Origin: Cognatundibacterium curvum
Lineage (GTDB): Bacteria > Pseudomonadota > Gammaproteobacteria > Burkholderiales > Burkholderiaceae_D
Assembly: GCF_014284235.1 (NCBI RefSeq)
Contig: NZ_JACOGD010000004.1
Location: 186,001-250,000, forward strand
Length of the DNA stretch: 64,000 nt
Reading direction: 5' to 3'
In this document: piece by piece, positions 1 through 64,000 of the stretch
Numbering within the stretch: the first letter of the stretch is position 1
Layout: each line of letters begins with the position of its first letter
Notes under the pieces: model-generated
What the model was told of the DNA's origin: nothing
The model's input: the letters and a program-made list of their open reading frames with translations, nothing else
Database searches by the model: none
Position numbers and translations under genes: made by a program

Positions 1-2568
1 ATAGGCGATCAACCCTTGTGCACTGGCCGTGCCATCAAGCCTGATCCGTATCGTATTGTCTTTCTGGCTGCCGCCACTGATGACCACCGGGCCACCCAGT
101 GCCATCGCCTTCAGTGCTGGGATTGTCAACCCGGTTTCATTGAACTCCAGTTTGCCATTCGCCGCGCTGACCTGAGGAATTCCCGGCTGCAGCGATACAT
201 CATTATTTTGAAACTGCAGAATGCCATTCACCTTAGCGTCGATCAGATGTTGCAGCGGAAGTTGCAGTTTCAGATTTAATGAAGACGAGCCACTGGCCTT
301 GGTCTCATCCAGAAAATGACCGAGCCAGGTCTGCACCGGACTGGCAGCGACATAGCCCAGCATTTGCTGCAGCGGCCCTGATGCTATCCCATCAATCTGC
401 AACACGGCACCATGCGTCATCAAATCAGGGATGATGGCTTTCACTTTTTTCAGATCTACGCCAAGCGTCTTCGCGGTGTCACCGGAAATTTCCATGCGTG
501 CGCGCTCAAACACAAAGCTGCCACGTATCTGATCGATGACTGGCCAAAGTGCCTGCTTCGATCCCTCTCTCAGTTCACCTGCCGTAAAATCCAGTTTAGC
601 GCCACTCAGACTACCCTTAACCCGGAACTCGCCAGCCTGTGCGGCACGGCTATCGTTAGCCGCAAACGGAAAGTGAGATAAATCCCCTTTCACTTTGAGC
701 TTTACCTCATCAGCATAGCCATCCAGCAAGGCATGGGTCAGCCAATGACGCAAGTCCTGCGGCGCGCTGGCAGGTATGTATTTATCGATGGTTTTCAGAT
801 CGAAACGGTCGATACGGCCGCTCAGATCCAGATTGCCGGCCGGATTGTCTCTATCTGGACGCAGCGACACGCTGTGTCTGCCACTGAAGCTGGCGCGCAT
901 ATTTCCTTGTGCTGCATCGAATTTTTGTAGCTGAACCGTGAGCTGATCATCGCTGGCGATCTTCCAGTTGGCGTGCACAAACAAGCGATCAAAATACAGA
1001 GATGGATCGACAAAGTAACTGGCGGTATGCAGCGCTAAGGCTTTGGAATCCAGTACCAGCTTGCCGTTTTTTTCATTGGCTTCGATACTGCCGGATAAAT
1101 TATCAAAGCCTGGAATGGCAGGAACAGCCGCTGTCGCCGGTCGCTTGCCACGCGCCGCCTGAGCGGCTCTGGCGACTTGTGCACGTAAGGATAAATTCTC
1201 AAACTGTCCCTGCACCTGATAGCTGACGATTTCCGGATAACTGCCGCTCCATTGCGCATGCAGGTTTTTCAGTACGCCTTTAGGCGCAAAATCAGTCAGC
1301 ATCTGGCGCTGCCCTGCAGGCAAGGGCAAGTGCTCCGCAAACTGGACTAAAGTCTGCAAATCCAGCATGGGTGAAGACAGTTCGACACGTTCTGGCTGAC
1401 CATCGCTACCAGGCGTAAAACTTTCTTTAATCGAGGTTGGGGGCAGACGCAACCCGTCACGGGCCGTCATGCTAAAGTCAGTCAGCGCGAGAGTGTGCCC
1501 AGCAGGGCCAAACACCGAGGGCAAATATTTTTTTGCAAAAGATATTTTTTCACTGGCCGTAATGCGACCACGAATTTCTTGCATATCCAGCACAGGCAGA
1601 TCTTTCGCAAATTTGCCTTGTACGTCCTTGAGTAAGACATCCAGCGTCAGATCAGCCATCCTACCGGCATCCAGCTGCATCCAGGCGCGTAGCGTGCCTT
1701 TTCCTTGTTGCAACTGGCTGTTCATCGGCAAATAAGCCTGCAAGACAGGCAAATCGGCCTGACTCAGCAAGGCATAAATTTCACCTGACCAGACTGAGCG
1801 GTTCAGCAGGGTCTTAGCAAATGAAGCATGGCGCAAATTACCCCTGACATCCATGGGCTGCGCCAATCCCCCACTCATTTGCGCCTGCAAAGAGAATTGA
1901 TGCTGCTGCCAATGATTACGCAAATCAAAGTTGACACCAAGCAGATCGGCCGCAGGCGTTGCCCGCGTCTGGTCTATCCAATGCAGCCTGCCATCCTTTA
2001 TGCGTATTTGCTGCTGCGCCAATACCCAGTCCAGTCCTTTGCCATCGCCCTTACGCTGAGTATCCAGTAAAAAACCACCGATATTCAACTGACCTTGTAC
2101 ATCGCGTTGTACGGTCAGTTCTGGTGCCAGCAGTTCTATACGTTGAAAACGCAGCTCAGCCAGTACCAGACTCCACCACGACAAAGTGGTACGGACTTCA
2201 GGCAAGGCCAGCGCAAGTTGGCCACGCTGATCAAACAGCTGCACCTGGTGCAGCGCAAACTGGGGATGTAAGCCTTGCCAGCTTGCCTCCAGTGATGCAA
2301 TTTTTACCGGACGTCCTATCGACGCGGCCAGCGCAGTTTCGACTTCAGTCTGGTAGTTGCTAACCTGGGGCAACAGCACATAGCGCAACACCAGCACTAG
2401 CAGGCAAAACATAAAATACAGCCCCAGCAGCCCCCAACACAAAACGCGCAGGCTACGTCCCCCCGCTCGCCACAAATGGCGACAGGGCAAGGCAACCAGC
2501 ATCCTCAGAGAAGACAGCAAGTGGCGGCTACGACGGGTCGGTGCAGGTGAAGCAGCTTCTTTTGTCAT
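1..2568 (-). CDS. yhdP: YhdP-like AsmA/DUF3971 envelope protein (3' end beyond window)
   Basis: An uninterrupted leftward reading frame starts at ATG 2568-2566 and runs off the left edge, giving about 856 visible residues; YhdP proteins are usually about 1250-1400. Residues 1-37 are basic, then one hydrophobic segment at about 38-62 (LCWGLLGLYFMFCLLVLVL) anchors it in the inner membrane. The rest is a long beta-rich region with repeated short L-x-L-x-G stretches typical of the AsmA/TamB superfamily. Family members bridge the periplasm and take part in phospholipid transport to the outer membrane; that role is inferred from family. It is divergent from glnE, a common arrangement in betaproteobacteria. 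The C-terminal domain cannot be judged. An in-frame ATG at 2577 is followed at once by a stop, so 2568 is the first usable start. Confidence 0.85.
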   Translation of the reverse strand, partial: MTKEAASPAPTRRSRHLLSSLRMLVALPCRHLWRAGGRSLRVLCWGLLGLYFMFCLLVLVLRYVLLPQVSNYQTEVETALAASIGRPVKIASLEASWQGLHPQFALHQVQLFDQRGQLALALPEVRTTLSWWSLVLAELRFQRIELLAPELTVQRDVQGQLNIGGFLLDTQRKGDGKGLDWVLAQQQIRIKDGRLHWIDQTRATPAADLLGVNFDLRNHWQQHQFSLQAQMSGGLAQPMDVRGNLRHASFAKTLLNRSVWSGEIYALLSQADLPVLQAYLPMNSQLQQGKGTLRAWMQLDAGRMADLTLDVLLKDVQGKFAKDLPVLDMQEIRGRITASEKISFAKKYLPSVFGPAGHTLALTDFSMTARDGLRLPPTSIKESFTPGSDGQPERVELSSPMLDLQTLVQFAEHLPLPAGQRQMLTDFAPKGVLKNLHAQWSGSYPEIVSYQVQGQFENLSLRAQVARAAQAARGKRPATAAVPAIPGFDNLSGSIEANEKNGKLVLDSKALALHTASYFVDPSLYFDRLFVHANWKIASDDQLTVQLQKFDAAQGNMRASFSGRHSVSLRPDRDNPAGNLDLSGRIDRFDLKTIDKYIPASAPQDLRHWLTHALLDGYADEVKLKVKGDLSHFPFAANDSRAAQAGEFRVKGSLSGAKLDFTAGELREGSKQALWPVIDQIRGSFVFERARMEISGDTAKTLGVDLKKVKAIIPDLMTHGAVLQIDGIASGPLQQMLGYVAASPVQTWLGHFLDETKASGSSSLNLKLQLPLQHLIDAKVNGILQFQNNDVSLQPGIPQVSAANGKLEFNETGLTIPALKAMALGGPVVISGGSQKDNTIRIRLDGTASAQGLIAY

Positions 2569-2798
2569 TCAAGACATTCGCTTCTTTGCACACCGGTGTC
2601 AGACCTGTGACCCGGCACATGGTTATTTAAACTACGTCTCATGCTTTTCATTGATTAAATATCGAATCAGGACGATACCGGATTCCTCTGCGAACATGGC
2701 AGGTACGGGTTCTGTAAGCGCGGGAAATCACTTACAATCAGAGCCAACCTGCTTCCCAGCAGCTATCCTGCTGATCGACAACCCATCCAGTCTCCCCT

Positions 2799-5525
2799 AT
2801 GAGCCATACGGAAAATTTCCCAACCAACGCCGCAGCACTGTCCCGTTTTTTACAACGCTGGCTGCAGGGAGCACCAGAACGAGGCGCACAGCTGCAGGAA
2901 ATAAGCAGATTATCCTTTAGCAAAGCGGATTTTGCGCAGATTTTACAAAAAGAAATTTCATCCGGTGCCAGTTTGAACAAGGCAATGCGACGTTTGCGCA
3001 ACCTTGTACTCGTTACACTGATCGAGCGCGATCTGAGCGGACGAGCGGATATGCATGAAGTGGTCACGACTATCAGCGAGTTTGCCGACTTTGTAGTGGC
3101 ACAACACTTAGCCGCACTCGACCTGGAAATGCGCGCGCTATATGGCGTCCCGGTCGGTGAAGAAAGTGGCGCAGAACAATCCCTGATCGTGCTGGGCATG
3201 GGTAAGCTGGGTGGTTACGAACTCAATGTCTCATCCGATATCGATCTGATTTTTTGTTATGCAGAAGATGGCGAGACCCGCTGTCATGACGCTGCACAGC
3301 GCAGCCTGTCTAACCATGAATACTTCAGTCGCTTAGGCAAGAAACTGATCGCAGCGATTTCCGAGGTGACGGAAGACGGTTACAGCTTCCGTGTCGATAT
3401 GGCCTTGCGGCCCAATGGTAATTCTGGCCCGCTGGTCGCCAGCTTCGGCATGCTGGAAGAATATTTCATGGTGCAAGGACGTGAATGGGAACGCTATGCC
3501 TGGGTTAAAGCCAGAGCCATGAGTGGTCAGCCTGAGGACTTGCTGCAACTGGAAAAAATCATCCGTCCTTTTGTGTACCGGCGCTACCTGGATTTCGGTG
3601 CGATTGATTCGCTGCGCTCTATGCATGCGCAAATCCGTGCAGAAGTAGTACGTCAGGAGACGCGCCATCCTGAGCGCAGTAACAACGTCAAACTAGGGCG
3701 TGGTGGCATACGCGAAGTGGAATTTCTGGCTCAGGTCTTTCAACTGATACGTGGCGGGCGCGATGCCAGCCTGCGTGACCGCTCTACCCGCAACACCCTG
3801 ACTATTTTGAGTGAAAAAAATATTCTGGATGCCGACATCGTCACACAGTTGCAGCAATCCTATGTGTTCCTGAGAAACCTGGAGCATAGACTGCAATATC
3901 TGGATGATGCGCAAACTCATACCTTCCCCTCGAAAGAAGAAGACCAACTGCGCATCGCCAACATGATGGGCTATCCGCAAGTAGCGCCATTGCTGGATGC
4001 GCTGCAAGTCCACCGGCAGTTTGTCGCAACGCAGTTTGATACCATTTTCAAAGATAAAGCAGATGATGCAGCGGAAGCCGGTGAAGCGCAGCTGATCGCC
4101 AATCTTAACAGCAGTGAAGATGAAGATTTACTGATCTCTCAGTTCGGTGAGGCAGGCTTCCATGATGCACATGAAGCGGCGCGCCGCTTGAATGCACACT
4201 GGCATTCAGGCCGGATACAGACACTCAGCGAAGCCAGTCGCCAGAAGTTGCTGGCCTTGTTTAACCAGGCCATGCGCCTGATCGGTACGCAGGCTCAAAA
4301 TCAACTCAGTTGCTGGCACCGCTTTCTCGACTTGATGGAGGCAATCGCGCGCCGTTCAGCCTACCTGTCGCTGCTGACCGAATACCCGGATGCACTGGCC
4401 CGCGTTATCCGTATGATGGATGCCAGTGATTGGGCCGCCAAGTTCCTGACCCGCCATCCGCTGTTACTTGACGAATTGCTGGATGAGTCAGCCTTGCAGG
4501 CACGCCCCGACTGGGCGCTATTTTCGCAAGAGCTAGAGAAAGAATTACTCGCACATCGCGATGACACGGAACGGCAATTAGAAACTTTGCGCGAGATGCA
4601 TCACGCCATGCAATTCCGTCTGCTGGCCCAGGATCTGGAAGGACAAGTCACGGTTGAACATCTGGCCGACGACTTGTCGCAACTGGCAGATCTGATGGTG
4701 GCAGCAACGATAACCGCTGTCTGGCAGACGATTGCGACGCGCCATCGTGACACCCCGCAGTTTGCAGTCATCGCCTACGGCAAACTGGGCGGTAAGGAAC
4801 TGGGCTATGCATCGGATCTGGACCTGATCTTCTTGTATGACGATGATGAACAGGACGCGCCAGCCAATTACGCCAAACTGGCTCAACGTTTCATTACCTG
4901 GATGACCAGCCATACGCCGGCAGGTATTTTGTTTGATATAGACATCGCCTTACGCCCGGACGGCGCCAGTGGCTTACTGGTTTCATCGATACAGTCTTTC
5001 GCCCGATATCAGGAAAAATCAGCCTGGTTATGGGAGCATCAGGCGCTCACGCGCGCGCGCTATTGTGCGGGTGATGCGCGCATAGGTCAGCAATTTGAAG
5101 CGATCCGTCATCAAGTCTTATGTCAATCCAGAGATGAAGCCAGCTTACGTCAGGAAGTGCTGCAAATGCGCAAAAAAATGCGCGATGCCCACCCTAATCG
5201 CAGCGAACTGTTCGACCTCAAACATGATGCGGGCGGCATGATAGATCTGGAGTTCATGGTGCAGTATCTGGTGCTGCGTCATGCACATCAGTATCCTGAA
5301 CTGAGTGCAAACAGCGGCAATATCGCCTTACTGAAACGTTGTGGCGAACTGGGCCTGATTCCAACTGAACTGGCTCAACGCAGTGCATCGGCCTATCGCA
5401 GCTTGCGCAAACTGCAGCACAATATCCGGCTGCAGGGTGAAGACCGGGCCAGAGTCGCACTGGATAAAATCAGTCGGGAAGTCGATTCCAGTCAGCAGTT
5501 GTGGGCGAGCTTATTTCCTGAGTAA
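2799..5525 (+). CDS. glnE: bifunctional glutamine synthetase adenylyltransferase/deadenylase
   Basis: 908 residues, close to the 946 of E. coli GlnE. It covalently modifies and de-modifies glutamine synthetase by adenylylation in response to PII, tuning nitrogen assimilation in the cytoplasm. Two nucleotidyltransferase domains are visible. The N-terminal adenylyl-removing one has GKLGG at 135-139 and SSDIDL at 145-150; the C-terminal adenylyl-transferring one has YGKLGG at 660-665 and the SDLDL acidic motif at 672-676. Both keep the G-G-x(2)-L-x(5)-D-x-D pattern, so both activities should be intact. The start is the first ATG of the frame. The gene stands alone, with an inverted-repeat terminator directly downstream. 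Confidence 0.97.
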   Translation: MSHTENFPTNAAALSRFLQRWLQGAPERGAQLQEISRLSFSKADFAQILQKEISSGASLNKAMRRLRNLVLVTLIERDLSGRADMHEVVTTISEFADFVVAQHLAALDLEMRALYGVPVGEESGAEQSLIVLGMGKLGGYELNVSSDIDLIFCYAEDGETRCHDAAQRSLSNHEYFSRLGKKLIAAISEVTEDGYSFRVDMALRPNGNSGPLVASFGMLEEYFMVQGREWERYAWVKARAMSGQPEDLLQLEKIIRPFVYRRYLDFGAIDSLRSMHAQIRAEVVRQETRHPERSNNVKLGRGGIREVEFLAQVFQLIRGGRDASLRDRSTRNTLTILSEKNILDADIVTQLQQSYVFLRNLEHRLQYLDDAQTHTFPSKEEDQLRIANMMGYPQVAPLLDALQVHRQFVATQFDTIFKDKADDAAEAGEAQLIANLNSSEDEDLLISQFGEAGFHDAHEAARRLNAHWHSGRIQTLSEASRQKLLALFNQAMRLIGTQAQNQLSCWHRFLDLMEAIARRSAYLSLLTEYPDALARVIRMMDASDWAAKFLTRHPLLLDELLDESALQARPDWALFSQELEKELLAHRDDTERQLETLREMHHAMQFRLLAQDLEGQVTVEHLADDLSQLADLMVAATITAVWQTIATRHRDTPQFAVIAYGKLGGKELGYASDLDLIFLYDDDEQDAPANYAKLAQRFITWMTSHTPAGILFDIDIALRPDGASGLLVSSIQSFARYQEKSAWLWEHQALTRARYCAGDARIGQQFEAIRHQVLCQSRDEASLRQEVLQMRKKMRDAHPNRSELFDLKHDAGGMIDLEFMVQYLVLRHAHQYPELSANSGNIALLKRCGELGLIPTELAQRSASAYRSLRKLQHNIRLQGEDRARVALDKISREVDSSQQLWASLFPE

Positions 5526-5530
5526 ATCTG

Positions 5531-5582
5531 GCTTAGCGCTAAGCAAATAAAAAGCCGGCTGCGCAATGCAAACCGGCTTTTG
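5531..5582. terminator. bidirectional terminator between glnE and pbpG, with adjoining palindrome
   Basis: A perfect 14-bp palindrome GCTTAGCGCTAAGC at 5531-5544 is followed by a hairpin with arms AAAGCCGG (5551-5558) and CCGGCTTT (5573-5580), A-rich on the left and T-rich on the right. The flanking genes converge here, so it can end both transcripts. Confidence 0.8.
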
Positions 5583-5605
5583 TAAACGACATGAGAATAA
5601 ACTTG

Positions 5606-6625
5606 TCAGGCTTGTGGCTTATTCGATTCCAGCCATTTTTTGATGCGACCGGCATCTGCCAGACGTGAATACTTCCCTTTAGAATCCAGGAACACCATCA
5701 CAATCGCGCGCCCTTCTATCATCGCCTGCATCACCAGACAACGCCCAGCTTCGGCAATATAGCCGGTTTTCTGCAGACCAATTTCCCAAGAAGGATTCGC
5801 GACCAGTTTATTTGAGGTGCCGTATTCCAGCGGACGCCCGCCCGGATTGACCACATATTTTGAATCCGTCGAATATTCACGAATCACAGGATGCTGATAC
5901 GCTGCGTTGACCAGCTTAACCAGATCACGCGCGCTGGCGCGGTTCTGACTGGACAAACCACTGGAATCGACATAATGGGTGTCGCTCATGCCCAATTGTC
6001 TGGCTTTAGCATTCATGGCAGCCACGAAAGCAGGCAAGCCTCCTGGATAACTGCGACCCAGCGCGGAAGCAGCACGGTTTTCCGAGCTCATTAAGGCGAT
6101 ATGCAACATATCCGCACGGGTAAGTTTAGCGCCAATTTTCAAGCGTGAACCGGTTCCTTTTTCCTTGTCGATGTCTTCTGTGGTGACTTCGATTTGCTCA
6201 TTCAAATCCTGATGCGCCTCAACCACGACCAGGCTGGTCATCAGTTTGGTGATAGACGCGATAGGTAAAGACACATCCGAATTTTTTTCGAACAGCACTT
6301 TAGAGCTGGTCTGGTCCACCACAAACGCTACGTTAGACTGTAGCGACAAAGGATCAGCATGCTTTAAGCCTGCGATATCACCTACGCTGGGTTTTTCTGC
6401 AACGACAGGGGCGAGAGCCACATGCTCAGTCACCAGCTTACGTTTGCCGTTCACGACCACATAACGCTTCACCACTTTTGTATTGGCGGCGATCCTGGCA
6501 GACTTTTTGTGTACCACGTGTTTTTTTACATGACGATGCTTGGATTCCGTCGCTTGTACAGAGAGGGAAACTGCAGGAAGAAGCGCAGCAAGGCTCAGAA
6601 TAATTGCTTTACGGGCAAATTTCAC
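5606..6625 (-). CDS. pbpG: D-alanyl-D-alanine endopeptidase (PBP7/PbpG type)
   Basis: 339 residues, S11 serine peptidase family, which cleaves D-Ala-meso-DAP cross-links of peptidoglycan in the periplasm. A signal peptide covers about residues 1-26 (cut near VQA-TE). The three penicillin-binding motifs are in order: S-I-T-K at 124-127, S-E-N at 181-183 and K-T-G at 286-288. Between signal and catalytic domain is an unusually basic, His/Lys-rich linker (about 28-65) that could bind cell-wall polymers; this is inference. It is convergent with glnE. It could be called DacA-like, but length and motif spacing fit PbpG/DD-endopeptidases better than DD-carboxypeptidases. Confidence 0.9.
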   Translation of the reverse strand: MKFARKAIILSLAALLPAVSLSVQATESKHRHVKKHVVHKKSARIAANTKVVKRYVVVNGKRKLVTEHVALAPVVAEKPSVGDIAGLKHADPLSLQSNVAFVVDQTSSKVLFEKNSDVSLPIASITKLMTSLVVVEAHQDLNEQIEVTTEDIDKEKGTGSRLKIGAKLTRADMLHIALMSSENRAASALGRSYPGGLPAFVAAMNAKARQLGMSDTHYVDSSGLSSQNRASARDLVKLVNAAYQHPVIREYSTDSKYVVNPGGRPLEYGTSNKLVANPSWEIGLQKTGYIAEAGRCLVMQAMIEGRAIVMVFLDSKGKYSRLADAGRIKKWLESNKPQA

Positions 6626-6784
6626 TATCTACAACTCCTACATAAAATATGCCAAAAAATTTAGTGCAGTGTAGCAAATCTCAAAAAAATCGCAAGATAA
6701 TTAAAGACTTAGCGATTCCAATTGAAGTTTACTCTTATTTAATTTCACTTTATACGGGTGCAGGCCGCAATGAATAGCGAAGTG

Positions 6785-7489
6785 CTATTCCATAAACCGT
6801 ACAAATCCAGAAACTGGCTCACGCGCAGTCTGCAAAGAGTTTTCAGGCTTACTCATATCAGCATAACCCAAAGACATGCCGCAAACCAACATCTCGCTAT
6901 CTGGCAGGGAAAGATGTTCGCTGATAATACGGTGATATTGGGTAAAAGCAGCCTGCGGACAGGTATCCAGTCCACGCGCTTTTGCAGCCAGCATCAGGTT
7001 TTGCAAAAACATGCCATAGTCCAGCCAGGAGCCCTGCTCCATGATGCGATCAATGGTGAACATCAAACCGACTGGTGCATCAAAAAATGTGTAGTTACGA
7101 CCATGCTGGGCATGCATACCTGCTTTGTTGTCACGCCCCAAACCCAGCAGAGCATATAAATCCCAGCCCACTTTGCGGCGACGGTCCAGATACGGGCTGG
7201 TCCATTGCAAAGGATAGTAGTGATATTCCTCAGTATGCGGTGCGGCAGGATCTGGGTGTTCGTGCGCTTGCAAGATTTTCTGCGACAGCTGGTTTTTCTT
7301 TTCCCCGGTCAGCACATAGACTTTCCAGGGCTGGGTATTGGTTCCGGAAGGTGCGCGTGCCGCAAGCCTGAACAAATCCTGCAGCAGCTCGGCAGGAACA
7401 GGATCCGGCAAAAAAGCACGCACAGAATGGCGTTCAGTGATGAGCTGGTCTACAGCTTGCTGCAATTCAGTTGGCGTCATCAGAGTCAC
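6785..7489 (-). CDS. nitroreductase family protein
   Basis: 234 residues. The N-terminal R-H-S-V-R-A-F and [10 protein letters not shown] motifs (about 20-26 and 46-55) are the FMN-binding signature of the nitroreductase fold. The protein probably reduces nitro compounds or quinones with NAD(P)H; the natural substrate is unknown. The start ATG at 7489 (or 7480, fourth codon) lies inside the end of the thioesterase gene, so the two are translationally coupled and form one leftward unit. Confidence 0.85.
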
Positions 7490-7961
7490 TCAGAATAAAA
7501 GTTAATACAGACCTCAGCTCGCCGGGAAGCGGGACGGGGCGCCGGCTATTTCTGTCTACGTAGACATGAATAAAATGCCCTTGTGCAGAAGCGACTTGCT
7601 CATCGTTGCGGAAGATGCCTAACTCATAACGAACGCTGGTGTTACCCAGCCGGCTGACCGCAAATCCGACTGTCACCTCATCCGGAAACGCGATGGGTGC
7701 AAAGTAATTGCATTGGGTTTCGATGACCAGACCAATTACCTGGCCATGTTCCGCATCCAGCACCTGTTCACTGATCAGATACTGATTGACTGCGGTATCG
7801 AACCAACTGTAGTAGGTGACATTATTCACATGCCCATACACATCATTATCCATCCAGCGGGTTGTCAGTGTATAGAAGCGCTTGAAATCCCTGCGGGTTT
7901 TGATGCTGTTTGTGACTGATGTAACAGGTTTAACAGGATGAACAGGTGCATTTGAATTCAT
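7467..7961 (-). CDS. 4HBT/YbgC-type acyl-CoA thioesterase
   Basis: 164 residues with a hot-dog fold signature. The segment [13 protein letters not shown] (about 35-47) contains the catalytic Asp and the G-H-x-N-N motif of 4-hydroxybenzoyl-CoA thioesterase-like enzymes. It should hydrolyse acyl-CoA thioesters in the cytoplasm; chain length cannot be read from sequence. The first about 25 residues are low-complexity and may be overcalled, but no strong internal ribosome site was seen. It overlaps the downstream nitroreductase by 23 bp. Confidence 0.87.
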
Positions 7962-8109
7962 GAATGGAAATTCCAGAAAGAAACACTAACAAAAAGTGTA
8001 ACACACTCCCTTCTTTCATCGTCCAGTCACAATGCCGGATCACAATCTGCTGAGCAACGCATTCTGTAGCCATAGAGACAAGTTCCCTTAGCCACTGTTC
8101 ATGTTTGAG

Positions 8110-8157
8110 TTGCCAAACAAGAATATTTCATTATAATCAATTTATTGCAATGCACAA
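8110..8157 (+). promoter_or_regulatory. sigma-70 promoter of phaP with possible PhaR-type operator at the start site
   Basis: TTGCCA (8110-8115), 16-bp spacer and a perfect TATAAT (8132-8137) sit upstream of the phasin gene. TTGCAATGCACAA at 8145-8157 falls on the predicted transcription start. Paired TGCA-type motifs of this kind are reported for the PHA-responsive repressor PhaR, so repression released by granule formation is plausible but inferred. Confidence 0.6.
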
Positions 8158-8225
8158 TTTGTGTAGATCCTTTGCAATATCCCCTCTGATTTCATTCATG
8201 CACGACCCTTTTCAAGGAGTTCCCT

Positions 8226-8798
8226 ATGTTTTCAGTACCTGAACAATTCTCAGCGGCAACTAAAGCCAATCTGGATGCACAATTCGCATTATTCTCCTCT
8301 ATCAGTGCAAAAACACTGGAAAGCGTTGAAAAACTGGCCGAACTGAATTTGAATGCAGTAAAAAGTACAATGGAAGAAGCCACTGCGACGACCCGCCAGT
8401 TATTGTCCGCAAAAGATGCGCAGGAATTCATTCAGCTGAGCAGCGCACAATTGCAGCCAAATGCGGAAAAATTTCTGGCATACAGCCGTCATCTGGGAAA
8501 TATTGCAACGACAACTCAGGCAGAACTATCCCGCGCAGCTGAAGTACAACTGAATGAGAACAAACGTAAAGTTGTTACTTTGCTGGAAGAAGTGACCAAA
8601 GATGCGCCAGCCGGAACCGAGCACATTGTTACTGCAATCAAATCTGCCATCAACAATTCTCATGCGAGTCTGGAGCAGATCAACAAAACAGGCAAACAAA
8701 CCATAGAAGCTTTAGAAGCCAATCTGAACACAGTTGTAACGCAACTGGTACAAGCTGGCGAAAAAGCTGCCCCTGCCAAGTTAAGCACAAAAAAATAA
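8226..8798 (+). CDS. phaP: phasin (PHA granule-associated protein)
   Basis: 190 residues, mostly amphipathic helix. It matches the N-terminal pattern of PhaP1-type phasins (FSVPEQFSAATKANLDAQ, then FALFSSISAKTLESVEKL) and ends in an Ala/Lys-rich tail. Phasins coat polyhydroxyalkanoate granules and control their number and size. The strong ribosome site AAGGAG lies 7 bp before the ATG, fitting an abundant structural protein. It is monocistronic, closed by a strong terminator. No phaC/phaA/phaB lies in this window, so synthesis genes are elsewhere. Confidence 0.93.
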   Translation: MFSVPEQFSAATKANLDAQFALFSSISAKTLESVEKLAELNLNAVKSTMEEATATTRQLLSAKDAQEFIQLSSAQLQPNAEKFLAYSRHLGNIATTTQAELSRAAEVQLNENKRKVVTLLEEVTKDAPAGTEHIVTAIKSAINNSHASLEQINKTGKQTIEALEANLNTVVTQLVQAGEKAAPAKLSTKK

Positions 8799-8816
8799 AT
8801 TTTCCGGTTTTTGGCA

Positions 8817-8848
8817 AAAAAAACCCGCTTAATTAAGCGGGTTTTTTA
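8817..8848. terminator. bidirectional terminator between phaP and livF
   Basis: Arms AAACCCGCTT (8821-8830) and AAGCGGGTTT (8835-8844) enclose AATT, with an A-run before and a T-run after. It lies between convergent phaP and livF. Confidence 0.9.
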
Positions 8849-8868
8849 CTTTCTAAGCGTGCAGGGAT

Positions 8869-9594
8869 TTAACCTTCACCCAGATAGGCTGCCTGAACCT
8901 TAGGATCATCCAGCATATCTTTGGCATTTCCACTCATGGTAATCAAGCCGGAATCCATCACATAGCCACGATGTGCAGCTTGCAACGCCAGCTTTGCATT
9001 TTGCTCAACCAGCAGGATAGTCACGCCTTGTGCCGAGACATTACGAATCACTTCAAAGATTTTCTCGACCATGATAGGTGACAAACCCATAGAGGGCTCA
9101 TCCAGTAACAACAGCTTGGGATGACTCATCAGTGCGCGCGCCATCGCCAGCATCTGCTGTTCACCGCCTGACAAAGTACCGGCCAGCTGTGCAGAACGCT
9201 CCTTCAGACGCGGGAACACGGAATACCATTTATCGATATCAGCCGCAATGCCAGCACTATCGTTACGAGTATAAGCACCCATCATCAAATTTTCATGAAT
9301 GGTCATACGGGTGAATACGCCGCGGCCTTCAGGTACCATCGCCAGGTGTTCGGTGACCAGTTCAAAGGAGTTCTTACTGCGGATAGAAGCCCCCATGTAC
9401 AGGATTTCCCCCTCAACCTTACAGCTGGGCAAGGTGCCAGTAATGGCCTTCAGGGTTGTCGTTTTACCCGCACCATTGGCACCAATCAAGGTGATCAGCT
9501 CACCCTTATTGACTTCCAGGTCGATGCCCTTGACTGCTTTAATTCCGCCATAAGCCACCTTGAGCTGCTGGACTTTCAATACATTTTCAACCAT
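8869..9594 (-). CDS. livF: branched-chain amino acid ABC transporter ATPase
   Basis: 241 residues. Walker A is G-A-N-G-A-G-K-T-T, the signature is L-S-G-G-E-Q-Q-M, and Walker B is L-L-L-L-D-E-P-S-M-G-L. Sequence and size are those of LivF, one of two ATPases energising HAAT-family uptake of Leu/Ile/Val at the inner membrane. Its ATG overlaps the livG stop by one base (TAATG), so expression is coupled; it is the last gene of livHMGF. Confidence 0.93.
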   Translation of the reverse strand: MVENVLKVQQLKVAYGGIKAVKGIDLEVNKGELITLIGANGAGKTTTLKAITGTLPSCKVEGEILYMGASIRSKNSFELVTEHLAMVPEGRGVFTRMTIHENLMMGAYTRNDSAGIAADIDKWYSVFPRLKERSAQLAGTLSGGEQQMLAMARALMSHPKLLLLDEPSMGLSPIMVEKIFEVIRNVSAQGVTILLVEQNAKLALQAAHRGYVMDSGLITMSGNAKDMLDDPKVQAAYLGEG

Positions 9595-10364
9595 TAGTGG
9601 CCACCTCCCAAATAGGCTTCGATCACAGCCGGATTTTTTTGAATATCTGCAGGAACACCTTCTGCAATTGGTTTGCCGTAATCGAGTACAGTCAGGCGAT
9701 CACACAAGCCCATCATCAGTTTGACATCATGTTCGATCAGCAGGATCGTTTTACCTTCGGCCTTAATCTTGACCAAGAGCTCACGCAACGCCAGTTTTTC
9801 AGTCGCATTCATACCGGCTGCAGGCTCGTCCAATGCCAGCAGCTTAGGATCGGTCGCCAGTGCGCGTGCAATTTCCAGACGACGCTGATCGCCGTAGGAC
9901 AGGAATTTAGAGGTGCGGTCGGCAAACTGACCGATACCAACAAAGTCCAGCAATTCCTGGGCACGCTGGCGGATTTCAGCCTCTTCCTTGCGCGCAGCAG
10001 CATGGTGAAAAACTGCACCAAACACGCCCTGATGAGTGCGCACATGACGCCCCACCATGACGTTTTCCAGAGCGGTCATTTCGCCAAATAAACGGATATT
10101 CTGAAATGTACGTGCAATACCTGCTTTTGCCACTTCATGCGGTGCCGAAGGGGAATACGGCTTGCCATCCAGTTCAAAACTACCGGTATCAGGCTGGTAC
10201 AAACCAGTGATCACGTTAAAGAAAGTTGTTTTACCCGCGCCATTCGGTCCGATCAGGCCATAAATCTGGCCTTTTTTGATATGAATACCGACGTTGGATA
10301 AGGCTTGCAGCCCGCCGAAGCGCTTGTTAGCGCCTTCAATTTTTAAGATAGTCTGTTCAGTCAT
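9594..10364 (-). CDS. livG: branched-chain amino acid ABC transporter ATPase
   Basis: 256 residues from the ATG at 10364; a GTG one codon earlier is possible, but AAGGA is best spaced for the ATG. Walker A is G-P-N-G-A-G-K-T-T, with L-S-Y-G-D-Q-R-R-L-E signature and L-L-A-L-D-E-P-A-A-G-M-N Walker B. The extended C-terminal region (VIEAYLGGG) is characteristic of LivG. It pairs with LivF to drive the LivH/LivM channel. Confidence 0.93.
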   Translation of the reverse strand: MTEQTILKIEGANKRFGGLQALSNVGIHIKKGQIYGLIGPNGAGKTTFFNVITGLYQPDTGSFELDGKPYSPSAPHEVAKAGIARTFQNIRLFGEMTALENVMVGRHVRTHQGVFGAVFHHAAARKEEAEIRQRAQELLDFVGIGQFADRTSKFLSYGDQRRLEIARALATDPKLLALDEPAAGMNATEKLALRELLVKIKAEGKTILLIEHDVKLMMGLCDRLTVLDYGKPIAEGVPADIQKNPAVIEAYLGGGH

Positions 10365-10375
10365 CACATTTGTCC

Positions 10376-11557
10376 TTACGCTGTGGCGTCATTGGTTTTA
10401 CCAATCTTGTCTTCATGCTTAGGTGCAGGCCACAAACCGGCCGGGCGATTCAGCATGACAACCACCATCGTCAGACCGTACAACAACTGACGTAACACTT
10501 CTGCTTCTATCCAGATTTTACCGAACAGCATATTCTGTACAGGTTCAACGACGTGACGCAGCACCTCAGGTAAAGCTGCAAGCAATATGGCACCCAGGAT
10601 AACGCCAGGAATATGTCCAATACCCCCCAGCACCACCATCGCCAGAATCACGATCGATTCCATCAGCGAGAAGGACTCCGGGGAAACGAAACCCTGGAAA
10701 GAGCCAAACATCGCGCCGGAAATACCACCAAATGATGCCCCCATAGAGAAAGCCAGCAGTTTGACGTTACGGGTATTGATACCCATCGCTTTTGCTGCAA
10801 TTTCATCTTCACGGATGGCGACCCAGGCACGTCCGAGACGGGAGTTTTGCAAGCGCAAGGAAATGATCACGATAAGGATGCACAGAGTCAGGAACAGGAA
10901 ATAATACGCATTCACAGATGGCATACTGAAGCCAAGGAAGCTCACCACACCCGCCTCACCTTGCAGTGACACGCCCATGATGCTGACCGGATCCACCATA
11001 TTGATCCCTTGCGGACCATTTGTGAAGTTGATCGGTGAATTCATGTTATTCATGAAAATACGGATAATTTCACCAAAACCCAGCGTCACGATCGCCAGAT
11101 AGTCACCCCGCAGTTTGAGTGTAGGCGCGCCGAGCAAAGCACCACATAAACCAGCGATCAATGCAGCAAACGGGATAATGATCCAGACCGACAGATGTAT
11201 GCCTTTTTGAGCAATTTCCGGTCCGAACAAAGTAACCAGAGCATTACCAAGTGCCGGGTAGTTTTCTACAAAGGATTCAAGTATCACAGCAAACTGGGGT
11301 GATCCGAAAATCGCAGCGAGATAAGCACCGACAGCATAGAACGCGATGTAACCGAGATCCAGCAAGCCGGCGAAGCCCACCACAATGTTCAGACCCAGCG
11401 CCAGCATAATGTAGAGCAAGGCGAAGTCGATAATCCGGACCCATGAATTACCAAAGTTAGCAGCAACAAACGGGAACAGCACCAGCACCAGCCCCATAAT
11501 GGCGAAACTGGTATAGGCTTTTTTCGGATTGGCTTTTGTATCAAAAATAGTTGACAT
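10376..11557 (-). CDS. livM: branched-chain amino acid ABC transporter permease
   Basis: 393 residues with about nine to ten hydrophobic segments, and the conserved LivM cytoplasmic motif around A-I-R-E-D-E-I-A-A-K-A-M-G-I-N with the following V-K-L-L-A-F. Second permease subunit of the high-affinity Leu/Ile/Val transporter in the inner membrane. A good ribosome site (AAGGAG) precedes the ATG. It sits 11 bp after livH and 8 bp before livG in one operon. Confidence 0.93.
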   Translation of the reverse strand: MSTIFDTKANPKKAYTSFAIMGLVLVLFPFVAANFGNSWVRIIDFALLYIMLALGLNIVVGFAGLLDLGYIAFYAVGAYLAAIFGSPQFAVILESFVENYPALGNALVTLFGPEIAQKGIHLSVWIIIPFAALIAGLCGALLGAPTLKLRGDYLAIVTLGFGEIIRIFMNNMNSPINFTNGPQGINMVDPVSIMGVSLQGEAGVVSFLGFSMPSVNAYYFLFLTLCILIVIISLRLQNSRLGRAWVAIREDEIAAKAMGINTRNVKLLAFSMGASFGGISGAMFGSFQGFVSPESFSLMESIVILAMVVLGGIGHIPGVILGAILLAALPEVLRHVVEPVQNMLFGKIWIEAEVLRQLLYGLTMVVVMLNRPAGLWPAPKHEDKIGKTNDATA

Positions 11558-11568
11558 TGATCTTCTCC

Positions 11569-12498
11569 TTAAGCGCGATCAGCGACGCGTTCACCCATGA
11601 TGCCGGATGGACGTAATGTCAGCACAATAATCAATACAACGAATGCGAAGATATCCTGGTAATGACTACCCAGTACACCACCGGTCAGATCACCGATATA
11701 ACCCGCACCCAGACTCTCGATCAGACCCAGGATAATGCCACCCACCATAGCGCCATAGATATTGCCGATACCGCCTAATACCGCAGCAGAAAATGCCTTC
11801 AGACCAGGTACGAAGCCCATCGCAAACTGTGCGGAAGAGTAATTCGCGGCCCACATCACACCTGCAATCGCTGCCAGTGCAGCGCCGATTGCAAACGTGG
11901 CCACGATCACATAGTTGGAATTCACACCCATCAGACCGGCAACACGTGGATTTTCTGCCGTTGCACGCATGGCGCGTCCCATTTTGGTTTTTTCAACCAG
12001 CAGCACCAGGCCAACCATAGCCAGGGTAGCCAGTATCAGCAACAGAATTTGCGTCTGCGAAATGACAGCACCACCGATTTGTACCGGTATCGTAGGCATT
12101 ACGGAAGGGAAAGGAATTGGGCTGCGACCCCAGATCATCATTGCAAATGTCTGTACCAAAATAGACACGCCGATCGCAGTAATCAGCGGAGCCAGCCGCG
12201 GTGCATTACGCAAACGGCGATAAGCGACCCGCTCTATCAGTATATTAACAAGAATACAAACCGGAATTGCTCCGATGATAGCGATCAGCAACATCAGAAT
12301 GCCATGCATCTCAGGTGCAACGACCTGCAATAGCTTGATGATACTGAGTCCTGCCATTGCGCCGACCATTAACACATCGCCGTGCGCAAAGTTAATCAGA
12401 TTTAAAACGCCGTACACCATGGTGTAACCAAGCGCGACCAGGGCATACATACTTCCCAAAACCAGCCCGTTAATCATTTGTTGGATAAAGGTATCCAT
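11569..12498 (-). CDS. livH: branched-chain amino acid ABC transporter permease
   Basis: 309 residues, eight or so membrane segments, opening with the family-typical QQMINGLVLGSMYALVALGY. First gene of livHMGF. In most relatives a periplasmic binding-protein gene (livJ/livK) precedes livH. Here there is none; instead a short ORF and a terminator hairpin occupy the leader (12605-12699). The binding protein must be supplied from elsewhere in the genome, or the system uses another receptor. Confidence 0.93.
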   Translation of the reverse strand: MDTFIQQMINGLVLGSMYALVALGYTMVYGVLNLINFAHGDVLMVGAMAGLSIIKLLQVVAPEMHGILMLLIAIIGAIPVCILVNILIERVAYRRLRNAPRLAPLITAIGVSILVQTFAMMIWGRSPIPFPSVMPTIPVQIGGAVISQTQILLLILATLAMVGLVLLVEKTKMGRAMRATAENPRVAGLMGVNSNYVIVATFAIGAALAAIAGVMWAANYSSAQFAMGFVPGLKAFSAAVLGGIGNIYGAMVGGIILGLIESLGAGYIGDLTGGVLGSHYQDIFAFVVLIIVLTLRPSGIMGERVADRA

Positions 12499-12604
12499 AT
12501 TGGTATCTCTTTCTATGAACGAATCTAAATTTCAACCGAGCCCGATGTTTGTATCCGGTAAAGAACAACAAGCGAGTCAGAAAAATCATTCCCGATAACA
12601 AAAA

Positions 12605-12635
12605 AACGGCACCCGTCATACGGTGTGCCGCTTTC
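12605..12635 (-). terminator. intrinsic terminator in the livH leader
   Basis: Read leftward: GCGGCACACCGT, loop, ACGGGTGCCG, then seven T. It is a strong GC stem with a U-tract placed about 110 bp before livH. It may attenuate livHMGF or simply end a small upstream transcript carrying the 18-codon ORF. Confidence 0.8.
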
Positions 12636-12642
12636 AACTCCG

Positions 12643-12699
12643 TTATCCGGAAAGGCGTGTCTTCATATCAGGAGTAACAATATTGCGTGTAATGCACAT
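12643..12699 (-). CDS. 18-residue ORF ahead of livH (possible leader peptide)
   Basis: The ORF encodes MCITRNIVTPDMKTRLSG and stops just before the terminator hairpin. A near-ideal ribosome site (GAGGAGAG) lies 7 bp upstream of its ATG, and a TATAAT-like hexamer lies further up (about 12780-12785 on this strand). Order is promoter, ribosome site, mini-ORF, terminator, transport operon, the layout of an attenuator leader. The peptide contains Ile, Val and Leu codons (two Ile, one Val, one Leu) but is not enriched for them, so sensing of branched-chain amino acids is only a guess. No family recognised. Confidence 0.5.
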   Translation of the reverse strand: MCITRNIVTPDMKTRLSG

Positions 12700-13003
12700 G
12701 ATAAAACTCTCCTCTGCAACTTTTGGTAAAAGCTTTTCTAATATTTCGACTTCTTATATACGCCAATGAAGTGGGCGCGATTATACATAGGCAACTTCTC
12801 AAGACAGTGGTATAAAAACCACCCTTACCTACGTATTTTCCACAGACCCGGCATTTAAGCATACACCTTTATCAATTTCACAAACAGTCAAATTGATTTG
12901 CCGGCTCATCTTAAACACGAATTCACTGAATAAAATATCGAAAACCAGAACAAAACAGATTTTTATCAAAACAAATTACAAATTTCTATGCTAACAGGCT
13001 GAC
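12700..13003. other. AT-rich intergenic region between ispH and the liv leader
   Basis: About 300 bp without a convincing gene. It probably holds the leftward promoter of the mini-ORF/livHMGF transcript (TATAAT at about 12780-12785) and the end of the ispH transcript. A 64-codon frame here lacks family resemblance and overlaps the mini-ORF in another frame. Confidence 0.5.
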
Positions 13004-13945
13004 TCAGGCTTCTTGCGCGATGCTTAAACCCTTAGGCATAGGAAAAGTAACGTTTTCTTCTACGCCGTCCAGCGCACGCACACTGCTGGCGCCCAATTCT
13101 TTCAGTCGAGCAATCACTTCCTGCACCAGTACCTCAGGCGCTGAAGCCCCCGCGGTGACGCCAATACGTTGCACATTTTCCAGCCAGGCGGGCTGTATTT
13201 GACCTGCATTGTCGACCATGTAAGCGGCCGCACCGATTTTCTCAGCCACTTCGCGCAGACGATTAGAGTTGGAGCTGTTCGGACTACCGACCACAATCAC
13301 CAGCTCAACCTGAGGTGCCATAAATTTGACTGCCTGTTGACGATTCGTCGTGGCGTAACAGATATCGCCTTTCTTAGGCTCACTGATCTCAGGGAAACGT
13401 TGTTTAAGTGCCGCGATAATGTCAGCCGTATCATCCACAGATAAAGTGGTTTGCGATACATAAGCCAGCAACCCGGGATTAGCCACTTGCAAGCTGGCCA
13501 CATCAGCCACCGTTTCAACCAGATACATACCGCCTTCGGTCTGCCCCATCGTGCCTTCGACTTCCGGATGACCATCATGGCCTATCATGATGATTTCGCG
13601 GCCTTCCTTGCGCATTTTAATGACTTCCATATGCACTTTGGTGACCAATGGGCAGGTAGCATCGAACACTGTCACGCCACGTTGCTCCGCCTCCTTGCGC
13701 ACCGCCTGCGAGACGCCATGTGCAGAGAAAATCAAGGTATTTCCGGCTGGCACATCTTCCAGATTTTCAATGAAAATAGCGCCCTTTTGACGCAAATCAT
13801 TCACAACAAAGGCGTTATGCACGATTTCATGTCTGACGTAAATGGGCGCGCCAAACTGCTTTAAAGCGCGCTCTACAATTTCAATCGCACGATCCACTCC
13901 CGCACAGAAACCACGCGGTTGCGCCAGTAAAATTTCCTTATCCAT
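13004..13945 (-). CDS. ispH: 4-hydroxy-3-methylbut-2-enyl diphosphate reductase
   Basis: 313 residues. IspH reduces HMBPP to IPP and DMAPP in the last step of the MEP isoprenoid pathway, using a [4Fe-4S] cluster. The three cluster cysteines are C14 ([11 protein letters not shown]), C98 ([11 protein letters not shown]) and C196 (GDICYATTN), and the substrate-binding histidines H43 (IVHN) and H76 (SAHG) are present. It directly follows fkpB (one base between), a conserved pair in betaproteobacteria. Confidence 0.97.
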
Positions 13946-13946
13946 C

Positions 13947-14402
13947 TTACAAAATTCCTATGATACGGGTTTCAAACAGCAGGGTTTGACCTGCCAGCGG
14001 ATGATTAAAATCAAAAATATAGCCGTGTTCATCTTTGGCTTTCAGTATGCCGGCAAAGCGCCCACCCGACGGTGCAGCGAACTCGACCAGATCACCCACG
14101 ACATACTGTTCGCCAAACGCAGAATTCTCACGCAAAGTTGCCTCAGATACGCGTTGTATCAGCTCTGGGTTGCGCGGACCAAACGCCTGTTCAGGCAACA
14201 ACTCACGCGTAGTGTGCGAACCTTCAGGCAAGCCTAGTAAGGCTTTTTCTAATTCCGGGGCAAGTTGCCCCAAACCCATCTGCAAAGTCGCGGGACTTTC
14301 TTCAAATGTACTGATAATATTTTCACCATCAAGGCTGGCAAGACGGTAATGCAAAGTCAGGTAGGAGTCGGATTGGACTAAAGGTAGGTCTGGATTCGTC
14401 AT
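13947..14402 (-). CDS. fkpB: FKBP-type peptidyl-prolyl isomerase (SlpA/FkpB)
   Basis: 151 residues with the SlpA-type FKBP fold: an N-terminal S-Y-L-T-L-H-Y-R-L strand, the G-L-x-x-L-x-P-E-L-E-x-A-L-L-G motif, and the inserted IF domain ending [13 protein letters not shown]. It is a cytoplasmic prolyl isomerase/chaperone. It is the first gene of the fkpB-ispH operon and is divergent from radC. Confidence 0.92.
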
Positions 14403-14489
14403 GATTTCAGGCTTTCACTAATAAGCCGCTATTGTAAGCCAGCTTTCAGCGATACAAGTTTTTCTCAAACACAAGCAGGAGCCCAGCTA

Positions 14490-15164
14490 ATGGCAATTCA
14501 TGACTGGCCTGAAGATGACAGACCCAGAGAACGCCTGATTAAGTCAGGTGCCAGCGCTTTGTCTGATGCAGAACTGTTGGCAGTCTTTTTGCGCACCGGT
14601 GTGAAGGGTAAGAGTGCGGTGGATCTGGGCAGAGACATGCTGCAGGATTTTGGCTCTTTATCCAAACTGTTTGGTGCCGGTATGAATGACTTCTCGCGCA
14701 TCCATGGTTTAGGGGCTGCAAAATACGCTCAATTACAAGCTGTTCTCGAACTCGCGAAAAGAGCCATTTGCGAAGAAGTCAGGCAGGCCGACGTGATGCA
14801 TTCGCCCAAGGCCGTCAGGCAATATCTGCAGTTAATGTTGGGAGGGCGCGCCTATGAATCCTTTGCCGTTTTGTTTTTGGATGTCAAAAACCGTCTGATC
14901 AGCAGCGAAGAATTGTTTCGCGGCACCCTGGATCAAGCCAGTGTCTATCCCAGGGAAGTACTGAAATCTGCGCTGAAACATAATGCTGCTGCGGTGATAC
15001 TGGCACACAACCATCCTTCGGGCTCTTGCGAACCCAGCAGCGCAGACCGGCAACTGACCAGTAAATTGCAACAGGCATTACAGTTAATTGATATCCGCGT
15101 GTTAGACCACTTTATCGTCGCAAACCCGCATGTTTACTCGTTTGCAGAGCACGGTTTACTGTGA
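14490..15164 (+). CDS. radC: RadC-like JAB/MPN domain protein
   Basis: 224 residues: helix-hairpin-helix-like N-terminus (about 1-95), then an MPN domain whose zinc ligands H173, H175 and D186 form the JAMM motif H-x-H-P-S-G-x(8)-D. Despite its name RadC's biochemical role is not settled; a metallopeptidase or nucleic-acid role is proposed for the family. It lies upstream of rpmB as in many proteobacteria. Confidence 0.93.
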
Positions 15165-15231
15165 TTTTTCAAATTGTTAAATTTAAAAAATCCAAAAGAC
15201 ACAATTGTTTTTCACAAGTCGTTGATATTCC

Positions 15232-15260
15232 ACGATTTTTTGTATACACTCTCATTTTTT
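15232..15260 (+). promoter_or_regulatory. predicted rpmB-rpmG promoter
   Basis: TTGATA (15232-15237), 17-bp spacer, TACACT (15255-15260), about 30 bp before rpmB, with an AAGGAG ribosome site at about 15279-15284. Confidence 0.5.
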
Positions 15261-15290
15261 CCAATTTCGGAAACTATTAAGGAGTTAATC

Positions 15291-15527
15291 ATGGCACGTG
15301 TCTGCCAAGTGACTGGGAAGGGGCCAATGGTTGGCAACAACGTTTCCCACGCTAACAACAAAACTAAACGTCGCTTTTTGCCTAACCTGCAAAACCGTCG
15401 CTTTTTCGTAGAATCAGAAAACCGTTGGGTTTCTCTGCGTTTGTCTAACGCTGGTCTGCGCGTCATTGACAAAGTCGGCATCGATGCCGTTTTGGCTGAC
15501 CTGCGTGCTCGCGGCGAAAAAGTTTAA
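15291..15527 (+). CDS. rpmB: 50S ribosomal protein L28
   Basis: 78 residues starting [20 protein letters not shown], the L28 signature; structural protein of the large ribosomal subunit. The longer upstream reading frame is not credible because the AAGGAG site sits just before this ATG. Confidence 0.97.
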
Positions 15528-15552
15528 GCTAAACTATTGTTAGGAAAAAATC

Positions 15553-15720
15553 ATGGCTAAATCTGGTCGCGACAAAATCAAGCTGGAATCTACTGCCGGC
15601 ACTGGTCACTTCTACACAACCTCCAAAAACAAGCGCACTATGCCTGAAAAAATGGAGATCATGAAGTTTGATCCTAAAGCACGTAAGCACGTTATCTACA
15701 AAGAAACAAAAATCAAGTAA
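15553..15720 (+). CDS. rpmG: 50S ribosomal protein L33
   Basis: 55 residues, [20 protein letters not shown] onward, ending [11 protein letters not shown]; typical L33 without the zinc-binding cysteine pairs (C-minus form). It follows rpmB by 25 bp, the universal rpmB-rpmG pair. Confidence 0.96.
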
Positions 15721-15742
15721 TTTTTGCTTCGCTTGTAACGTC

Positions 15743-15776
15743 AGAAAAGCCCTGCCCTGCAGGGCTTTTTCTTTTT
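15743..15776 (+). terminator. terminator of rpmB-rpmG
   Basis: Arms AGCCCTG and CAGGGCT around CCCTG at 15748-15766, followed by a T-rich run. Confidence 0.88.
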
Positions 15777-15968
15777 GTAAAGTAGCTTTGATGTTCAGGT
15801 TTGGTATCTGATTTGAAATATAGCATTGGTCGCTGGTACGCCCATGTAGTGTAGTGTGGTGTGGTGTCGTGCTCAGGCTGCTTGATCTCAGCACTACGGG
15901 CTGACCGCCTACATGACAGGTAAAAGTGCCACGTTTGTGTCTACTGCCAACACTGATCTACTCTGATG
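15777..15968. other. gene-free spacer with a GTAGTG/GTGTG micro-repeat
   Basis: No coding potential seen. Around 15845-15866 there is a short GTAGTG-GTAGTG-TGGTG-TGGTG run; the rest shows no recognisable motif. Confidence 0.5.
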
Positions 15969-16005
15969 ACGAAAAAAAACGACGCCTAAGCGTCGTTTTT
16001 TTTAT
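15969..16005. terminator. bidirectional terminator downstream of the desaturase
   Basis: A-run, ACGACGC, CTAA, GCGTCGT, T-run at about 15971-16002; serves the leftward desaturase gene and backs up the rpmG terminator. Confidence 0.85.
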
Positions 16006-16022
16006 GCGAATAAGCTCCAGAC

Positions 16023-17225
16023 TTATGCGTAGGTACGCAGACGCAAGGAGAACTCTTGCAAAGTCTTGATGCCGGACGCTTCAGCACGGGTACACCAATC
16101 CTGCAACTGATGCACCAATTGCTCACGGCTGACGGTGGAACGCTCCCAGATCAGGCCCAATTCTACGCGCATATCATGCATGGTCTTGAGTACATTGCTA
16201 TGCGCCAGCACTTCAGACAAAGCCTGTTGTTGCTCACTGACCAGCTTGCTAGGCTCACGTTGCAGCAGTACTTTAGTTGCCTTCAGACGCGCTGCTTCAA
16301 ACTGCGCTTTCTCACGCAAGGAAGCCACCTCATCACGCCAGGTACGGCGCAAGGTTTTCGCGTATTTCGCCATCACGTCATAACGGTTAGTGATCACTGC
16401 CTGCAGCGTTTCCATATCCACCGCTGCTTTTTGGGCAACGAATTTCGGTTCCGGTGCGACTTTCTTCACCTTAGCCAGACCCAGGGTTTCCAGTGTGCGG
16501 ATATATAACCAGCCAATATCGAACTCATACCATTTGGAAGACAACTTGGCAGACGTACCGAATGTATGGTGATTGTTGTGCAACTCTTCACCACCAATCA
16601 GGATGCCGATAGGGAAAATATTGGTAGATGCATCAACGCAATCGTAGTTACGATAACCCCAGTAATGGCCGATACCATTGATGATGCCCGCTGCTGTGAT
16701 AGGAATCCACATCATCTGTACTGCCCAGACGGTAATACCGATCACGCCGAACAGACTGAAGTTAATGATCAGCATCAATGCCAGACCCTGCCAGCTGAAA
16801 CGGGTGTAGACATTGTGCTCCATCCAGTCATCCGGCGTACCATGGCCGTACTTTTGCAGGGTTTCCTGATTTTTGGATTCGGTACGATACAGTTCCGCGC
16901 CTTCCAGCAACACTTTCTTAATGCCGCGAGTCTGCGGGCTATGCGGATCTTCTTCAGTTTCACACTTGGCATGGTGCTTACGATGCACAGCTGCCCACTC
17001 CTTAGTCACCTGGCCCGTTGTCATCCACAACCAGAAACGGAAGAAATGGCTGGGTATCGCATGCAATTCCAATGCGCGGTGAGCCTGGCAACGATGCAGG
17101 AAGATCGTCACACTGGCGATCGTGATGTGAGTCACCACCATCGTATAGATAAACACTTCCCAGCCGCTCGCGCGGGTCAGTCCATTGGACAGGAAGTCGA
17201 CGAGAGATTCAATAAATGTACTCAA
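16023..17225 (-). CDS. acyl-CoA/fatty-acid desaturase
   Basis: 400 residues, membrane di-iron desaturase family. Three histidine boxes are visible: H44-R-C-Q-A-H-R (44-50), H81-R-K-H-H (81-85) and H216-N-N-H-H (216-220). Hydrophobic stretches around 25-45, 62-75 and 145-185 fit four membrane spans. It introduces a double bond (probably delta-9) into acyl chains to adjust membrane fluidity. The C-terminal about 130 residues are helical and charged, longer than in minimal desaturases. The upstream inverted repeat at 17301-17323 may be its operator. Confidence 0.9.
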   Translation of the reverse strand: MSTFIESLVDFLSNGLTRASGWEVFIYTMVVTHITIASVTIFLHRCQAHRALELHAIPSHFFRFWLWMTTGQVTKEWAAVHRKHHAKCETEEDPHSPQTRGIKKVLLEGAELYRTESKNQETLQKYGHGTPDDWMEHNVYTRFSWQGLALMLIINFSLFGVIGITVWAVQMMWIPITAAGIINGIGHYWGYRNYDCVDASTNIFPIGILIGGEELHNNHHTFGTSAKLSSKWYEFDIGWLYIRTLETLGLAKVKKVAPEPKFVAQKAAVDMETLQAVITNRYDVMAKYAKTLRRTWRDEVASLREKAQFEAARLKATKVLLQREPSKLVSEQQQALSEVLAHSNVLKTMHDMRVELGLIWERSTVSREQLVHQLQDWCTRAEASGIKTLQEFSLRLRTYA

Positions 17226-17300
17226 AATGACAATTACTCCGGTGTTATTGTGTGTTACTCAGCTTATGTTGAAAAGCAACAGCCGTCAAAATATATTTTT

Positions 17301-17323
17301 AGTGCGCACGAATTGTACGCGCT
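17301..17323 (-). promoter_or_regulatory. imperfect palindrome upstream of the desaturase
   Basis: AGTGCGCAC and GTACGCGCT arms separated by GAATT (7 of 9 positions symmetric), about 76 bp before the start codon. It has the size of a TetR-type operator; the regulator is unknown. Confidence 0.4.
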
Positions 17324-17347
17324 TTAGAGGAATTGCACCAATGCACT

Positions 17348-18667
17348 TCAAGTTTTTGCACCCAGTTCCCGCACTAACTCTGCCGGACTTTGCGCCAGCG
17401 TAATAACACGTTGTGGAAATGGCAAATTAGCACCCTGCTCACGGATGACTTTCCAAATCGCGCGGTTCACCGCAGACAAGACATTCGAGCGTCCATTTTC
17501 CGGATCGGCTATCCAGAATCCTACCCGCAACTCCAGACCATCGGCGCCAAAACGCATCAGATACGCAGACGGCCCTGGCTCCTGACAGACCCGTTCGCTT
17601 ACTCTGGCCGCCTCTGCCAGCAAAGGCAGCAAGCTATCCAGATCTGTGTCGTAAGTCACGGTCAGATCCGTCCACATCGCCACGCTGGAATTGGTCAGCG
17701 AGTAATTCTGTACCGGAGTCGATACCAGCATTTCATTCGGAATCACCGATTCAGCACCATCTAAACCCTGCAATACGGTGTAGCGGGTGTTGATCTGCGT
17801 AACTTTACCGTTAAATTTATCGACTGCAATCATGTCGCCAATCGACATACTGCGGTCGATCAGGATGATAAAACCGGATACATAGCTACTCGCAATTTTT
17901 TGCAAGCCAAAGCCCAGCCCCACGCCCAAAGCGCCGCCAAACACCGATAACACAGTCAGATCGATGCCCACCAGCGTCAGGCTGATCAGAATGGCCAGCA
18001 AGATCAGCAAGGCACGCCCGACTCTGGACATCACCACTTTGAATGAAGAGTGGGCATTGGGTAAAGCCATCAGCCTTGCTTCCAGCGCAGCACTGGCCCA
18101 CAAGGCGATCACCATGGTGAAAATGACAGAAATCGTGGCCTGGATAATACTCAGCAGGGAGATTTTGTTCTTGCCGACCGGCAGTACCACGCTGTCCAGC
18201 GTATCAATCAGATCCGGCCATAAACCGGTGTAATGCAGTACCACGCCCAACCACACCAAGCCGGCAAACAGTTTTTCGAATGCCGCTAAAAAACTGCCTA
18301 TACGCCCCTCGCGCACAAAAGTCTTACGCAAGATATAAAACGCCAGCCTTATCATGGCGAGTGAACCCATGATAGGGAACAGCAGGGTCAGCAAGTTGGT
18401 ATGCTGCCAGCGTGCCAACGCCTCCTTCGCGATGGCAAGGAAAAACACGGTCAGTAAGGGCATCAGCACCCGGGAAAAACTCTGTACACCGATATGCACC
18501 ATGCCTGAGCTGGCATCACCGCCGGCAAACAGGCGCTTCAGGTAGCGCGAACTGAGCCAGGCCAGTCCAAAACACACCGCAACGGTGGCGACTTGCCAAA
18601 GGAACTGAGGCTCTCTGAAATCATCAGCCAGATCGGCCAACAAGCTGGTTAACACTGGAGTACTCAT
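17348..18667 (-). CDS. MscS-family mechanosensitive channel
   Basis: 439 residues. Several N-terminal membrane segments precede the pore helix G-G-A-L-G-V-G-L-G-F-G-L-Q-K-I-A (about 235-250), the hallmark of MscS pores. Then come the beta domain (I-L-I-D-R-S-M-S-I-G-D-M-I) and a C-terminal cytoplasmic domain. Inner-membrane channel that opens on membrane tension during hypo-osmotic shock. It sits between the desaturase and a rRNA methyltransferase gene, all leftward but with separate signals. Confidence 0.9.
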   Translation of the reverse strand: MSTPVLTSLLADLADDFREPQFLWQVATVAVCFGLAWLSSRYLKRLFAGGDASSGMVHIGVQSFSRVLMPLLTVFFLAIAKEALARWQHTNLLTLLFPIMGSLAMIRLAFYILRKTFVREGRIGSFLAAFEKLFAGLVWLGVVLHYTGLWPDLIDTLDSVVLPVGKNKISLLSIIQATISVIFTMVIALWASAALEARLMALPNAHSSFKVVMSRVGRALLILLAILISLTLVGIDLTVLSVFGGALGVGLGFGLQKIASSYVSGFIILIDRSMSIGDMIAVDKFNGKVTQINTRYTVLQGLDGAESVIPNEMLVSTPVQNYSLTNSSVAMWTDLTVTYDTDLDSLLPLLAEAARVSERVCQEPGPSAYLMRFGADGLELRVGFWIADPENGRSNVLSAVNRAIWKVIREQGANLPFPQRVITLAQSPAELVRELGAKT

Positions 18668-18689
18668 TTTTTTCGGGGAGAGAAAGAAA

Positions 18690-18720
18690 AAACTCCCGGC
18701 ATTGATTGTGCCGGGAGATT
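18690..18720 (-). terminator. terminator of the RsmB-type methyltransferase gene
   Basis: Leftward: CTCCCGGCA, loop, TGCCGGGAG, then TTTTTT (stem 18693-18701 with 18709-18717). Confidence 0.88.
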
Positions 18721-18727
18721 TAGGGAT

Positions 18728-19987
18728 TTAGACTTTTTTGCGTTCCATGATGGCCGCGAAGAAGCCATCAGTCTGATGCAGATGAGGATAGAGCTTCAGG
18801 TAATCACCCATTTCCAGCTCTACCTTTTGCTCAGCCAGCACAGCTGATGCCGGAAGCAGTGTGAAGTCAGGATGCTGTGCCAGGAAGGCCTGCACAATAC
18901 CCTCATTCTCTTCGTCGAGTATGCTGCAAGTCGCATACACCAGACGACCGCCTGGCTTCACCATTCTTGCTGCACTGGCCAGGATGGACGCCTGCTTCAC
19001 ATTCAGTTCAGCCACGCCTTCTGCAGTCTGACGCCATTTCACGTCAGGATTACGGCGCAGGGTACCCAGACCACTACAAGGCGCATCCACCAGCACACGG
19101 TCCAGCTTGGCAGCCAGGCGCTTGATCTTGGCATCTTTCTCATGCGCGATCACGACCGGATGTACATTCGACAAACCGCTGCGGGCCAGACGTGGCTTCA
19201 GTTTCGCCAGACGTTTCTCTGAAATATCGAACGCATACAAGCGTCCGGTATTGCGCATGATCGCGCCCAGTGCCAGCGTCTTGCCGCCGGCTCCGGCGCA
19301 GAAATCTGCCACCATTTCGCCACGGCGCGCACCGACTAACTGTGCCAGCAATTGACTGCCTTCATCCTGCACTTCTATCGTACCGTCTTTGAATAAAGGC
19401 AGATTTTGCAGCGAAGGTTTTTTCTTCACACGCAAACCGGTCGCCGAATAAGGCGTAGGCTCGGCAATGATAGGGGCTTCCGCGAGCTGTGCCACGACAG
19501 TTTCACGATTGCCTTTAATGGAGTTGACGCGCAAATCCAGTGGAGCCGGTGTATTCAGGGACTCTGCCAGCGCCAAGGCCTGCTCTTCACCAAAGCTTGT
19601 GCTTAATTTGTCCCATAACCAGGATGGCAGATTGGACTTCATATTGAGCGGCAAGTGGCTACGGTCTATTTGCATCACGCGGTCCAGCCATGCGGTTTCT
19701 TCTTCACTCAGGCCACCCAGCGACTCCAGTCCGACCGCATCTGCCAGACCCAGCAGGGTCAGACGGCGCATAGCCGGGCCTGTGCCGGATTCAGCAAAGC
19801 TGGTGTAGACGGATTTATTACGCAACAAGCCGTAAATCGCTTCGGCAATCACGCCGCGCTCACGCCCACCCAGCCTTGGATGTTCGCGGAAATAACGGGA
19901 TAAAGTGCCATCTGCAGGGCCGGTGAAACGTAAAATTTCACGTAATACTTCTTCGGTATGGCCGATGATGGCTGGAGGTAATCTCAT
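18728..19987 (-). CDS. RsmB/NOP2-family rRNA (cytosine-C5) methyltransferase
   Basis: 419 residues. SAM-binding motif I is A-D-F-C-A-G-A-G-G-K-T at about 227-237. The two catalytic cysteines of the family are C304 (DAPCSGLGT) and C354 (YATCSIL), so a m5C RNA methyltransferase is expected. The N-terminal about 110 residues are helical but do not obviously match the NusB-like domain of classic RsmB. It may be a paralogue with a different rRNA or tRNA target, so no symbol is given. Its ATG is well separated from purN. Confidence 0.88.
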   Translation of the reverse strand: MRLPPAIIGHTEEVLREILRFTGPADGTLSRYFREHPRLGGRERGVIAEAIYGLLRNKSVYTSFAESGTGPAMRRLTLLGLADAVGLESLGGLSEEETAWLDRVMQIDRSHLPLNMKSNLPSWLWDKLSTSFGEEQALALAESLNTPAPLDLRVNSIKGNRETVVAQLAEAPIIAEPTPYSATGLRVKKKPSLQNLPLFKDGTIEVQDEGSQLLAQLVGARRGEMVADFCAGAGGKTLALGAIMRNTGRLYAFDISEKRLAKLKPRLARSGLSNVHPVVIAHEKDAKIKRLAAKLDRVLVDAPCSGLGTLRRNPDVKWRQTAEGVAELNVKQASILASAARMVKPGGRLVYATCSILDEENEGIVQAFLAQHPDFTLLPASAVLAEQKVELEMGDYLKLYPHLHQTDGFFAAIMERKKV

Positions 19988-20084
19988 ACTGCTTCCTTCT
20001 CAATTTCTGTTCTGACCAGATTGGTCTGTGTCACATGAGGGCTCATTTACACACTGCTGACCGGAATCGCCGGTTTCAGGCGAC

Positions 20085-20693
20085 TTAAGCGTCAGCGATG
20101 GTGACATGATGGCCAGATACCGAGATTTTCCCCTCGATGAACTGACGTACTGCCCGTGGATAAATGATGTGTTCCTGCCTGAGCACACGCTGCGACAGGC
20201 TGTCTTCTGTGTCGTTATTCAATACTTCCACCGCTGCCTGTGCAACGATAGGACCATGATCGAGTTCTGCGGTCACAAAATGCACGGTAGCGCCATGCAA
20301 TTTCACACCCGCGTCCAAGGCCTGCTGATGCGTATGCAAGCCAACAAAACTAGGCAGCAGGGAAGGATGTATATTCAGCATACGCCCTGCATAGTGCGCA
20401 ACGAAGGCCGGGGTCAGAATACGCATGAAGCCAGCCAGCACGACCAGATCAGGTTCAAATTCATCTATCTTTTGCTGCAAGGCAGAGTCGAATGCCTCTC
20501 TGCTGCTGAACTCTTTACTGACGACGACTGCCGTCGGTATGCCATGGGAAGCGGCAAAGGCCAGACCAGCGGCATCTGCTTTATTGCTGATCACAGCAGC
20601 AATCTGCGCAGGCCATTGCTGGGCGATACTGGTTTCAACAATCGCCTGCATATTACTGCCACGGCCGGAAATAAGGATAACGATCTTTTTCAT
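20085..20693 (-). CDS. purN: phosphoribosylglycinamide formyltransferase
   Basis: 202 residues from the ATG at 20693 (KKIVILISGRGSNMQAIVE), the conserved PurN opening; the frame extends 12 codons further up without support. Uses 10-formyl-THF to formylate GAR in purine synthesis. Catalytic H-P-S-L-L-P-S-F and the later H-x(5)-D-x-G-P-I motif (VTAELDHGPIVAQ) are present. The substrate phosphate loop motif appears as I-S-G-R-G-S-N. Confidence 0.94.
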   Translation of the reverse strand: MKKIVILISGRGSNMQAIVETSIAQQWPAQIAAVISNKADAAGLAFAASHGIPTAVVVSKEFSSREAFDSALQQKIDEFEPDLVVLAGFMRILTPAFVAHYAGRMLNIHPSLLPSFVGLHTHQQALDAGVKLHGATVHFVTAELDHGPIVAQAAVEVLNNDTEDSLSQRVLRQEHIIYPRAVRQFIEGKISVSGHHVTIADA

Positions 20694-20788
20694 GGGCGCA
20701 TTGTAACGCTGACAGGCACTTTGCCCCAAGTAAAAATGCCAGCAGGCATGAGCAACTTCTGGAAAACGGTGATTTTTTCAGTGCTTAA

Positions 20789-21196
20789 TCAGGAATAAAA
20801 TACCCTAAAAGCAACTTTTCTTTGCGCCCAATCTTCCGCCGAATCTTGCAGCATTTGCAACAAAATATCAGTCGCCGCTGCATCAAAATCAGCCAGCACA
20901 GGCAGATTTTCCAAGACCAGGACAATGCCTGTTGCCTGACCAGCATCCAGCTCGCTCAGACTATCTGCAAGTGCATCAAAGTTCGCACCGTAATGCGAAG
21001 GAAAATGCAGGGCCTGACCTATCGCACTTAATACTGCTTTTTTAGAAGTAGCATGCGCCAGGTCAACATGAAAATACAGCTGCTCATGGCTGGCGGCCTG
21101 TTGCTGCCAGTGCGTAGCCTGACTAGCCTGTAACGGCAATACAGAGGCAAGCGGTAAGGCACTCAATGACAGGCTGACTGTGGAAGGCATATTCAT
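20789..21196 (-). CDS. barstar-family RNase inhibitor
   Basis: 135 residues. The C-terminal about 95 residues match barstar: Y-F-H-V-D-L, then K-K-A-V-L-S-A-I-G-Q-A-L-x-F-P-S-H-Y-G-A-N-F-D-A-L-A-D-S-L-S-E-L. The P-x-Y-x-G-x-N-x-D-A-L-x-D core is clear. It should bind and inhibit the adjacent RNase in the cytoplasm. It follows the RNase gene by 23 bp on the same strand, so inhibitor and enzyme are co-expressed. Confidence 0.9.
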   Translation of the reverse strand: MNMPSTVSLSLSALPLASVLPLQASQATHWQQQAASHEQLYFHVDLAHATSKKAVLSAIGQALHFPSHYGANFDALADSLSELDAGQATGIVLVLENLPVLADFDAAATDILLQMLQDSAEDWAQRKVAFRVFYS

Positions 21197-21219
21197 ACTG
21201 GGTCCTGTTTTGATTCTGA

Positions 21220-21591
21220 TTATTCTTTGATACGGCGAAAACTTTGGTAGTGATCGTCGGTGTAATAGTATTCACCCGAGCTGGCCGGCTCACCACCGGC
21301 CACGATACGACGCGCTCCGCGATTTCTGGCACCCGGCGTCTTCACTGTATATTCATGGTAGTAACCACGCTTTTGTCTGGGCAATATACCCTCATAGTTA
21401 CCGAATACCACGCCATCCTTGGCATATGGAAAAGGGCCGCCCTGCTTAATCAGCAGCAGTACAGACTGCGCCTCTCTCGGTAAATCCTGCACCAAAACCT
21501 CACCCGGCAACTCCTTGGCTGTGGCCAGGCCGGCACACAAACTCAGTACGCAAAGCAGCAGCAGGCGACGAAAGTAAGAAAAATAGTTCAT
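21220..21591 (-). CDS. secreted guanyl-specific ribonuclease (barnase/RNase Sa type)
   Basis: 123 residues with a signal peptide (about 1-25, ending ATA-KE). The mature part shows F-x-N-x-E-G-x-L-P and Y-H-E-Y-T-V, with E80, R94/R95 and H114 in the positions expected for the catalytic Glu/Arg/His triad of microbial N1/T1 RNases. It is probably exported and cleaves RNA outside the cytoplasm. Paired with the downstream barstar gene, which protects the producer before export. Could serve nutrient scavenging or competition; sequence does not decide. Confidence 0.88.
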   Translation of the reverse strand: MNYFSYFRRLLLLCVLSLCAGLATAKELPGEVLVQDLPREAQSVLLLIKQGGPFPYAKDGVVFGNYEGILPRQKRGYYHEYTVKTPGARNRGARRIVAGGEPASSGEYYYTDDHYQSFRRIKE

Positions 21592-21685
21592 AGTTCAGCA
21601 AGGTTGATGTCAGCGTGCGAAGTATAGGGGAATCTGCCGGTTTCTGCCTCACGCTGTCTGCACACCGTCCCGGATACGGTATCTG

Positions 21686-22852
21686 TCAGGCAAAAAAATC
21701 CAGCACATCCTGTTTGCGCGCATTGGTATCGCTACGTCCCAGTGCAATCAGCTCACGCGTATAACTGGATTCAAACAACAGGTAAGAAGCCAGGGCTGAA
21801 CCGCGCACTTCGGTCGCACCTATGCCACCCAACATGGTTCTGACTGGCAAAGGCAGACTGGAAATATGTCGGCTGGCAATTTCATCCAGCCGTTCTGAGG
21901 GCGCGATCACCAAGGTCTGTACCGGGCGCAAGGGTGTTTTTTCCAGCAATTCAGGCGGCAACATGGACAGGGTTTTGTTAATGCGCTCAACCCGCTCGAT
22001 ATCGACCGCCAGACTATCGAGAAAGATACTGGATAAAGCATGTCCGGCAATCTGTGCCAGGCTGGGATAACGCGGGCTTTCCAGCTGGGTGGCCGGTGGT
22101 TCAGCCAGGCGGCCGGCACCGATAATCATCACCTTACTGGCCCCCAGATGGATGGCCGGTGAAATCGGCGCTAACTGGCGCATGGAACCATCACCACAAT
22201 ATTCCAGCCGCCCGCCCCAGTTCAGTGGAATCGCTGGAAAAACAAACGGAATCGCGGATGAGGCCATCAAATGGGCAACAGAAATAAAGTCGCGCTGCGC
22301 CAGCCGTTGACTGCGTACCCAGGGTTCGATATTTTGCAAAGTCTGGTAAAAGGTCAGATGCTGTCCAGCGGTATACGAAGATGCCGTGACCGCCAGCGCT
22401 TGCAGCGCACCGCTCTGCAAAGCCGCATCCAGCCTGGGCAAATCCAGCATACGGTTTAGTAAATCTTCTAAGGGTGAATTGTCGAGCAAGGAATTCGGCG
22501 GCGACTTTCTCCATTTATTGAGTAACCAGCCAAACGACCACAAAGACAGCCAGCGCGCACCGCTGCGTATCACGCCTAAAGAATCAGCGCGGTACACCTG
22601 CGCCGCTTCAAAATTTTCCCAGGTTTGCAGGACAGCAGACAAAGACGCGGCAAAATCGTCGGCGCGGCAAGCCAGCGCGGTGGCATTGATGGCACCGGCA
22701 GAGGTGCCACAAATGATGCCAAACGGATTGGTGCGAGCCGGCCAGCCAGCATCCTGCAGAATTCTGTGCATGGCATCGAGTACACCGACCTGATATGCCG
22801 CCCGCGCACCGCCGCCAGTTAATATCAATCCCGTTGTTGCTGTATTGCGCAT
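21686..22852 (-). CDS. patatin-like phospholipase
   Basis: 388 residues. Oxyanion loop G-G-G-A-R-A-A-Y at 13-20, nucleophile S51 in G-T-S-A-G, and catalytic D221 in G-D-G-S. This is the Ser-Asp dyad of bacterial patatins. No signal peptide or membrane anchor is evident, so it likely acts on membrane or storage lipid from the cytoplasm; it might also hydrolyse other acyl esters. Confidence 0.9.
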   Translation of the reverse strand: MRNTATTGLILTGGGARAAYQVGVLDAMHRILQDAGWPARTNPFGIICGTSAGAINATALACRADDFAASLSAVLQTWENFEAAQVYRADSLGVIRSGARWLSLWSFGWLLNKWRKSPPNSLLDNSPLEDLLNRMLDLPRLDAALQSGALQALAVTASSYTAGQHLTFYQTLQNIEPWVRSQRLAQRDFISVAHLMASSAIPFVFPAIPLNWGGRLEYCGDGSMRQLAPISPAIHLGASKVMIIGAGRLAEPPATQLESPRYPSLAQIAGHALSSIFLDSLAVDIERVERINKTLSMLPPELLEKTPLRPVQTLVIAPSERLDEIASRHISSLPLPVRTMLGGIGATEVRGSALASYLLFESSYTRELIALGRSDTNARKQDVLDFFA

Positions 22853-22929
22853 GGTGATCTCTTGGTTCTGATAGCAACATTCCCCCGCACTACAAGCAAC
22901 CGAGGGGAAAGACAGTCACGAAAAAGCAA

Positions 22930-22957
22930 AAAAAAGGGCAAACTATGTTTGCCCTAG
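22930..22957 (-). terminator. terminator downstream of the type-II 3-hydroxyacyl-CoA dehydrogenase
   Basis: Leftward AGGGCAAAC, ATA, GTTTGCCC then a run of T; stem at about 22936-22955. Confidence 0.85.
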
Positions 22958-23044
22958 TGTATTAGTCAGACCCGCTGCTTGTCATGCTGCATGACAATAG
23001 AATCTAAGTAATCAACCTTCAAAACAACATTTCACCTCAACGCC

Positions 23045-23803
23045 TTACTTAGGCTGCATGCGGATCGCGCCGTCCAGACGTATGGTTTCACCATTCATCA
23101 TCACATTTTCGATGATAGTTTTCGCCAGATGCGCGTACTCATCCGGCTTACCAAGACGTGGTGGGAACGGTACCATTTTGCCCAGTGCATCCTGGACTTC
23201 CTGAGGCATACCCAGCAGCATCGGTGTTTCAAAGATACCTGGTGCGATAGTCATGACACGGATACCGTTACGCGACAGATCACGTGCCATAGGCAAAGTC
23301 AGACCGGCAACAGCAGCCTTAGACGACGCATAGGCCGCCTGACCAATCTGGCCATCAAACGCAGCGACCGAAGCGGTATTAATCATCACGCCGCGCTCAC
23401 CATGTTCAGCCGCTTCTGTCTTAGCCATTGCATCCGCTGCCAGGCGACACATATTGAAGGTGCCGACCAGATTGATGTTCACCACACGCTGGAATAACTC
23501 GAGCGGATGCGGGCCATCTTTGCCTACCGTTTTCACTGCAGGAGCAACACCCGCGCAGTTGATCAGGCCACGCAGCGTACCCATTGCAACGGCAGCAGCC
23601 ACCACCGCCTGACCGTCCGCTTCCGACGTCACATCACATTTGACAAATTGACCGCCGAGTTCAGTCGCCAGTTTTTCACCTGCTTCGACCTGCACGTCAG
23701 CCAACACGACTTTACCGCCGTTCGCCACGATCATTTTTGCGGTTGCCGCACCCAGACCAGAAGCACCGCCAGTAATAATGAATACATTATGTTGAATTTG
23801 CAT
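23045..23803 (-). CDS. SDR-family 3-hydroxyacyl-CoA dehydrogenase (HSD10/type II)
   Basis: 252 residues. NAD-binding T-G-G-A-S-G-L-G at about 11-18, N-C-A-G loop, and the catalytic S-Y-K arrangement (TASVAAFDGQIGQAAYASSK). The whole sequence resembles human HSD10-type enzymes, which oxidise 2-methyl-3-hydroxybutyryl-CoA in isoleucine degradation and other short 3-hydroxyacyl-CoAs. A perfect 18-bp palindrome upstream (23879-23896) resembles LiuR operators, in line with a role in branched-chain amino-acid catabolism. Confidence 0.88.
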   Translation of the reverse strand: MQIQHNVFIITGGASGLGAATAKMIVANGGKVVLADVQVEAGEKLATELGGQFVKCDVTSEADGQAVVAAAVAMGTLRGLINCAGVAPAVKTVGKDGPHPLELFQRVVNINLVGTFNMCRLAADAMAKTEAAEHGERGVMINTASVAAFDGQIGQAAYASSKAAVAGLTLPMARDLSRNGIRVMTIAPGIFETPMLLGMPQEVQDALGKMVPFPPRLGKPDEYAHLAKTIIENVMMNGETIRLDGAIRMQPK

Positions 23804-23878
23804 TGTTGTCTCTTTCTGCGTTATGGTTCAATCAGTCAGCCTAACCCGGCTAGCTGCACGGTCAGGCACCTCAACATT

Positions 23879-23896
23879 GACGTTTACGTAAACGTC
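23879..23896. promoter_or_regulatory. palindromic LiuR-like operator
   Basis: GACGTTTACGTAAACGTC is a perfect palindrome 76 bp before the dehydrogenase gene. From memory it matches the MerR-family LiuR motif known from branched-chain amino-acid degradation regulons in proteobacteria. No liuR gene lies in this window. Confidence 0.65.
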
Positions 23897-23980
23897 ATAT
23901 CCGCACATTGTAACTAAAAACAGCCACGAATACAGAAAAAATGGCACGGAAAAGCCAAACCCGTTTCTGCGAACAGACAT

Positions 23981-24010
23981 AAAAAAAGCGGACCAAAGTC
24001 CGCTTTTTTA
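23981..24010 (-). terminator. terminator of adk
   Basis: Arms AAAAGCGGAC (23984-23993) and GTCCGCTTTT (23998-24007) with AT-rich flanks; U-run in the leftward direction. Confidence 0.88.
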
Positions 24011-24025
24011 TTTATTGACTGCGAA

Positions 24026-24706
<681 letters not shown>

Positions 24707-24937
24707 TTATTGAAATTTTTGAGGACAGAGCAGCATGCTGCTCCGCGAATTACTTTTGTTTTTTTGTGTTTTACCTGGAAAGCATCTCACTCTGTGCGAG
24801 GAAATGAATTCTGTTCATTTTTTTCTTTTACCAGTAATAACACAGTATCTTTTCACGAAACTTACCACAATTTGCCGCACTCTTGATGCTTTGCCATGAA
24901 AACAGCGCAAACTTAGTGCTTTTTTTGCGTAATTTGC

Positions 24938-25690
24938 TTATTTCCGGAAAAAGGCGCGAACCCGTTCCAAGTCCTCCGCCGTATCCACACCGGCGGCTGG
25001 GCTGCTGGCCGTCACATGAACCGCAATCGCATAGCCATGCCACAGCACGCGTAATTGTTCCAGCGCTTCAATTTGTTCCAGTGGTGAGATCGCAAGCTTA
25101 GGATAATTCTGCAAAAAATCGTTGCGATACGCATACAGGCCGATATGCCGCAATGGCTGATAGCCCTCAGGCAACTGGTTACGGTCTTGCGCAAATCCAT
25201 CGCGATGCCATGGGATGGTGGCGCGCGAAAAATATAAGGCTTTGCCCTGTTTATCGAGTACAACTTTCACCACATTCGGATTGAATACTTCTTCCGGCAA
25301 ATGCAGAGGATGCGCCGCCGTTGCCATCGGTACTGCCGCATTCACCAGCGCGGCAGTGGCTGCGATCAGTTCCGGGGCGATCAGGGGTTCATCGCCCTGT
25401 ACATTGACGATCACTGCATCATCTGGCAAATCCATGCTGGCCGCGACTTCGGCAATGCGATCTGTGCCAGACGGATGATCGGCACGGGTCATACAAACCG
25501 GAATCTGGTACGCCTCACAGGCCGCGACGATATCTGCGTGATCGGTAGCGACCATGATGCGGCTGGCACCGGAGGCCAGGGCCTGTTCGGCAGTCCGCAC
25601 TATCATGGGCTTGCCGCCGATATCTGCTAAGGGCTTATTCGGTAACCGGGTCGACGCCAGACGTGCCGGGATAATCGCAATAAAACTCAT
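24938..25690 (-). CDS. kdsB: 3-deoxy-manno-octulosonate cytidylyltransferase
   Basis: 250 residues from the ATG at 25690 ([20 protein letters not shown]); the frame extends 12 codons further, but this would overlap the Trm112-like gene. Activates Kdo to CMP-Kdo for lipopolysaccharide core synthesis. The nucleotide-binding P-A-R-x(2)-S-T-R-L-P motif and N-V-Q-G-D-E-P-L are present. Last gene of the lpxK-Trm112-kdsB operon. Confidence 0.95.
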
Positions 25691-25700
25691 CAGCTGGCCC

Positions 25701-25886
25701 TCAGCGCGCGTCGACTTCTTCGGCACTGAGTGTGCGCGCTTCCTCTACCCACATAATGGGAATATCGTCACGTACCGGGAAAGCCAGTTTATCGCCATAA
25801 CAGATCAGTTCCTGACTCTCTTTTTTATAGGTCAGGGGACCTTTGCATACAGGGCAAATCAATACATCAAGCAGGCGAGCTTCCAC
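25701..25886 (-). CDS. Trm112/YcaR-like small protein
   Basis: 61 residues with C-P-V-C at 11-14 and the [18 protein letters not shown] core of the Trm112-like family. Its 5' end overlaps lpxK by 20 bp and it precedes kdsB by 10 bp, the conserved lpxK-ycaR-kdsB order. Function in bacteria is unclear. Confidence 0.92.
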
Positions 25887-26910
25887 GCTTTTTCTCCAGA
25901 ATCATCGATAGTAAGTCAGCGGCAAAACCGGCACTGAGCTGCGCCTCAACCGGCAGCACCCAGATGCGGGTATCGTTTTGCAACGCTGGAATTTGGCTAC
26001 ATTTTACTGCATCCTTTTCCGTGATCAGTATGTAATCCGCCTGAGTCTGACTAAAAGTGAATGCATCAAACACCTGATGGTCAGCTAAGGGCAGACGTTC
26101 GAAGCTGCATCCGGCAGCAGTCAGCGTCTGAAAAAAACGCTCGGGATGTCCGATACCGGCAGCCGCACAAACACGCTGACCGGCAAAAGAAGTCAACTCA
26201 CGGCGCTGTTCCGGTGCGCTTAGTTGCCACGCGTGTTGTGTAAGCAGTTGCATACGCACTGCATCAGCAGGAATGCCAGGTACCTCGCTGCTCAGTACAG
26301 CAGCAGGCGCATTCAGAATGGTGAAATCGCGACGCCGGGACACCGGTTCGCGCAAAGGCCCGGCCGGCATCAGCCAGCCATTGCCAGCACCGCGCTGATC
26401 AAACAACACAATTTCCAGATCACGTGCCAGATAGTAATGCTGCAGGCCATCGTCCGAAATCAGCACATCAACTTCGGGATGATTCAGCAATAGCTGCTTT
26501 GCCGCAGCGACCCGGTCGCGCCCTACCATCACGGGACAGCCACAACGTTGCCGTATCAGCAGAGGTTCGTCGCCGACTTGTGTCGCCTGTGCCTTGTCAT
26601 CGACCGCCAGCACTTGCTGCGCAGCGGCACCATAACCGCGTGACACCACGGCTGGATGCAGGCCAGCCGCCTGCAATTGCTGTACCAGCCAGATCACCAA
26701 GGGCGTTTTACCGGTACCACCAACAAAAATATTCCCGACCACGATCACCGGGATGGTCAAATGGGTTTGCGCCTTGTAACCCATCACAAACAAACCCATG
26801 CGGAACTGTATCAGCACGCGAAACAATTGCGCGAGCGGCCAGCACAGATACGCCAGCCAGCCGCGTTGCTGCCACGCTGCCATCACTTGCTTTTCCAGCC
26901 AGGCACGCAT
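25867..26910 (-). CDS. lpxK: tetraacyldisaccharide 4'-kinase
   Basis: 347 residues. N-terminal membrane-associated helix region (about 18-48), then the P-loop G-G-T-G-K-T at 64-69 within V-V-G-N-I-F-V-G-G-T-G-K-T-P. Phosphorylates lipid A disaccharide at the inner membrane. First gene of an envelope operon, behind the exbD terminator. Confidence 0.95.
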   Translation of the reverse strand: MRAWLEKQVMAAWQQRGWLAYLCWPLAQLFRVLIQFRMGLFVMGYKAQTHLTIPVIVVGNIFVGGTGKTPLVIWLVQQLQAAGLHPAVVSRGYGAAAQQVLAVDDKAQATQVGDEPLLIRQRCGCPVMVGRDRVAAAKQLLLNHPEVDVLISDDGLQHYYLARDLEIVLFDQRGAGNGWLMPAGPLREPVSRRRDFTILNAPAAVLSSEVPGIPADAVRMQLLTQHAWQLSAPEQRRELTSFAGQRVCAAAGIGHPERFFQTLTAAGCSFERLPLADHQVFDAFTFSQTQADYILITEKDAVKCSQIPALQNDTRIWVLPVEAQLSAGFAADLLSMILEKKRGSSPA

Positions 26911-26924
26911 GTTCTACTCCATTA

Positions 26925-26962
26925 AAAAATTCGGGGAGTCGACTGACTCCCCTTTTTTATTT
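26925..26962. terminator. terminator between exbD and lpxK
   Basis: GGGGAGTC-GACT-GACTCCCC with a T-run to the right and an A/T-rich run to the left; ends the leftward exbB-exbD transcript. Confidence 0.8.
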
Positions 26963-27057
26963 GCTGAGCTACCCGCTGCTTAGCGATTCAGGCTAAGCAG
27001 CCGGGTGCCTTGCTATTTTACGATGCAGCGCTTCTGGCAATGACCTGAGCCACAGCC

Positions 27058-27510
27058 TTATTTACTACGGCTGCCAGTTTGCGCCGCAAATGTGACTTTC
27101 GCCAGACCAGCAATACGCGCTGCTTCCAGCACATCAATCACAGACTGATGTGTCGCGGCACGATCCGCATTGATAATCACCACCGGGTCGACTGCTGCAC
27201 CAGGTCTGGCTTCTGCAATCGCGGCTGAGGCACGTTTTAAATCCTCGGCCAGCGTTGCTGTATCGAGAAATGACACAGGCTGTTCGTTGATCTTATAGCG
27301 ACCCTGCGCATCGATACCGATCTCGATTTGCTGTGGCTTGTCCTGCGCTTTTTCTGCATCTGCAGTCGGTAAGGTGATCTGCAATTCAGTAAAGCGGCTG
27401 TATGTCGTGGTGACCATCAGAAAAATCAGGATGACCAGCAATACGTCAATGAAAGGAATCAGGTTGATTTCCGGCTCTTCCCTGCCCTTGCCTTTACGGA
27501 AATTCATCAT
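27058..27510 (-). CDS. exbD: ExbD/TolR-family transporter subunit
   Basis: 150 residues, one membrane segment (about 18-37) after an N-terminal basic stretch, with the conserved Asp in I-P-F-I-D-V-L-L-V. Periplasmic C-terminal domain follows. Works with the upstream ExbB in a proton-driven complex. Start overlaps the exbB stop. The exbBD-lpxK order is conserved in betaproteobacteria; a separate tonB-exbB-exbD-exbD set lies at 54.7-57.8 kb, so this pair may serve another partner. Confidence 0.92.
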   Translation of the reverse strand: MMNFRKGKGREEPEINLIPFIDVLLVILIFLMVTTTYSRFTELQITLPTADAEKAQDKPQQIEIGIDAQGRYKINEQPVSFLDTATLAEDLKRASAAIAEARPGAAVDPVVIINADRAATHQSVIDVLEAARIAGLAKVTFAAQTGSRSK

Positions 27511-28115
27511 TACTTCCTGGCGCTGTGAACGACATCAACAAACTTCACCGCCTGTTGTTCCATTTCCACCACTAAGCCATCTACCAAAGCACGGAAATGA
27601 CGATAAGCCACCAGGGTAGGCATGGCGATTAACAAACCAAAACCGGTGTTATACAAAGCCACAGAAATACCATGCGCGAGCTGCGCCGGATTGGCGCCAG
27701 TCGCAGTTTGCGAACCGAAAATTTCTATCATACCCACGATAGTGCCGAACAAGCCCATCAGTGGCGCCAACGAGGCGATAGTGCCCAGCGTGGTCAGGAA
27801 GCGTTCGAGCTCATGCGCCACGCCACTACCGGCTTCTTCAATCGATTCTTTCATGATGTCTCGCGGTGCGTGCACATTGCGCAAACCGGCTGCCAGCACT
27901 TTACCCAAAGGGGAATTGCCAGCAAGCTGAGTCACGACTTCCGGCGTGATTTTGCCCGACTGATAAACACGCACTACTTCATCCAGCAATGTAGGCGGTA
28001 ATATCTTTTTACTGCGCAGTGAGAAAGTGCGTTCTATGATGAGTGTCATTGCAATCACAGAAGCAATAAGCAACAAATACATGGGCCAGCCAGCGGCTTG
28101 AAAAATAGCGAACAA
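27510..28115 (-). CDS. exbB: ExbB/TolQ/MotA proton-channel family protein
   Basis: 201 residues when started at TTG 28115, six bases after a perfect AAGGAG site. The resulting N-terminus (FAIFQAAGWPMYLLLIASV) matches the family; the frame continues upstream but that extension has no family resemblance and no ribosome site. Three membrane segments (about 9-30, 108-135, 150-175) carry the family pattern L-A-P-L-M-G-L-F-G-T-I-V-G-M-I. First gene of the exbB-exbD pair, directly beside the repeat array. Confidence 0.88.
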   Translation of the reverse strand: MFAIFQAAGWPMYLLLIASVIAMTLIIERTFSLRSKKILPPTLLDEVVRVYQSGKITPEVVTQLAGNSPLGKVLAAGLRNVHAPRDIMKESIEEAGSGVAHELERFLTTLGTIASLAPLMGLFGTIVGMIEIFGSQTATGANPAQLAHGISVALYNTGFGLLIAMPTLVAYRHFRALVDGLVVEMEQQAVKFVDVVHSARK

Positions 28116-28360
28116 AAGTGACTCCTTGAAGGTTCTGAAATCTAAGCCCGCAATGTAGCGCGTTGCGTGCTGGCGGGCAAGTCCATTTGCCAATTTCCTG
28201 CCTCGTACATCATTTTTTGCTGAGCCCCTTTCCCCTCTGAAAATGTGCAAATAATGCAATTCAGAACAAAATCTAATCCATTAAGTGACTGCAACTGCCA
28301 GATACAGCATCACTCTCATCGGCGACAGTGAACATCAGCCCCAGTAAACCTGTAGGTGTT
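28116..28360. other. leader region of exbB
   Basis: No gene and no strong motif other than the exbB ribosome site at about 28121-28126. It probably contains the leftward promoter. Confidence 0.4.
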
Positions 28361-29262
28361 TTACACAAATTTTGTGCGCAAGCCTGTGGACAAGATAATA
28401 CAATCACATTAAGCCATTGATTTTAAACAAAATTATTTCCATGCCTAAGTTTTAAGCAGCGTCAAAACCCCGTATAAGCTGCAAAAGCACATCCACAAAA
28501 CCCTGCTTTTCTGCACACTTTTTGTGGAAAAGTATGTGCACAATGCCTGAAATCTTATCTAAGCGATTGATTTTAATCATTTTTACCATTCCGCTTATTT
28601 TTTAAGCAAAGCAAGAAAAAGAAGCAAACTCTGCCTGCTTTTAAGGCAGATTCAGTAACTTCCATCACTCCTGAAATTTCTGCACATAATTTGTGGACAA
28701 GCTTGTGCAGAAGCCCGTGACAAGGTCTTAAGTCTTTGATTTACATCAATTTTATTATTGCGCTTAAATTTTAAGCAGCACCGCTATTTACTTGAAAATC
28801 AGATGTTTTTTTCGCATGTAGTAAATAAAAATCCACAACTCGCTTAACAATTCGGACCTTTCACACAAATTTTGTGGACAACCATGTGAAAAAGATGGCG
28901 ATATCCAGATAACGCTTTGATTTAATTGAATATTTCTTCAATGCCCATTTTTTAAGCAGAAATCAAGGGTTTGACCGAACCGGATGAAATGTTTTGTTTG
29001 GGCTAAGGTGGTGTGGAAAACCTGCTACTTTTTCACATTTTTTGTGAATAAGTGTGTGAAAAACGGCCTAAAAGCAAGGTAACTCATTGATTTATATAAA
29101 TTTACGTATGTCGCTTAAGAAATAGGCAAATGTACATATTCCCAGGCTCAAGCAAAGATACCCACAGCTTATTCACTTTTTCTGTGGATAAGCATGTGCA
29201 CAAGCATAGTAAGGGCAAGCAAAGTCCTTGATTTGTAAGGTATTTTTCATTTTGCCTAAACA
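28361..29262. repeat. array of six spaced ~98-bp modules with DnaA-box-like motifs
   Basis: Six copies begin at 28364, 28514, 28683, 28864, 29034 and 29174. Each starts with an inverted repeat of the type CACANNTTTTGTG. It then carries TGTGNANAA motifs at offsets 9 and 21, a TTGATTT-type AT-rich block at offset 53 (54 in copy 6), and a TTTAAGCAG-type block at offset 87, the last often paired with CGCTTAAA into a second inverted repeat. Internal offsets are fixed while linkers between copies vary (about 40-85 bp) and the sequence between motifs diverges. Five of the twelve direct motifs fit the DnaA-box consensus TTWTNCACA on the other strand; six more have one mismatch. No ORF. Confidence 0.9.
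29183..29191 (-). promoter_or_regulatory. perfect DnaA box TTATCCACA (module 6)
   Basis: TGTGGATAA on the plus strand is the exact complement of the high-affinity DnaA box. It is the best single match in the array. Confidence 0.7.
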
Positions 29263-29397
29263 ATTTGCACAAAGAAACTCCCGAAGAATCAATCACTTAG
29301 ACTCGGCGTTTTCATTTGCTTTGACAAGTGCAATGCACAATGACATGCTGACGCGCTTACCACGCTTCTGTGGAAAGCTTTTTCTGCTGTCAGCCCC

Positions 29398-30765
29398 ATG
29401 AATACAGAACCTAGATTTTCAAACCCCGTCAGCAAGCCATCCGTGATCAGTGTTGCTGCGCTCAACAACGCGGTTGCTCAGTTATTGGAACGTAATCTGC
29501 CACTGACCTGGGTTTCCGGCGAGATTTCCAATTTCACCCGCGCCGCATCTGGACATTGGTATTTCACACTCAAGGATCAGGCGGCTCAGGTCAGAGCCGT
29601 GATGTTCCGTGGACGCGCCCAATATGCCGACTTCCAGCCCAGAGAAGGCGATAAAGTGGAAGTCCGTGCGCTGGTAACCCTGTATGCACCGCGTGGCGAT
29701 TACCAGCTGAGTGTGGAAGCGATACGACGCGCTGGTGTTGGCAATCTGTATGAGGCTTTTCTGCGGCTGAAGGCGCAGCTGGAACAGGAAGGCTTGTTTG
29801 ACCCGTCCAGAAAACGTCCCATTCCGCCCTTCGTACGCCGTATCGGCATCATCACCAGCCCGCAGGCAGCGGCGCTGCGCGATATCCTGACAGCGCTCAA
29901 ACGGCGCGCACCGCATATCGCGGTCACCCTCTATCCCACACCGGTACAAGGTGAAGGCGCGGCCGCCAAAATTGCACAAGCAATTGCCACCGCCAATGCA
30001 CGTGAAGAATGTGATCTGCTGCTGGTGTGTCGCGGTGGCGGCAGCATGGAAGACTTATGGGCGTTTAATGAAGAAATTGTGGCCCGCACCGTGGCACATA
30101 GTCAGATACCGGTGATCGCTGGCATAGGCCATGAAACCGACTTCACCATCACTGATTTCGCAGCCGACCTGCGCGCAGCCACCCCAACCGCAGCCGCCGA
30201 ACTGGCCGCCACGCCGCGCGCAGAATGGCTGGATTTACTGGCGCGCCAGGCACAACAGCTGCAACGTGCGCAAAGCCGTCTGCTCAACGAGCAACAACAA
30301 ACCCTGGACTGGCTGGCAAGGCGCCTGCAAAGCCCGGCCGCCGCATTTGCCGCCAGACGCCAGCAATTGCAGCAAGCCAGCCAGAGCCTGCGCTTTGCGG
30401 CCCGCCAGCAATGGCAACATTCGCGTCATGCGCTCAGTCAGTTAGCGCAAGCCCTGCACAACCAGACACCCGATACCGCTGGCCGTCATGCGCAACTTCA
30501 GCAATGGCAGCAACGTCTCAGCCATGCCAGTCAGTCCAGACTGCAGCAACAGCATCAGGCACTGACACATCTGCAAGCCCAGCTGGAATTACTGAATCCT
30601 CAGCGCACGCTGGAACGCGGCTACGCCATCCTGAGCGATGGCAAAGGACGCGCGCTGCGCTCACCTTCACAATTGCAACCGGGCAGCTCAATGCGCGTGC
30701 AACTGGCACAAGGCAGTGCACAACTGGGTATCGCCAGCGTACAAGCCAGCCTGGATGAGCAGTGA
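29398..30765 (+). CDS. xseA: exodeoxyribonuclease VII large subunit
   Basis: 455 residues. N-terminal OB-fold (about 15-110, with W-V-S-G-E-I-S-N-F), catalytic XseA domain containing [27 protein letters not shown] and G-I-G-H-E-T-D-F-T, then a Gln/Ala-rich coiled-coil tail. Degrades single-stranded DNA with the XseB subunit, which is not in this window. No clear ribosome site precedes the ATG; the region upstream is the module array. Confidence 0.95.
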
Positions 30766-30940
30766 TGTGCTCGGCGTAGAGTGCGCAGCTGGCCAGCTCA
30801 GCCTGAAAAAAACCCTGTATCACGCAGGGAATTAGCCGTCACTGGCTGCAAGCTTGCGCGCAAACGCTTACAATGCTGACTTTCACCGTAGCTTAATCCC
30901 GTTTCACCGACGGAAACCTCAGTCAATTAAAGGACGCGAC

Positions 30941-31519
30941 ATGGAACATACCTTACCGGCATTGCCCTATGCACTGGACGCTCTGGCGCCACACATCTCT
31001 CAAGAAACACTGGAATTCCACTACGGTAAACATCACCAGACTTATGTCACCAATCTCAACAACCTGATCAAAGGTACAGAGTTTGAAACACTGACTCTGG
31101 AAGAGATCGTTAAAAAATCCTCCGGCGGCGTATTCAACAATGCTGCTCAGATCTGGAACCATACTTTCTACTGGAACAGCCTGACACCAAACGGTGGCGG
31201 CGCGCCTGCCGGTGCTCTGGCTGATGCGATCAACGCCAAGTGGGGTTCTTTCGATGCATTCAAAGAAGCCTTCACTAAATCTGCTGTTGGTAACTTCGGT
31301 TCTTCCTGGACCTGGCTGGTTAAAAAAGCAGACGGCACACTGGATATCGTCAACACATCCAACGCAGCCACACCACTGACCACGACAGACACGCCTCTGC
31401 TGACTTGCGACCTGTGGGAACACGCTTACTACATCGACTACCGCAATGTACGTCCTAAATACATGGAAGCATTCTGGTCCTTAGTGAACTGGAATTTTGC
31501 CGCAGCCAATCTGGCTTAA
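30941..31519 (+). CDS. sodB: superoxide dismutase [Fe]
   Basis: 192 residues from the ATG behind AAAGGA ([20 protein letters not shown]). Metal ligands H27, H74, D157 and H161 are in place, and [12 protein letters not shown] fits the iron form. Cytoplasmic superoxide removal. The frame extends 29 codons further upstream without homology, so the internal ATG is used. Confidence 0.96.
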
Positions 31520-31567
31520 GCAACGCGCACACGCTGCGTCTGTGCCGGTCGGCTGACCGATACACGT

Positions 31568-31609
31568 GAAAAAAACCTGCGATATCCAATATACGCAGGT
31601 TTTTTTTCA
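31568..31609 (+). terminator. sodB terminator
   Basis: A-run, ACCTGCG, ten-base loop, CGCAGGT, T-run. Confidence 0.85.
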
Positions 31610-31674
31610 TCTGTAGCAGCCATGCTTTATGCGAAGATGCATAGCATCTTGATTGACTCCCCCTACCTTTGAGC

Positions 31675-32547
31675 ATGTCGAATTCTCCCTCTCTGTTATT
31701 GCGCTCGCTGCCCGGCATCTTTATCTTCATCTGGGCCTCCGGTTATGTCGTCGCCAAATATGGTCTGCCGTATGCAGAACCGCTAACCTTCCTGTGTCTG
31801 CGCTATCTGGGCGTAGTCGCCTTCATGCTGGTACTCGCGGTAGCGATGCGCGCTCCGTGGCCGCAACGCAAGGACTGGGGCCCGATTGCGATTGCCGGCA
31901 TCCTGATGCAGGCCGGTTATCTGGGTGGGATCTGGTGTGCGGTCAAACTGGGTATGCCTGCCGGCGTGGCGGCACTGATCGCGAATATCCAGCCCATCTT
32001 GACCGCCGTTGCGGGCCCGCTGATTGGTGAGCGCATACGTGGAAAACAATGGCTGGGCCTGGCTTTCGGCATAGCCGGTGTGGCACTGGTGGTGGCCAAT
32101 AAAATTTCTGCGGTCGGGCTGTCGCTGTCCAGCGTCGCGCTGGCGGTGATGGCTTTACTGACGATGACTACTGGCACCTTGTACCAAAAAAAAGCCTGCC
32201 CCAGCTTTGATGTGCGCACCGGTCAGGTGATACAGTTTGCTGCCTCGCTATTCATCACCCTGCCGTTTGCGCTGCTGCTGGAAACGCAGCACATACAGCC
32301 GACGCCACAATTTTTTGCAGCACTGGCCTGGTCAGTATTCGTGTTGTCGGGAGTGGGTATTTCTGTGCTGTTCATCATGATACGACATGGCGAAGCGACT
32401 AAAGTCACCAGCTATATGTACCTGGTCCCTGCTGTCACTGCAGTGATGGCCTGGCTGATGTTCGACGAAAAATTCACCCTGACTGCCGCCATCGGCATGG
32501 CCATCGCACTGGCTGGTGTCGCACTGGTGGTACGCCCTGCACGCTGA
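31675..32547 (+). CDS. EamA/DMT-family permease
   Basis: 290 residues from ATG 31675 (a TTG two codons earlier is possible). About ten hydrophobic segments in two homologous halves, typical of EamA metabolite exporters; motifs such as F-I-W-A-S-G-Y-V-V-A-K-Y-G-L-P near the start. Probably exports amino acids or related metabolites; substrate unknown. No good ribosome site is seen. Confidence 0.85.
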   Translation: MSNSPSLLLRSLPGIFIFIWASGYVVAKYGLPYAEPLTFLCLRYLGVVAFMLVLAVAMRAPWPQRKDWGPIAIAGILMQAGYLGGIWCAVKLGMPAGVAALIANIQPILTAVAGPLIGERIRGKQWLGLAFGIAGVALVVANKISAVGLSLSSVALAVMALLTMTTGTLYQKKACPSFDVRTGQVIQFAASLFITLPFALLLETQHIQPTPQFFAALAWSVFVLSGVGISVLFIMIRHGEATKVTSYMYLVPAVTAVMAWLMFDEKFTLTAAIGMAIALAGVALVVRPAR

Positions 32548-32577
32548 CAGACCAGGTCGCAGCGCTTCACTCAAACT

Positions 32578-32610
32578 GCACTCAGCCCGCCGAATTTGCG
32601 GGCTGAGTGC
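32578..32610. terminator. long perfect hairpin between convergent EamA and ABC-2 genes
   Basis: 13-bp perfect arms GCACTCAGCCCGC and GCGGGCTGAGTGC around CGAATTT. No T-run follows, so termination may be weak or Rho-assisted. Confidence 0.6.
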
Positions 32611-32616
32611 ATGCCG

Positions 32617-33549
32617 CTACTCCTGCCAGCGCCGTACAAACGCTGCCAGCCAGATCATGCTGATACCTGCCACGACGCCCCACCACAAATCAGGCGTGAC
32701 ATACAGCGAGGAAATATCCAGACTCATCAGACTACGATTCGGCGTGATCATCACGGCGAGTTTGGGTACGTTTTCATTCGTGACCAACATAGGCGCCCAT
32801 GAGGTCGGTAACAGACTGCCTACCAGGCGGAATGCGCAATGCAGCACCTGTTCAGCCCAACCTAGGCTGCTGCCATAAGCGCTGGCTGTATAGTGACCAG
32901 CGAGCGCAATCAGCAATGGAAACAATAAGGCATGCAAACCCGCCCTTTGTTTAGCCAGTGCTGAATTCAATAACAGCCAGCCAGCCGATGGCATCGCCCA
33001 CAGCAGATAAACAGGAAATGCCTGCAGCATGGTTTGCACAAAAATCATGTGTAAATCACTGTTCAAAAACTCTGCATAACCAGAAGCACCGGTCCACCAG
33101 TCAGCACCTGCCATGACCAGCATACCCATCGCCTGCGTCAACGCCAATGCGATTAGCGCAAAAACAGGAATCACCAGCAAACCAAACAGTAATTTGGCCG
33201 TCACTGTCTGCACATCACTGACGGGCAGTGACTTCCACAGATAGCAGGATTTATTGGCACGCTCATTGCTCAGCGTGTGGGAAAAATAAATCCAGAGCAC
33301 GACTAACAGCGCGATAAAAAACGCTGCCCTATTACCCGAGTAAAAGAAAAAAATCCATTCACGCCGGCTTTGCTGATAAGTGCCGGTACTGAAAAAGAAG
33401 TTTGCAGTTGCCATATGATTGGCGATATGTTTGAACGCTACGATGCAGCTCAGCCCTATGCTGATCGCCATCAAGACAGCCAGCAAACGGGATAGCATCT
33501 TTTTGTATTCCCAATATTCGCGCTTGATCAACCAGAATAAAGTAATCAT
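32617..33549 (-). CDS. ABC-2 type membrane subunit (second)
   Basis: 310 residues from the ATG at 33549 behind GGAG. Opens TLFWLIKREYWEYKKML, then about six membrane spans, similar in plan to the neighbouring subunit: basic amphipathic start, then hydrophobic segments around 20-40, 80-100, 125-150 and beyond. Forms with the adjacent subunit and ATPase an exporter-type ABC complex. Last gene of the GntR-ATPase-permease-permease operon. Confidence 0.8.
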   Translation of the reverse strand: MITLFWLIKREYWEYKKMLSRLLAVLMAISIGLSCIVAFKHIANHMATANFFFSTGTYQQSRREWIFFFYSGNRAAFFIALLVVLWIYFSHTLSNERANKSCYLWKSLPVSDVQTVTAKLLFGLLVIPVFALIALALTQAMGMLVMAGADWWTGASGYAEFLNSDLHMIFVQTMLQAFPVYLLWAMPSAGWLLLNSALAKQRAGLHALLFPLLIALAGHYTASAYGSSLGWAEQVLHCAFRLVGSLLPTSWAPMLVTNENVPKLAVMITPNRSLMSLDISSLYVTPDLWWGVVAGISMIWLAAFVRRWQE

Positions 33550-33559
33550 TTCACTCTCC

Positions 33560-34516
33560 TCATTCGCTTTTGAAGCGCCGCAAGTGGGCGGCACAAATCG
33601 TGAATATGCTTCCCACAACGACACTGATCCACAAGTTCCGGTTGATGAATTGTTTGATCAAATCCGGCTGTTGGTGTACATGGTGAATCATCACGCCTCT
33701 CAGGTAATTATCCCAATCCCAACCGCCTTCAAACCAGAGCAGCTTGGCATTCAAAGAGCCGGGCAGCAAACTAAGATCAAGCGAAGTCAGAAAAGTCGCA
33801 ACCGGCTTCAGCCAGAATTCCGCATCAGGATAAGATAAATGCGTTTGTGTCACCACTACCAGGCCCAGTAAAGGAATCAAGATTGCAAACAGCCCTCCGA
33901 GTCGTGGAGTGAGCGCAGACCAGAGCATTAACCATCCACCGGTCAAGCCACCCCATAATATGAAGACAGGAAAAGAAATCATCGACGATGAATAGAGCGT
34001 CATGCCAGATTCAAGAAAATCTGCGGTTGAAATTTCTAAATTAAATTGCCTCGAAAAATATGCGGCATGCAGCAATACGGAAACCAAGGTAGCGCATAAA
34101 TTAGCGAGCAAAAAAAATAAAGGAATGACTGTAGTGCCAAAAACTAATTTAACGAAAACAGTTTGCATATCAGTCACGGGCAAGGACCGCCAGAACATCA
34201 CATTTTTTTCTGTTCGTTCAGCGCCCAGTGTTAGTAAAAAATAGCGAAAGCAGAAAATAAATCCCGTTACCTCAAACAATAAACGCTGTGCGTACAACCA
34301 AGTCTGCAAAACTGCATAAGCCACAAACTCTTCAGTCGTTTTATCTATACCTAAGCGGGGAAGTACGCGTGATTGTATGTGTGTGGTAAGCAAATCCACA
34401 TTCAACGCCCAGGCATTGAACACGATACAAACCAGCAGCAGCGTACCCAGCGTGATCAACAAGGCCCTGCGATGCTCCCAGAATTCACGCTTCAATAACC
34501 ACCAGCAGGCTTTCAT
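33560..34516 (-). CDS. ABC-2 type membrane subunit (first)
   Basis: 318 residues, starting KACWWLLKREFWEHRRALL, with at least six membrane spans. It shares the L-K-R-E-(F/Y)-W-E start and the W-R-S-L-P-V-T-D-(M)-Q-T-V-F-V-K loop with the next gene (there W-K-S-L-P-V-S-D-V-Q-T-V-T-A-K), so the two are tandem paralogues. Its start overlaps the ATPase stop by 4 bp. The stretch around 34.0-34.3 kb is noticeably AT-richer than its surroundings. Confidence 0.8.
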   Translation of the reverse strand: MKACWWLLKREFWEHRRALLITLGTLLLVCIVFNAWALNVDLLTTHIQSRVLPRLGIDKTTEEFVAYAVLQTWLYAQRLLFEVTGFIFCFRYFLLTLGAERTEKNVMFWRSLPVTDMQTVFVKLVFGTTVIPLFFLLANLCATLVSVLLHAAYFSRQFNLEISTADFLESGMTLYSSSMISFPVFILWGGLTGGWLMLWSALTPRLGGLFAILIPLLGLVVVTQTHLSYPDAEFWLKPVATFLTSLDLSLLPGSLNAKLLWFEGGWDWDNYLRGVMIHHVHQQPDLIKQFINRNLWISVVVGSIFTICAAHLRRFKSE

Positions 34517-35370
34517 GGCTGATCTCCCTGCATCAGAGCGACGTAAATATCACTCAGCGTAGCGCGGTGCAAAGTGCCGAGCTGTGCCAGTTCGGTAGTG
34601 GGTACGCTGTCAAACATCATGCGCTGCTGACCAAACAGACTGCGCTCAGCAACTGGCTTGAGCAGGCGCGCCTGCGCAATACTGTCTGGATTCACCGTCA
34701 CTTCAACAAAGCGTCCATGCAGGCCTTCCAGGTCTTGTTGTAAGACCAGCTGACCATCACGGATCAGCATCACATCAGTCAGAATTTGCTCAATTTCCTC
34801 GACCTGATGAGTGGAAATGAGTATCGTTTTTTGCTGATCAAAATATTCTTCCAGCAAATCCTGATAAAACTGCTTGCGGTACAGGATATCCAGACCCAGC
34901 GTAGGCTCGTCCAGCACCAGCAATTTCGCATCGATAGCCATCACCAGGGCCAGATGCAACTGCGCCACCATGCCTTTGGACATTTCACTGACCAGCAACT
35001 CCGGTGCTAATTTTGTTTTCGCCAGATAGCGCTCTGCCTTATCGCGCTGAAAACGCGGGTGTACCCCTTCAACAAAACTGATGGCATTGCGCACGCTGAG
35101 CCAGCCCGGCAGTATCGCTACGTCGGCGATAAACGAAATTTCCTGCATCAGTTGATCGCGTTGGCGCCAGGGATCAAGGCCACTGACAGTCAGCTCACCC
35201 TCACAGCGGGTCAGCCCAAGCAAGGCTTTTATCAGCGTGGTTTTGCCAGCACCGTTAGGGCCGATCAGGCCAAGCACGCGGCCGCTGTCGATATCAAAAG
35301 TCATGCCTTTCAAGACCTGCTTGCGGCCATATTGTTTGCGCAGATTTCTGACACTGATACAACTCGTCAT
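34513..35370 (-). CDS. ABC transporter ATPase
   Basis: 285 residues. Walker A G-P-N-G-A-G-K-T-T at about 37-45, Walker B L-L-V-L-D-E-P-T-L-G-L-D, then a degenerate signature (S-E-M-S-K-G-M-V-A-Q-L). This fits the YtrB/BcrA-like ATPases that power ABC-2 exporters controlled by a YtrA regulator. Overlaps the following permease and sits 2 bp after the regulator. Confidence 0.88.
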   Translation of the reverse strand: MTSCISVRNLRKQYGRKQVLKGMTFDIDSGRVLGLIGPNGAGKTTLIKALLGLTRCEGELTVSGLDPWRQRDQLMQEISFIADVAILPGWLSVRNAISFVEGVHPRFQRDKAERYLAKTKLAPELLVSEMSKGMVAQLHLALVMAIDAKLLVLDEPTLGLDILYRKQFYQDLLEEYFDQQKTILISTHQVEEIEQILTDVMLIRDGQLVLQQDLEGLHGRFVEVTVNPDSIAQARLLKPVAERSLFGQQRMMFDSVPTTELAQLGTLHRATLSDIYVALMQGDQP

Positions 35371-35372
35371 GT

Positions 35373-35789
35373 TTATTCTCCCGTCTGATTGTCTGCATTT
35401 GCGTCGGTCTGAGCTGTGTCAGGTGTGCGCATTGTTGTCGACGCCGCCCTGTCTAACTCGTCCAGACTCAGTCCCAGGCGCTGTATGCGTTGTCGTATAC
35501 GTGGCCATTCCTCGGACAAAAAACGTTGTTTTTCACTTTGCAGCAGGCGTTGCTGCGCACCTTGCATGACATACATACCTAATCCCCTGCGTTTTTCCAC
35601 CAGGCCAGCATCCACCAGCTCCTGATAAGCTTTTGAAACCGTGATCGGATTAATCTGATAATCCGCTGCTATCTGTCTGACTGAAGGAAGGGCGTCCCCT
35701 TCGTTCAATAAGCCGTCCAGCATCATGGTCTGTACCCGCTCTCTCAATTGCCGGTAAATCGGTGTCTGGTCATTCCAGTCCGTTCCCAT
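35373..35789 (-). CDS. GntR-family regulator, YtrA subfamily
   Basis: 138 residues from the ATG at 35789, which has an AAGGAG site 5 bp upstream; the longer frame has no such site. N-terminal winged helix: P-I-Y-R-Q-L-R-E-R-V, L-P-S-V-R-Q-I-A, I-N-P-I-T-V-S-K-A-Y-Q-E-L, and the short C-terminal dimerisation tail typical of YtrA. First gene of the operon, so it probably represses its own transcription via the palindrome at 35857-35878. Confidence 0.9.
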   Translation of the reverse strand: MGTDWNDQTPIYRQLRERVQTMMLDGLLNEGDALPSVRQIAADYQINPITVSKAYQELVDAGLVEKRRGLGMYVMQGAQQRLLQSEKQRFLSEEWPRIRQRIQRLGLSLDELDRAASTTMRTPDTAQTDANADNQTGE

Positions 35790-35856
35790 TTTTGCTCCTT
35801 CATCCTCGGTTGCTGTTTGCGTAGGCAAAAGCGTTTGATGCAATAACAATAAGTTA

Positions 35857-35878
35857 GTGTTGTAGTTAACTATAACAC
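35857..35878. promoter_or_regulatory. YtrA-type operator
   Basis: GTGTTGTAGTT followed by AACTATAACAC, a 22-bp palindrome with one mismatch per half, 68 bp before the regulator. GTGT-N14-ACAC ends are as in YtrA-type operators. Confidence 0.75.
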
Positions 35879-36164
35879 CAAATTTCCAAAAGAGTTATTT
35901 TTTTATTTCATTCATTTATCTAAGCTGCAATCAGACAAAAACAAGCCTCCAGCCCGGAAGTTGGCGTCTGCCTGACGATGAACAGCAATTAAAATCGGTC
36001 ATTGATTGCTTTCAGCAAATAATCTCGCGTTATAGCGCATTCCTGTGCCTGACGCGGAACTGCAACACGCAATCTCTGTCTATCTCAGCCTGGTTCTGCC
36101 TATTCCTAGAAAACGCGGATAAGTCCATGCGGTACCCCAGCGGTCTTCCTCTTATCCTGAATAA
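35879..36164. other. spacer before the S9 peptidase gene
   Basis: No gene or repeat recognised; presumably holds the rightward promoter of the peptidase. Confidence 0.4.
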
Positions 36165-38822
36165 ATGAAAATGAACATGACACCTAAATTCCTTACCCTG
36201 AGCGTCGCGCTTGCCTGTTCACTGGTCAGCCTCAATCCCGCGACCGTGCATGCCGATACACCTGCCATTCCTCAAGTGAAGGCGGCTGATCTGACACTGG
36301 AACAAGTTTTCCGTAGTAAGTCATATGCAGGACAGTCAGCACGTCTGATCCACTTCAGCCACGATGCGCGCTATCTGGCTTATGTCTGGAATCCGTTTGG
36401 TGAAGTGGGTTCGGATTTGTATGTACATGACACACAAACCGGCGAGACTAAGCGCATCACTTCACCAGCCATCATGAAGGTTTACGATGCGCCGGAAGTC
36501 TGGGATAAGTTCGATAAAAAATTCCAGCAACGTGAGAAAGAAGAAGCAGAACGCCAGGCCAAAGCAGAAGCACAGGCAGCCTATCTGCGTGGTGAAAAAG
36601 TCGATTTATTCCAATGGGAAAATGCCGCGCTGGAAGAATTGAAAAAAGATCTGGCTGATAAAAAAGCCAAAGAAGCCGCTAAAAAAGCAGAGGCAGACGC
36701 TGAAGCAGCACAGGAAAAAGCCGCGTCCGGAAAAGCTGATGCCAAAGCCAGCAGCGACAAGAAAGACAATAAGGCCGACAGCGAGAAAGCCAAAGAATTA
36801 TGGGAATTGCGCGATGAGCTGAAAAAGAAAATCAACAAGAATAAACTCAAGGCGGGCGATTTATATCCTGGCGTGGATCAGCTGGTTTGGGCCAATAAGA
36901 AAAACGAATTGATTTTCCAATACCGTGGTGATCTGTTCCGCCTTCAAGCCAGCTCCGGCAAAATCGAACGTCTGACCCAGACCGATAAAGCCGAACGCAT
37001 CGTCGCTTATCAGGCCAATGACAAGGGCTATATCTACATGGATGACAAGTGCCTGTACAGCGCCAGCTTTGATTCCAGCGCAATCCGCCAGTTAAACCGT
37101 GAACTGATCCACCCGGATGACGCCGATAAAAAATACAGTATCTTCGAAACTGTATTAAGTGAAGATAAAACCTGGATGGCGATCCGCGGATACGCGAACG
37201 AAGTAAATCCCGAGACTGACAAACCTTATCCAAATTCGGGACGTCAGGTCGAAATCATGGATTACAGCGAACGTTTTGCAAGCGCAAAAAAAGTACCGCG
37301 CGAAGTCTCAGATGACAAGCGCAAAGTATCTGCCACTGCCTTGTATATCCGCCGGGTGTCAGATGCCAATACCCGTCAGCCAGAACCTGTGTTCACCAAT
37401 AAGGGGGGCGATGTCTGGTTTGAAATGAGTAAAGTCAGCTGGGCTAAAGATGGCAGCCGCTACACCTTCTCAACCTGGGAACGTGAAAAGGAATTACTGC
37501 GCATTTATGTCGGCAAGGCAGACGAAGCTGCGAAACCGAAGATTGTATTCGAACGCCGTGGCAATGTTGGTCATGAAGTGGTTAATGCTATCGATCCACA
37601 ATTCACACCGGACAGCAAACAACTGATCGCGATCCTGGATGAACAAGGCTATCGTCAGCCCTACCTGATCAATACTGACAACGGCAGCGCGAAAGCGATC
37701 CTGAAAGGCGATTTTGAAGCGCACAATATTCTCGGTTTCACGCCCGACAGTAAGGCCATGTTTGTGTTGGCAAACAAAGGCGATTTCGCGGCAATGAATG
37801 TATTCAAAGCCGATCTCGCCAGTGGCGACATGAAGGCACTCGGCCAGCCAGGTGATTTCCATCGTGCCAGCGATGCGGCCGAAAATGGTGAGAAGATCGC
37901 CAGCGTAGCCGGTCAGTGGTCCAGCCGCCCTGAACTGAAAGTGATTGATGTGAAATCCAGCAAGGTGAATACCCTGACGCAGAGCCATGACAAGCAATGG
38001 GATGCGATTGCGGTACTGCGTCCGGAACGCTTTGCCTTCACCAACCGCCACGGCGATGCGATTCAGGCTTATGTATTCAAACCAGCTGGCTGGCAAGCGG
38101 CCGATCAGCGCCCTGCTGTGGTGTACACCTATGGTGGCCCGTTGAATGACCGTCACATTGTTGAGACAGACAGTTTCCAGCCTACCGCCTATATGTTTGG
38201 TATGTATATGGCAGCCAAACATGGTTATGTGACGGTGGCCGTTGATCCTCGTGGCCATTCCAACTATGGCCGCAAATTCAGCGATGCCAACTGGGAACAG
38301 GTGGGCAAACCACAAACTGAAGATCTGGAAGATCTGGCGAAATACATGCAACAAAATCTGGGCGTCAATGGCCAGCGTATCGGCCTGACGGGCTGGAGCT
38401 TTGGTGGCTTCCAGACACAATACACGCTGTACACCAGTCCGGATACGTTTGCAGCTGGTATCGCCGGTGCCGGTCCGACTGAGTGGGAAAACTATAACAG
38501 CTGGTATAGCGGCCGCACTATCGGTAAGACTGAGCGCAGCAAACCGAATCTGCGTAAATATTCCTTATTGCCGCTGACGGCAGGCCTGAAAAAACCACTG
38601 ATGCTGGTGCATGGCATGCAAGATCCGAATGTGCTGTATCAGGACACGGTGAATGTGTATCGCGCTTTGCTGGAAAACGGCAAGGAGCAGTTAGTCGATC
38701 TGTTCCTCGATCCGGATGGCGAACATAGCATGGGTGGTGCGGTCAAGACCAAGGCCTGGCATAAGAAATACGAAAGCTTCTTCCTGCAACATTTGGGAAG
38801 CGCAGCAACGCCAGCGAAATAA
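36165..38822 (+). CDS. S9-family prolyl oligopeptidase with charged insert
   Basis: 885 residues. Signal peptide about 1-30 (ending VHA-DT), so periplasmic. Beta-propeller region follows, then an alpha/beta-hydrolase domain whose triad is S745 (GWSFGG), D820 (MQDPNV) and H854 (GEHSMG). It probably trims proline-containing peptides or acts as a dipeptidyl peptidase. Residues about 113-228 form a very Lys/Glu/Ala-rich, probably coiled-coil insert inside the N-terminal propeller region, not usual for the family. Monocistronic, with a terminator after it. Confidence 0.88.
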   Translation: MKMNMTPKFLTLSVALACSLVSLNPATVHADTPAIPQVKAADLTLEQVFRSKSYAGQSARLIHFSHDARYLAYVWNPFGEVGSDLYVHDTQTGETKRITSPAIMKVYDAPEVWDKFDKKFQQREKEEAERQAKAEAQAAYLRGEKVDLFQWENAALEELKKDLADKKAKEAAKKAEADAEAAQEKAASGKADAKASSDKKDNKADSEKAKELWELRDELKKKINKNKLKAGDLYPGVDQLVWANKKNELIFQYRGDLFRLQASSGKIERLTQTDKAERIVAYQANDKGYIYMDDKCLYSASFDSSAIRQLNRELIHPDDADKKYSIFETVLSEDKTWMAIRGYANEVNPETDKPYPNSGRQVEIMDYSERFASAKKVPREVSDDKRKVSATALYIRRVSDANTRQPEPVFTNKGGDVWFEMSKVSWAKDGSRYTFSTWEREKELLRIYVGKADEAAKPKIVFERRGNVGHEVVNAIDPQFTPDSKQLIAILDEQGYRQPYLINTDNGSAKAILKGDFEAHNILGFTPDSKAMFVLANKGDFAAMNVFKADLASGDMKALGQPGDFHRASDAAENGEKIASVAGQWSSRPELKVIDVKSSKVNTLTQSHDKQWDAIAVLRPERFAFTNRHGDAIQAYVFKPAGWQAADQRPAVVYTYGGPLNDRHIVETDSFQPTAYMFGMYMAAKHGYVTVAVDPRGHSNYGRKFSDANWEQVGKPQTEDLEDLAKYMQQNLGVNGQRIGLTGWSFGGFQTQYTLYTSPDTFAAGIAGAGPTEWENYNSWYSGRTIGKTERSKPNLRKYSLLPLTAGLKKPLMLVHGMQDPNVLYQDTVNVYRALLENGKEQLVDLFLDPDGEHSMGGAVKTKAWHKKYESFFLQHLGSAATPAK

Positions 38823-38851
38823 GCCGTATATCAGTATCAGTCATTCTTAAC

Positions 38852-38887
38852 TTGAGCCCTGCCGTGATACGCGGCGGGGCTTTTTGT
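38852..38887 (+). terminator. terminator of the S9 peptidase gene
   Basis: AGCCCTGCCG, loop, CGGCGGGGCT (one bulge each), TTTTTG. Confidence 0.85.
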
Positions 38888-39073
38888 TGAGCATCTCTGC
38901 ATTTCGGCATTTCCGGCTGATTTTTACCGTAGCCTGAGGCCTGCGCTTACGCCACAATAACGCCTGCCTCCGTGGAAACAAATTCAGTCAGGCAACTTGA
39001 TGCCTAAGGACCAGGGCCTGCAACTGTTTTACCCCTTTCGCACACGTAATTTAAAACTTAACAGGCCCAAATT

Positions 39074-39394
39074 ATGAAAACGCCATTTACCCAGTATCTG
39101 TACTCTGTTCTGCGCCAGCTCAGCCAGGAATTCCGGCAATTCGCTACCCGCGGCGCACAAGCTTCTCTGCGTACCCCCTTGCCCCGCATCGCGCTGGTGC
39201 TGATGGCAATCCTGGTATTGCTGAGCCTGATTCCTTTCATCCTCGCGCTGTTTATTGCCTTCTTCGTGTTCCGCGTTTTTTTGGGGTTGCTCAGTCCGGC
39301 GCAGCGCAAACCAGCAAACGCGAACAGCTATGGTTCGGCAGAGCCCGCAAAGGAGCCCGTAACTGTGCGCTATTTGCCGCGACAAGATCAGTAA
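39074..39394 (+). CDS. small membrane protein of unknown function
   Basis: 106 residues, one long or two short hydrophobic segments (about 38-72: IALVLMAILVLLSLIPFILA and on), a basic N-terminus and a polar C-terminal tail. No family recognised. Its frame is not explained by another gene and a strong terminator follows, which supports it being real. No clear ribosome site was noted. Confidence 0.55.
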   Translation: MKTPFTQYLYSVLRQLSQEFRQFATRGAQASLRTPLPRIALVLMAILVLLSLIPFILALFIAFFVFRVFLGLLSPAQRKPANANSYGSAEPAKEPVTVRYLPRQDQ

Positions 39395-39416
39395 GCATTG
39401 AAAAGACTGAAAGGCA

Positions 39417-39458
39417 GCAAGAATTAATTTCCACACAGAAATTAATTCTTGCTTTTTA
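39417..39458 (+). terminator. 15-bp perfect stem terminator
   Basis: GCAAGAATTAATTTC (39417-39431), CACACA, GAAATTAATTCTTGC (39438-39452), then TTTTTATT. It ends the small membrane protein transcript before the HDOD gene. Confidence 0.85.
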
Positions 39459-39536
39459 TTGCTCAGCCTCTAAGATGAACTTGCAACGCTGCTTAACATT
39501 ATTTTGCAATGTGGTGTGCGTTAAAGGAGTGGCATC

Positions 39537-40373
39537 ATGGACGGGCTGAGCATGTTCAAAATGATTGCTGACCAGGCCAGACAAGGTCAGCTGGTCTTCC
39601 CCACGCATCTGGAACAAACGCTGAAACTGAAGCAGATGCTGGATGATCCGGATTGCCATGCTGAGACAGCCAGCAAACTGATCAGTACCGATCCGCTACT
39701 CTCAGCGCGCATCGTGGCGGTCGCTAACTCATCAGCCTATAACCGCTCCGGCAATTCCATCAGCAATATCCGCACCGCTGTCAGCCGGCTGGGCTTTAGT
39801 CAAACCAAGATCCTGGTCACGGCATTGATAGTGCGGCAATTAAACCAGCAATTGCGCGATCCGGTTTTGATCGCCAAGGCGCGTCAGTTATGGGAGCACA
39901 CGGCGCATGTCGCGGCGCTGGCTCAGGTGATTGCGAGACATATCACCCGGGTCGACCCGGATACGGCAACGTTTGCCGGTCTGATTCATGAGGTTGGCGG
40001 CTTTTATATGATTTCTTGTGCTGGACAGTATCCGGGCATACTCGACAGCGAAAATGAGGCCTGGAGTGAATATGGAGAAAAGCTGATCGGTCGCGGCGTA
40101 TTGCAGCAGCTCGAGATTCCACAACATGTGATCGATGCCGTCGAATTCATGTGGAAGGGTTTAGCCGCTTATCCGCCTGAAAGTCTGGGCGATACCCTGA
40201 TTCTGGCGAACGACATTGCACCCGTTTCTTCGCCACTGCATCAACATCTGAGCCCGGCCATGCAGTTGCACACTGCACATCTGAATTTTGAAGTTGAAGA
40301 TTCGACTTTACAGGAAATTCTGCAGGAAAAAGACGAGGAAATACACTCGCTGAGTCATGCGCTGCTCGCCTAG
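39537..40373 (+). CDS. HDOD-domain protein
   Basis: 278 residues, most of it an HDOD domain: opening helices with F-P-T-H-L-E-Q-T-L-K-L-K-Q-M-L-D-D, then I-S-T-D-P-L-L-S-A-R-I-V-A-V-A-N-S and G-L-I-H-E-V-G-G-F. HDOD proteins are signalling scaffolds related to HD phosphohydrolases but lacking full metal sites. AAGGAG lies just before the ATG. No partner domain is fused, so its pathway cannot be named. Confidence 0.87.
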   Translation: MDGLSMFKMIADQARQGQLVFPTHLEQTLKLKQMLDDPDCHAETASKLISTDPLLSARIVAVANSSAYNRSGNSISNIRTAVSRLGFSQTKILVTALIVRQLNQQLRDPVLIAKARQLWEHTAHVAALAQVIARHITRVDPDTATFAGLIHEVGGFYMISCAGQYPGILDSENEAWSEYGEKLIGRGVLQQLEIPQHVIDAVEFMWKGLAAYPPESLGDTLILANDIAPVSSPLHQHLSPAMQLHTAHLNFEVEDSTLQEILQEKDEEIHSLSHALLA

Positions 40374-40399
40374 AGCGGCAGCGCAGGACGATAACACGC

Positions 40400-41476
40400 T
40401 CAGATCACGATGCGCCAGTTCCGACGCGCCATTGCATAGGTCAGTGCAGCAAACACGGCGGTAAACGCAAGTGCAAAGGCAGCAGAACTCCAGGCTTCGC
40501 CAATCAGCGCAGGCAGATATGGTGCAAACCAGTGCAGATAAATCCAGTCGCCGGCACCGGTGTAGGCCAGCAGACAGGTAGCGATCCAGGAACCCGCATA
40601 AGCAGCAATCGCATTAATGCCGAAGCTGCGACCTATGGCCGGATATCCGCGCACATCGATCAGCTGATGCACCAACAACAGCAAGGCAGTCGCCCAGCCA
40701 CTGGTCCATAGCACAAAGGACGCGGTCCACATTTGCTTATTCCAGGGCAGTTCCAGGCCACTGATCAGACCAGCACATAAGCAAGCCAGCGCCAGCCATA
40801 CCAGCTGCCTGATTTGGCGATTGCGTAACAAGCTGCCAGCCTGAATACCAAACAGCACACTGCTTAATGCGCCCAGCGTGGACAATATGCCTTCCGGCTC
40901 CTGCGCCATATGGGCCAGTGCGTCGTACTGATACGCGAGCGGGCCCAGCAATACGCTGTCGATACGGTCCGACAGATTAGCATGCGGTAGCAAGGAGCCA
41001 CCACTCAGCAACAGCAAGCTGTGTAGCGCCATCAGCGCCAGTAAAGCGATCCAGCGGCTGCTTTGGGTGCGCAGATACAGCATGATGAAGGCAGCCAGCA
41101 CAAAGACGATGCCTATGCGTTGCAGCACCCCCATCAGCCGGAATGCACGTCCATCAATAGTCAGGCACGCGAATGCATGCAAGGCGACACCCAGCAGTAT
41201 CATGCGCACTCCGCGGCGTAAGGCCTGACTGCGCAAGGCTTCAGGCATCACACCCTTAGCCAGTTGCGGCGCGAATGCCAGTTCCAGTGACAAGCCGACA
41301 ATGAACAGAAAAAACGGGAAAATCAGGTCGGCCGGTGTACATCCATTCCACTGCGCATGCTCCAGCCACGGCAAGACATGATTCCAGTCACCCGCATTAT
41401 TCACCAGCAGCATCCCGGCGACGGTCCAGCCACGCAGTGCATCGATAGAAGAATAGCGTACAGATTGTTGCGTCAT
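40400..41476 (-). CDS. DUF5009/HGSNAT-like membrane acyltransferase (first copy)
   Basis: 358 residues, about ten membrane spans, opening S-S-I-D-A-L-R-G-W-T-V-A-G-M-L-L-V-N-N, with H35-like histidine in the first loop (NHVLPWLEHAQWNGCTPADLIFPFFLFIVG). The family is related to heparan-alpha-glucosaminide N-acetyltransferase, which acetylates glucosamine across a membrane. Homologues (NagX-type) occur in bacterial GlcNAc loci. Lies left of the MFS gene, leftward, not joined to the main operon. Second copy at 43311. Confidence 0.82.
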   Translation of the reverse strand: MTQQSVRYSSIDALRGWTVAGMLLVNNAGDWNHVLPWLEHAQWNGCTPADLIFPFFLFIVGLSLELAFAPQLAKGVMPEALRSQALRRGVRMILLGVALHAFACLTIDGRAFRLMGVLQRIGIVFVLAAFIMLYLRTQSSRWIALLALMALHSLLLLSGGSLLPHANLSDRIDSVLLGPLAYQYDALAHMAQEPEGILSTLGALSSVLFGIQAGSLLRNRQIRQLVWLALACLCAGLISGLELPWNKQMWTASFVLWTSGWATALLLLVHQLIDVRGYPAIGRSFGINAIAAYAGSWIATCLLAYTGAGDWIYLHWFAPYLPALIGEAWSSAAFALAFTAVFAALTYAMARRNWRIVI

Positions 41477-41931
41477 TTGGGTTCACATCCTTAATTTCAC
41501 AGGCAGACCACTTAGGATCGGGCCACTGGCATCACAGGCAGCACACAGGGCCTGCCATTATGTTTCAGGCGAATAGAGTAAAAAACGAAAATACAAGAGC
41601 AAAAAATGGATAATGTCAGCTAATACCAGTTACTGTTTTCGCCCAGATTTTCGCAGCTTAGCAACACGCCGCAGAAGATCGCAAAAAAACCGGCGGTGCG
41701 CTCAATAACGCATTAATTCGGGGCACTGACAACAATTCGGGATCAGCATCAAGAGATGCGGAATATTCTACTGGCACTTAAGTGGCATTGCAAATATAAA
41801 ACCAGTTGACCAGTCCAGCACTGACTAGTATGTTCTGCATTTCCATCCTCATTCCACGCTCACTGAGATGAGCGGACCAGCAGACATGACGCCGGGCAGC
41901 GTGAGTTCCGATTATTTTTAGAGACAGCTCC
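41477..41931. other. divergent regulatory region of DUF5009 copy 1 and the MFS permease
   Basis: 455 bp without a gene. It holds a two-box operator-like site (41772-41789) and a rightward promoter: TTGACC (41806-41811), 17 bp, TATGTT (41829-41834). The part from 41477 to 41760 shows nothing recognisable. Confidence 0.55.
41772..41789. promoter_or_regulatory. two-box GlcNAc-regulon operator variant
   Basis: TGGCACT-TAAG-TGGCATT: same 11-bp step and the same TAAG spacer as the kinase site, with GGCA instead of GGTA. It lies 17 bp upstream of the MFS -35 hexamer. Confidence 0.55.
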
Positions 41932-43242
41932 ATGACAACAACAGCAGAGACAAAATCTATCCATCCCATGCGTTGGGTGCCCACGCTTTATCTGGCAGAA
42001 GGTCTGCCCTATTACGCGGTGGCGCTGGTCGCAGGCCTGATGTATAAAAGTCTGGGCGTACCGAATGACCAGATTGCACGCTGGACTGGCCTGATCGGTT
42101 TTGCCTGGGTCTTTAAGTGCTTATGGAGCCCCTTCCTGGAAGCCGCCAGTAGCAAGAAGCTGATCGTGGTGCTGTTTCAATGCATTGGTGGCGTCAGTCT
42201 GGTGCTGGTGGCCTTATCGCTGCAGTTACCTATGTATTTCGCGGTCAGTATCGCCTTGCTGGCGATCGTCGCAATCGCCTCTGCCACCCATGATATTGCG
42301 GCTGACGGGCTGTATATCTCAACCCTGAGCCACAAACAACAGGCCGCCTACGCCGGCTGGCAAGGTGCTTTTTTCAATGCAGCCAAATTCATCTCGCTCG
42401 GTGGTCTGGTGATCCTGGCCGGGCATCTGGAAAAACAAATGAGTGCGCATAATGCCTGGATGATCATCTTTGGCATACTCGGCGTGATGCTGATTGCACT
42501 CGGGATTTATCACAGCTGGGCCTTGCCAGGCACGCGCAATGTACAGACTGGCGAATCCATGCAAACCGTATTCAGCACACTGGTGGATGTGATCATCGAT
42601 TTTTTCAAAAAACCTGGCATCTGGCTGGCCATCACTTTCATTATTCTGTTCCGTGCCGGTGAAGGTCAGATACAGACCATAGGCCCGCTGTTCCTGCGCG
42701 ACAGCAAAGAGCTGGGTGGACTGGGACTGACTACCGATCAGGTCGGTCTGGTCTATGGCAGCGCAGGTACCATCGCATTTTTGGCAGGTAGCATATTGGG
42801 AGGCTACTTCACATCCTGGCTGGGCTTGCGTCGTGCGCTGCCGTGGCTGATCATTGCTATGAATGTGCCGAATCTGGTGTTTTTCTTTTTGAGTTCGCAA
42901 ATGCCGGACAATATGGCGGTGATCGCAACGGCGCTGAGTTTCGAAATGTTTGGTTATGGCTTTGGCTTTGTCGGCCTGATCCTGTTCATCATGCAAGTGG
43001 TGGCGGTAGGCAAATACCAGACTGCGCATTACGCGCTGGGTACCGGCGTGATGCAGCTGGGTGCGGTATTTTTCAAGATGATCAGCGGTGACATACAAAT
43101 GGCGCTGGGCTATAAGAGCTTCTTTATCTGGGTACTGATCTCCGCTATCCCGGTCCTGATACTGACCCGCTTTGTACGTATTCCCGAGCAGGAAAAAGAA
43201 CAGCCAGCTGCACCTGCCGCGGCTGAACAAGTCACCGCATAA
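41932..43242 (+). CDS. AmpG-like MFS permease
   Basis: 436 residues, about twelve membrane spans. The start resembles AmpG (A-E-G-L-P-Y-Y-A-V, then F-A-W-V-F-K-C-L-W-S-P), a family that imports GlcNAc-anhydro-muropeptides; the context suggests GlcNAc or chito-oligosaccharide import across the inner membrane. It runs opposite to the catabolic operon but carries a related operator upstream. Confidence 0.85.
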   Translation: MTTTAETKSIHPMRWVPTLYLAEGLPYYAVALVAGLMYKSLGVPNDQIARWTGLIGFAWVFKCLWSPFLEAASSKKLIVVLFQCIGGVSLVLVALSLQLPMYFAVSIALLAIVAIASATHDIAADGLYISTLSHKQQAAYAGWQGAFFNAAKFISLGGLVILAGHLEKQMSAHNAWMIIFGILGVMLIALGIYHSWALPGTRNVQTGESMQTVFSTLVDVIIDFFKKPGIWLAITFIILFRAGEGQIQTIGPLFLRDSKELGGLGLTTDQVGLVYGSAGTIAFLAGSILGGYFTSWLGLRRALPWLIIAMNVPNLVFFFLSSQMPDNMAVIATALSFEMFGYGFGFVGLILFIMQVVAVGKYQTAHYALGTGVMQLGAVFFKMISGDIQMALGYKSFFIWVLISAIPVLILTRFVRIPEQEKEQPAAPAAAEQVTA

Positions 43243-43261
43243 GCCTGCATTTCCTCCTACC

Positions 43262-43291
43262 CTGCTCAGCTTGCTAACACAGGCTGAGCAG
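43262..43291. terminator. hairpin between convergent MFS and DUF5009 genes
   Basis: CTGCTCAGC (43262-43270) pairs with GCTGAGCAG (43283-43291). No T-run, so a weak candidate. Confidence 0.5.
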
Positions 43292-43310
43292 CGTTCTGGC
43301 AAAGTGCCAT

Positions 43311-44486
43311 TCAGATCCGCAATTGCCAGCCACGTTTATCCAGCTGTGCCACGATCACAAATAACAGCGTCATATATCCCAGCGTGATCAGCATGGCCAC
43401 TTCGCCTTGCAGGCACCACTGCGGCCAGCCGCCACCCAATGCACGCAACAAATGGAAGCCTAAGTAAGGCAGTAAATACAGCAATAGCGAATGCCGCGCT
43501 GCAGGCAGAAGCAAAGCAACAGGACGGGCCAGCCAGTCGAGCTTGATGGCGCGCTCCAGACCCAGATAAGCCAGCCAGCAAGCTGCAACCGATATCCAGC
43601 CCCAGGATGGCGTGGCATGAATTTTAGAAACCGGGAAATAGTGGCAGGTGATAATCACCATCAAAACAAGCGCGATTGCCTGCAACGTCAATGCACCCTT
43701 CGTACGCGCAGTTGCAGCTGCAGCTGCAGGCAAGCGTATCAGCCAGGCTGCGCTGGCCGCGCCCATCAACACGATTTGGGTATGCGTGAGCAGGTTCGCC
43801 TGTTCCAGTACGGCAGATCCAAGCGGCAGCCAGCTTGTGAGCATAGCCCACAGCACACTGCAAATAAGCGCCAACAGTGCCAGATAAAGTCCACGCCGGC
43901 TCAGCCAGATCAGCGCCAGATTCGCGAGCCACGCAGCCCATCCTATCAGCCCAAGTATGCCCCACCATTGTGGCCTTAAGATCGTGCTGCCGCCCTGCCC
44001 CACATAGCTGGCACACAATAGCAGCAACAGTAAAACGGCTGCGCTGCGCATGAGCACACGCGGTCTGCCACTCAGCGCTGGCCAGTCCAGCCAGATACCC
44101 GCGATCGCCAGATACAGCAATACGTTCCACAAATGGATGGGCAGCCACATCAGACTCGCATCGTAGCCACTGTCGGCATTCACCATTAAAACGCCGAGCA
44201 GCACCAGCACCGCAGAACGCCGTGTGGTTTGCACTGTGCGCCGCCAGCGCGAGCTTTTCGCTGCACTGACTGACTGGCTCAGATAAGCCGACATACCGAC
44301 GATGTATAAGAAAGCCGGGAACACCAGATCCGCTAAAGTCATGTAGCCAGCATCTGCCGCAGCATGCTGCATCCAGCCCGGTATACCAGTCACTCCGGCC
44401 AGGTCATTGACCACTATCATGAGCACGATAGTCAGTGCGCGAAATACGTCAACCGTCTGCTGACGCTGCATAGCTAACTGCGCCAT
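43311..44486 (-). CDS. DUF5009/HGSNAT-like membrane acyltransferase (second copy)
   Basis: 391 residues, ten or eleven membrane spans, opening Q-T-V-D-V-F-R-A-L-T-I-V-L-M-I-V-V-N-D, the same family as the gene at 40400 but clearly diverged. Last gene of the long GlcNAc operon; its ATG overlaps the ABC ATPase stop by one base (TGATG). A role in acetylating or handling amino-sugars in the membrane is inferred from family and context. Confidence 0.82.
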   Translation of the reverse strand: MAQLAMQRQQTVDVFRALTIVLMIVVNDLAGVTGIPGWMQHAAADAGYMTLADLVFPAFLYIVGMSAYLSQSVSAAKSSRWRRTVQTTRRSAVLVLLGVLMVNADSGYDASLMWLPIHLWNVLLYLAIAGIWLDWPALSGRPRVLMRSAAVLLLLLLCASYVGQGGSTILRPQWWGILGLIGWAAWLANLALIWLSRRGLYLALLALICSVLWAMLTSWLPLGSAVLEQANLLTHTQIVLMGAASAAWLIRLPAAAAATARTKGALTLQAIALVLMVIITCHYFPVSKIHATPSWGWISVAACWLAYLGLERAIKLDWLARPVALLLPAARHSLLLYLLPYLGFHLLRALGGGWPQWCLQGEVAMLITLGYMTLLFVIVAQLDKRGWQLRI

Positions 44487-45637
44487 CAGCAGGCTGGCTG
44501 CACTGACTGGCTGCGCTGTACAGCCTGTCCATCTGCATCAAACAAATGGCAATGTGCGAGATTCAGGCTGACCTGTACGCTCTGGCCCGGTGTGGGTAAG
44601 GCTGCAGCCGCGGATACACGCATCGCAAACATACCGTCCTGGCCGGCAGCGGACAGATATAAGACATTGCTGTCCCCCAGCTGCTCAACAAAGCCCAGCT
44701 GCATTGTGAAACTGGCGCTGTATCCTTCCGCTGCGGCGGATTGTGCGCTGTTTAGCTGCCAGTGTTCGGCACGCACGCCCAGCGTCCACGGTGCTCCCGG
44801 CTGCAGCTGCGCTGGCGGCAGAGCGGTACTAGTCACTGGTATAGAGAAATCCGCCAGTCCGGGCAAACTCAGGCGCAAAGCAGCTGGCTGTACTTCCAGT
44901 AAACGCAGCTGGAAGAAATTCATTTTTGGCGAACCCAAAAATCCCGCCACAAACTGCGTGGCGGGCTGGTGATACAACTCCATAGGCGTCCCTACCTGAG
45001 CGATACCGCCTGCATGAAAGACCGCAATGCGCTGCCCCAGCGTCATGGCCTCAACCTGATCATGCGTCACATAGATCATGGTCGACTGTAACTCCTGATG
45101 CAAACGGCTTAACTCTATGCGGGTCTGCACCCGCAGACTCGCATCCAGATTCGACAAAGGCTCATCCAGCAAAAATAATTGCGGCTGACGCACGATGGCA
45201 CGCCCTATCGCCACCCGCTGCCTCTGCCCACCGGATAAGTCTTTCGGTTTGCGATCTAACAGATGGCTGATCTGTAGTTTTTCAGCCGCCTGCTGTACCG
45301 CCTTGCGTATCTCCGCTTTCGCCATACGTGTGAGGCTCAGGGCAAAGGCCATGTTTTCAAACACCGTCATATGCGGATACAGCGCATATGACTGAAACAC
45401 CATCGCCAGACCACGTTGCGCCGGTGGCGTTTCATTGGCGCGCACACCGGCGATCTGCAATTCGCCATCGGTGATTTCTTCCAGTCCGGCGATCATGCGC
45501 AGCAAGGTCGATTTGCCACAACCCGAAGGGCCGACAAAGACCATGAATTCGCCATCGCGGATATGCAGATTGATATCCTGCAGTACCGTCTGCGATCCAT
45601 AGGATTTACGAACTTGGTGCAAGCTGACTTCCGCCAT
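44486..45637 (-). CDS. sugar ABC transporter ATPase (MalK/UgpC type)
   Basis: 383 residues. Walker A G-P-S-G-C-G-K-S-T at about 38-46, signature L-S-G-G-Q-R-Q-R, Walker B L-F-L-L-D-E-P-L-S-N-L-D, and a C-terminal TOBE-type domain. Energises the permeases encoded upstream. Located 75 bp after the glucosidase gene in the same operon. Confidence 0.92.
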   Translation of the reverse strand: MAEVSLHQVRKSYGSQTVLQDINLHIRDGEFMVFVGPSGCGKSTLLRMIAGLEEITDGELQIAGVRANETPPAQRGLAMVFQSYALYPHMTVFENMAFALSLTRMAKAEIRKAVQQAAEKLQISHLLDRKPKDLSGGQRQRVAIGRAIVRQPQLFLLDEPLSNLDASLRVQTRIELSRLHQELQSTMIYVTHDQVEAMTLGQRIAVFHAGGIAQVGTPMELYHQPATQFVAGFLGSPKMNFFQLRLLEVQPAALRLSLPGLADFSIPVTSTALPPAQLQPGAPWTLGVRAEHWQLNSAQSAAAEGYSASFTMQLGFVEQLGDSNVLYLSAAGQDGMFAMRVSAAAALPTPGQSVQVSLNLAHCHLFDADGQAVQRSQSVQPAC

Positions 45638-45712
45638 CGCTGTCTCTGCCTCTGCCTTAATGTGCTTATCTGAATATTGGTATTGCTTTATCCGCTGCGC
45701 TGGGCTTTGGAT

Positions 45713-47227
45713 TTACTGAAATCCGCTCACAGGAATTTTTCCTTCCGCCCGCACTTCACCCGCCAGCCAGGCGCGTGCCGCGTCAACCGCCGGTGCGGCA
45801 AAGCCATAAGTCAGCAAAGCAGGTGCATCGATATCGAGCATCTGGAAAGGATTCCACAGCACCAGATGCAGGTCGGGTTTCCAGCTATCCCTGACTTGCT
45901 GGCTATAGCGTATGCGTACCGTTGAGGCCAGAATCACATAGCGCCCATCTTGCGGCAAATCATCCCAGCGGAAGCTATCGGCATTGTCAAAGGTCACCGT
46001 CTCAACGTCGTACAGACTGCTTAACATGGCCGTGACTTTTTCTGCCGGTATGCCCGCTTCCGACACACCGTCGCTGACCACATCGGCACTGATAACCAGA
46101 CGCAGCTTGCTGCCCTTGGCTGGTGCGACCGGATTGCCGCAAGCGGTAAGTCCGCGTTTCCAGGCAGACGACATCAAAATGCGGTCAGCCAGTTCAGTCT
46201 GATACGCGCTTTGCTGACAAGGATAAGCCGTGGTCAGCTGACGTACCCGCGCCAGCCTTTGTTCTATCTCTGCCGCTGTAATCTGACCGCTCGCAATGAC
46301 CTGCGTCAGTGCTTCCAGGGTTTCTAACTGAGTTTCTGTGGTGCCCAGTGCCATCACCAGATCCGCACCAGCCAGCAAGGCTTTGACTGCCGCCTTGCCG
46401 ACACCATAGCGTCCTGCAATCGCATGCATATCCATACCATCGGTGATCACTACGCCCTGGTAATTCCATTGCTTGCGCAGCAGCCCGGTCAAAATCGCTT
46501 CTGACATGGTGGCCGGATTGTCGGCGTCCAGCGCCGGATACACGATGTGTGCTGTCATCATGGCAGGTGCCTTGCGACTGACGGCGATTTGGAATGGCGC
46601 CAGCTCCAGTGCCTGCAATTCTTCCAGTGTTTTATCGACGGTAGGTAAGTCGCGATGCGAATCAACATTGGTGTCGCCATGTCCCGGGAAATGTTTGACG
46701 CAGCACGCCACACCTTCCGACAAACTGCCATCCATCCAGGCCAGTGCCAGCTCCGCCGCACGGCCTGGATCGGAGCCGAAAGAGCGCTCAGAAATGACGG
46801 GATTATCTACGTTATTGTTCAGATCCAGCACCGGTGCAAAATTCCAGTTAAAACCCAGTGCCTTGACGCCGCGAGCAACTGCAGCGCCTACCTGATAACA
46901 TAATTCCTTGTCACCACTCGCACCCAGCGACATCGCAGCAGGCGGTTGTGGCACCCAGGTCGAACGCACCACAGCACCACCTTCCTGATCTAATGCGATC
47001 AATGCTTCCGGCCCCATGACAGCACGCAGATCGGCCGTCATTTTTTTCAATTGCAGTTCATCGGTCATATTGCCACGGAACAGACAGATGGCACGGATAT
47101 GGTGCTGCTTCAGGAAAGCGGCGGCCGCCTCATCCAGCTGGGTGCCCGGCATGCGTATCATGACCAGCTGACCAGCCAGGCGACGTGCTTCTTCGATACT
47201 CATTACTAATGGGGTTTCTTGCGTCAT
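45713..47227 (-). CDS. nagZ: GH3 beta-N-acetylglucosaminidase (NagZ-like, with extra C-terminal domain)
   Basis: 504 residues from the ATG at 47227, which overlaps the permease stop (ATGA). Catalytic nucleophile D263 (ITDGMDM); the NagZ-type K-H-F-P-G-H-G-x(4)-D-S-H at 178-191 supplies the His/Asp general acid pair that separates N-acetylglucosaminidases from other GH3 enzymes. Classic NagZ is about 340 residues; here about 160 more form a second domain. No signal peptide, so it hydrolyses (or phosphorolyses) imported chito-oligosaccharides in the cytoplasm. The longer upstream frame overlaps the permease and is not used. Confidence 0.9.
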   Translation of the reverse strand: MTQETPLVMSIEEARRLAGQLVMIRMPGTQLDEAAAAFLKQHHIRAICLFRGNMTDELQLKKMTADLRAVMGPEALIALDQEGGAVVRSTWVPQPPAAMSLGASGDKELCYQVGAAVARGVKALGFNWNFAPVLDLNNNVDNPVISERSFGSDPGRAAELALAWMDGSLSEGVACCVKHFPGHGDTNVDSHRDLPTVDKTLEELQALELAPFQIAVSRKAPAMMTAHIVYPALDADNPATMSEAILTGLLRKQWNYQGVVITDGMDMHAIAGRYGVGKAAVKALLAGADLVMALGTTETQLETLEALTQVIASGQITAAEIEQRLARVRQLTTAYPCQQSAYQTELADRILMSSAWKRGLTACGNPVAPAKGSKLRLVISADVVSDGVSEAGIPAEKVTAMLSSLYDVETVTFDNADSFRWDDLPQDGRYVILASTVRIRYSQQVRDSWKPDLHLVLWNPFQMLDIDAPALLTYGFAAPAVDAARAWLAGEVRAEGKIPVSGFQ

Positions 47228-48078
47228 TTCACTGCTCCATCCATGCCGCGCATAAAAAAGCGCTGGGTAAATAAAAAGGCCACCAGTATCGGTGCGACCG
47301 TCAAAATGGTTCCTGCTGCTATCACCCTGGTGCTGCTGCCATACGTGCCGCGTAAATACAGCACGCCGGCCGACAAGGGGAAATCTTCTGGCTTGGCGAT
47401 CACGATGGATGGCCAGATATATTCGTTCCAGGCTTCGACCGCGGTCAATATGCCTACCGTCGCCAGCCAGGGCGCGATCAATGGCAACACAATGCGGAAA
47501 AATACGGTCCATTCGCTGGCGCCATCCACCCGCGCCGCATCGAGCAAATCCTGCGGCACTTCATCGAAGGCTTGCTTGAGTAACAGGATAGACACGGCGG
47601 TAACCAGATTCGGCAAGACCACAGCGGTATAGGTATCGACCAGCCCGAGCCGGGTCATGCTGATGAAGTTGACCAGAAAATTCACTTCAGAAGGCAGCAC
47701 CATGGTCAGCAACACCACACCGATAATCAGACGGCGGCCACGGAATTGCATGCGCGACAGCGGATACGCCGCCATAGAGCAAATAACTAATTTACCGGCC
47801 ACGGTAAGCAAGGTAATCAGGATGGAATTTTTGTAAAACGCCAGTATCGGTATAACCCGGAATACTTCGGCAAAGTTATCCAGTGCCACGCCTTGCGGCC
47901 AGAAAGCTGGCGGAAACGCGAAGGTATTGCCCTTGGTCGACAAGGCCACCACCAGCGTCCACCAAAACGGAAAAACGCATATCACTGCGATCAGTGTCAG
48001 TAGCAGATAATGCAGCAAGGGACTGAGCACGCGCTGCAACAAATGGAGTCGTGCGTTCGAAAAAAGTGCATGTTTCAT
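47224..48078 (-). CDS. sugar ABC permease (MalG type)
   Basis: 284 residues from ATG 48078, overlapping the preceding permease stop (ATGA). Six membrane spans and the EAA loop D-A-A-R-V-D-G-A-S-E-W-T-V-F-F-R-I-V-L-P. Second inner-membrane subunit of the carbohydrate transporter. Confidence 0.9.
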   Translation of the reverse strand: MKHALFSNARLHLLQRVLSPLLHYLLLTLIAVICVFPFWWTLVVALSTKGNTFAFPPAFWPQGVALDNFAEVFRVIPILAFYKNSILITLLTVAGKLVICSMAAYPLSRMQFRGRRLIIGVVLLTMVLPSEVNFLVNFISMTRLGLVDTYTAVVLPNLVTAVSILLLKQAFDEVPQDLLDAARVDGASEWTVFFRIVLPLIAPWLATVGILTAVEAWNEYIWPSIVIAKPEDFPLSAGVLYLRGTYGSSTRVIAAGTILTVAPILVAFLFTQRFFMRGMDGAVK

Positions 48079-48938
48079 GTGCGCTGCCTCGGTCTCAGGT
48101 ATTGCAAACACACAGCGGCAATCACGATGCAGCTGAGCGATACCACAAAACTGGCGGCCAGACCACGCGGCAGTTTCAAATGCTTGAGGCCCTGGTCATA
48201 CGCATAGTAAAGCGCGGTAAAGGTGGAGTTCATCGGGCCGCCCTGGGTCAGCACATCGACCTCCTGATAGGCCTTCAGTGCAGCCAGTACACACATGATG
48301 CTGCAGATCATGACGGTAGGCAGCAGCATAGGAAAAGTAATGTGCCAGAAACGCTGCCAGCGGTTCGCACCATCAAGCAAGGCAGCTTCCTCGACTTCTG
48401 CCGGCAGCGATTGCAGTGCGGCCAGATACATCACCATATACCAGCCCAGACCACGCCAGAACGATACAAACATCACGCACAGTAAAGCCAGCACATCGTC
48501 CGACAACCAGCCCAAAGGTGCGGCGATCAGATGCGCGCGCAGCAAGACATAGTTGAGTGCGCCCTGTTCATGAAACATAAAGCCCCACATGATGCCGACC
48601 ACTGACACGGTGGTCACCACCGGCACATAAAACGCGGCGCGGAACCAGCGTATCGCAGGTAAGCGATTATTCACCAGCACCGCCAACAGGATGGCAGCCA
48701 GCTGCGTGCAAGGCACGACCAGCAAAAACACAAAGGAATTGCGCAAGCCGGTCAGGAACATTTCATTATTGAATAGCGCGACATAATTATCCAAACCGAC
48801 CCAATGGGTTTCGCGCATCAGGCTGAAATCGGTGAAACTCAGATACGAGCCATACAGCACGGGCCAGAATGAAAAGGCCGCCAGTAACAGCAAAGCCGGT
48901 GTCACGAACAGCCAGGCAAGCAGACGTTGTGGATTCAT
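48075..48938 (-). CDS. sugar ABC permease (MalF/UgpA type)
   Basis: 287 residues, six membrane spans, EAA loop (E-E-A-A-L-L-D-G-A-N-R-W-Q-R-F-W-H-I-T-F-P). Starts within the stop of the binding-protein gene (ATGA overlap). Subunit of the carbohydrate importer. Confidence 0.9.
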   Translation of the reverse strand: MNPQRLLAWLFVTPALLLLAAFSFWPVLYGSYLSFTDFSLMRETHWVGLDNYVALFNNEMFLTGLRNSFVFLLVVPCTQLAAILLAVLVNNRLPAIRWFRAAFYVPVVTTVSVVGIMWGFMFHEQGALNYVLLRAHLIAAPLGWLSDDVLALLCVMFVSFWRGLGWYMVMYLAALQSLPAEVEEAALLDGANRWQRFWHITFPMLLPTVMICSIMCVLAALKAYQEVDVLTQGGPMNSTFTALYYAYDQGLKHLKLPRGLAASFVVSLSCIVIAAVCLQYLRPRQRT

Positions 48939-50272
48939 GAGTGCGCGCGCCTGTGTAACTTGCGATTCCAGATCAGCACCGCTTCATCCAGCGCTTCCTG
49001 AATATCACGTTTACCGGTCACTCCGGCCTCCACTGCTTTCACCAGAAAACGGCGTAACTCATCGTAGTCGTCGATACCAGCCACATACAGACTACGCGCA
49101 GAATTCATGGAGTTGGCCGCCACATTCAGCGCCTGCTCTGCCGCGCCGGTTTGCTCGGGCAGGATACGGAAATACGGGTGCGCCAGAGCCTGTTTGGTAG
49201 TCGGCATTACGCCCGCCATTTTGGCAAAGGCGAGCTGATTATTTTCGCCGGTCAGAAAACGTGCGAACTCTGCAATCGTCGGTAATTCGGATTTTTTGAC
49301 GCCTTTAGGTATCGCGAAATGGAACATCCAGCCACCATCATTGATGCCGGTTGGCCCGGCAGGCACAGGGAATATCCCGGTCTGCGCATAAATCTCAGGC
49401 GCATCGGTCTGTATGCGCCGGATCGCGGTTGGTGCACTCACCATCAACCCAAGCCGTCCGCCCAGATAGGCATCGACCACGGCTGGAAAATTATCTTCTG
49501 CAAACAATTTATCTTTGAGCAGGCCACCCGCTTTGTAAGTCGCAGCGAGCTTGCGTATCAGGCTCACATGCGCAGGCGAATTGAAGACCGCCTTGCCATC
49601 GCTGACCAGCGCTAAGCCCTGCTGCATCAGAAAGCCATCTATCTTTCCTAAGGCCGGTGCATAACCAGGCTTGCCGGTACGCGCAGAAATCATCACTGCC
49701 AAGGCCAGCAACTGATCCATATTTTCTGGCGCTTTGACATGTCCTGTTGCGGCCAGGATGCTGCGGTTATAGGCAATCACATTCACATTACTATAATGCG
49801 GGAAGCCATATACTTTTCCATTGAAACGTAAATCAGCCAGTGCAGCATCGGTATAATCGGGCGCCCTACCAGGCACCGCCAGCCACTGATCGACCGGCTC
49901 TAACAAGCCATCGCGCGCCATTTCTTCGGCCCAGGGCACACTCAGATTGACCAATGCAGGCGGTCTTCCGGCCGCAATCGCAGTGATCAGTTTCAGCTGC
50001 AATATGTCCCAGGGAAAGTCCACCCATTCGATTTTGACGCCGGGATGCTTAGCTTCGTACTGGCGTACCAACTCCTGAAAATAAGGAATGAATTTTGGCT
50101 TGAGGCTCATGGTCCAGAATTCAATTTTCTGGGCAGCCAAAACAGGGCCAGGCAATGCCAGCATCAAGCCAGCCAGCATGAGCACTGAGAACATACCAGC
50201 CGGGAGCCGGGACCGACAGCCTATGCGACAGGCATGCTGCCACCAGCTATTTAAAAATCGCATATATTTCAT
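48935..50272 (-). CDS. sugar ABC transporter substrate-binding protein
   Basis: 445 residues from ATG 50272; an ATG three codons later is equally possible since AGGA is closer to ideal for it. A hydrophobic segment ending ALPGPVLAA-QK is the signal peptide. The mature part (KIEFWTMSLKPKFIPYFQ, then Y-E-A-K-H-P-G-V-K-I-E-W-V-D-F-P-W) is a family-1 solute-binding protein for sugars. Periplasmic receptor for GlcNAc or chitobiose, inferred from the neighbours. A 146-bp gap separates it from the deaminase gene. Confidence 0.88.
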   Translation of the reverse strand: MKYMRFLNSWWQHACRIGCRSRLPAGMFSVLMLAGLMLALPGPVLAAQKIEFWTMSLKPKFIPYFQELVRQYEAKHPGVKIEWVDFPWDILQLKLITAIAAGRPPALVNLSVPWAEEMARDGLLEPVDQWLAVPGRAPDYTDAALADLRFNGKVYGFPHYSNVNVIAYNRSILAATGHVKAPENMDQLLALAVMISARTGKPGYAPALGKIDGFLMQQGLALVSDGKAVFNSPAHVSLIRKLAATYKAGGLLKDKLFAEDNFPAVVDAYLGGRLGLMVSAPTAIRRIQTDAPEIYAQTGIFPVPAGPTGINDGGWMFHFAIPKGVKKSELPTIAEFARFLTGENNQLAFAKMAGVMPTTKQALAHPYFRILPEQTGAAEQALNVAANSMNSARSLYVAGIDDYDELRRFLVKAVEAGVTGKRDIQEALDEAVLIWNRKLHRRAHS

Positions 50273-50418
50273 TTTCCTGTCACGACTTTCTAAATCCCGG
50301 ACGGCGTTGAAGATGTCTCTGTTTTTTTCTGGAACAGCGCAATTCTCGCTGCGCTCAGGCACAGTAGTCCTGAACGCAGTAAAGCACGAAGCACATTCAA
50401 GTATGGCGGTGCTGTTGT

Positions 50419-51441
50419 TTAGTTCGTCTTAGTGACTTTGCTTAAATGGCGTGGCTGATCTGGATTGAGTCCACGTGCTACCGACAAATGCGCAGCCATG
50501 ACGTAGAAAGCCTGAATCGCAACGATAGGGTCCAGATCCGGCGTAGCCGCAGTCGGCAGTGTCAGATTACGTTCTGCCACATTGTCAGGTGCTGCCAGTA
50601 AGACATTGGCACCGCGTCCGCGCATTTCTTCCGCCAGACGGATCAGGCCTTCCTGCGCCGCACCACGGGTTGCGAAAATCAGCAAAGGATAGCCATCGTG
50701 TATCAAGGCCATAGGACCATGTTTGATTTCTGCACCGCTGAAGGCTTCGGCCTGTATCACTGAGGTTTCTTTGAACTTCAAGGCAGATTCCAGCGCTACC
50801 GGAAAGCTGATACCACGTCCCACCACCATGATGCGCTGAGCCGGTGTCAGTACATCCAGTGCAGCCGACCAGTCGAGCTGGGTCGCAGCATGCAAGGCTT
50901 CCGGCAAGGCATCGATCGCGCTCAGGAAGTCTGCATCATTCTGCCAGTGGCCCGCCAGTCGGGCACCAGCGACCAGGGAAGTGATAAAACTCTTAGTCGC
51001 TGCCACACTGAGTTCCGGACCTGCATGCAAAGGCATAGTCCATTCAGCCGCCTGCGCCAATGGCGATGCAGCATCATTGACCAGCGCTACCGTAGTGGCA
51101 CCACCCTGGCGGAAATACGAAATCGGCTCCACCACATCCGGGCTTTGGCCAGACTGAGAAATCGCAATTGCGAGCGTGTCTTTGGTATGCAGCGGTGCTT
51201 TATTCAGCGTCACCAGCGACATAGGCAATGAGGTCACCAGACGGCCCAGACGCGCCATGATCAGGTAAGCCGCATAGTTGGCGGCATGATCGGAACTGCC
51301 GCGCGCCACCGTCAGCACGGAGGCTGGTGGATGCGCGCGCAGATGCGCGCCCAGATCGGCATAAGCCTGGCGTTCCTGAGTGAGTTGGTAAGCTACGCGT
51401 TCGGATGAAGCACAGGCTTCTTTAAGCATCTGAGAGGTCAA
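50419..51441 (-). CDS. SIS-domain glucosamine-6-phosphate deaminase (NagB-II type)
   Basis: 340 residues. Two SIS domains related to the isomerase half of GlmS (V-A-R-G-S-S-D-H-A-A-N-Y-A and G-R-G-I-S-F-P-V-A-L-E-S-A-L-K-F-K-E-T). Without the glutaminase domain such proteins deaminate GlcN-6-P to fructose-6-P and replace NagB. Start is probably TTG at 51441, six bases after GGAG; the ATG at 51429 is 18 bases away. It overlaps nagA by 20 bp. Confidence 0.88.
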   Translation of the reverse strand: MTSQMLKEACASSERVAYQLTQERQAYADLGAHLRAHPPASVLTVARGSSDHAANYAAYLIMARLGRLVTSLPMSLVTLNKAPLHTKDTLAIAISQSGQSPDVVEPISYFRQGGATTVALVNDAASPLAQAAEWTMPLHAGPELSVAATKSFITSLVAGARLAGHWQNDADFLSAIDALPEALHAATQLDWSAALDVLTPAQRIMVVGRGISFPVALESALKFKETSVIQAEAFSGAEIKHGPMALIHDGYPLLIFATRGAAQEGLIRLAEEMRGRGANVLLAAPDNVAERNLTLPTAATPDLDPIVAIQAFYVMAAHLSVARGLNPDQPRHLSKVTKTN

Positions 51442-52537
51442 TCTTTTCTCCTTCTACATACACGGCAATAAGGTTGAGGCTGGCATCCAGCACAACCAGG
51501 TCGGCGAACGCCCCCGCACGCAGGCGGCCACGTTCAGATAAACCGAGGTAATCAGCGGCGTAAGTAGAAACCCGTTTGGAAGCATCTTCCAGTGTGAGTC
51601 CGATACTGACCAGATTGCGTAGAGCCTGATCCATCGTCAGGGTGCTGCCAGCCAGCGTGCCATCTTCCAGACGCACACCACCCAGACATTTATGCACCAC
51701 CTGACGACCCAGCATGTATTGCCCGTCCGGCATACCGGATGCTGCGGTTGAATCGGTCACACAATACAAATGCGGAATTGCCCGCAGCGCTGCCTTGATC
51801 GCTCCCGGATGTACATGGAGCAGATCAGGAATAATTTCTGAAAATTCAGCATGGGCGAGCGCAGCGCCAACCATGCCGGGAGCGCGATGATCGAGTCGCG
51901 ACATCGCGTTATACAAATGGGTAAAGCCTTTGGCACCGTTTTCCAATGCAGCCACACCATCTTCATAGCTACCCAGGGTGTGACCAATTTGTACCTGCAT
52001 ACCCATTGCGGTCAGTTCGCGCACCAGTTGCAGATGTCCATCCATTTCGGGCGCGACCGTGATCAAACGTATCGGCGCGATCGCATGCAAATGCTGGACT
52101 TGTTGTAAGGAGCCGATACCAGCGAAATCCGGTTGCGCACCCAGCTTACCCGGATTGATATACGGGCCTTCCAGATGCACACCCAACACCCGCGCTGAGT
52201 TGGCAGGACGCGTATCCACCAGTGGACGAATCGCGTGTAAGGCCGCTTCAATATCCGCCTGCGGCGCGGTCATGGTGGTCGCCAGCAAACTGGTCGTGCC
52301 ATGCTTGGCATGCTGACGCGCAATCACGGAAACCGCGTCTCCGGCTTCCATCGTGTCTTTGCCACCGGCACCATGCACATGCAGATCCACAAAACCAGGC
52401 AGGATATAAGGCTGCTCAGCATCTGCCGTATTTTCACCAGCGTGTATCGCGGCGATTTTTTCGCTAAATTCTATGCGCCCCTGCACCCAGCCTTCCGGCG
52501 TCAGGATTTTCCCTTGTAAGCCTTGATGCAAACTCAT
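51422..52537 (-). CDS. nagA: N-acetylglucosamine-6-phosphate deacetylase
   Basis: 371 residues. Metal and catalytic residues of the amidohydrolase fold: H53/H55 (HVHG), E123 (HLEGPY), H186 (GHT), H207 (HLYNAM) and catalytic D262 (TDS). Converts GlcNAc-6-P to GlcN-6-P. ATGA overlap with the regulator gene. Follows kinase and regulator, precedes deaminase: the order of the pathway. Confidence 0.96.
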   Translation of the reverse strand: MSLHQGLQGKILTPEGWVQGRIEFSEKIAAIHAGENTADAEQPYILPGFVDLHVHGAGGKDTMEAGDAVSVIARQHAKHGTTSLLATTMTAPQADIEAALHAIRPLVDTRPANSARVLGVHLEGPYINPGKLGAQPDFAGIGSLQQVQHLHAIAPIRLITVAPEMDGHLQLVRELTAMGMQVQIGHTLGSYEDGVAALENGAKGFTHLYNAMSRLDHRAPGMVGAALAHAEFSEIIPDLLHVHPGAIKAALRAIPHLYCVTDSTAASGMPDGQYMLGRQVVHKCLGGVRLEDGTLAGSTLTMDQALRNLVSIGLTLEDASKRVSTYAADYLGLSERGRLRAGAFADLVVLDASLNLIAVYVEGEKIDLSDA

Positions 52538-53268
52538 CTGAACAACTCCGCAACGAAGTCATAGTAATCGCTGCGGCAGTATGAATGCGATAATTCTATT
52601 GCCGTACCATTGGGCAGATAAGCAACACGGGTGATAAATAACATCGCCGCGCCTTGCTTGATATCTGCCAGCCTTGCCTGCTCTGCTGTCGCATTCACCG
52701 CACGGATATGCTGCAGCGCGCGCGTCGGTGCCACATTATGCGATTCCAGATAGCCGTACAAACTGTCGGTCACCAGTTTAGGATTAGGCATGTACATGGC
52801 GGGTATGGTCGTACTCTCTATCGCCATCACTACATTGTCCGCAGTACGCAAACGTTTAAGGCGCGACACCACTGTATTCGGTGATAAACCTAAAGATAAA
52901 ATCTCTTCCGGCGAGGCGACCCCGGTATCACGAGAAATCCAGCGAGAACCAGGCACAAAACCACGCTGACGCAATTCTTCACTGAAGTTAGTCAGACGCG
53001 ATAAAGGCTGCTCCAGCTTAGGCGTGATATAGGTGCCGGAACCATGTTTGCGCGTCAGCAAACCACGTTCACACAGCATGTCTATGGCTTTACGAGCCGT
53101 TACCCGGGAAATTTCCAGTGTTTCGGAAAGCATGCGCTCAGAGGGCAAGGCTTCATCCGGCTGCCATAAACCACTATGTATGCCATTGGCCAGTTTATTG
53201 GCCAGTTGCAGATAAAGCGGTGTGGAACTCTCGCTATCTGGTTTGAAATCAATTATGTGTGACGACAT
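52534..53268 (-). CDS. GntR-family regulator (HutC/UTRA type, NagQ/NagR-like)
   Basis: 244 residues. N-terminal winged helix: L-P-S-E-R-M-L-S-E-T-L-E-I-S-R-V-T-A-R-K-A-I-D-M-L, then a UTRA ligand-binding domain (P-I/Y-x-Y-L-E-S...RIT-R-V-A-Y-L). Embedded in the GlcNAc operon, so it is the likely reader of the TGGTATT operators at 54386, 58207 and 62139, with an amino-sugar phosphate as effector (inferred). Confidence 0.9.
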   Translation of the reverse strand: MSSHIIDFKPDSESSTPLYLQLANKLANGIHSGLWQPDEALPSERMLSETLEISRVTARKAIDMLCERGLLTRKHGSGTYITPKLEQPLSRLTNFSEELRQRGFVPGSRWISRDTGVASPEEILSLGLSPNTVVSRLKRLRTADNVVMAIESTTIPAMYMPNPKLVTDSLYGYLESHNVAPTRALQHIRAVNATAEQARLADIKQGAAMLFITRVAYLPNGTAIELSHSYCRSDYYDFVAELFR

Positions 53269-53307
53269 ATGTGCCTCCCCTGTTTTGCTTTTCGTTTTTA
53301 TGCGTTT

Positions 53308-54279
53308 TTATGCGTTCTTGTGCATGGTGTGCATGGTGTGCTGGAGGTGACGCTTAATCAGCAGCATCGCGCCATGCGCAGACCCACCCACCGGTGCCTG
53401 TATTCTTTGCTGTAAAGGCTGAGGAATATATGGCAGTATCATTTCCGCCAAACCTCCGCTCAATGCGACCGGCAAACTCTGTTGCGGGTCGAGTGCCAAG
53501 GCCATTTGTTGCACATCACGCCCAGCCTGCAACATCATTTCTCTGGCCACCTGACTGCCCGCCGCATGCCGTATCACGACCGGAGCCAGCGTGGCATAAC
53601 GGGTTTGATTGGCGGCTGCAAGCCAGTTGAACATCGCAGCCTGATCAGTGCCCAGATGCTCAAATAACTCTGCCGAAAAAGCATCTGCAGGCAAACGTCC
53701 ATCCATCACGCGCTGAGCGTAATTAACGGCCTGAAAGCCCAGCCAGGCGCCACTGGCTTCATCGCCCACTGGAAAGCCCCAGCCGCCAACTTCGCGCCGC
53801 TTACCATCTTGCGTTAACATCTCGCCCACACTGCCAGTCCCAAGTGCAATCACGACACCGGCTGCACCAGCATGCGCACCCAGCAGGGTGGTATAGGCAT
53901 CAGTCTCAACCACGATGCGGCCAAAGCCTGGATTCAGTGCGATAAATTCGTTTGCCCAGTGCACATTGTTGACACCCGCCAAACCACAGCCTATCGCGAC
54001 CTCACTCAATGCCACATTCGCCACGCCCGCAGCGCTGAATGCTGACTGCAGAGCCAGCTGAATCTGCTGCCATGCCTTATCACGACCATGCGCCAGACCA
54101 GACGGCCCTGCCGCACCACGCGCAATCTCTTCGCCATCGGCATCACATAACACGACTCTCGTGCCCGTTCCACCTCCATCGACACCAACGATATAGCGAT
54201 AGGCCTGAGCAGACTCAGCGACGTCTGCAGCCTTAGATAAGGAAACTGAATTTCCTGATTTTAATTCTTCTGAATTCAT
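53308..54279 (-). CDS. BadF/BadG/BcrA-type N-acetylglucosamine kinase
   Basis: 323 residues. ASKHA fold: phosphate loop V-G-V-D-G-G-G-T-G-T-R at 31-41, second G-T-G-S-V-G motif, and A-L-S-G-G-L near the end. Related to eukaryotic NAGK and bacterial glucosamine/GlcNAc kinases; phosphorylates imported GlcNAc. First gene of the leftward operon, with the three-box operator 107 bp upstream. The 3' end contains a short 9-bp duplication (CATGGTGTG) giving H-T-M-H-T-M. Confidence 0.88.
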   Translation of the reverse strand: MNSEELKSGNSVSLSKAADVAESAQAYRYIVGVDGGGTGTRVVLCDADGEEIARGAAGPSGLAHGRDKAWQQIQLALQSAFSAAGVANVALSEVAIGCGLAGVNNVHWANEFIALNPGFGRIVVETDAYTTLLGAHAGAAGVVIALGTGSVGEMLTQDGKRREVGGWGFPVGDEASGAWLGFQAVNYAQRVMDGRLPADAFSAELFEHLGTDQAAMFNWLAAANQTRYATLAPVVIRHAAGSQVAREMMLQAGRDVQQMALALDPQQSLPVALSGGLAEMILPYIPQPLQQRIQAPVGGSAHGAMLLIKRHLQHTMHTMHKNA

Positions 54280-54721
54280 GTGGGCACGTTGGACTTGCAG
54301 CTTAATTCAGACTCAGACGCGAGCCTGAATCAACTCAAATAGTTTCTGTTAAAATCATAAGCTTCACTGTAAAAGTAATAGCTAGTGGTTGTCAATAGGT
54401 ATTTAAGTGGTATTTAACAATGTGCAGCAATTTAAGCTACCTTAGCCGCCACACACTTACATACCTCTGCATACAACATGCCGCGCTAAGACTTACCCAG
54501 CCTCAAGCTATACCACGGAACGACCACACCACTTCCTGATTCAGCGCTACCTTTACTGTCTGAATCTGCCCACTGGCATCAGACCTGTTTTCAAAGCCCA
54601 GACCCGCATACCAGACAGATATATCAGCCTGGCACACAAGTACCTGAGCGCCCGACTGAGCGCAGACATCTGCGATGCCTGCGACTTCCCTGAATGCTTT
54701 TACTTCAGCCTTACTTCGGCC
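54280..54721. other. regulatory region upstream of the GlcNAc operon
   Basis: 442 bp. The first half holds the operon promoter and operator (54366-54414). The rest up to the exbD stop shows no gene; near 54696-54728 an 11-bp unit (CCTTACTTCGG-like) occurs three times and runs into the end of exbD. Confidence 0.5.
54366..54414 (-). promoter_or_regulatory. promoter and three-box operator of the GlcNAc operon
   Basis: Plus-strand boxes TGGTTGT (54386-54392), AGGTATT (54397-54403), TGGTATT (54408-54414), each 11 bp apart. Leftward TTGACA (54390-54395) overlaps the first box; 18 bp on is TACAGT (54366-54371). Confidence 0.7.
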
Positions 54722-55156
54722 TTACTTCATAAACTGCTCATTGCCAACCATACCGATCTTGGTCACGCCCAGGCGCTGGGCTGAGGCCATCACCGCTGCT
54801 ACCGATTTGTACGGTACCACGGCGTTTGGACGCAGATGCACTTCCGGCTGATCCGGCTGGCTTGCCACTTCGGTCAGCTTGGCTTCGAGTTCGTTACGGT
54901 TAGCGACTGCCACACCATTCCACAACACGGTGCCGTCAAAGTCGACGTCGATGTTGACCACCACTGGTTCCACCGGATTCTTCGGCGCGGCCTGGTTGGT
55001 TGGCATGTTCAGATTCACGGAGTGATTCTGAATCGGGATGGTGATGATGAGCATGATGATCAGTACCAGCATCACGTCGATCAGCGGGGTCATGTTCATT
55101 TCGATCATGACTTCCGGATCAGCCGATGAGCTGCCTGAACCTACTTGCATTCCCAT
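54722..55156 (-). CDS. exbD: ExbD-family protein (second of tandem pair)
   Basis: 144 residues with one membrane segment carrying the essential Asp in M-T-P-L-I-D-V-M-L-V-L (about 20-40) and a periplasmic domain. Tandem exbD genes are typical of TonB systems in Xanthomonas and other carbohydrate scavengers. 13 bp after its twin; last gene of the tonB operon. Confidence 0.92.
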   Translation of the reverse strand: MGMQVGSGSSSADPEVMIEMNMTPLIDVMLVLIIMLIITIPIQNHSVNLNMPTNQAAPKNPVEPVVVNIDVDFDGTVLWNGVAVANRNELEAKLTEVASQPDQPEVHLRPNAVVPYKSVAAVMASAQRLGVTKIGMVGNEQFMK

Positions 55157-55169
55157 GTCAGATCCTTTC

Positions 55170-55607
55170 TTAGTTACGTGGTGGGGGTTCGATCACGAAG
55201 CCCACTTTGGCGATCCCGGCGCGCTGGGCGGTCAGGATGGTTTTACCGACAAATTCGTAGCGGACGTTCTGGTCGCCACGGATGTGCACTTCCGGTTGCG
55301 GTACTTTGACGGCTTCCACTTTGAGACGGTCGAACAGGTCTTCGGTGCCGCCTGGCAGGGGTTTCATCATGCCGTTCCAGTACACGTCGCCGTCTTTGTT
55401 GATCGAGACGGTGATGTTTTCCGGTTTGGTTTTGTAGATCTGGTTACGTTCTGCCGGGAGCTTGAGTTTGACCGTGTCTGTGATTACCGGGGCGGTAATC
55501 AGGAAGATGATCAGTAACACCAGCATGACGTCAACCAGCGGTGTGGTGTTGATGGTGCTGTTGACTTCGTCTTCGCCGTCACCATCGTTGCCGATTGCCA
55601 TTGCCAT
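55170..55607 (-). CDS. exbD: ExbD-family protein (first of tandem pair)
   Basis: 145 residues; membrane segment with N-T-T-P-L-V-D-V-M-L-V-L. Similar to the following gene but clearly diverged, so an old duplication. Separated from exbB by 444 bp occupied by two inverted-repeat elements. Confidence 0.92.
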   Translation of the reverse strand: MAMAIGNDGDGEDEVNSTINTTPLVDVMLVLLIIFLITAPVITDTVKLKLPAERNQIYKTKPENITVSINKDGDVYWNGMMKPLPGGTEDLFDRLKVEAVKVPQPEVHIRGDQNVRYEFVGKTILTAQRAGIAKVGFVIEPPPRN

Positions 55608-55690
55608 TTTGTTCTCTTTCAGTATGTCCGGTCGGGGGAGACTGGAGTGTGGAAATTTTTAAACTTTTAAACTTTTAAACCTTTGAACCA

Positions 55691-55800
55691 TTAAACACAG
55701 AGACACAGAGGCACAGAGAAGGGCGAAGAGCGTAAAGCAGATCAGACTACTTTTCTTCGCTTTGCTTTTCCTCTGTGTCTCCGTGCCTCTGTGTTAAACA
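55691..55800. repeat. long inverted-repeat element, copy A
   Basis: Left arm TTAAACACAGAGACACAGAG and right arm ending CTCTGTGTTAA enclose a CTTCGCTTTGC-like stretch with the core ATCAGACTACTT. Same family as copies B and C. Confidence 0.85.
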
Positions 55801-55837
55801 GGTTTTAACGCTTTTAGGTTTTAAACCTTTAAACCTT

Positions 55838-55975
55838 TAAACACAGAGACACAGAGACACGGAGAAAGGCTTAAGAGAGATACTGAATGATCAGACGACT
55901 GCTCTTCGCTTTGCTTTGCTTTTCTCTGCTTTTCTCTGCTTTTCCTCTGTGTCTCTGTGCCTCTGTGTTAAACAG
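55838..55975. repeat. long inverted-repeat element, copy B
   Basis: Same orientation as copy A, about 35 bp away across an AAACCTTTAAA run, with an expanded CTCTGCTTTT run in the right arm. Confidence 0.85.
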
Positions 55976-56051
55976 GTTTTAACGCTTTTAGGTTTTAACG
56001 CTTTTCAGAATGTTCCTACAACTCAGTCTGCCCCGTTGACCGGGTTGGACC

Positions 56052-56921
56052 TTATGCTTTTTTCGCGACTTTGTTCATGTTGCCGGACAGGACAACAGAG
56101 TGCAGGTCAGCGGCGAACGCGCGGACTTCTTCCATCGCGCTCTTGTTGCGGCGGACCAGGAAGTTGTAGCCCAGAACCGCTGGAACCGCGACTGCCAGAC
56201 CGATCGCGGTCATGATCAGCGCTTCACCCACAGGACCCGCTACTTTGTCGATCGATGCCTGACCGGACATACCGATGGCTGTCAGCGCGTGGTAAATACC
56301 CCATACAGTACCGAACAGACCAACGAATGGTGCAGTAGAACCGACTGTCGCCAGGAAGGCCAGGCCGTCTTGCAGGCGGCTTTGTACTTTGTCGACTGCG
56401 CGCTGGATGGACATGGAAACCCAGGTGTTCAGGTCGATTTGTTCCAGCAGGGCGCCTTCATGGTGCTCTGTGGCTTTGATGCCGGAGTCAGCGATGAAGC
56501 GGAATGGGCTGCCTTCTTTGAGGGAAGCCGCACCTGCTTGCACAGAAGCGGATTTCCAGAATTTAGCGCGGGCGTCTGTCGCCTGGCCAGACAGTTTGAT
56601 CTGGTCGACGATTTTAGTGATCAGGATGTACCAGGAACCCATGGACATGATGACCATGATGATCAGTGTGCCTTTGGCGACGAAGTCACCGGTTTTCCAG
56701 AGTGCGTCCAGGCCGTATGGGTTTTCGATGACCTCTTTGGCTGGGCCGGCTTCAGCAGCAGGGGCTGCAGCAGGCGCAGCAGCATCAGCGGCTGGTGCGG
56801 AAGTGGCTGGTGCTGCGGAGGCTGCAGTGGCAGAAGCTTCTTCTGCGAAGACTGGAGCGGCAACAGCTGCGGTCAGGGCCAGAACGGCGGCAGCCAGGAA
56901 TGCGGAGAAACGGGTTTTCAT
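56052..56921 (-). CDS. exbB: ExbB proton-channel protein
   Basis: 289 residues. Signal peptide about 1-26, Ala/Pro-rich linker about 28-62, three membrane segments and the family motif F-V-G-L-F-G-T-V-W-G-I-Y-H-A-L. With the ExbD proteins it turns the proton gradient into TonB movement. 193 bp after tonB. Confidence 0.94.
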   Translation of the reverse strand: MKTRFSAFLAAAVLALTAAVAAPVFAEEASATAASAAPATSAPAADAAAPAAAPAAEAGPAKEVIENPYGLDALWKTGDFVAKGTLIIMVIMSMGSWYILITKIVDQIKLSGQATDARAKFWKSASVQAGAASLKEGSPFRFIADSGIKATEHHEGALLEQIDLNTWVSMSIQRAVDKVQSRLQDGLAFLATVGSTAPFVGLFGTVWGIYHALTAIGMSGQASIDKVAGPVGEALIMTAIGLAVAVPAVLGYNFLVRRNKSAMEEVRAFAADLHSVVLSGNMNKVAKKA

Positions 56922-57114
56922 TGTGATGACTTCCTTTAAATTGCGGAGCGGATATGATGCCTGCCCACTCCTGTTTTCAACGTGTTGTAAACAACTGCCT
57001 AACTGATTTTTTACACTTTCAAGCTAATCTGCGACGTATTATTTTGATGCGCCTTATGATCACTTCAGGACGGTACAGACCTGCTTTTTACTCAATGCGC
57101 TTTGCACTAAATGC

Positions 57115-57786
57115 TTAATCCAGCTTCCAGACGTACTGGACTTTGGCCCAGCTTTGTTGTGGCTTGCCATCCACTGTGCCTGGTTTGTTTTTGCAGGCAC
57201 CTGACAACAACTGGGAACGGACCGCATTGTCCAGACCGCGGAAGCCACTGGACTTCTCGATCTTGACGTCGGCGACGGTACCGTCTGCGCCGATCAGTAC
57301 GGCTAAGGTGGTGATACCGGTTTCTTCATTACGCAGCGAAGCGCGTGGGTATTCCGGTTTGCAACCGCCCACATTGAAGTCGATCACAGGTGCCACGCTG
57401 ACCGGGCCGGTGGACGTGGTTGCAGCCGCTGGCGGCGCTGGTGGCGCTGTCTTGGTGAAAGTTGGGTTTTCCGGCTTCTGGCTGGTCGTAGCAGAAATAG
57501 TGTTCTGTGGCTGTACCTGTGGCTGTACCTGCACTTCCGGCGGCGGAATGAATGGTGGCGGTGGAGCCAGCAGTTTCGGCGGCGGCGGTGGTGGCGTGTC
57601 TGGTGGTGGCGGAGGCGGTTTGACCTCTTCCACGATTTTTGTTTCTAGGGGCTTTTGAACGATTTCAACGAGCTTGGTGCCCAGGCCATTGGCCAGTGCG
57701 TACACCAATACCGCGTGAAATGCCACTACCAGCCCTATGCCCAGGAACTTCTTACCCGGCTCTTGCTGGCGATCTGAAAAATCCAT
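57115..57786 (-). CDS. tonB: TonB energy-transducing protein
   Basis: 223 residues from the ATG behind AGGAGAGG (the frame's earlier TTG lacks such a site). One membrane segment (about 14-33, with the conserved His: VAFHAVLVYAL), a proline-rich periplasmic spacer (about 57-95), and the C-terminal TonB domain with Y-P-x-x-(A)-x-x-x-x-x-x-G. It links the inner-membrane ExbB/ExbD motor to outer-membrane receptors such as the one at 59141. First gene of its operon. Confidence 0.94.
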   Translation of the reverse strand: MDFSDRQQEPGKKFLGIGLVVAFHAVLVYALANGLGTKLVEIVQKPLETKIVEEVKPPPPPPDTPPPPPPKLLAPPPPFIPPPEVQVQPQVQPQNTISATTSQKPENPTFTKTAPPAPPAAATTSTGPVSVAPVIDFNVGGCKPEYPRASLRNEETGITTLAVLIGADGTVADVKIEKSSGFRGLDNAVRSQLLSGACKNKPGTVDGKPQQSWAKVQYVWKLD

Positions 57787-57930
57787 ACCTCTCCTCTTAG
57801 ACAAAATAACTGATCGATACCCGTGCCTTTGAACTCCAGCACTTAGCCATCGAAAATTTGGGATGCTTCACATCTTGAAACCTTAAAACCTTTACACCTT
57901 AAAACCTTTACACCTTTACACCTTAAAACC

Positions 57931-58071
57931 TTTAAACACAGAGGCACAGAGACACAGAGGAAAAGCAGAGAAAAGCAAAGAAAAGCGAAGCGAGGAGAAG
58001 TAGTCTGATTCAGTCACACTCGTCGCCTTTCTCTTAAGCCTTTCTCCGTGTCTCTGTGCCTCTGTGTTAAA
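57931..58071. repeat. long inverted-repeat element, copy C (inverted)
   Basis: Same family as A and B but in opposite orientation: its left arm (TTTAAACACAGAGGCACAGA...) is the complement of the right arm of copy B, and its core AGTAGTCTGATT is the complement of the core of A. Confidence 0.85.
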
Positions 58072-58187
58072 CGCTTTTCAGGTGTTAAGCGCTTTTAAGG
58101 TTTTAAGCGCAGGCAGACTAAGACCACTTTTTCAGGCAATCATTCATATGCCATCAAAATCGTGAGGAAAATCAACTAAATCATTGC

Positions 58188-58235
58188 ACTGTAGTTTTGC
58201 TGAAACTGGATGTCAAGCGGTATCTATGTGGTATT
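58188..58235 (-). promoter_or_regulatory. promoter and three-box operator of the tonB operon
   Basis: Boxes TGGATGT (58207-58213), CGGTATC (58218-58224), TGGTATT (58229-58235) at an 11-bp step. Leftward TTGACA (58211-58216), 17 bp, TACAGT (58188-58193). Confidence 0.7.
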
Positions 58236-58331
58236 ACAAATTCACAAGCACATACGACAAATCCATCCTGAAAATGCTATGCTTGAACAGACCTAAAAAA
58301 CGCATAACAGTTACGATTTCACATCTACATC

Positions 58332-59045
58332 ATGTCCATAAAATCCCGCTTCACACTCCGCCAACCGGTCGATATTCAATGCGTAGACATCGCAGGTCAT
58401 CAGGCTCTGATCATCGATGATTTTCTGGAACAACCTGAAGTCTTACTGCAAATCGCAGCACAAAGCCAATTTGAAATCTACCCTGGCGTCGCTCAACAAA
58501 AAGGCTATCCCGGCATACGCGCACAGGCACCGGAAGACTACTCGCAAGTACTGACCGAATTTCTCGAGCCTGTGATGAGGCAGTTTTTTGCCATCCCGGA
58601 AGAGCTCGGCCTACGTAAAAGCATCTGCGCATTTTCACTCACGACGACACCCGCCGCGGAACTGGGACCATTGCAGCGCACTCCACACTTTGATGCGAGC
58701 ACCCCGCATCACATGGCAGTGCTGCTGTATCTGTGCGACGAAAAACATGGTGGTACCGGCTTTTACCGGCACAATACAACCGGGCTACAGCAAATCAATG
58801 CTGACAACCGCGAACATTATCTCGATGTGTATTACGAGGAAATCAATGCAAGACGTCCGGCCCAGCGTTATTTTGATGACTCCAGTGCAGAATTCACTTT
58901 CCTCGGCATGATTCCTGCCAAATTCAACCGCCTGGTAATCTACCATGGCAGCCTGCTGCACTCGGCCTGCATTAATCCCGCGATCAGCTTAAGCAGCAAT
59001 CCTTTGCAAGGCAGGTTAACTTTAAACAGTTTCTTTGATTTCTGA
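58332..59045 (+). CDS. DUF6445-like protein (2OG-Fe(II) oxygenase-like)
   Basis: 237 residues. H-F-D in R-T-P-H-F-D-A-S (about 120) and a later histidine in Y-H-G-S-L-L-H-S, followed by G-R-L-T-L-N, resemble the H-x-D...H metal site and Arg of 2-oxoglutarate/Fe(II) oxygenases. From memory, relatives sit next to TonB receptors, often with SapC or tryptophan-halogenase-like genes; their function is unknown. The gene converges with the receptor and diverges from tonB across the shared operator. Confidence 0.72.
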   Translation: MSIKSRFTLRQPVDIQCVDIAGHQALIIDDFLEQPEVLLQIAAQSQFEIYPGVAQQKGYPGIRAQAPEDYSQVLTEFLEPVMRQFFAIPEELGLRKSICAFSLTTTPAAELGPLQRTPHFDASTPHHMAVLLYLCDEKHGGTGFYRHNTTGLQQINADNREHYLDVYYEEINARRPAQRYFDDSSAEFTFLGMIPAKFNRLVIYHGSLLHSACINPAISLSSNPLQGRLTLNSFFDF

Positions 59046-59089
59046 AGCCTTACTCTGGCGTGCTGTCAGCAACTGAAACTCTGCCCTGA

Positions 59090-59124
59090 CGAAAAAAATG
59101 CCCGGTCTGCACCGGGCATTTTCA
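59090..59124. terminator. bidirectional terminator between DUF6445 and the receptor gene
   Basis: AAAATGCCCGG (59095-59105), TCTGCA, CCGGGCATTTT (59112-59122). Confidence 0.9.
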
Positions 59125-59140
59125 TTCAGAGTCACACTGA

Positions 59141-61780
59141 TCAGAACTTCGCGCTGACGCTGACACGATAGGTAGTCTCCCCCATGAAGGACCAGGCTGG
59201 GTAGCCGGCTTTCAAAGGATCTTTCACCGTTGTGTTCACACCTGCGGCACCGTACTGCACATCATCAGCTTTCAACAGATTCGTGGCTTCAAATGCGATA
59301 CGTACTTTGTCAGTGATGTTCCAGCCCAGGCTCAGATCCAGCGTGCCGTAAGCATCGTGCATACGGTTGCCGTACCAGCCAGTTTCACGAACCATGTACT
59401 TAGAACGCCAGTTATACGCCAGACGTGCTGAGTACGTTGGATTTTCCCAGTAACCAACCAGATTCACATTGTGCTTGGAAGACAAAGTGAACACATTCAG
59501 CTGATCCTGATAGCTGGTAGCCGGTGCAGTTGCATTAGCCAGTGTGTAGTTAGCGACTGCGCCGAAGCCATTATCAAACGAATGGTTGATCTGTGCTTCG
59601 ATACCATCAATCTTACCGCCGCCAGCATTGACGTACTGGTTCACAGTCCAGCTGTCTTTACCGCTGTCAGGGCTGACCACACCGATGCTTTGATTGATCT
59701 TAGTGTTGGTGGTGATGAAGTTATTGATATCTTTGTGGAAGTACATCAAAGAGATCAGGTTACCTTTACCGTAGTAATACTCAACACCCAAATCCAGCTG
59801 TGTGGATTTCATCGGCTTCAGGCCTACGCTACCGTAAGTCACTGTTTCATTACCTGCCACGCCATCCTGGAAACCAGTCTGGGTTGCGATAAACATGTTA
59901 TCGAAATTAGGACGGGTGATTGCTTGCGAAGCAGTAAAACGCAGGATAGTGTTTTTATTGAGATCAAAAGCAGCATTCAGACTAGGCAAAATATCGTTGT
60001 AATCTGCAGACTGGCTGATGATGGATTTGCCCCAGCCAGCATTCTGTGCGATATCGCCAGCTGCCACTGCAGTACCATCCAGCTTATAGCCTTCAGCAGT
60101 TGCCTTAGTGCGTACATAACGCGCGCCGAAGTTACCATGCCATTGGTCTTTTTCGAAATTGAACATACCGTAAGCTGCAGTGTTGTCTTCTTTCAGTACA
60201 CCGTAACCACCACGTTCACGTACCCAGCCAGTGATGTTCTGGGTTGTGTTTGCCATCATCGCGCTGATGTTAGGACGTGGAGATGACCAGCCATTCGTGC
60301 CCATCGCGATCGTGCCATCGTACAAACCAGCTGTTGGCACTTCTATCGCTTTCGCTGCGAACTGAGCACGGTCTGTGCCTTTTTCAAAGGTATGCTGAGA
60401 AGCGCGGAAACCGGTCTTGAACGAGGAAATCGCCCCCATATCCAGATTCAGCAACAAATCTGCCTGAGCAAAGTTTTCTTTGTCGGAGTTGGGTCCGCGT
60501 GAAGTCGCCCATGAACCTGCAGGACCTGCGCTGGCTGGCAGATTGCCCAGACCAACAGACTGGTTCGATCCCGGTGTAAGGATAATTTGCTTACCGGTCG
60601 CATCCACACCACCTGTCCATTTCGGCAGATTGGCACCGGCAGTCCAGGAACCATAAGAATAGTTAGTCGTCATCGACGTACCACCATCCGCTTTAGTCGT
60701 ACCTGCTACTGCATCGATTTTATAGCCTTCGCCCTTGAACGTACCGTTCAGTGTCAGGCTGTCAGAACTCATTTTCGCAGTACGTGCCCAGGTTTGCAGG
60801 AAAGCGTCAGTTGCTTTGGCCGCACTGGTGTTACTGCTTAAGCAAACGCCTTTAGGATTGAAATCCGAGGTCACAGCAGCATTGCGGCTGGTGCAGTTAG
60901 GATCATGGAAAATGTAATGGCTGGTATTCGAGTTATCTGCATCCAGTTGCAATTTCAGATAATTCAAACCGATATCGAGACCCTTGACCGGACGTGCCTG
61001 TACGCTCAGATTCAGCGCGGTGCGCTTACGCTCCTGAACAAAAGTAGTCGGTGCCACGTCGGCAGACCAGCGCGAATCCGATTCGATACCACGGCGAATA
61101 TAGTCGCCGTTTTCACCAGCAGCAGCAACCAGGATACCAAAAGAGTTAGCGTCATTTTTCCAGCTGAACAGACCCGACAGATCTTTGCTCAGACCATCAC
61201 TGACTGTACCTTTGCCCAATTTGGCGCCGACAAAAGCAGAACCTGCAGCCATATCGAGGGGCTTGCGTGTTTTGACGATGACGGTACCACCGATACCGCC
61301 TTCAGTCAGATCAGCCTGGGAGGATTTGTACACATCCATGCCGCCTATCAGTTCGGATGGCAGCAAAGAGTAGTTGAAAGAGCGGTCTATGGTTTGCTGA
61401 TCATACCAGCCAGTAGAAGCAACTGTCTGACCATTCAGTGTGGTGTAAGTCATTTGTGGATCAGAGCCACGCACCGAAACAGAGGCACCCTGACCAAATG
61501 CGCGACCAACCGACACGCCCGGAATACGACCCAGCGATTCACCGACGTCAGTGTCCGGCAATTTACCTACATCTTCTGCAGAAACGGCATCAACCACAGA
61601 ATTGGCGTTGCGTTTAATATTTGTCGCACTTTGCAAAGCTGAGCGTATACCAGTCACCACAACTTCTTGCGCCTTGGACTGATCGGCCTGTTGCGCCTGC
61701 GCGGACATGGAAGCACTGAGTACCATCAGTGCAACTGCTGACGCGATTGGCGTCAAACCAGGTGTTGAATTACGTTTCAT
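59141..61780 (-). CDS. TonB-dependent receptor, probably for chito-oligosaccharides
   Basis: 879 residues. Signal peptide 1-29, TonB-box region followed by E-V-V-V-T-G-I-R-S-A-L-Q-S-A, plug domain (D-V-G-K-L-P-D-T-D-V-G-E-S-L-G-R-I-P-G-V), and a barrel ending in a terminal Phe (VSVSAKF). This is the carbohydrate-type TonB receptor class common in Caulobacter and Xanthomonas. Substrate is inferred from its operator, which it shares with the GlcNAc operon. Confidence 0.92.
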   Translation of the reverse strand: MKRNSTPGLTPIASAVALMVLSASMSAQAQQADQSKAQEVVVTGIRSALQSATNIKRNANSVVDAVSAEDVGKLPDTDVGESLGRIPGVSVGRAFGQGASVSVRGSDPQMTYTTLNGQTVASTGWYDQQTIDRSFNYSLLPSELIGGMDVYKSSQADLTEGGIGGTVIVKTRKPLDMAAGSAFVGAKLGKGTVSDGLSKDLSGLFSWKNDANSFGILVAAAGENGDYIRRGIESDSRWSADVAPTTFVQERKRTALNLSVQARPVKGLDIGLNYLKLQLDADNSNTSHYIFHDPNCTSRNAAVTSDFNPKGVCLSSNTSAAKATDAFLQTWARTAKMSSDSLTLNGTFKGEGYKIDAVAGTTKADGGTSMTTNYSYGSWTAGANLPKWTGGVDATGKQIILTPGSNQSVGLGNLPASAGPAGSWATSRGPNSDKENFAQADLLLNLDMGAISSFKTGFRASQHTFEKGTDRAQFAAKAIEVPTAGLYDGTIAMGTNGWSSPRPNISAMMANTTQNITGWVRERGGYGVLKEDNTAAYGMFNFEKDQWHGNFGARYVRTKATAEGYKLDGTAVAAGDIAQNAGWGKSIISQSADYNDILPSLNAAFDLNKNTILRFTASQAITRPNFDNMFIATQTGFQDGVAGNETVTYGSVGLKPMKSTQLDLGVEYYYGKGNLISLMYFHKDINNFITTNTKINQSIGVVSPDSGKDSWTVNQYVNAGGGKIDGIEAQINHSFDNGFGAVANYTLANATAPATSYQDQLNVFTLSSKHNVNLVGYWENPTYSARLAYNWRSKYMVRETGWYGNRMHDAYGTLDLSLGWNITDKVRIAFEATNLLKADDVQYGAAGVNTTVKDPLKAGYPAWSFMGETTYRVSVSAKF

Positions 61781-62983
61781 TTACTCCCCCAAGATTTTCT
61801 AAATAGATTTCCAGCTCGCAGTCTTTGTGTCCGCAAACCGTTTTTTCACCTACCATAAAACACAGCCAAACAAACGAGGAAAATCCACTTCAATGCCACT
61901 CAAATCAGAAGTGGGCTGATATTGAGACCCAGCAGCCTACAAAATTAACTGGATATCAATACAGAATTCGCCTGATCAGACTGAAAGCCGCTGCACACGT
62001 TTTTCAGACTCTGGCCTGAAGTCGCCATCACAATAACGCTGGAGACTCCGGTCTGATATCAGCATGAAATTCAAGGTATTAGCCCTCTTATAATTTCACA
62101 TCAAGCTCAAACGGGTCTCACTTTAAGTAGCACAAAAGTGGTTGTCAAGCGGTATCTACGTGGTATTACCTATCATCTTATTGGTATTAATTATATGCGT
62201 GAAATAAATAAGCTAAGTTGATATTTTAAAAGAGTATTTTTAAATAAAAATTTTTTCCTAAGCAAAAGTGGTCTGTTTATTTTTCCCAACATCACTCTAA
62301 GTCACAGATCACAATTTACGGCATGAGGCCTGCTAAGGAAAAAAAAGTGAGGCGATCCAGGCGCCATCATTTTTCACCTGAGATCAGCCTGCACTCCCAA
62401 TCCGTGACAAGCAGAAAAGTGCCTCAGTCACTGGCAACACTGAAATAAAACCAGCCCCTGTGTAAAACTCAACATTTCAGCAATCCATCATTAACAGTAT
62501 TTTTTTGATATTAAAAATGAAAAGATAGCGCCATGCCAAATTTAAAGTGGTATTACAGTCATCCTTAGCCAAAATTATTTGGTTCCGCACCTGCATGGCG
62601 GCCCGACAACCCAAGCTGGAAACCGCAGCAAGGATGTTTTACTCTGTTGCAAATTCGCTCAAAAGTATATTTTTTTTAAATAAATGTCTGAAAATACGAA
62701 AAGACATGATAAAAATTGGTATATCAACAATCAAAATTGATGAATGTATCAGACATCCGCACTATCACCTCAGCGAATCAAGCCTGCGATACAGCGAATG
62801 ATTGATGGACAGTGCCATTCACCGGCTTGCCCGCATGTGCATCTAGGTTCAACTTCTGACTCATCGGGGAAGTCGGTATCAGCTCCTGCATGCACCGGAA
62901 ATTCACTGCTCCACAAGCTTCGTTTTTATTATCAACAGCACTGAACATGCGGGTATTTTTCCTATTTCTTTTGTATCAGCTTT
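61781..62983. other. long AT-rich intergenic region
   Basis: About 1.2 kb. The receptor promoter and operator lie at 62120-62188, leaving a leader of about 330 nt. From 62190 to 62983 no gene is convincing; one isolated TGGTATT (62548-62554) is present. Confidence 0.6.
62120..62188 (-). promoter_or_regulatory. promoter and operator of the TonB receptor
   Basis: Boxes TGGTTGT (62139-62145), CGGTATC (62150-62156), TGGTATT (62161-62167) at an 11-bp step, and a further TGGTATT at 62182-62188. Leftward TTGACA (62143-62148), 17 bp, TAAAGT (62120-62125). Confidence 0.72.
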
Positions 62984-64000
62984 ATGTCCATTTCAGATCC
63001 TGCTCAGCTTTTACAGCGCATTCCCGAACTCGAGGAACTCTGCGCAGACCCTAAAATTATCCGTGCCATTGCCAGCGGCGACAGCTTTAAAGTTTACCGG
63101 GCATTGGTAATTGCACGTCTGCTACGCCGCTTGCCGCAACATCAGCAACTGTTGAAGCAACTGACCAGTGAACGCCGGCTATTCGCTAAGCCACTCAAGG
63201 GTACGCCTGCACTGGGTAGCTTTTATTCGCTGGGCTTCAACTTTATCGGCCAGTCGGAAACCGACACCGACAACAGCTATATCGCCATGCACGCCCTGGC
63301 GGTATTGTTTGTCGTGCCAGTGATACCGCTGGGGGCCTATGTGGTCAAGAGTACGGGCGATCGCCAATGGCAAATCTATGCCCGCGCACCGCTGGGATTG
63401 GCCGGCTGGCTCTACACACGGGGCGTGGCAGCCAGTCTGGTCGTCATGGTGATGGCAGGTGCGATACACAGTCAGTACGCAAGTCAGCATCAGGAAATCA
63501 CCATGCTCAATGGTTTTAATCAGACGCTGACGATAGAGGCGGCCGGACAATCAGTGCTGCTGGGTGCAGGTCAGCGCCAACAACTGACTCTGCCTGCCGG
63601 CAAGTTGCAATTAATCGCCAGAGCAAATAATCAGGAAGTGATAGACCGTCTTGATATTGAATTAAAGAGCAGTGATAAGCTCAGTATCTGGAATATCGCA
63701 GGTGCTGCACCGCTGGTTAAAAACACCCACACTTACTACAAGGTGAAGCCGGTTCAGGCGGAGTCAGCTGGAAACCAAGTCGTATATTGCGGCAAACAGT
63801 TTATAGAGTTTGAGAATATTGAATATCCATTCACCGAACCACCGCAATCCATACAAATGAGCAAACACGCAGAAAGTAAAAGCGTAGAGCAACTGGATGT
63901 CATCCGGATTCAGGATGGCGACGGAGCACATGCCTGTGTCAGATATGCATTTGGAAATGGTAGTGAACAATTGATGGTTGCTACATTAGAAGCAATTGCA
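62984..64000 (+). CDS. unrecognised membrane protein (3' end beyond window)
   Basis: An open frame from ATG 62984 continues to the right edge without a stop (339 codons visible). Two hydrophobic segments (about 100-118 and 133-157) separate a helical N-terminal part (MSISDPAQLLQRIPELEELC) from a C-terminal beta-rich part with short G-x-x-x-x-L-x-L strands. No family recognised. The base composition matches the neighbouring real genes. Confidence 0.7.
   Translation, partial: MSISDPAQLLQRIPELEELCADPKIIRAIASGDSFKVYRALVIARLLRRLPQHQQLLKQLTSERRLFAKPLKGTPALGSFYSLGFNFIGQSETDTDNSYIAMHALAVLFVVPVIPLGAYVVKSTGDRQWQIYARAPLGLAGWLYTRGVAASLVVMVMAGAIHSQYASQHQEITMLNGFNQTLTIEAAGQSVLLGAGQRQQLTLPAGKLQLIARANNQEVIDRLDIELKSSDKLSIWNIAGAAPLVKNTHTYYKVKPVQAESAGNQVVYCGKQFIEFENIEYPFTEPPQSIQMSKHAESKSVEQLDVIRIQDGDGAHACVRYAFGNGSEQLMVATLEAIA

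Follow-up and report, generated by a model that had tools for sequence, protein, structure and literature searches.

In Xanthomonas, the NagQ box consists of two TGGTATT repeats with a spacing of 4 bp. PhoB boxes are likewise 7-bp direct repeats with 4-bp spacers and lie beside the core promoter. PhoB, however, belongs to a protein family unrelated to NagQ, is an activator and replaces, rather than overlaps, a consensus -35. In excerpts of two papers, NagQ sites are called direct repeats of TGGTATT (PMC4494728) and tandem repeats (PMC5343134), and both cite Yang 2006 for these sites. In E. coli, three NanR dimers bind cooperatively to (GGTATA)3, as stated in an excerpt of PMC8012715. For the effector site of NagR, an excerpt of PMC4333415 names 15 residues, including two phosphate arginines. 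Among titles and abstract beginnings of the openly licensed literature, we recognised no three-box NagQ sites fused to a -35 and no phased receptor boxes, which is a weak indication.

The window, a stretch of 64,000 nucleotides from Cognatundibacterium curvum, carries three promoters in which AATACCA-type boxes recur every 11 bp on the minus strand and lead into a perfect TTGACA. In this study, we propose with a probability of about 0.8 that these sites are operators of the repressor NagQ, whose dimers would exclude RNA polymerase until a sugar phosphate loosens NagQ. We infer binding, cooperativity, repression, inducer and operon structure alike.

A sequence-only reading of the window had described one and the same three-box design at 54386-54414, 58207-58235 and 62139-62167, and all three triplets were found there. 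Read 5' to 3' on the minus strand, the sites are AATACCA-ctta-AATACCT-attg-ACAACCA ahead of nagK (54414-54386), AATACCA-cata-GATACCG-cttg-ACATCCA ahead of tonB (58235-58207) and AATACCA-cgta-GATACCG-cttg-ACAACCA ahead of a receptor gene (62167-62139). In the nagK promoter, box 1 (AATACCA, kept in the genus) occupies 54408-54414, box 2 (AATACCT, conserved) 54397-54403 and box 3 (ACAACCA, then CT) 54386-54392, the latter overlapping the -35 TTGACA at 54390-54395. The tonB promoter has its boxes at 58229-58235 (AATACCA), 58218-58224 (GATACCG) and 58207-58213 (ACATCCA, then GT, overlapping the -35) with TTGACA at 58211-58216, and the same layout is found in the tonB promoters at loci L040, L130, L133 and L137. 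In the receptor promoter, the boxes lie at 62161-62167 (AATACCA), 62150-62156 (GATACCG) and 62139-62145 (ACAACCA, then CT, overlapping the -35), and TTGACA lies at 62143-62148. A further box, absent from the sequence-only reading, is located 21 bp upstream of the receptor triplet (62182-62188, minus strand AATACCA, plus strand TGGTATT). The -10 hexamers were named correctly as TACAGT or TAAAGT. They are predicted, with a function suggested by sequence, at 54366-54371 (TACAGT, nagK), 58188-58193 (TACAGT, tonB) and 62120-62125 (TAAAGT, receptor), and their distances from TTGACA, counted by hand on the sequence, are 18, 17 and 17 bp. The notion that the third box contains the -35 holds in part: box 3 overlaps TTGACA without containing all of it, the hexamer being composed of the last three bases of the spacer ahead of box 3 and the first three bases of box 3. 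Compared to TGGTATT, box 2 differs by 1, 2 and 2 bases and box 3 by 2, 3 and 2 of 7 bases (nagK, tonB and receptor, respectively). Box 3 would not convince on its own match.

The three sites precede nagK-nagQ-nagA-nagB, tonB-exbB-exbD-exbD and a TonB-dependent receptor gene, all on the minus strand. The first cluster encodes an N-acetylglucosamine kinase-like protein of the BadF family (nagK, 53308-54279, NCBIfam NagK match below cut-off), a GntR/HutC regulator with UTRA domain identified by family search and homologues (nagQ, 52534-53268, the proposed binding protein), a GlcNAc-6-phosphate deacetylase (nagA, 51422-52537, TIGR00221 above cut-off) and a GlcN-6-phosphate deaminase of the nagB-II type (50419-51441, NCBIfam match below cut-off). 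The ORFs of nagQ and nagA overlap, as do those of nagA and nagB, and the order nagK-nagQ-nagA is the same in relatives. Control of nagA and nagB by the site is suggested by position only. ORFs at 44486-50362, which follow nagB in the same direction, resemble parts of an ABC sugar transporter and a GH3 (NagZ-like) protein by their translations and may belong to the same operon as nagB. In the second cluster, tonB (57115-57804, family search) is followed by a gene for an exbB-like proton channel (56052-56921, Pfam above cut-off, TolQ/ExbB NCBIfam models below theirs) and by two exbD-like ORFs (55170-55607 and 54722-55156), which are named by context and translation. The receptor (59141-61780) was assigned to TIGR01782 by family search. 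A DUF6445 gene (58332-59045, plus strand) diverges from tonB and has the intergenic region with the tonB operator in common with it; DUF6445 genes also lie close to receptor sites at L050, L053 and L135. Moreover, a dispersed, partly palindromic repeat with AGAGGCACAGAGACACAGAGG is present in the tonB leader (57940-58063) and between exbB and exbD (55770-55964). Across the genome it has 5 exact copies and 2 near ones, versus 2 for the reversed control.

The two-box pattern at up to 3 mismatches matched the window 15 times versus 4.3 expected, a number reached in none of 100 shuffles. A genome-wide motif search, which the sequence-only reading had suggested, was done with GGTATYTANGTGGTATT on the 4.25-Mb genome and gave three matches at 0 mismatches. 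These are the present sites, which all belong to one cluster, that of the window. There was no match at 1 or 2 mismatches in the whole 4.25-Mb genome. At 3 mismatches, 53 matches were obtained compared to 58 in all for the reversed control, and this search was rejected as a source of further sites, the matches being background.

Within the genus, the element of two boxes plus TTGACA was found at up to 3 mismatches in 42 of 43 genomes, with 97 matches, at least three of which look like chance, versus 2 for the reversed control. Across the family, it occurs at up to 2 mismatches in 93 of 215 genomes and the reversed control in none of the 215. NagQ homologues (E ≤1e-50) are encoded in 92 of the 215. 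The element is present in all 92 family genomes with a NagQ homologue versus 1 of 123 without (G054, with a 2-mismatch site), the compared sequences being kin and the counts hence not independent. Due to this co-occurrence, the GntR/HutC protein NagQ is very likely the regulator of these boxes. The sequence-only reading had pointed to the same protein (52534-53268), and homology, co-occurrence and the published TGGTATT motif argue in its favour. Some bacteria control their GlcNAc genes through NagC, NagR or NagI, and a different regulator, such as a LacI or ROK protein, might occupy the boxes with NagQ as a bystander. Such an arrangement is very improbable in view of the co-occurrence, of the published NagQ motif, which is the same heptamer, and of the position of nagQ behind nagK within the cluster.

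Two genomes stand against the NagQ repressor reading. G020 has NagQ and is the sole genus genome without an element match, and in G004 the core persists despite a broken nagQ. At the G004 locus (L146), nagQ is reduced to fragments between nagK and nagA, with residues 154-185 and 213-243 recognisable, while the nagK promoter retains boxes 1 and 2 plus TTGACA without CCACT. The genus search at up to 3 mismatches found no other site in this genome besides the nagK promoter. This single case is a possible natural loss of the regulator.

When 80 loci were searched for only the two-box core, at up to 1 mismatch, a perfect TTGACA stood at a fixed register in 73 of 75 unique sites. One of the other two has a single change in TTGACA and one is a four-box site in its other register. 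As the core-only search returns TTGACA in 73 of 75, the fixed distance between boxes and hexamer is not an artefact of the search. Boxes 1 and 2 plus TTGACA at fixed distance are, as judged from the sequences compared, the family-wide constant.

NagQ matches PF00392 and PF07702, both above cut-off, as expected for a GntR/HutC protein with UTRA domain. It is 98 and 99% identical to the NagQ proteins of U. rugosum and U. crateris, which assigns the window to Undibacterium or a close neighbour of it, and homologous to B. subtilis NagR (YvoA), whose structure is solved (E 1e-42). Ten of the 15 NagR effector-site residues are identical in NagQ (Phe89, Arg133, Arg135, Glu145, Ser165, Tyr167, Ile209, Arg211, Glu222 and Ser226), both phosphate arginines among them. 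The replacements from NagR to NagQ are Ser88Asn, Thr90Ser, Ile166Leu and Ala224Ser, and Tyr228 of the effector pocket is Cys, a point against the NagQ repressor reading. Since NagQ keeps most of these residues, its inducer is likely a sugar phosphate. The GntR domain starts at residue 18, with about 17 residues ahead of it. The N-terminal DFKPD is partly conserved (0.66-0.93 of 101 sequences).

The third box was followed through the relatives by its CCACT. At up to 1 mismatch, this comes after TTGACA, at column 27, in 75 of the 97 unique sites from the Undibacterium/Collimonas group, and none of the other columns between 24 and 43 has it in more than 8 of the 97. This set comprises Undibacterium, Solimicrobium, Sapientia, Glaciimonas, Collimonas, some MAGs and other genus genomes. 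In the group of Duganella, Rugamonas, Massilia and Janthinobacterium, boxes 1 and 2 plus TTGACA are retained and CCACT is found in 1 of 25 sites; both counts leave out rows with more than 2 core mismatches or no TTGA and take identical sequences once. In a set of 88 sites, from which only identical spacers had been removed, CCACT carries 0.82-1.34 bits per column, columns 32-33 carry 0.60 and 0.86 and columns 34-42 carry 0.05-0.38. Thinner sets of 44 and 14 sites had been picked by spacer difference, which lowered spacer conservation by design, and the 88-site set was used instead.

Counts by target cover sites with at least 70 bp upstream, identical sequences being counted once. A direct third box was found in 40 of 42 nagK promoters, where CCACT is conserved, in 3 of 3 tonB promoters, a class too small for column statistics, and in 20 of 38 receptor promoters. 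The 18 receptor promoters without it include 8 with an inverted TGGTATT and 10 with neither. Eleven sites without a recognised window homologue downstream, one of which is the tonB site of the window species itself, truncated by a contig end, divide into 8 with a direct third box and 3 without. Likely chance sites were kept, L126 in the 88-site and by-target sets and L157 in the by-target set.

According to one alternative, the operator consists of boxes 1 and 2 only, and "box 3" is the -35 hexamer with adjacent promoter bases. The poor fit to TGGTATT of box 3, three bases of which are dictated by TTGACA, is in line with this, as are the Duganella/Massilia group, the 10 receptor promoters with neither form of third box and the wording of an excerpt of PMC4494728, which calls NagQ sites simply direct repeats. 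CCACT, however, lies outside TTGACA, exactly at the next 11-bp register and rarely elsewhere, and identical letters are spelled 22 bp away by box 1 and its spacer. The by-target counts, too, and the inverted TGGTATT that 8 of 38 receptor promoters place there instead weigh against this alternative, and we consider it unlikely. The sequence-only reading took the box at the -35 to extend a two-box NagQ site. The clade-specific occurrence of CCACT (75/97 vs 1/25) supports this: by these comparisons, one part of the family has box 3 as an addition, which is kept most strictly ahead of nagK. The element can evidently work without box 3, because it is missing in 24 of 25 Duganella/Massilia-group sites and 18 of 38 receptor promoters.

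The nagK promoters of the Duganella/Rugamonas/Massilia type (L075-L110) have a conserved GCTGGTT or GGTGGTT just after TTGACA, perhaps a shifted inverted box, and 23 of the 25 unique Duganella-group sites carry GGT at column 30. The idea that the inverted CTGGTTT of this group corresponds to the inverted TTGGTATT seen at some Undibacterium receptors was rejected, since CTGGTTT is off by one base (column 30 versus 29) and missing from many other family sites.

Upstream boxes depend on the target. A further AATACCA (up to 1 mismatch) lies 20-22 bp upstream in 30 of 38 receptor, 1 of 42 nagK and 0 of 3 tonB promoters (Fisher p 1.4e-13 for receptor versus nagK promoters, not corrected for relatedness). 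Another box at 42-45 bp is found in 13 of 38 receptor promoters, all 13 without a direct third box. These distances correspond to about two and four helical turns. At L065, the nagK promoter carries an inserted fourth unit, and its four boxes follow one another at exactly 11 bp. A class-wide protein search of 369 genomes gave only 4 distant NagQ homologues besides the window, and for this reason we combined 12 loci from outside the family that encode NagQ homologues. They contain 33 pairs of AATACCA-like heptamers 7-50 bp apart, of which 8 are spaced by 11 bp, 3 by 22 and 2 by 33, with at most 2 at each other distance. The shuffled control, a weak one which keeps base composition only, gave about 0.05 per distance. 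Boxes are located at 0, 11, 33 and 44 in L174, four stand at 11-bp steps in L162 and two in L176; those of L162 and L174 are oriented the opposite way relative to the nag genes. Stray matches of the two-box pattern (up to 2 mismatches) away from nag genes were excluded in 20 loci.

It is conceivable, as a tentative idea which we rate below even odds, that the 11-bp NagQ boxes, by how many there are and how they are phased and oriented, act as a promoter-specific dial that gives each promoter its own induction threshold. In the nagK and tonB promoters, the operator would be compact, with three boxes fused to the -35. Receptor promoters would gain boxes two and four turns upstream, the four-turn box as if compensating for the missing direct third box (13 of 13). 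If true, NagQ assemblies differing in length and reach would order import and catabolism via one regulator.

Concerning the mode of action, boxes that lead into a consensus -35 are most simply read as serving repression, in which the -35 is covered. In the absence of inducer, NagQ dimers would sit side by side on the 11-bp-spaced AATACCA/TGGTATT boxes, almost on the same side of the helix, and exclude RNA polymerase. Upon entry of GlcNAc, NagK would phosphorylate it, and GlcNAc-6-P (or GlcN-6-P) would bind the UTRA domain and loosen NagQ. The promoters would then fire jointly and supply the outer-membrane receptor, the TonB-ExbB-ExbD energiser, the kinase, the deacetylase and the deaminase. 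Given its position behind nagK, nagQ would be autoregulated. Against repression it may be held that boxes 1 and 2 lie upstream of the -35, a position that activators also use. PhoB-like, NagQ could instead bind boxes 1 and 2 beside the -35 and recruit RNA polymerase. Box 2 ends one base ahead of TTGACA at a constant distance (73 of 75), as for a fixed polymerase contact, and receptor promoters have extra boxes further upstream. The -35 of the present sites, however, is already consensus, whereas PhoB promoters lack a consensus -35. Moreover, the characterised relatives NagR and NanR are repressors and a box 3 within the core promoter would collide with polymerase. Activation by NagQ is in our view distinctly improbable.

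The targets of the sites in relatives agree with a chitin/GlcNAc regulon. As judged by blastx with the window proteins, genus sites lie ahead of nagK-nagQ-nagA, of receptors and of tonB, many of the receptors being only about 30% identical to that of the window. At L040, L130, L133 and L137, tonB lies behind the site, together with exbB at L040 and L133. Behind a site at L068, a Collimonas GH18 protein with CBM5/12 is encoded, and the gene behind a site at L135 is of the tryptophan-halogenase family. Thirteen more regions were taken whose sites lie in other genera or are of questionable strength, and genes from 8 of them were scanned, L183, L184, L187, L189 and L191 being the others. The scanned gene was the longest ORF starting within 1200 bp, and some may not be the true target. 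GH18 proteins were found behind the sites at L179, L180 and L182, a GH3 beta-N-acetylhexosaminidase at L185 and a DUF5009/HGSNAT protein at L186. Three of the eight are not evidently chitin-related: an alginate-lyase family gene (L181), a nitroreductase family gene whose ORF starts 825 bp from the site (L188) and one without match (L190). The sequence-only reading had tied import, TonB power and catabolism into one regulon, and the comparison across relatives supports this. Import, the power for it and GlcNAc breakdown are thus probably switched jointly by a single sugar-sensing repressor.

Among known systems, the best precedent from experiment for dimers that bind three repeats cooperatively is, by analogy, E. 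coli NanR. It is likewise a GntR-family repressor of an amino-sugar pathway with three direct repeats of a similar hexamer and three operons, as excerpted from PMC8012715. There are also differences. NanR belongs to the FadR subfamily, whereas NagQ has a UTRA domain; its operator is downstream of the polymerase site, whereas the present boxes run into the -35; and its cooperativity needs a 32-residue N-terminal extension, whereas the GntR domain of NagQ begins at residue 18. Compared to a plain NanR-type operator, the third repeat is degenerate here. With B. subtilis NagR (YvoA) and Streptomyces DasR, NagQ shares a homologous protein, the pathway and largely the same effector-site residues. 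Their dre sites, in contrast, are described in the excerpt of PMC4333415 as (imperfect) palindromes bound by a dimer, whereas the two-box core is a direct repeat. A palindromic dre-type operator is not seen in this core, and an inverted third box occurs only in the 8 of 38 receptor promoters of relatives.

Closest are the NagQ regulons of Proteobacteria, for which excerpts of PMC5343134 and PMC4494728 report a GntR/HutC regulator and TGGTATT direct repeats as found here, control of nagA/nagB, which position suggests here as well, and chitin-use genes in expanded regulons. In Xanthomonas, according to the excerpt of PMC5343134, kinase and TonB-dependent receptors are under a LacI-type NagR rather than NagQ. 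Unlike in known NagQ regulons, one clade here has a third box that overlaps the -35, phased upstream boxes are common in receptor promoters and the tonB-exbB-exbD cluster bears an operator. This would place a TonB-ExbB-ExbD cluster within a GlcNAc/chitin regulon of Oxalobacteraceae. The promoters form a natural series with two, three and four direct boxes, with upstream boxes at two and four turns and with a third box that is direct, inverted or absent, which lets one ask how tandem-repeat GntR operators set cooperativity and induction threshold. The type of switch is already known, and the layout of the array is a variant of it.
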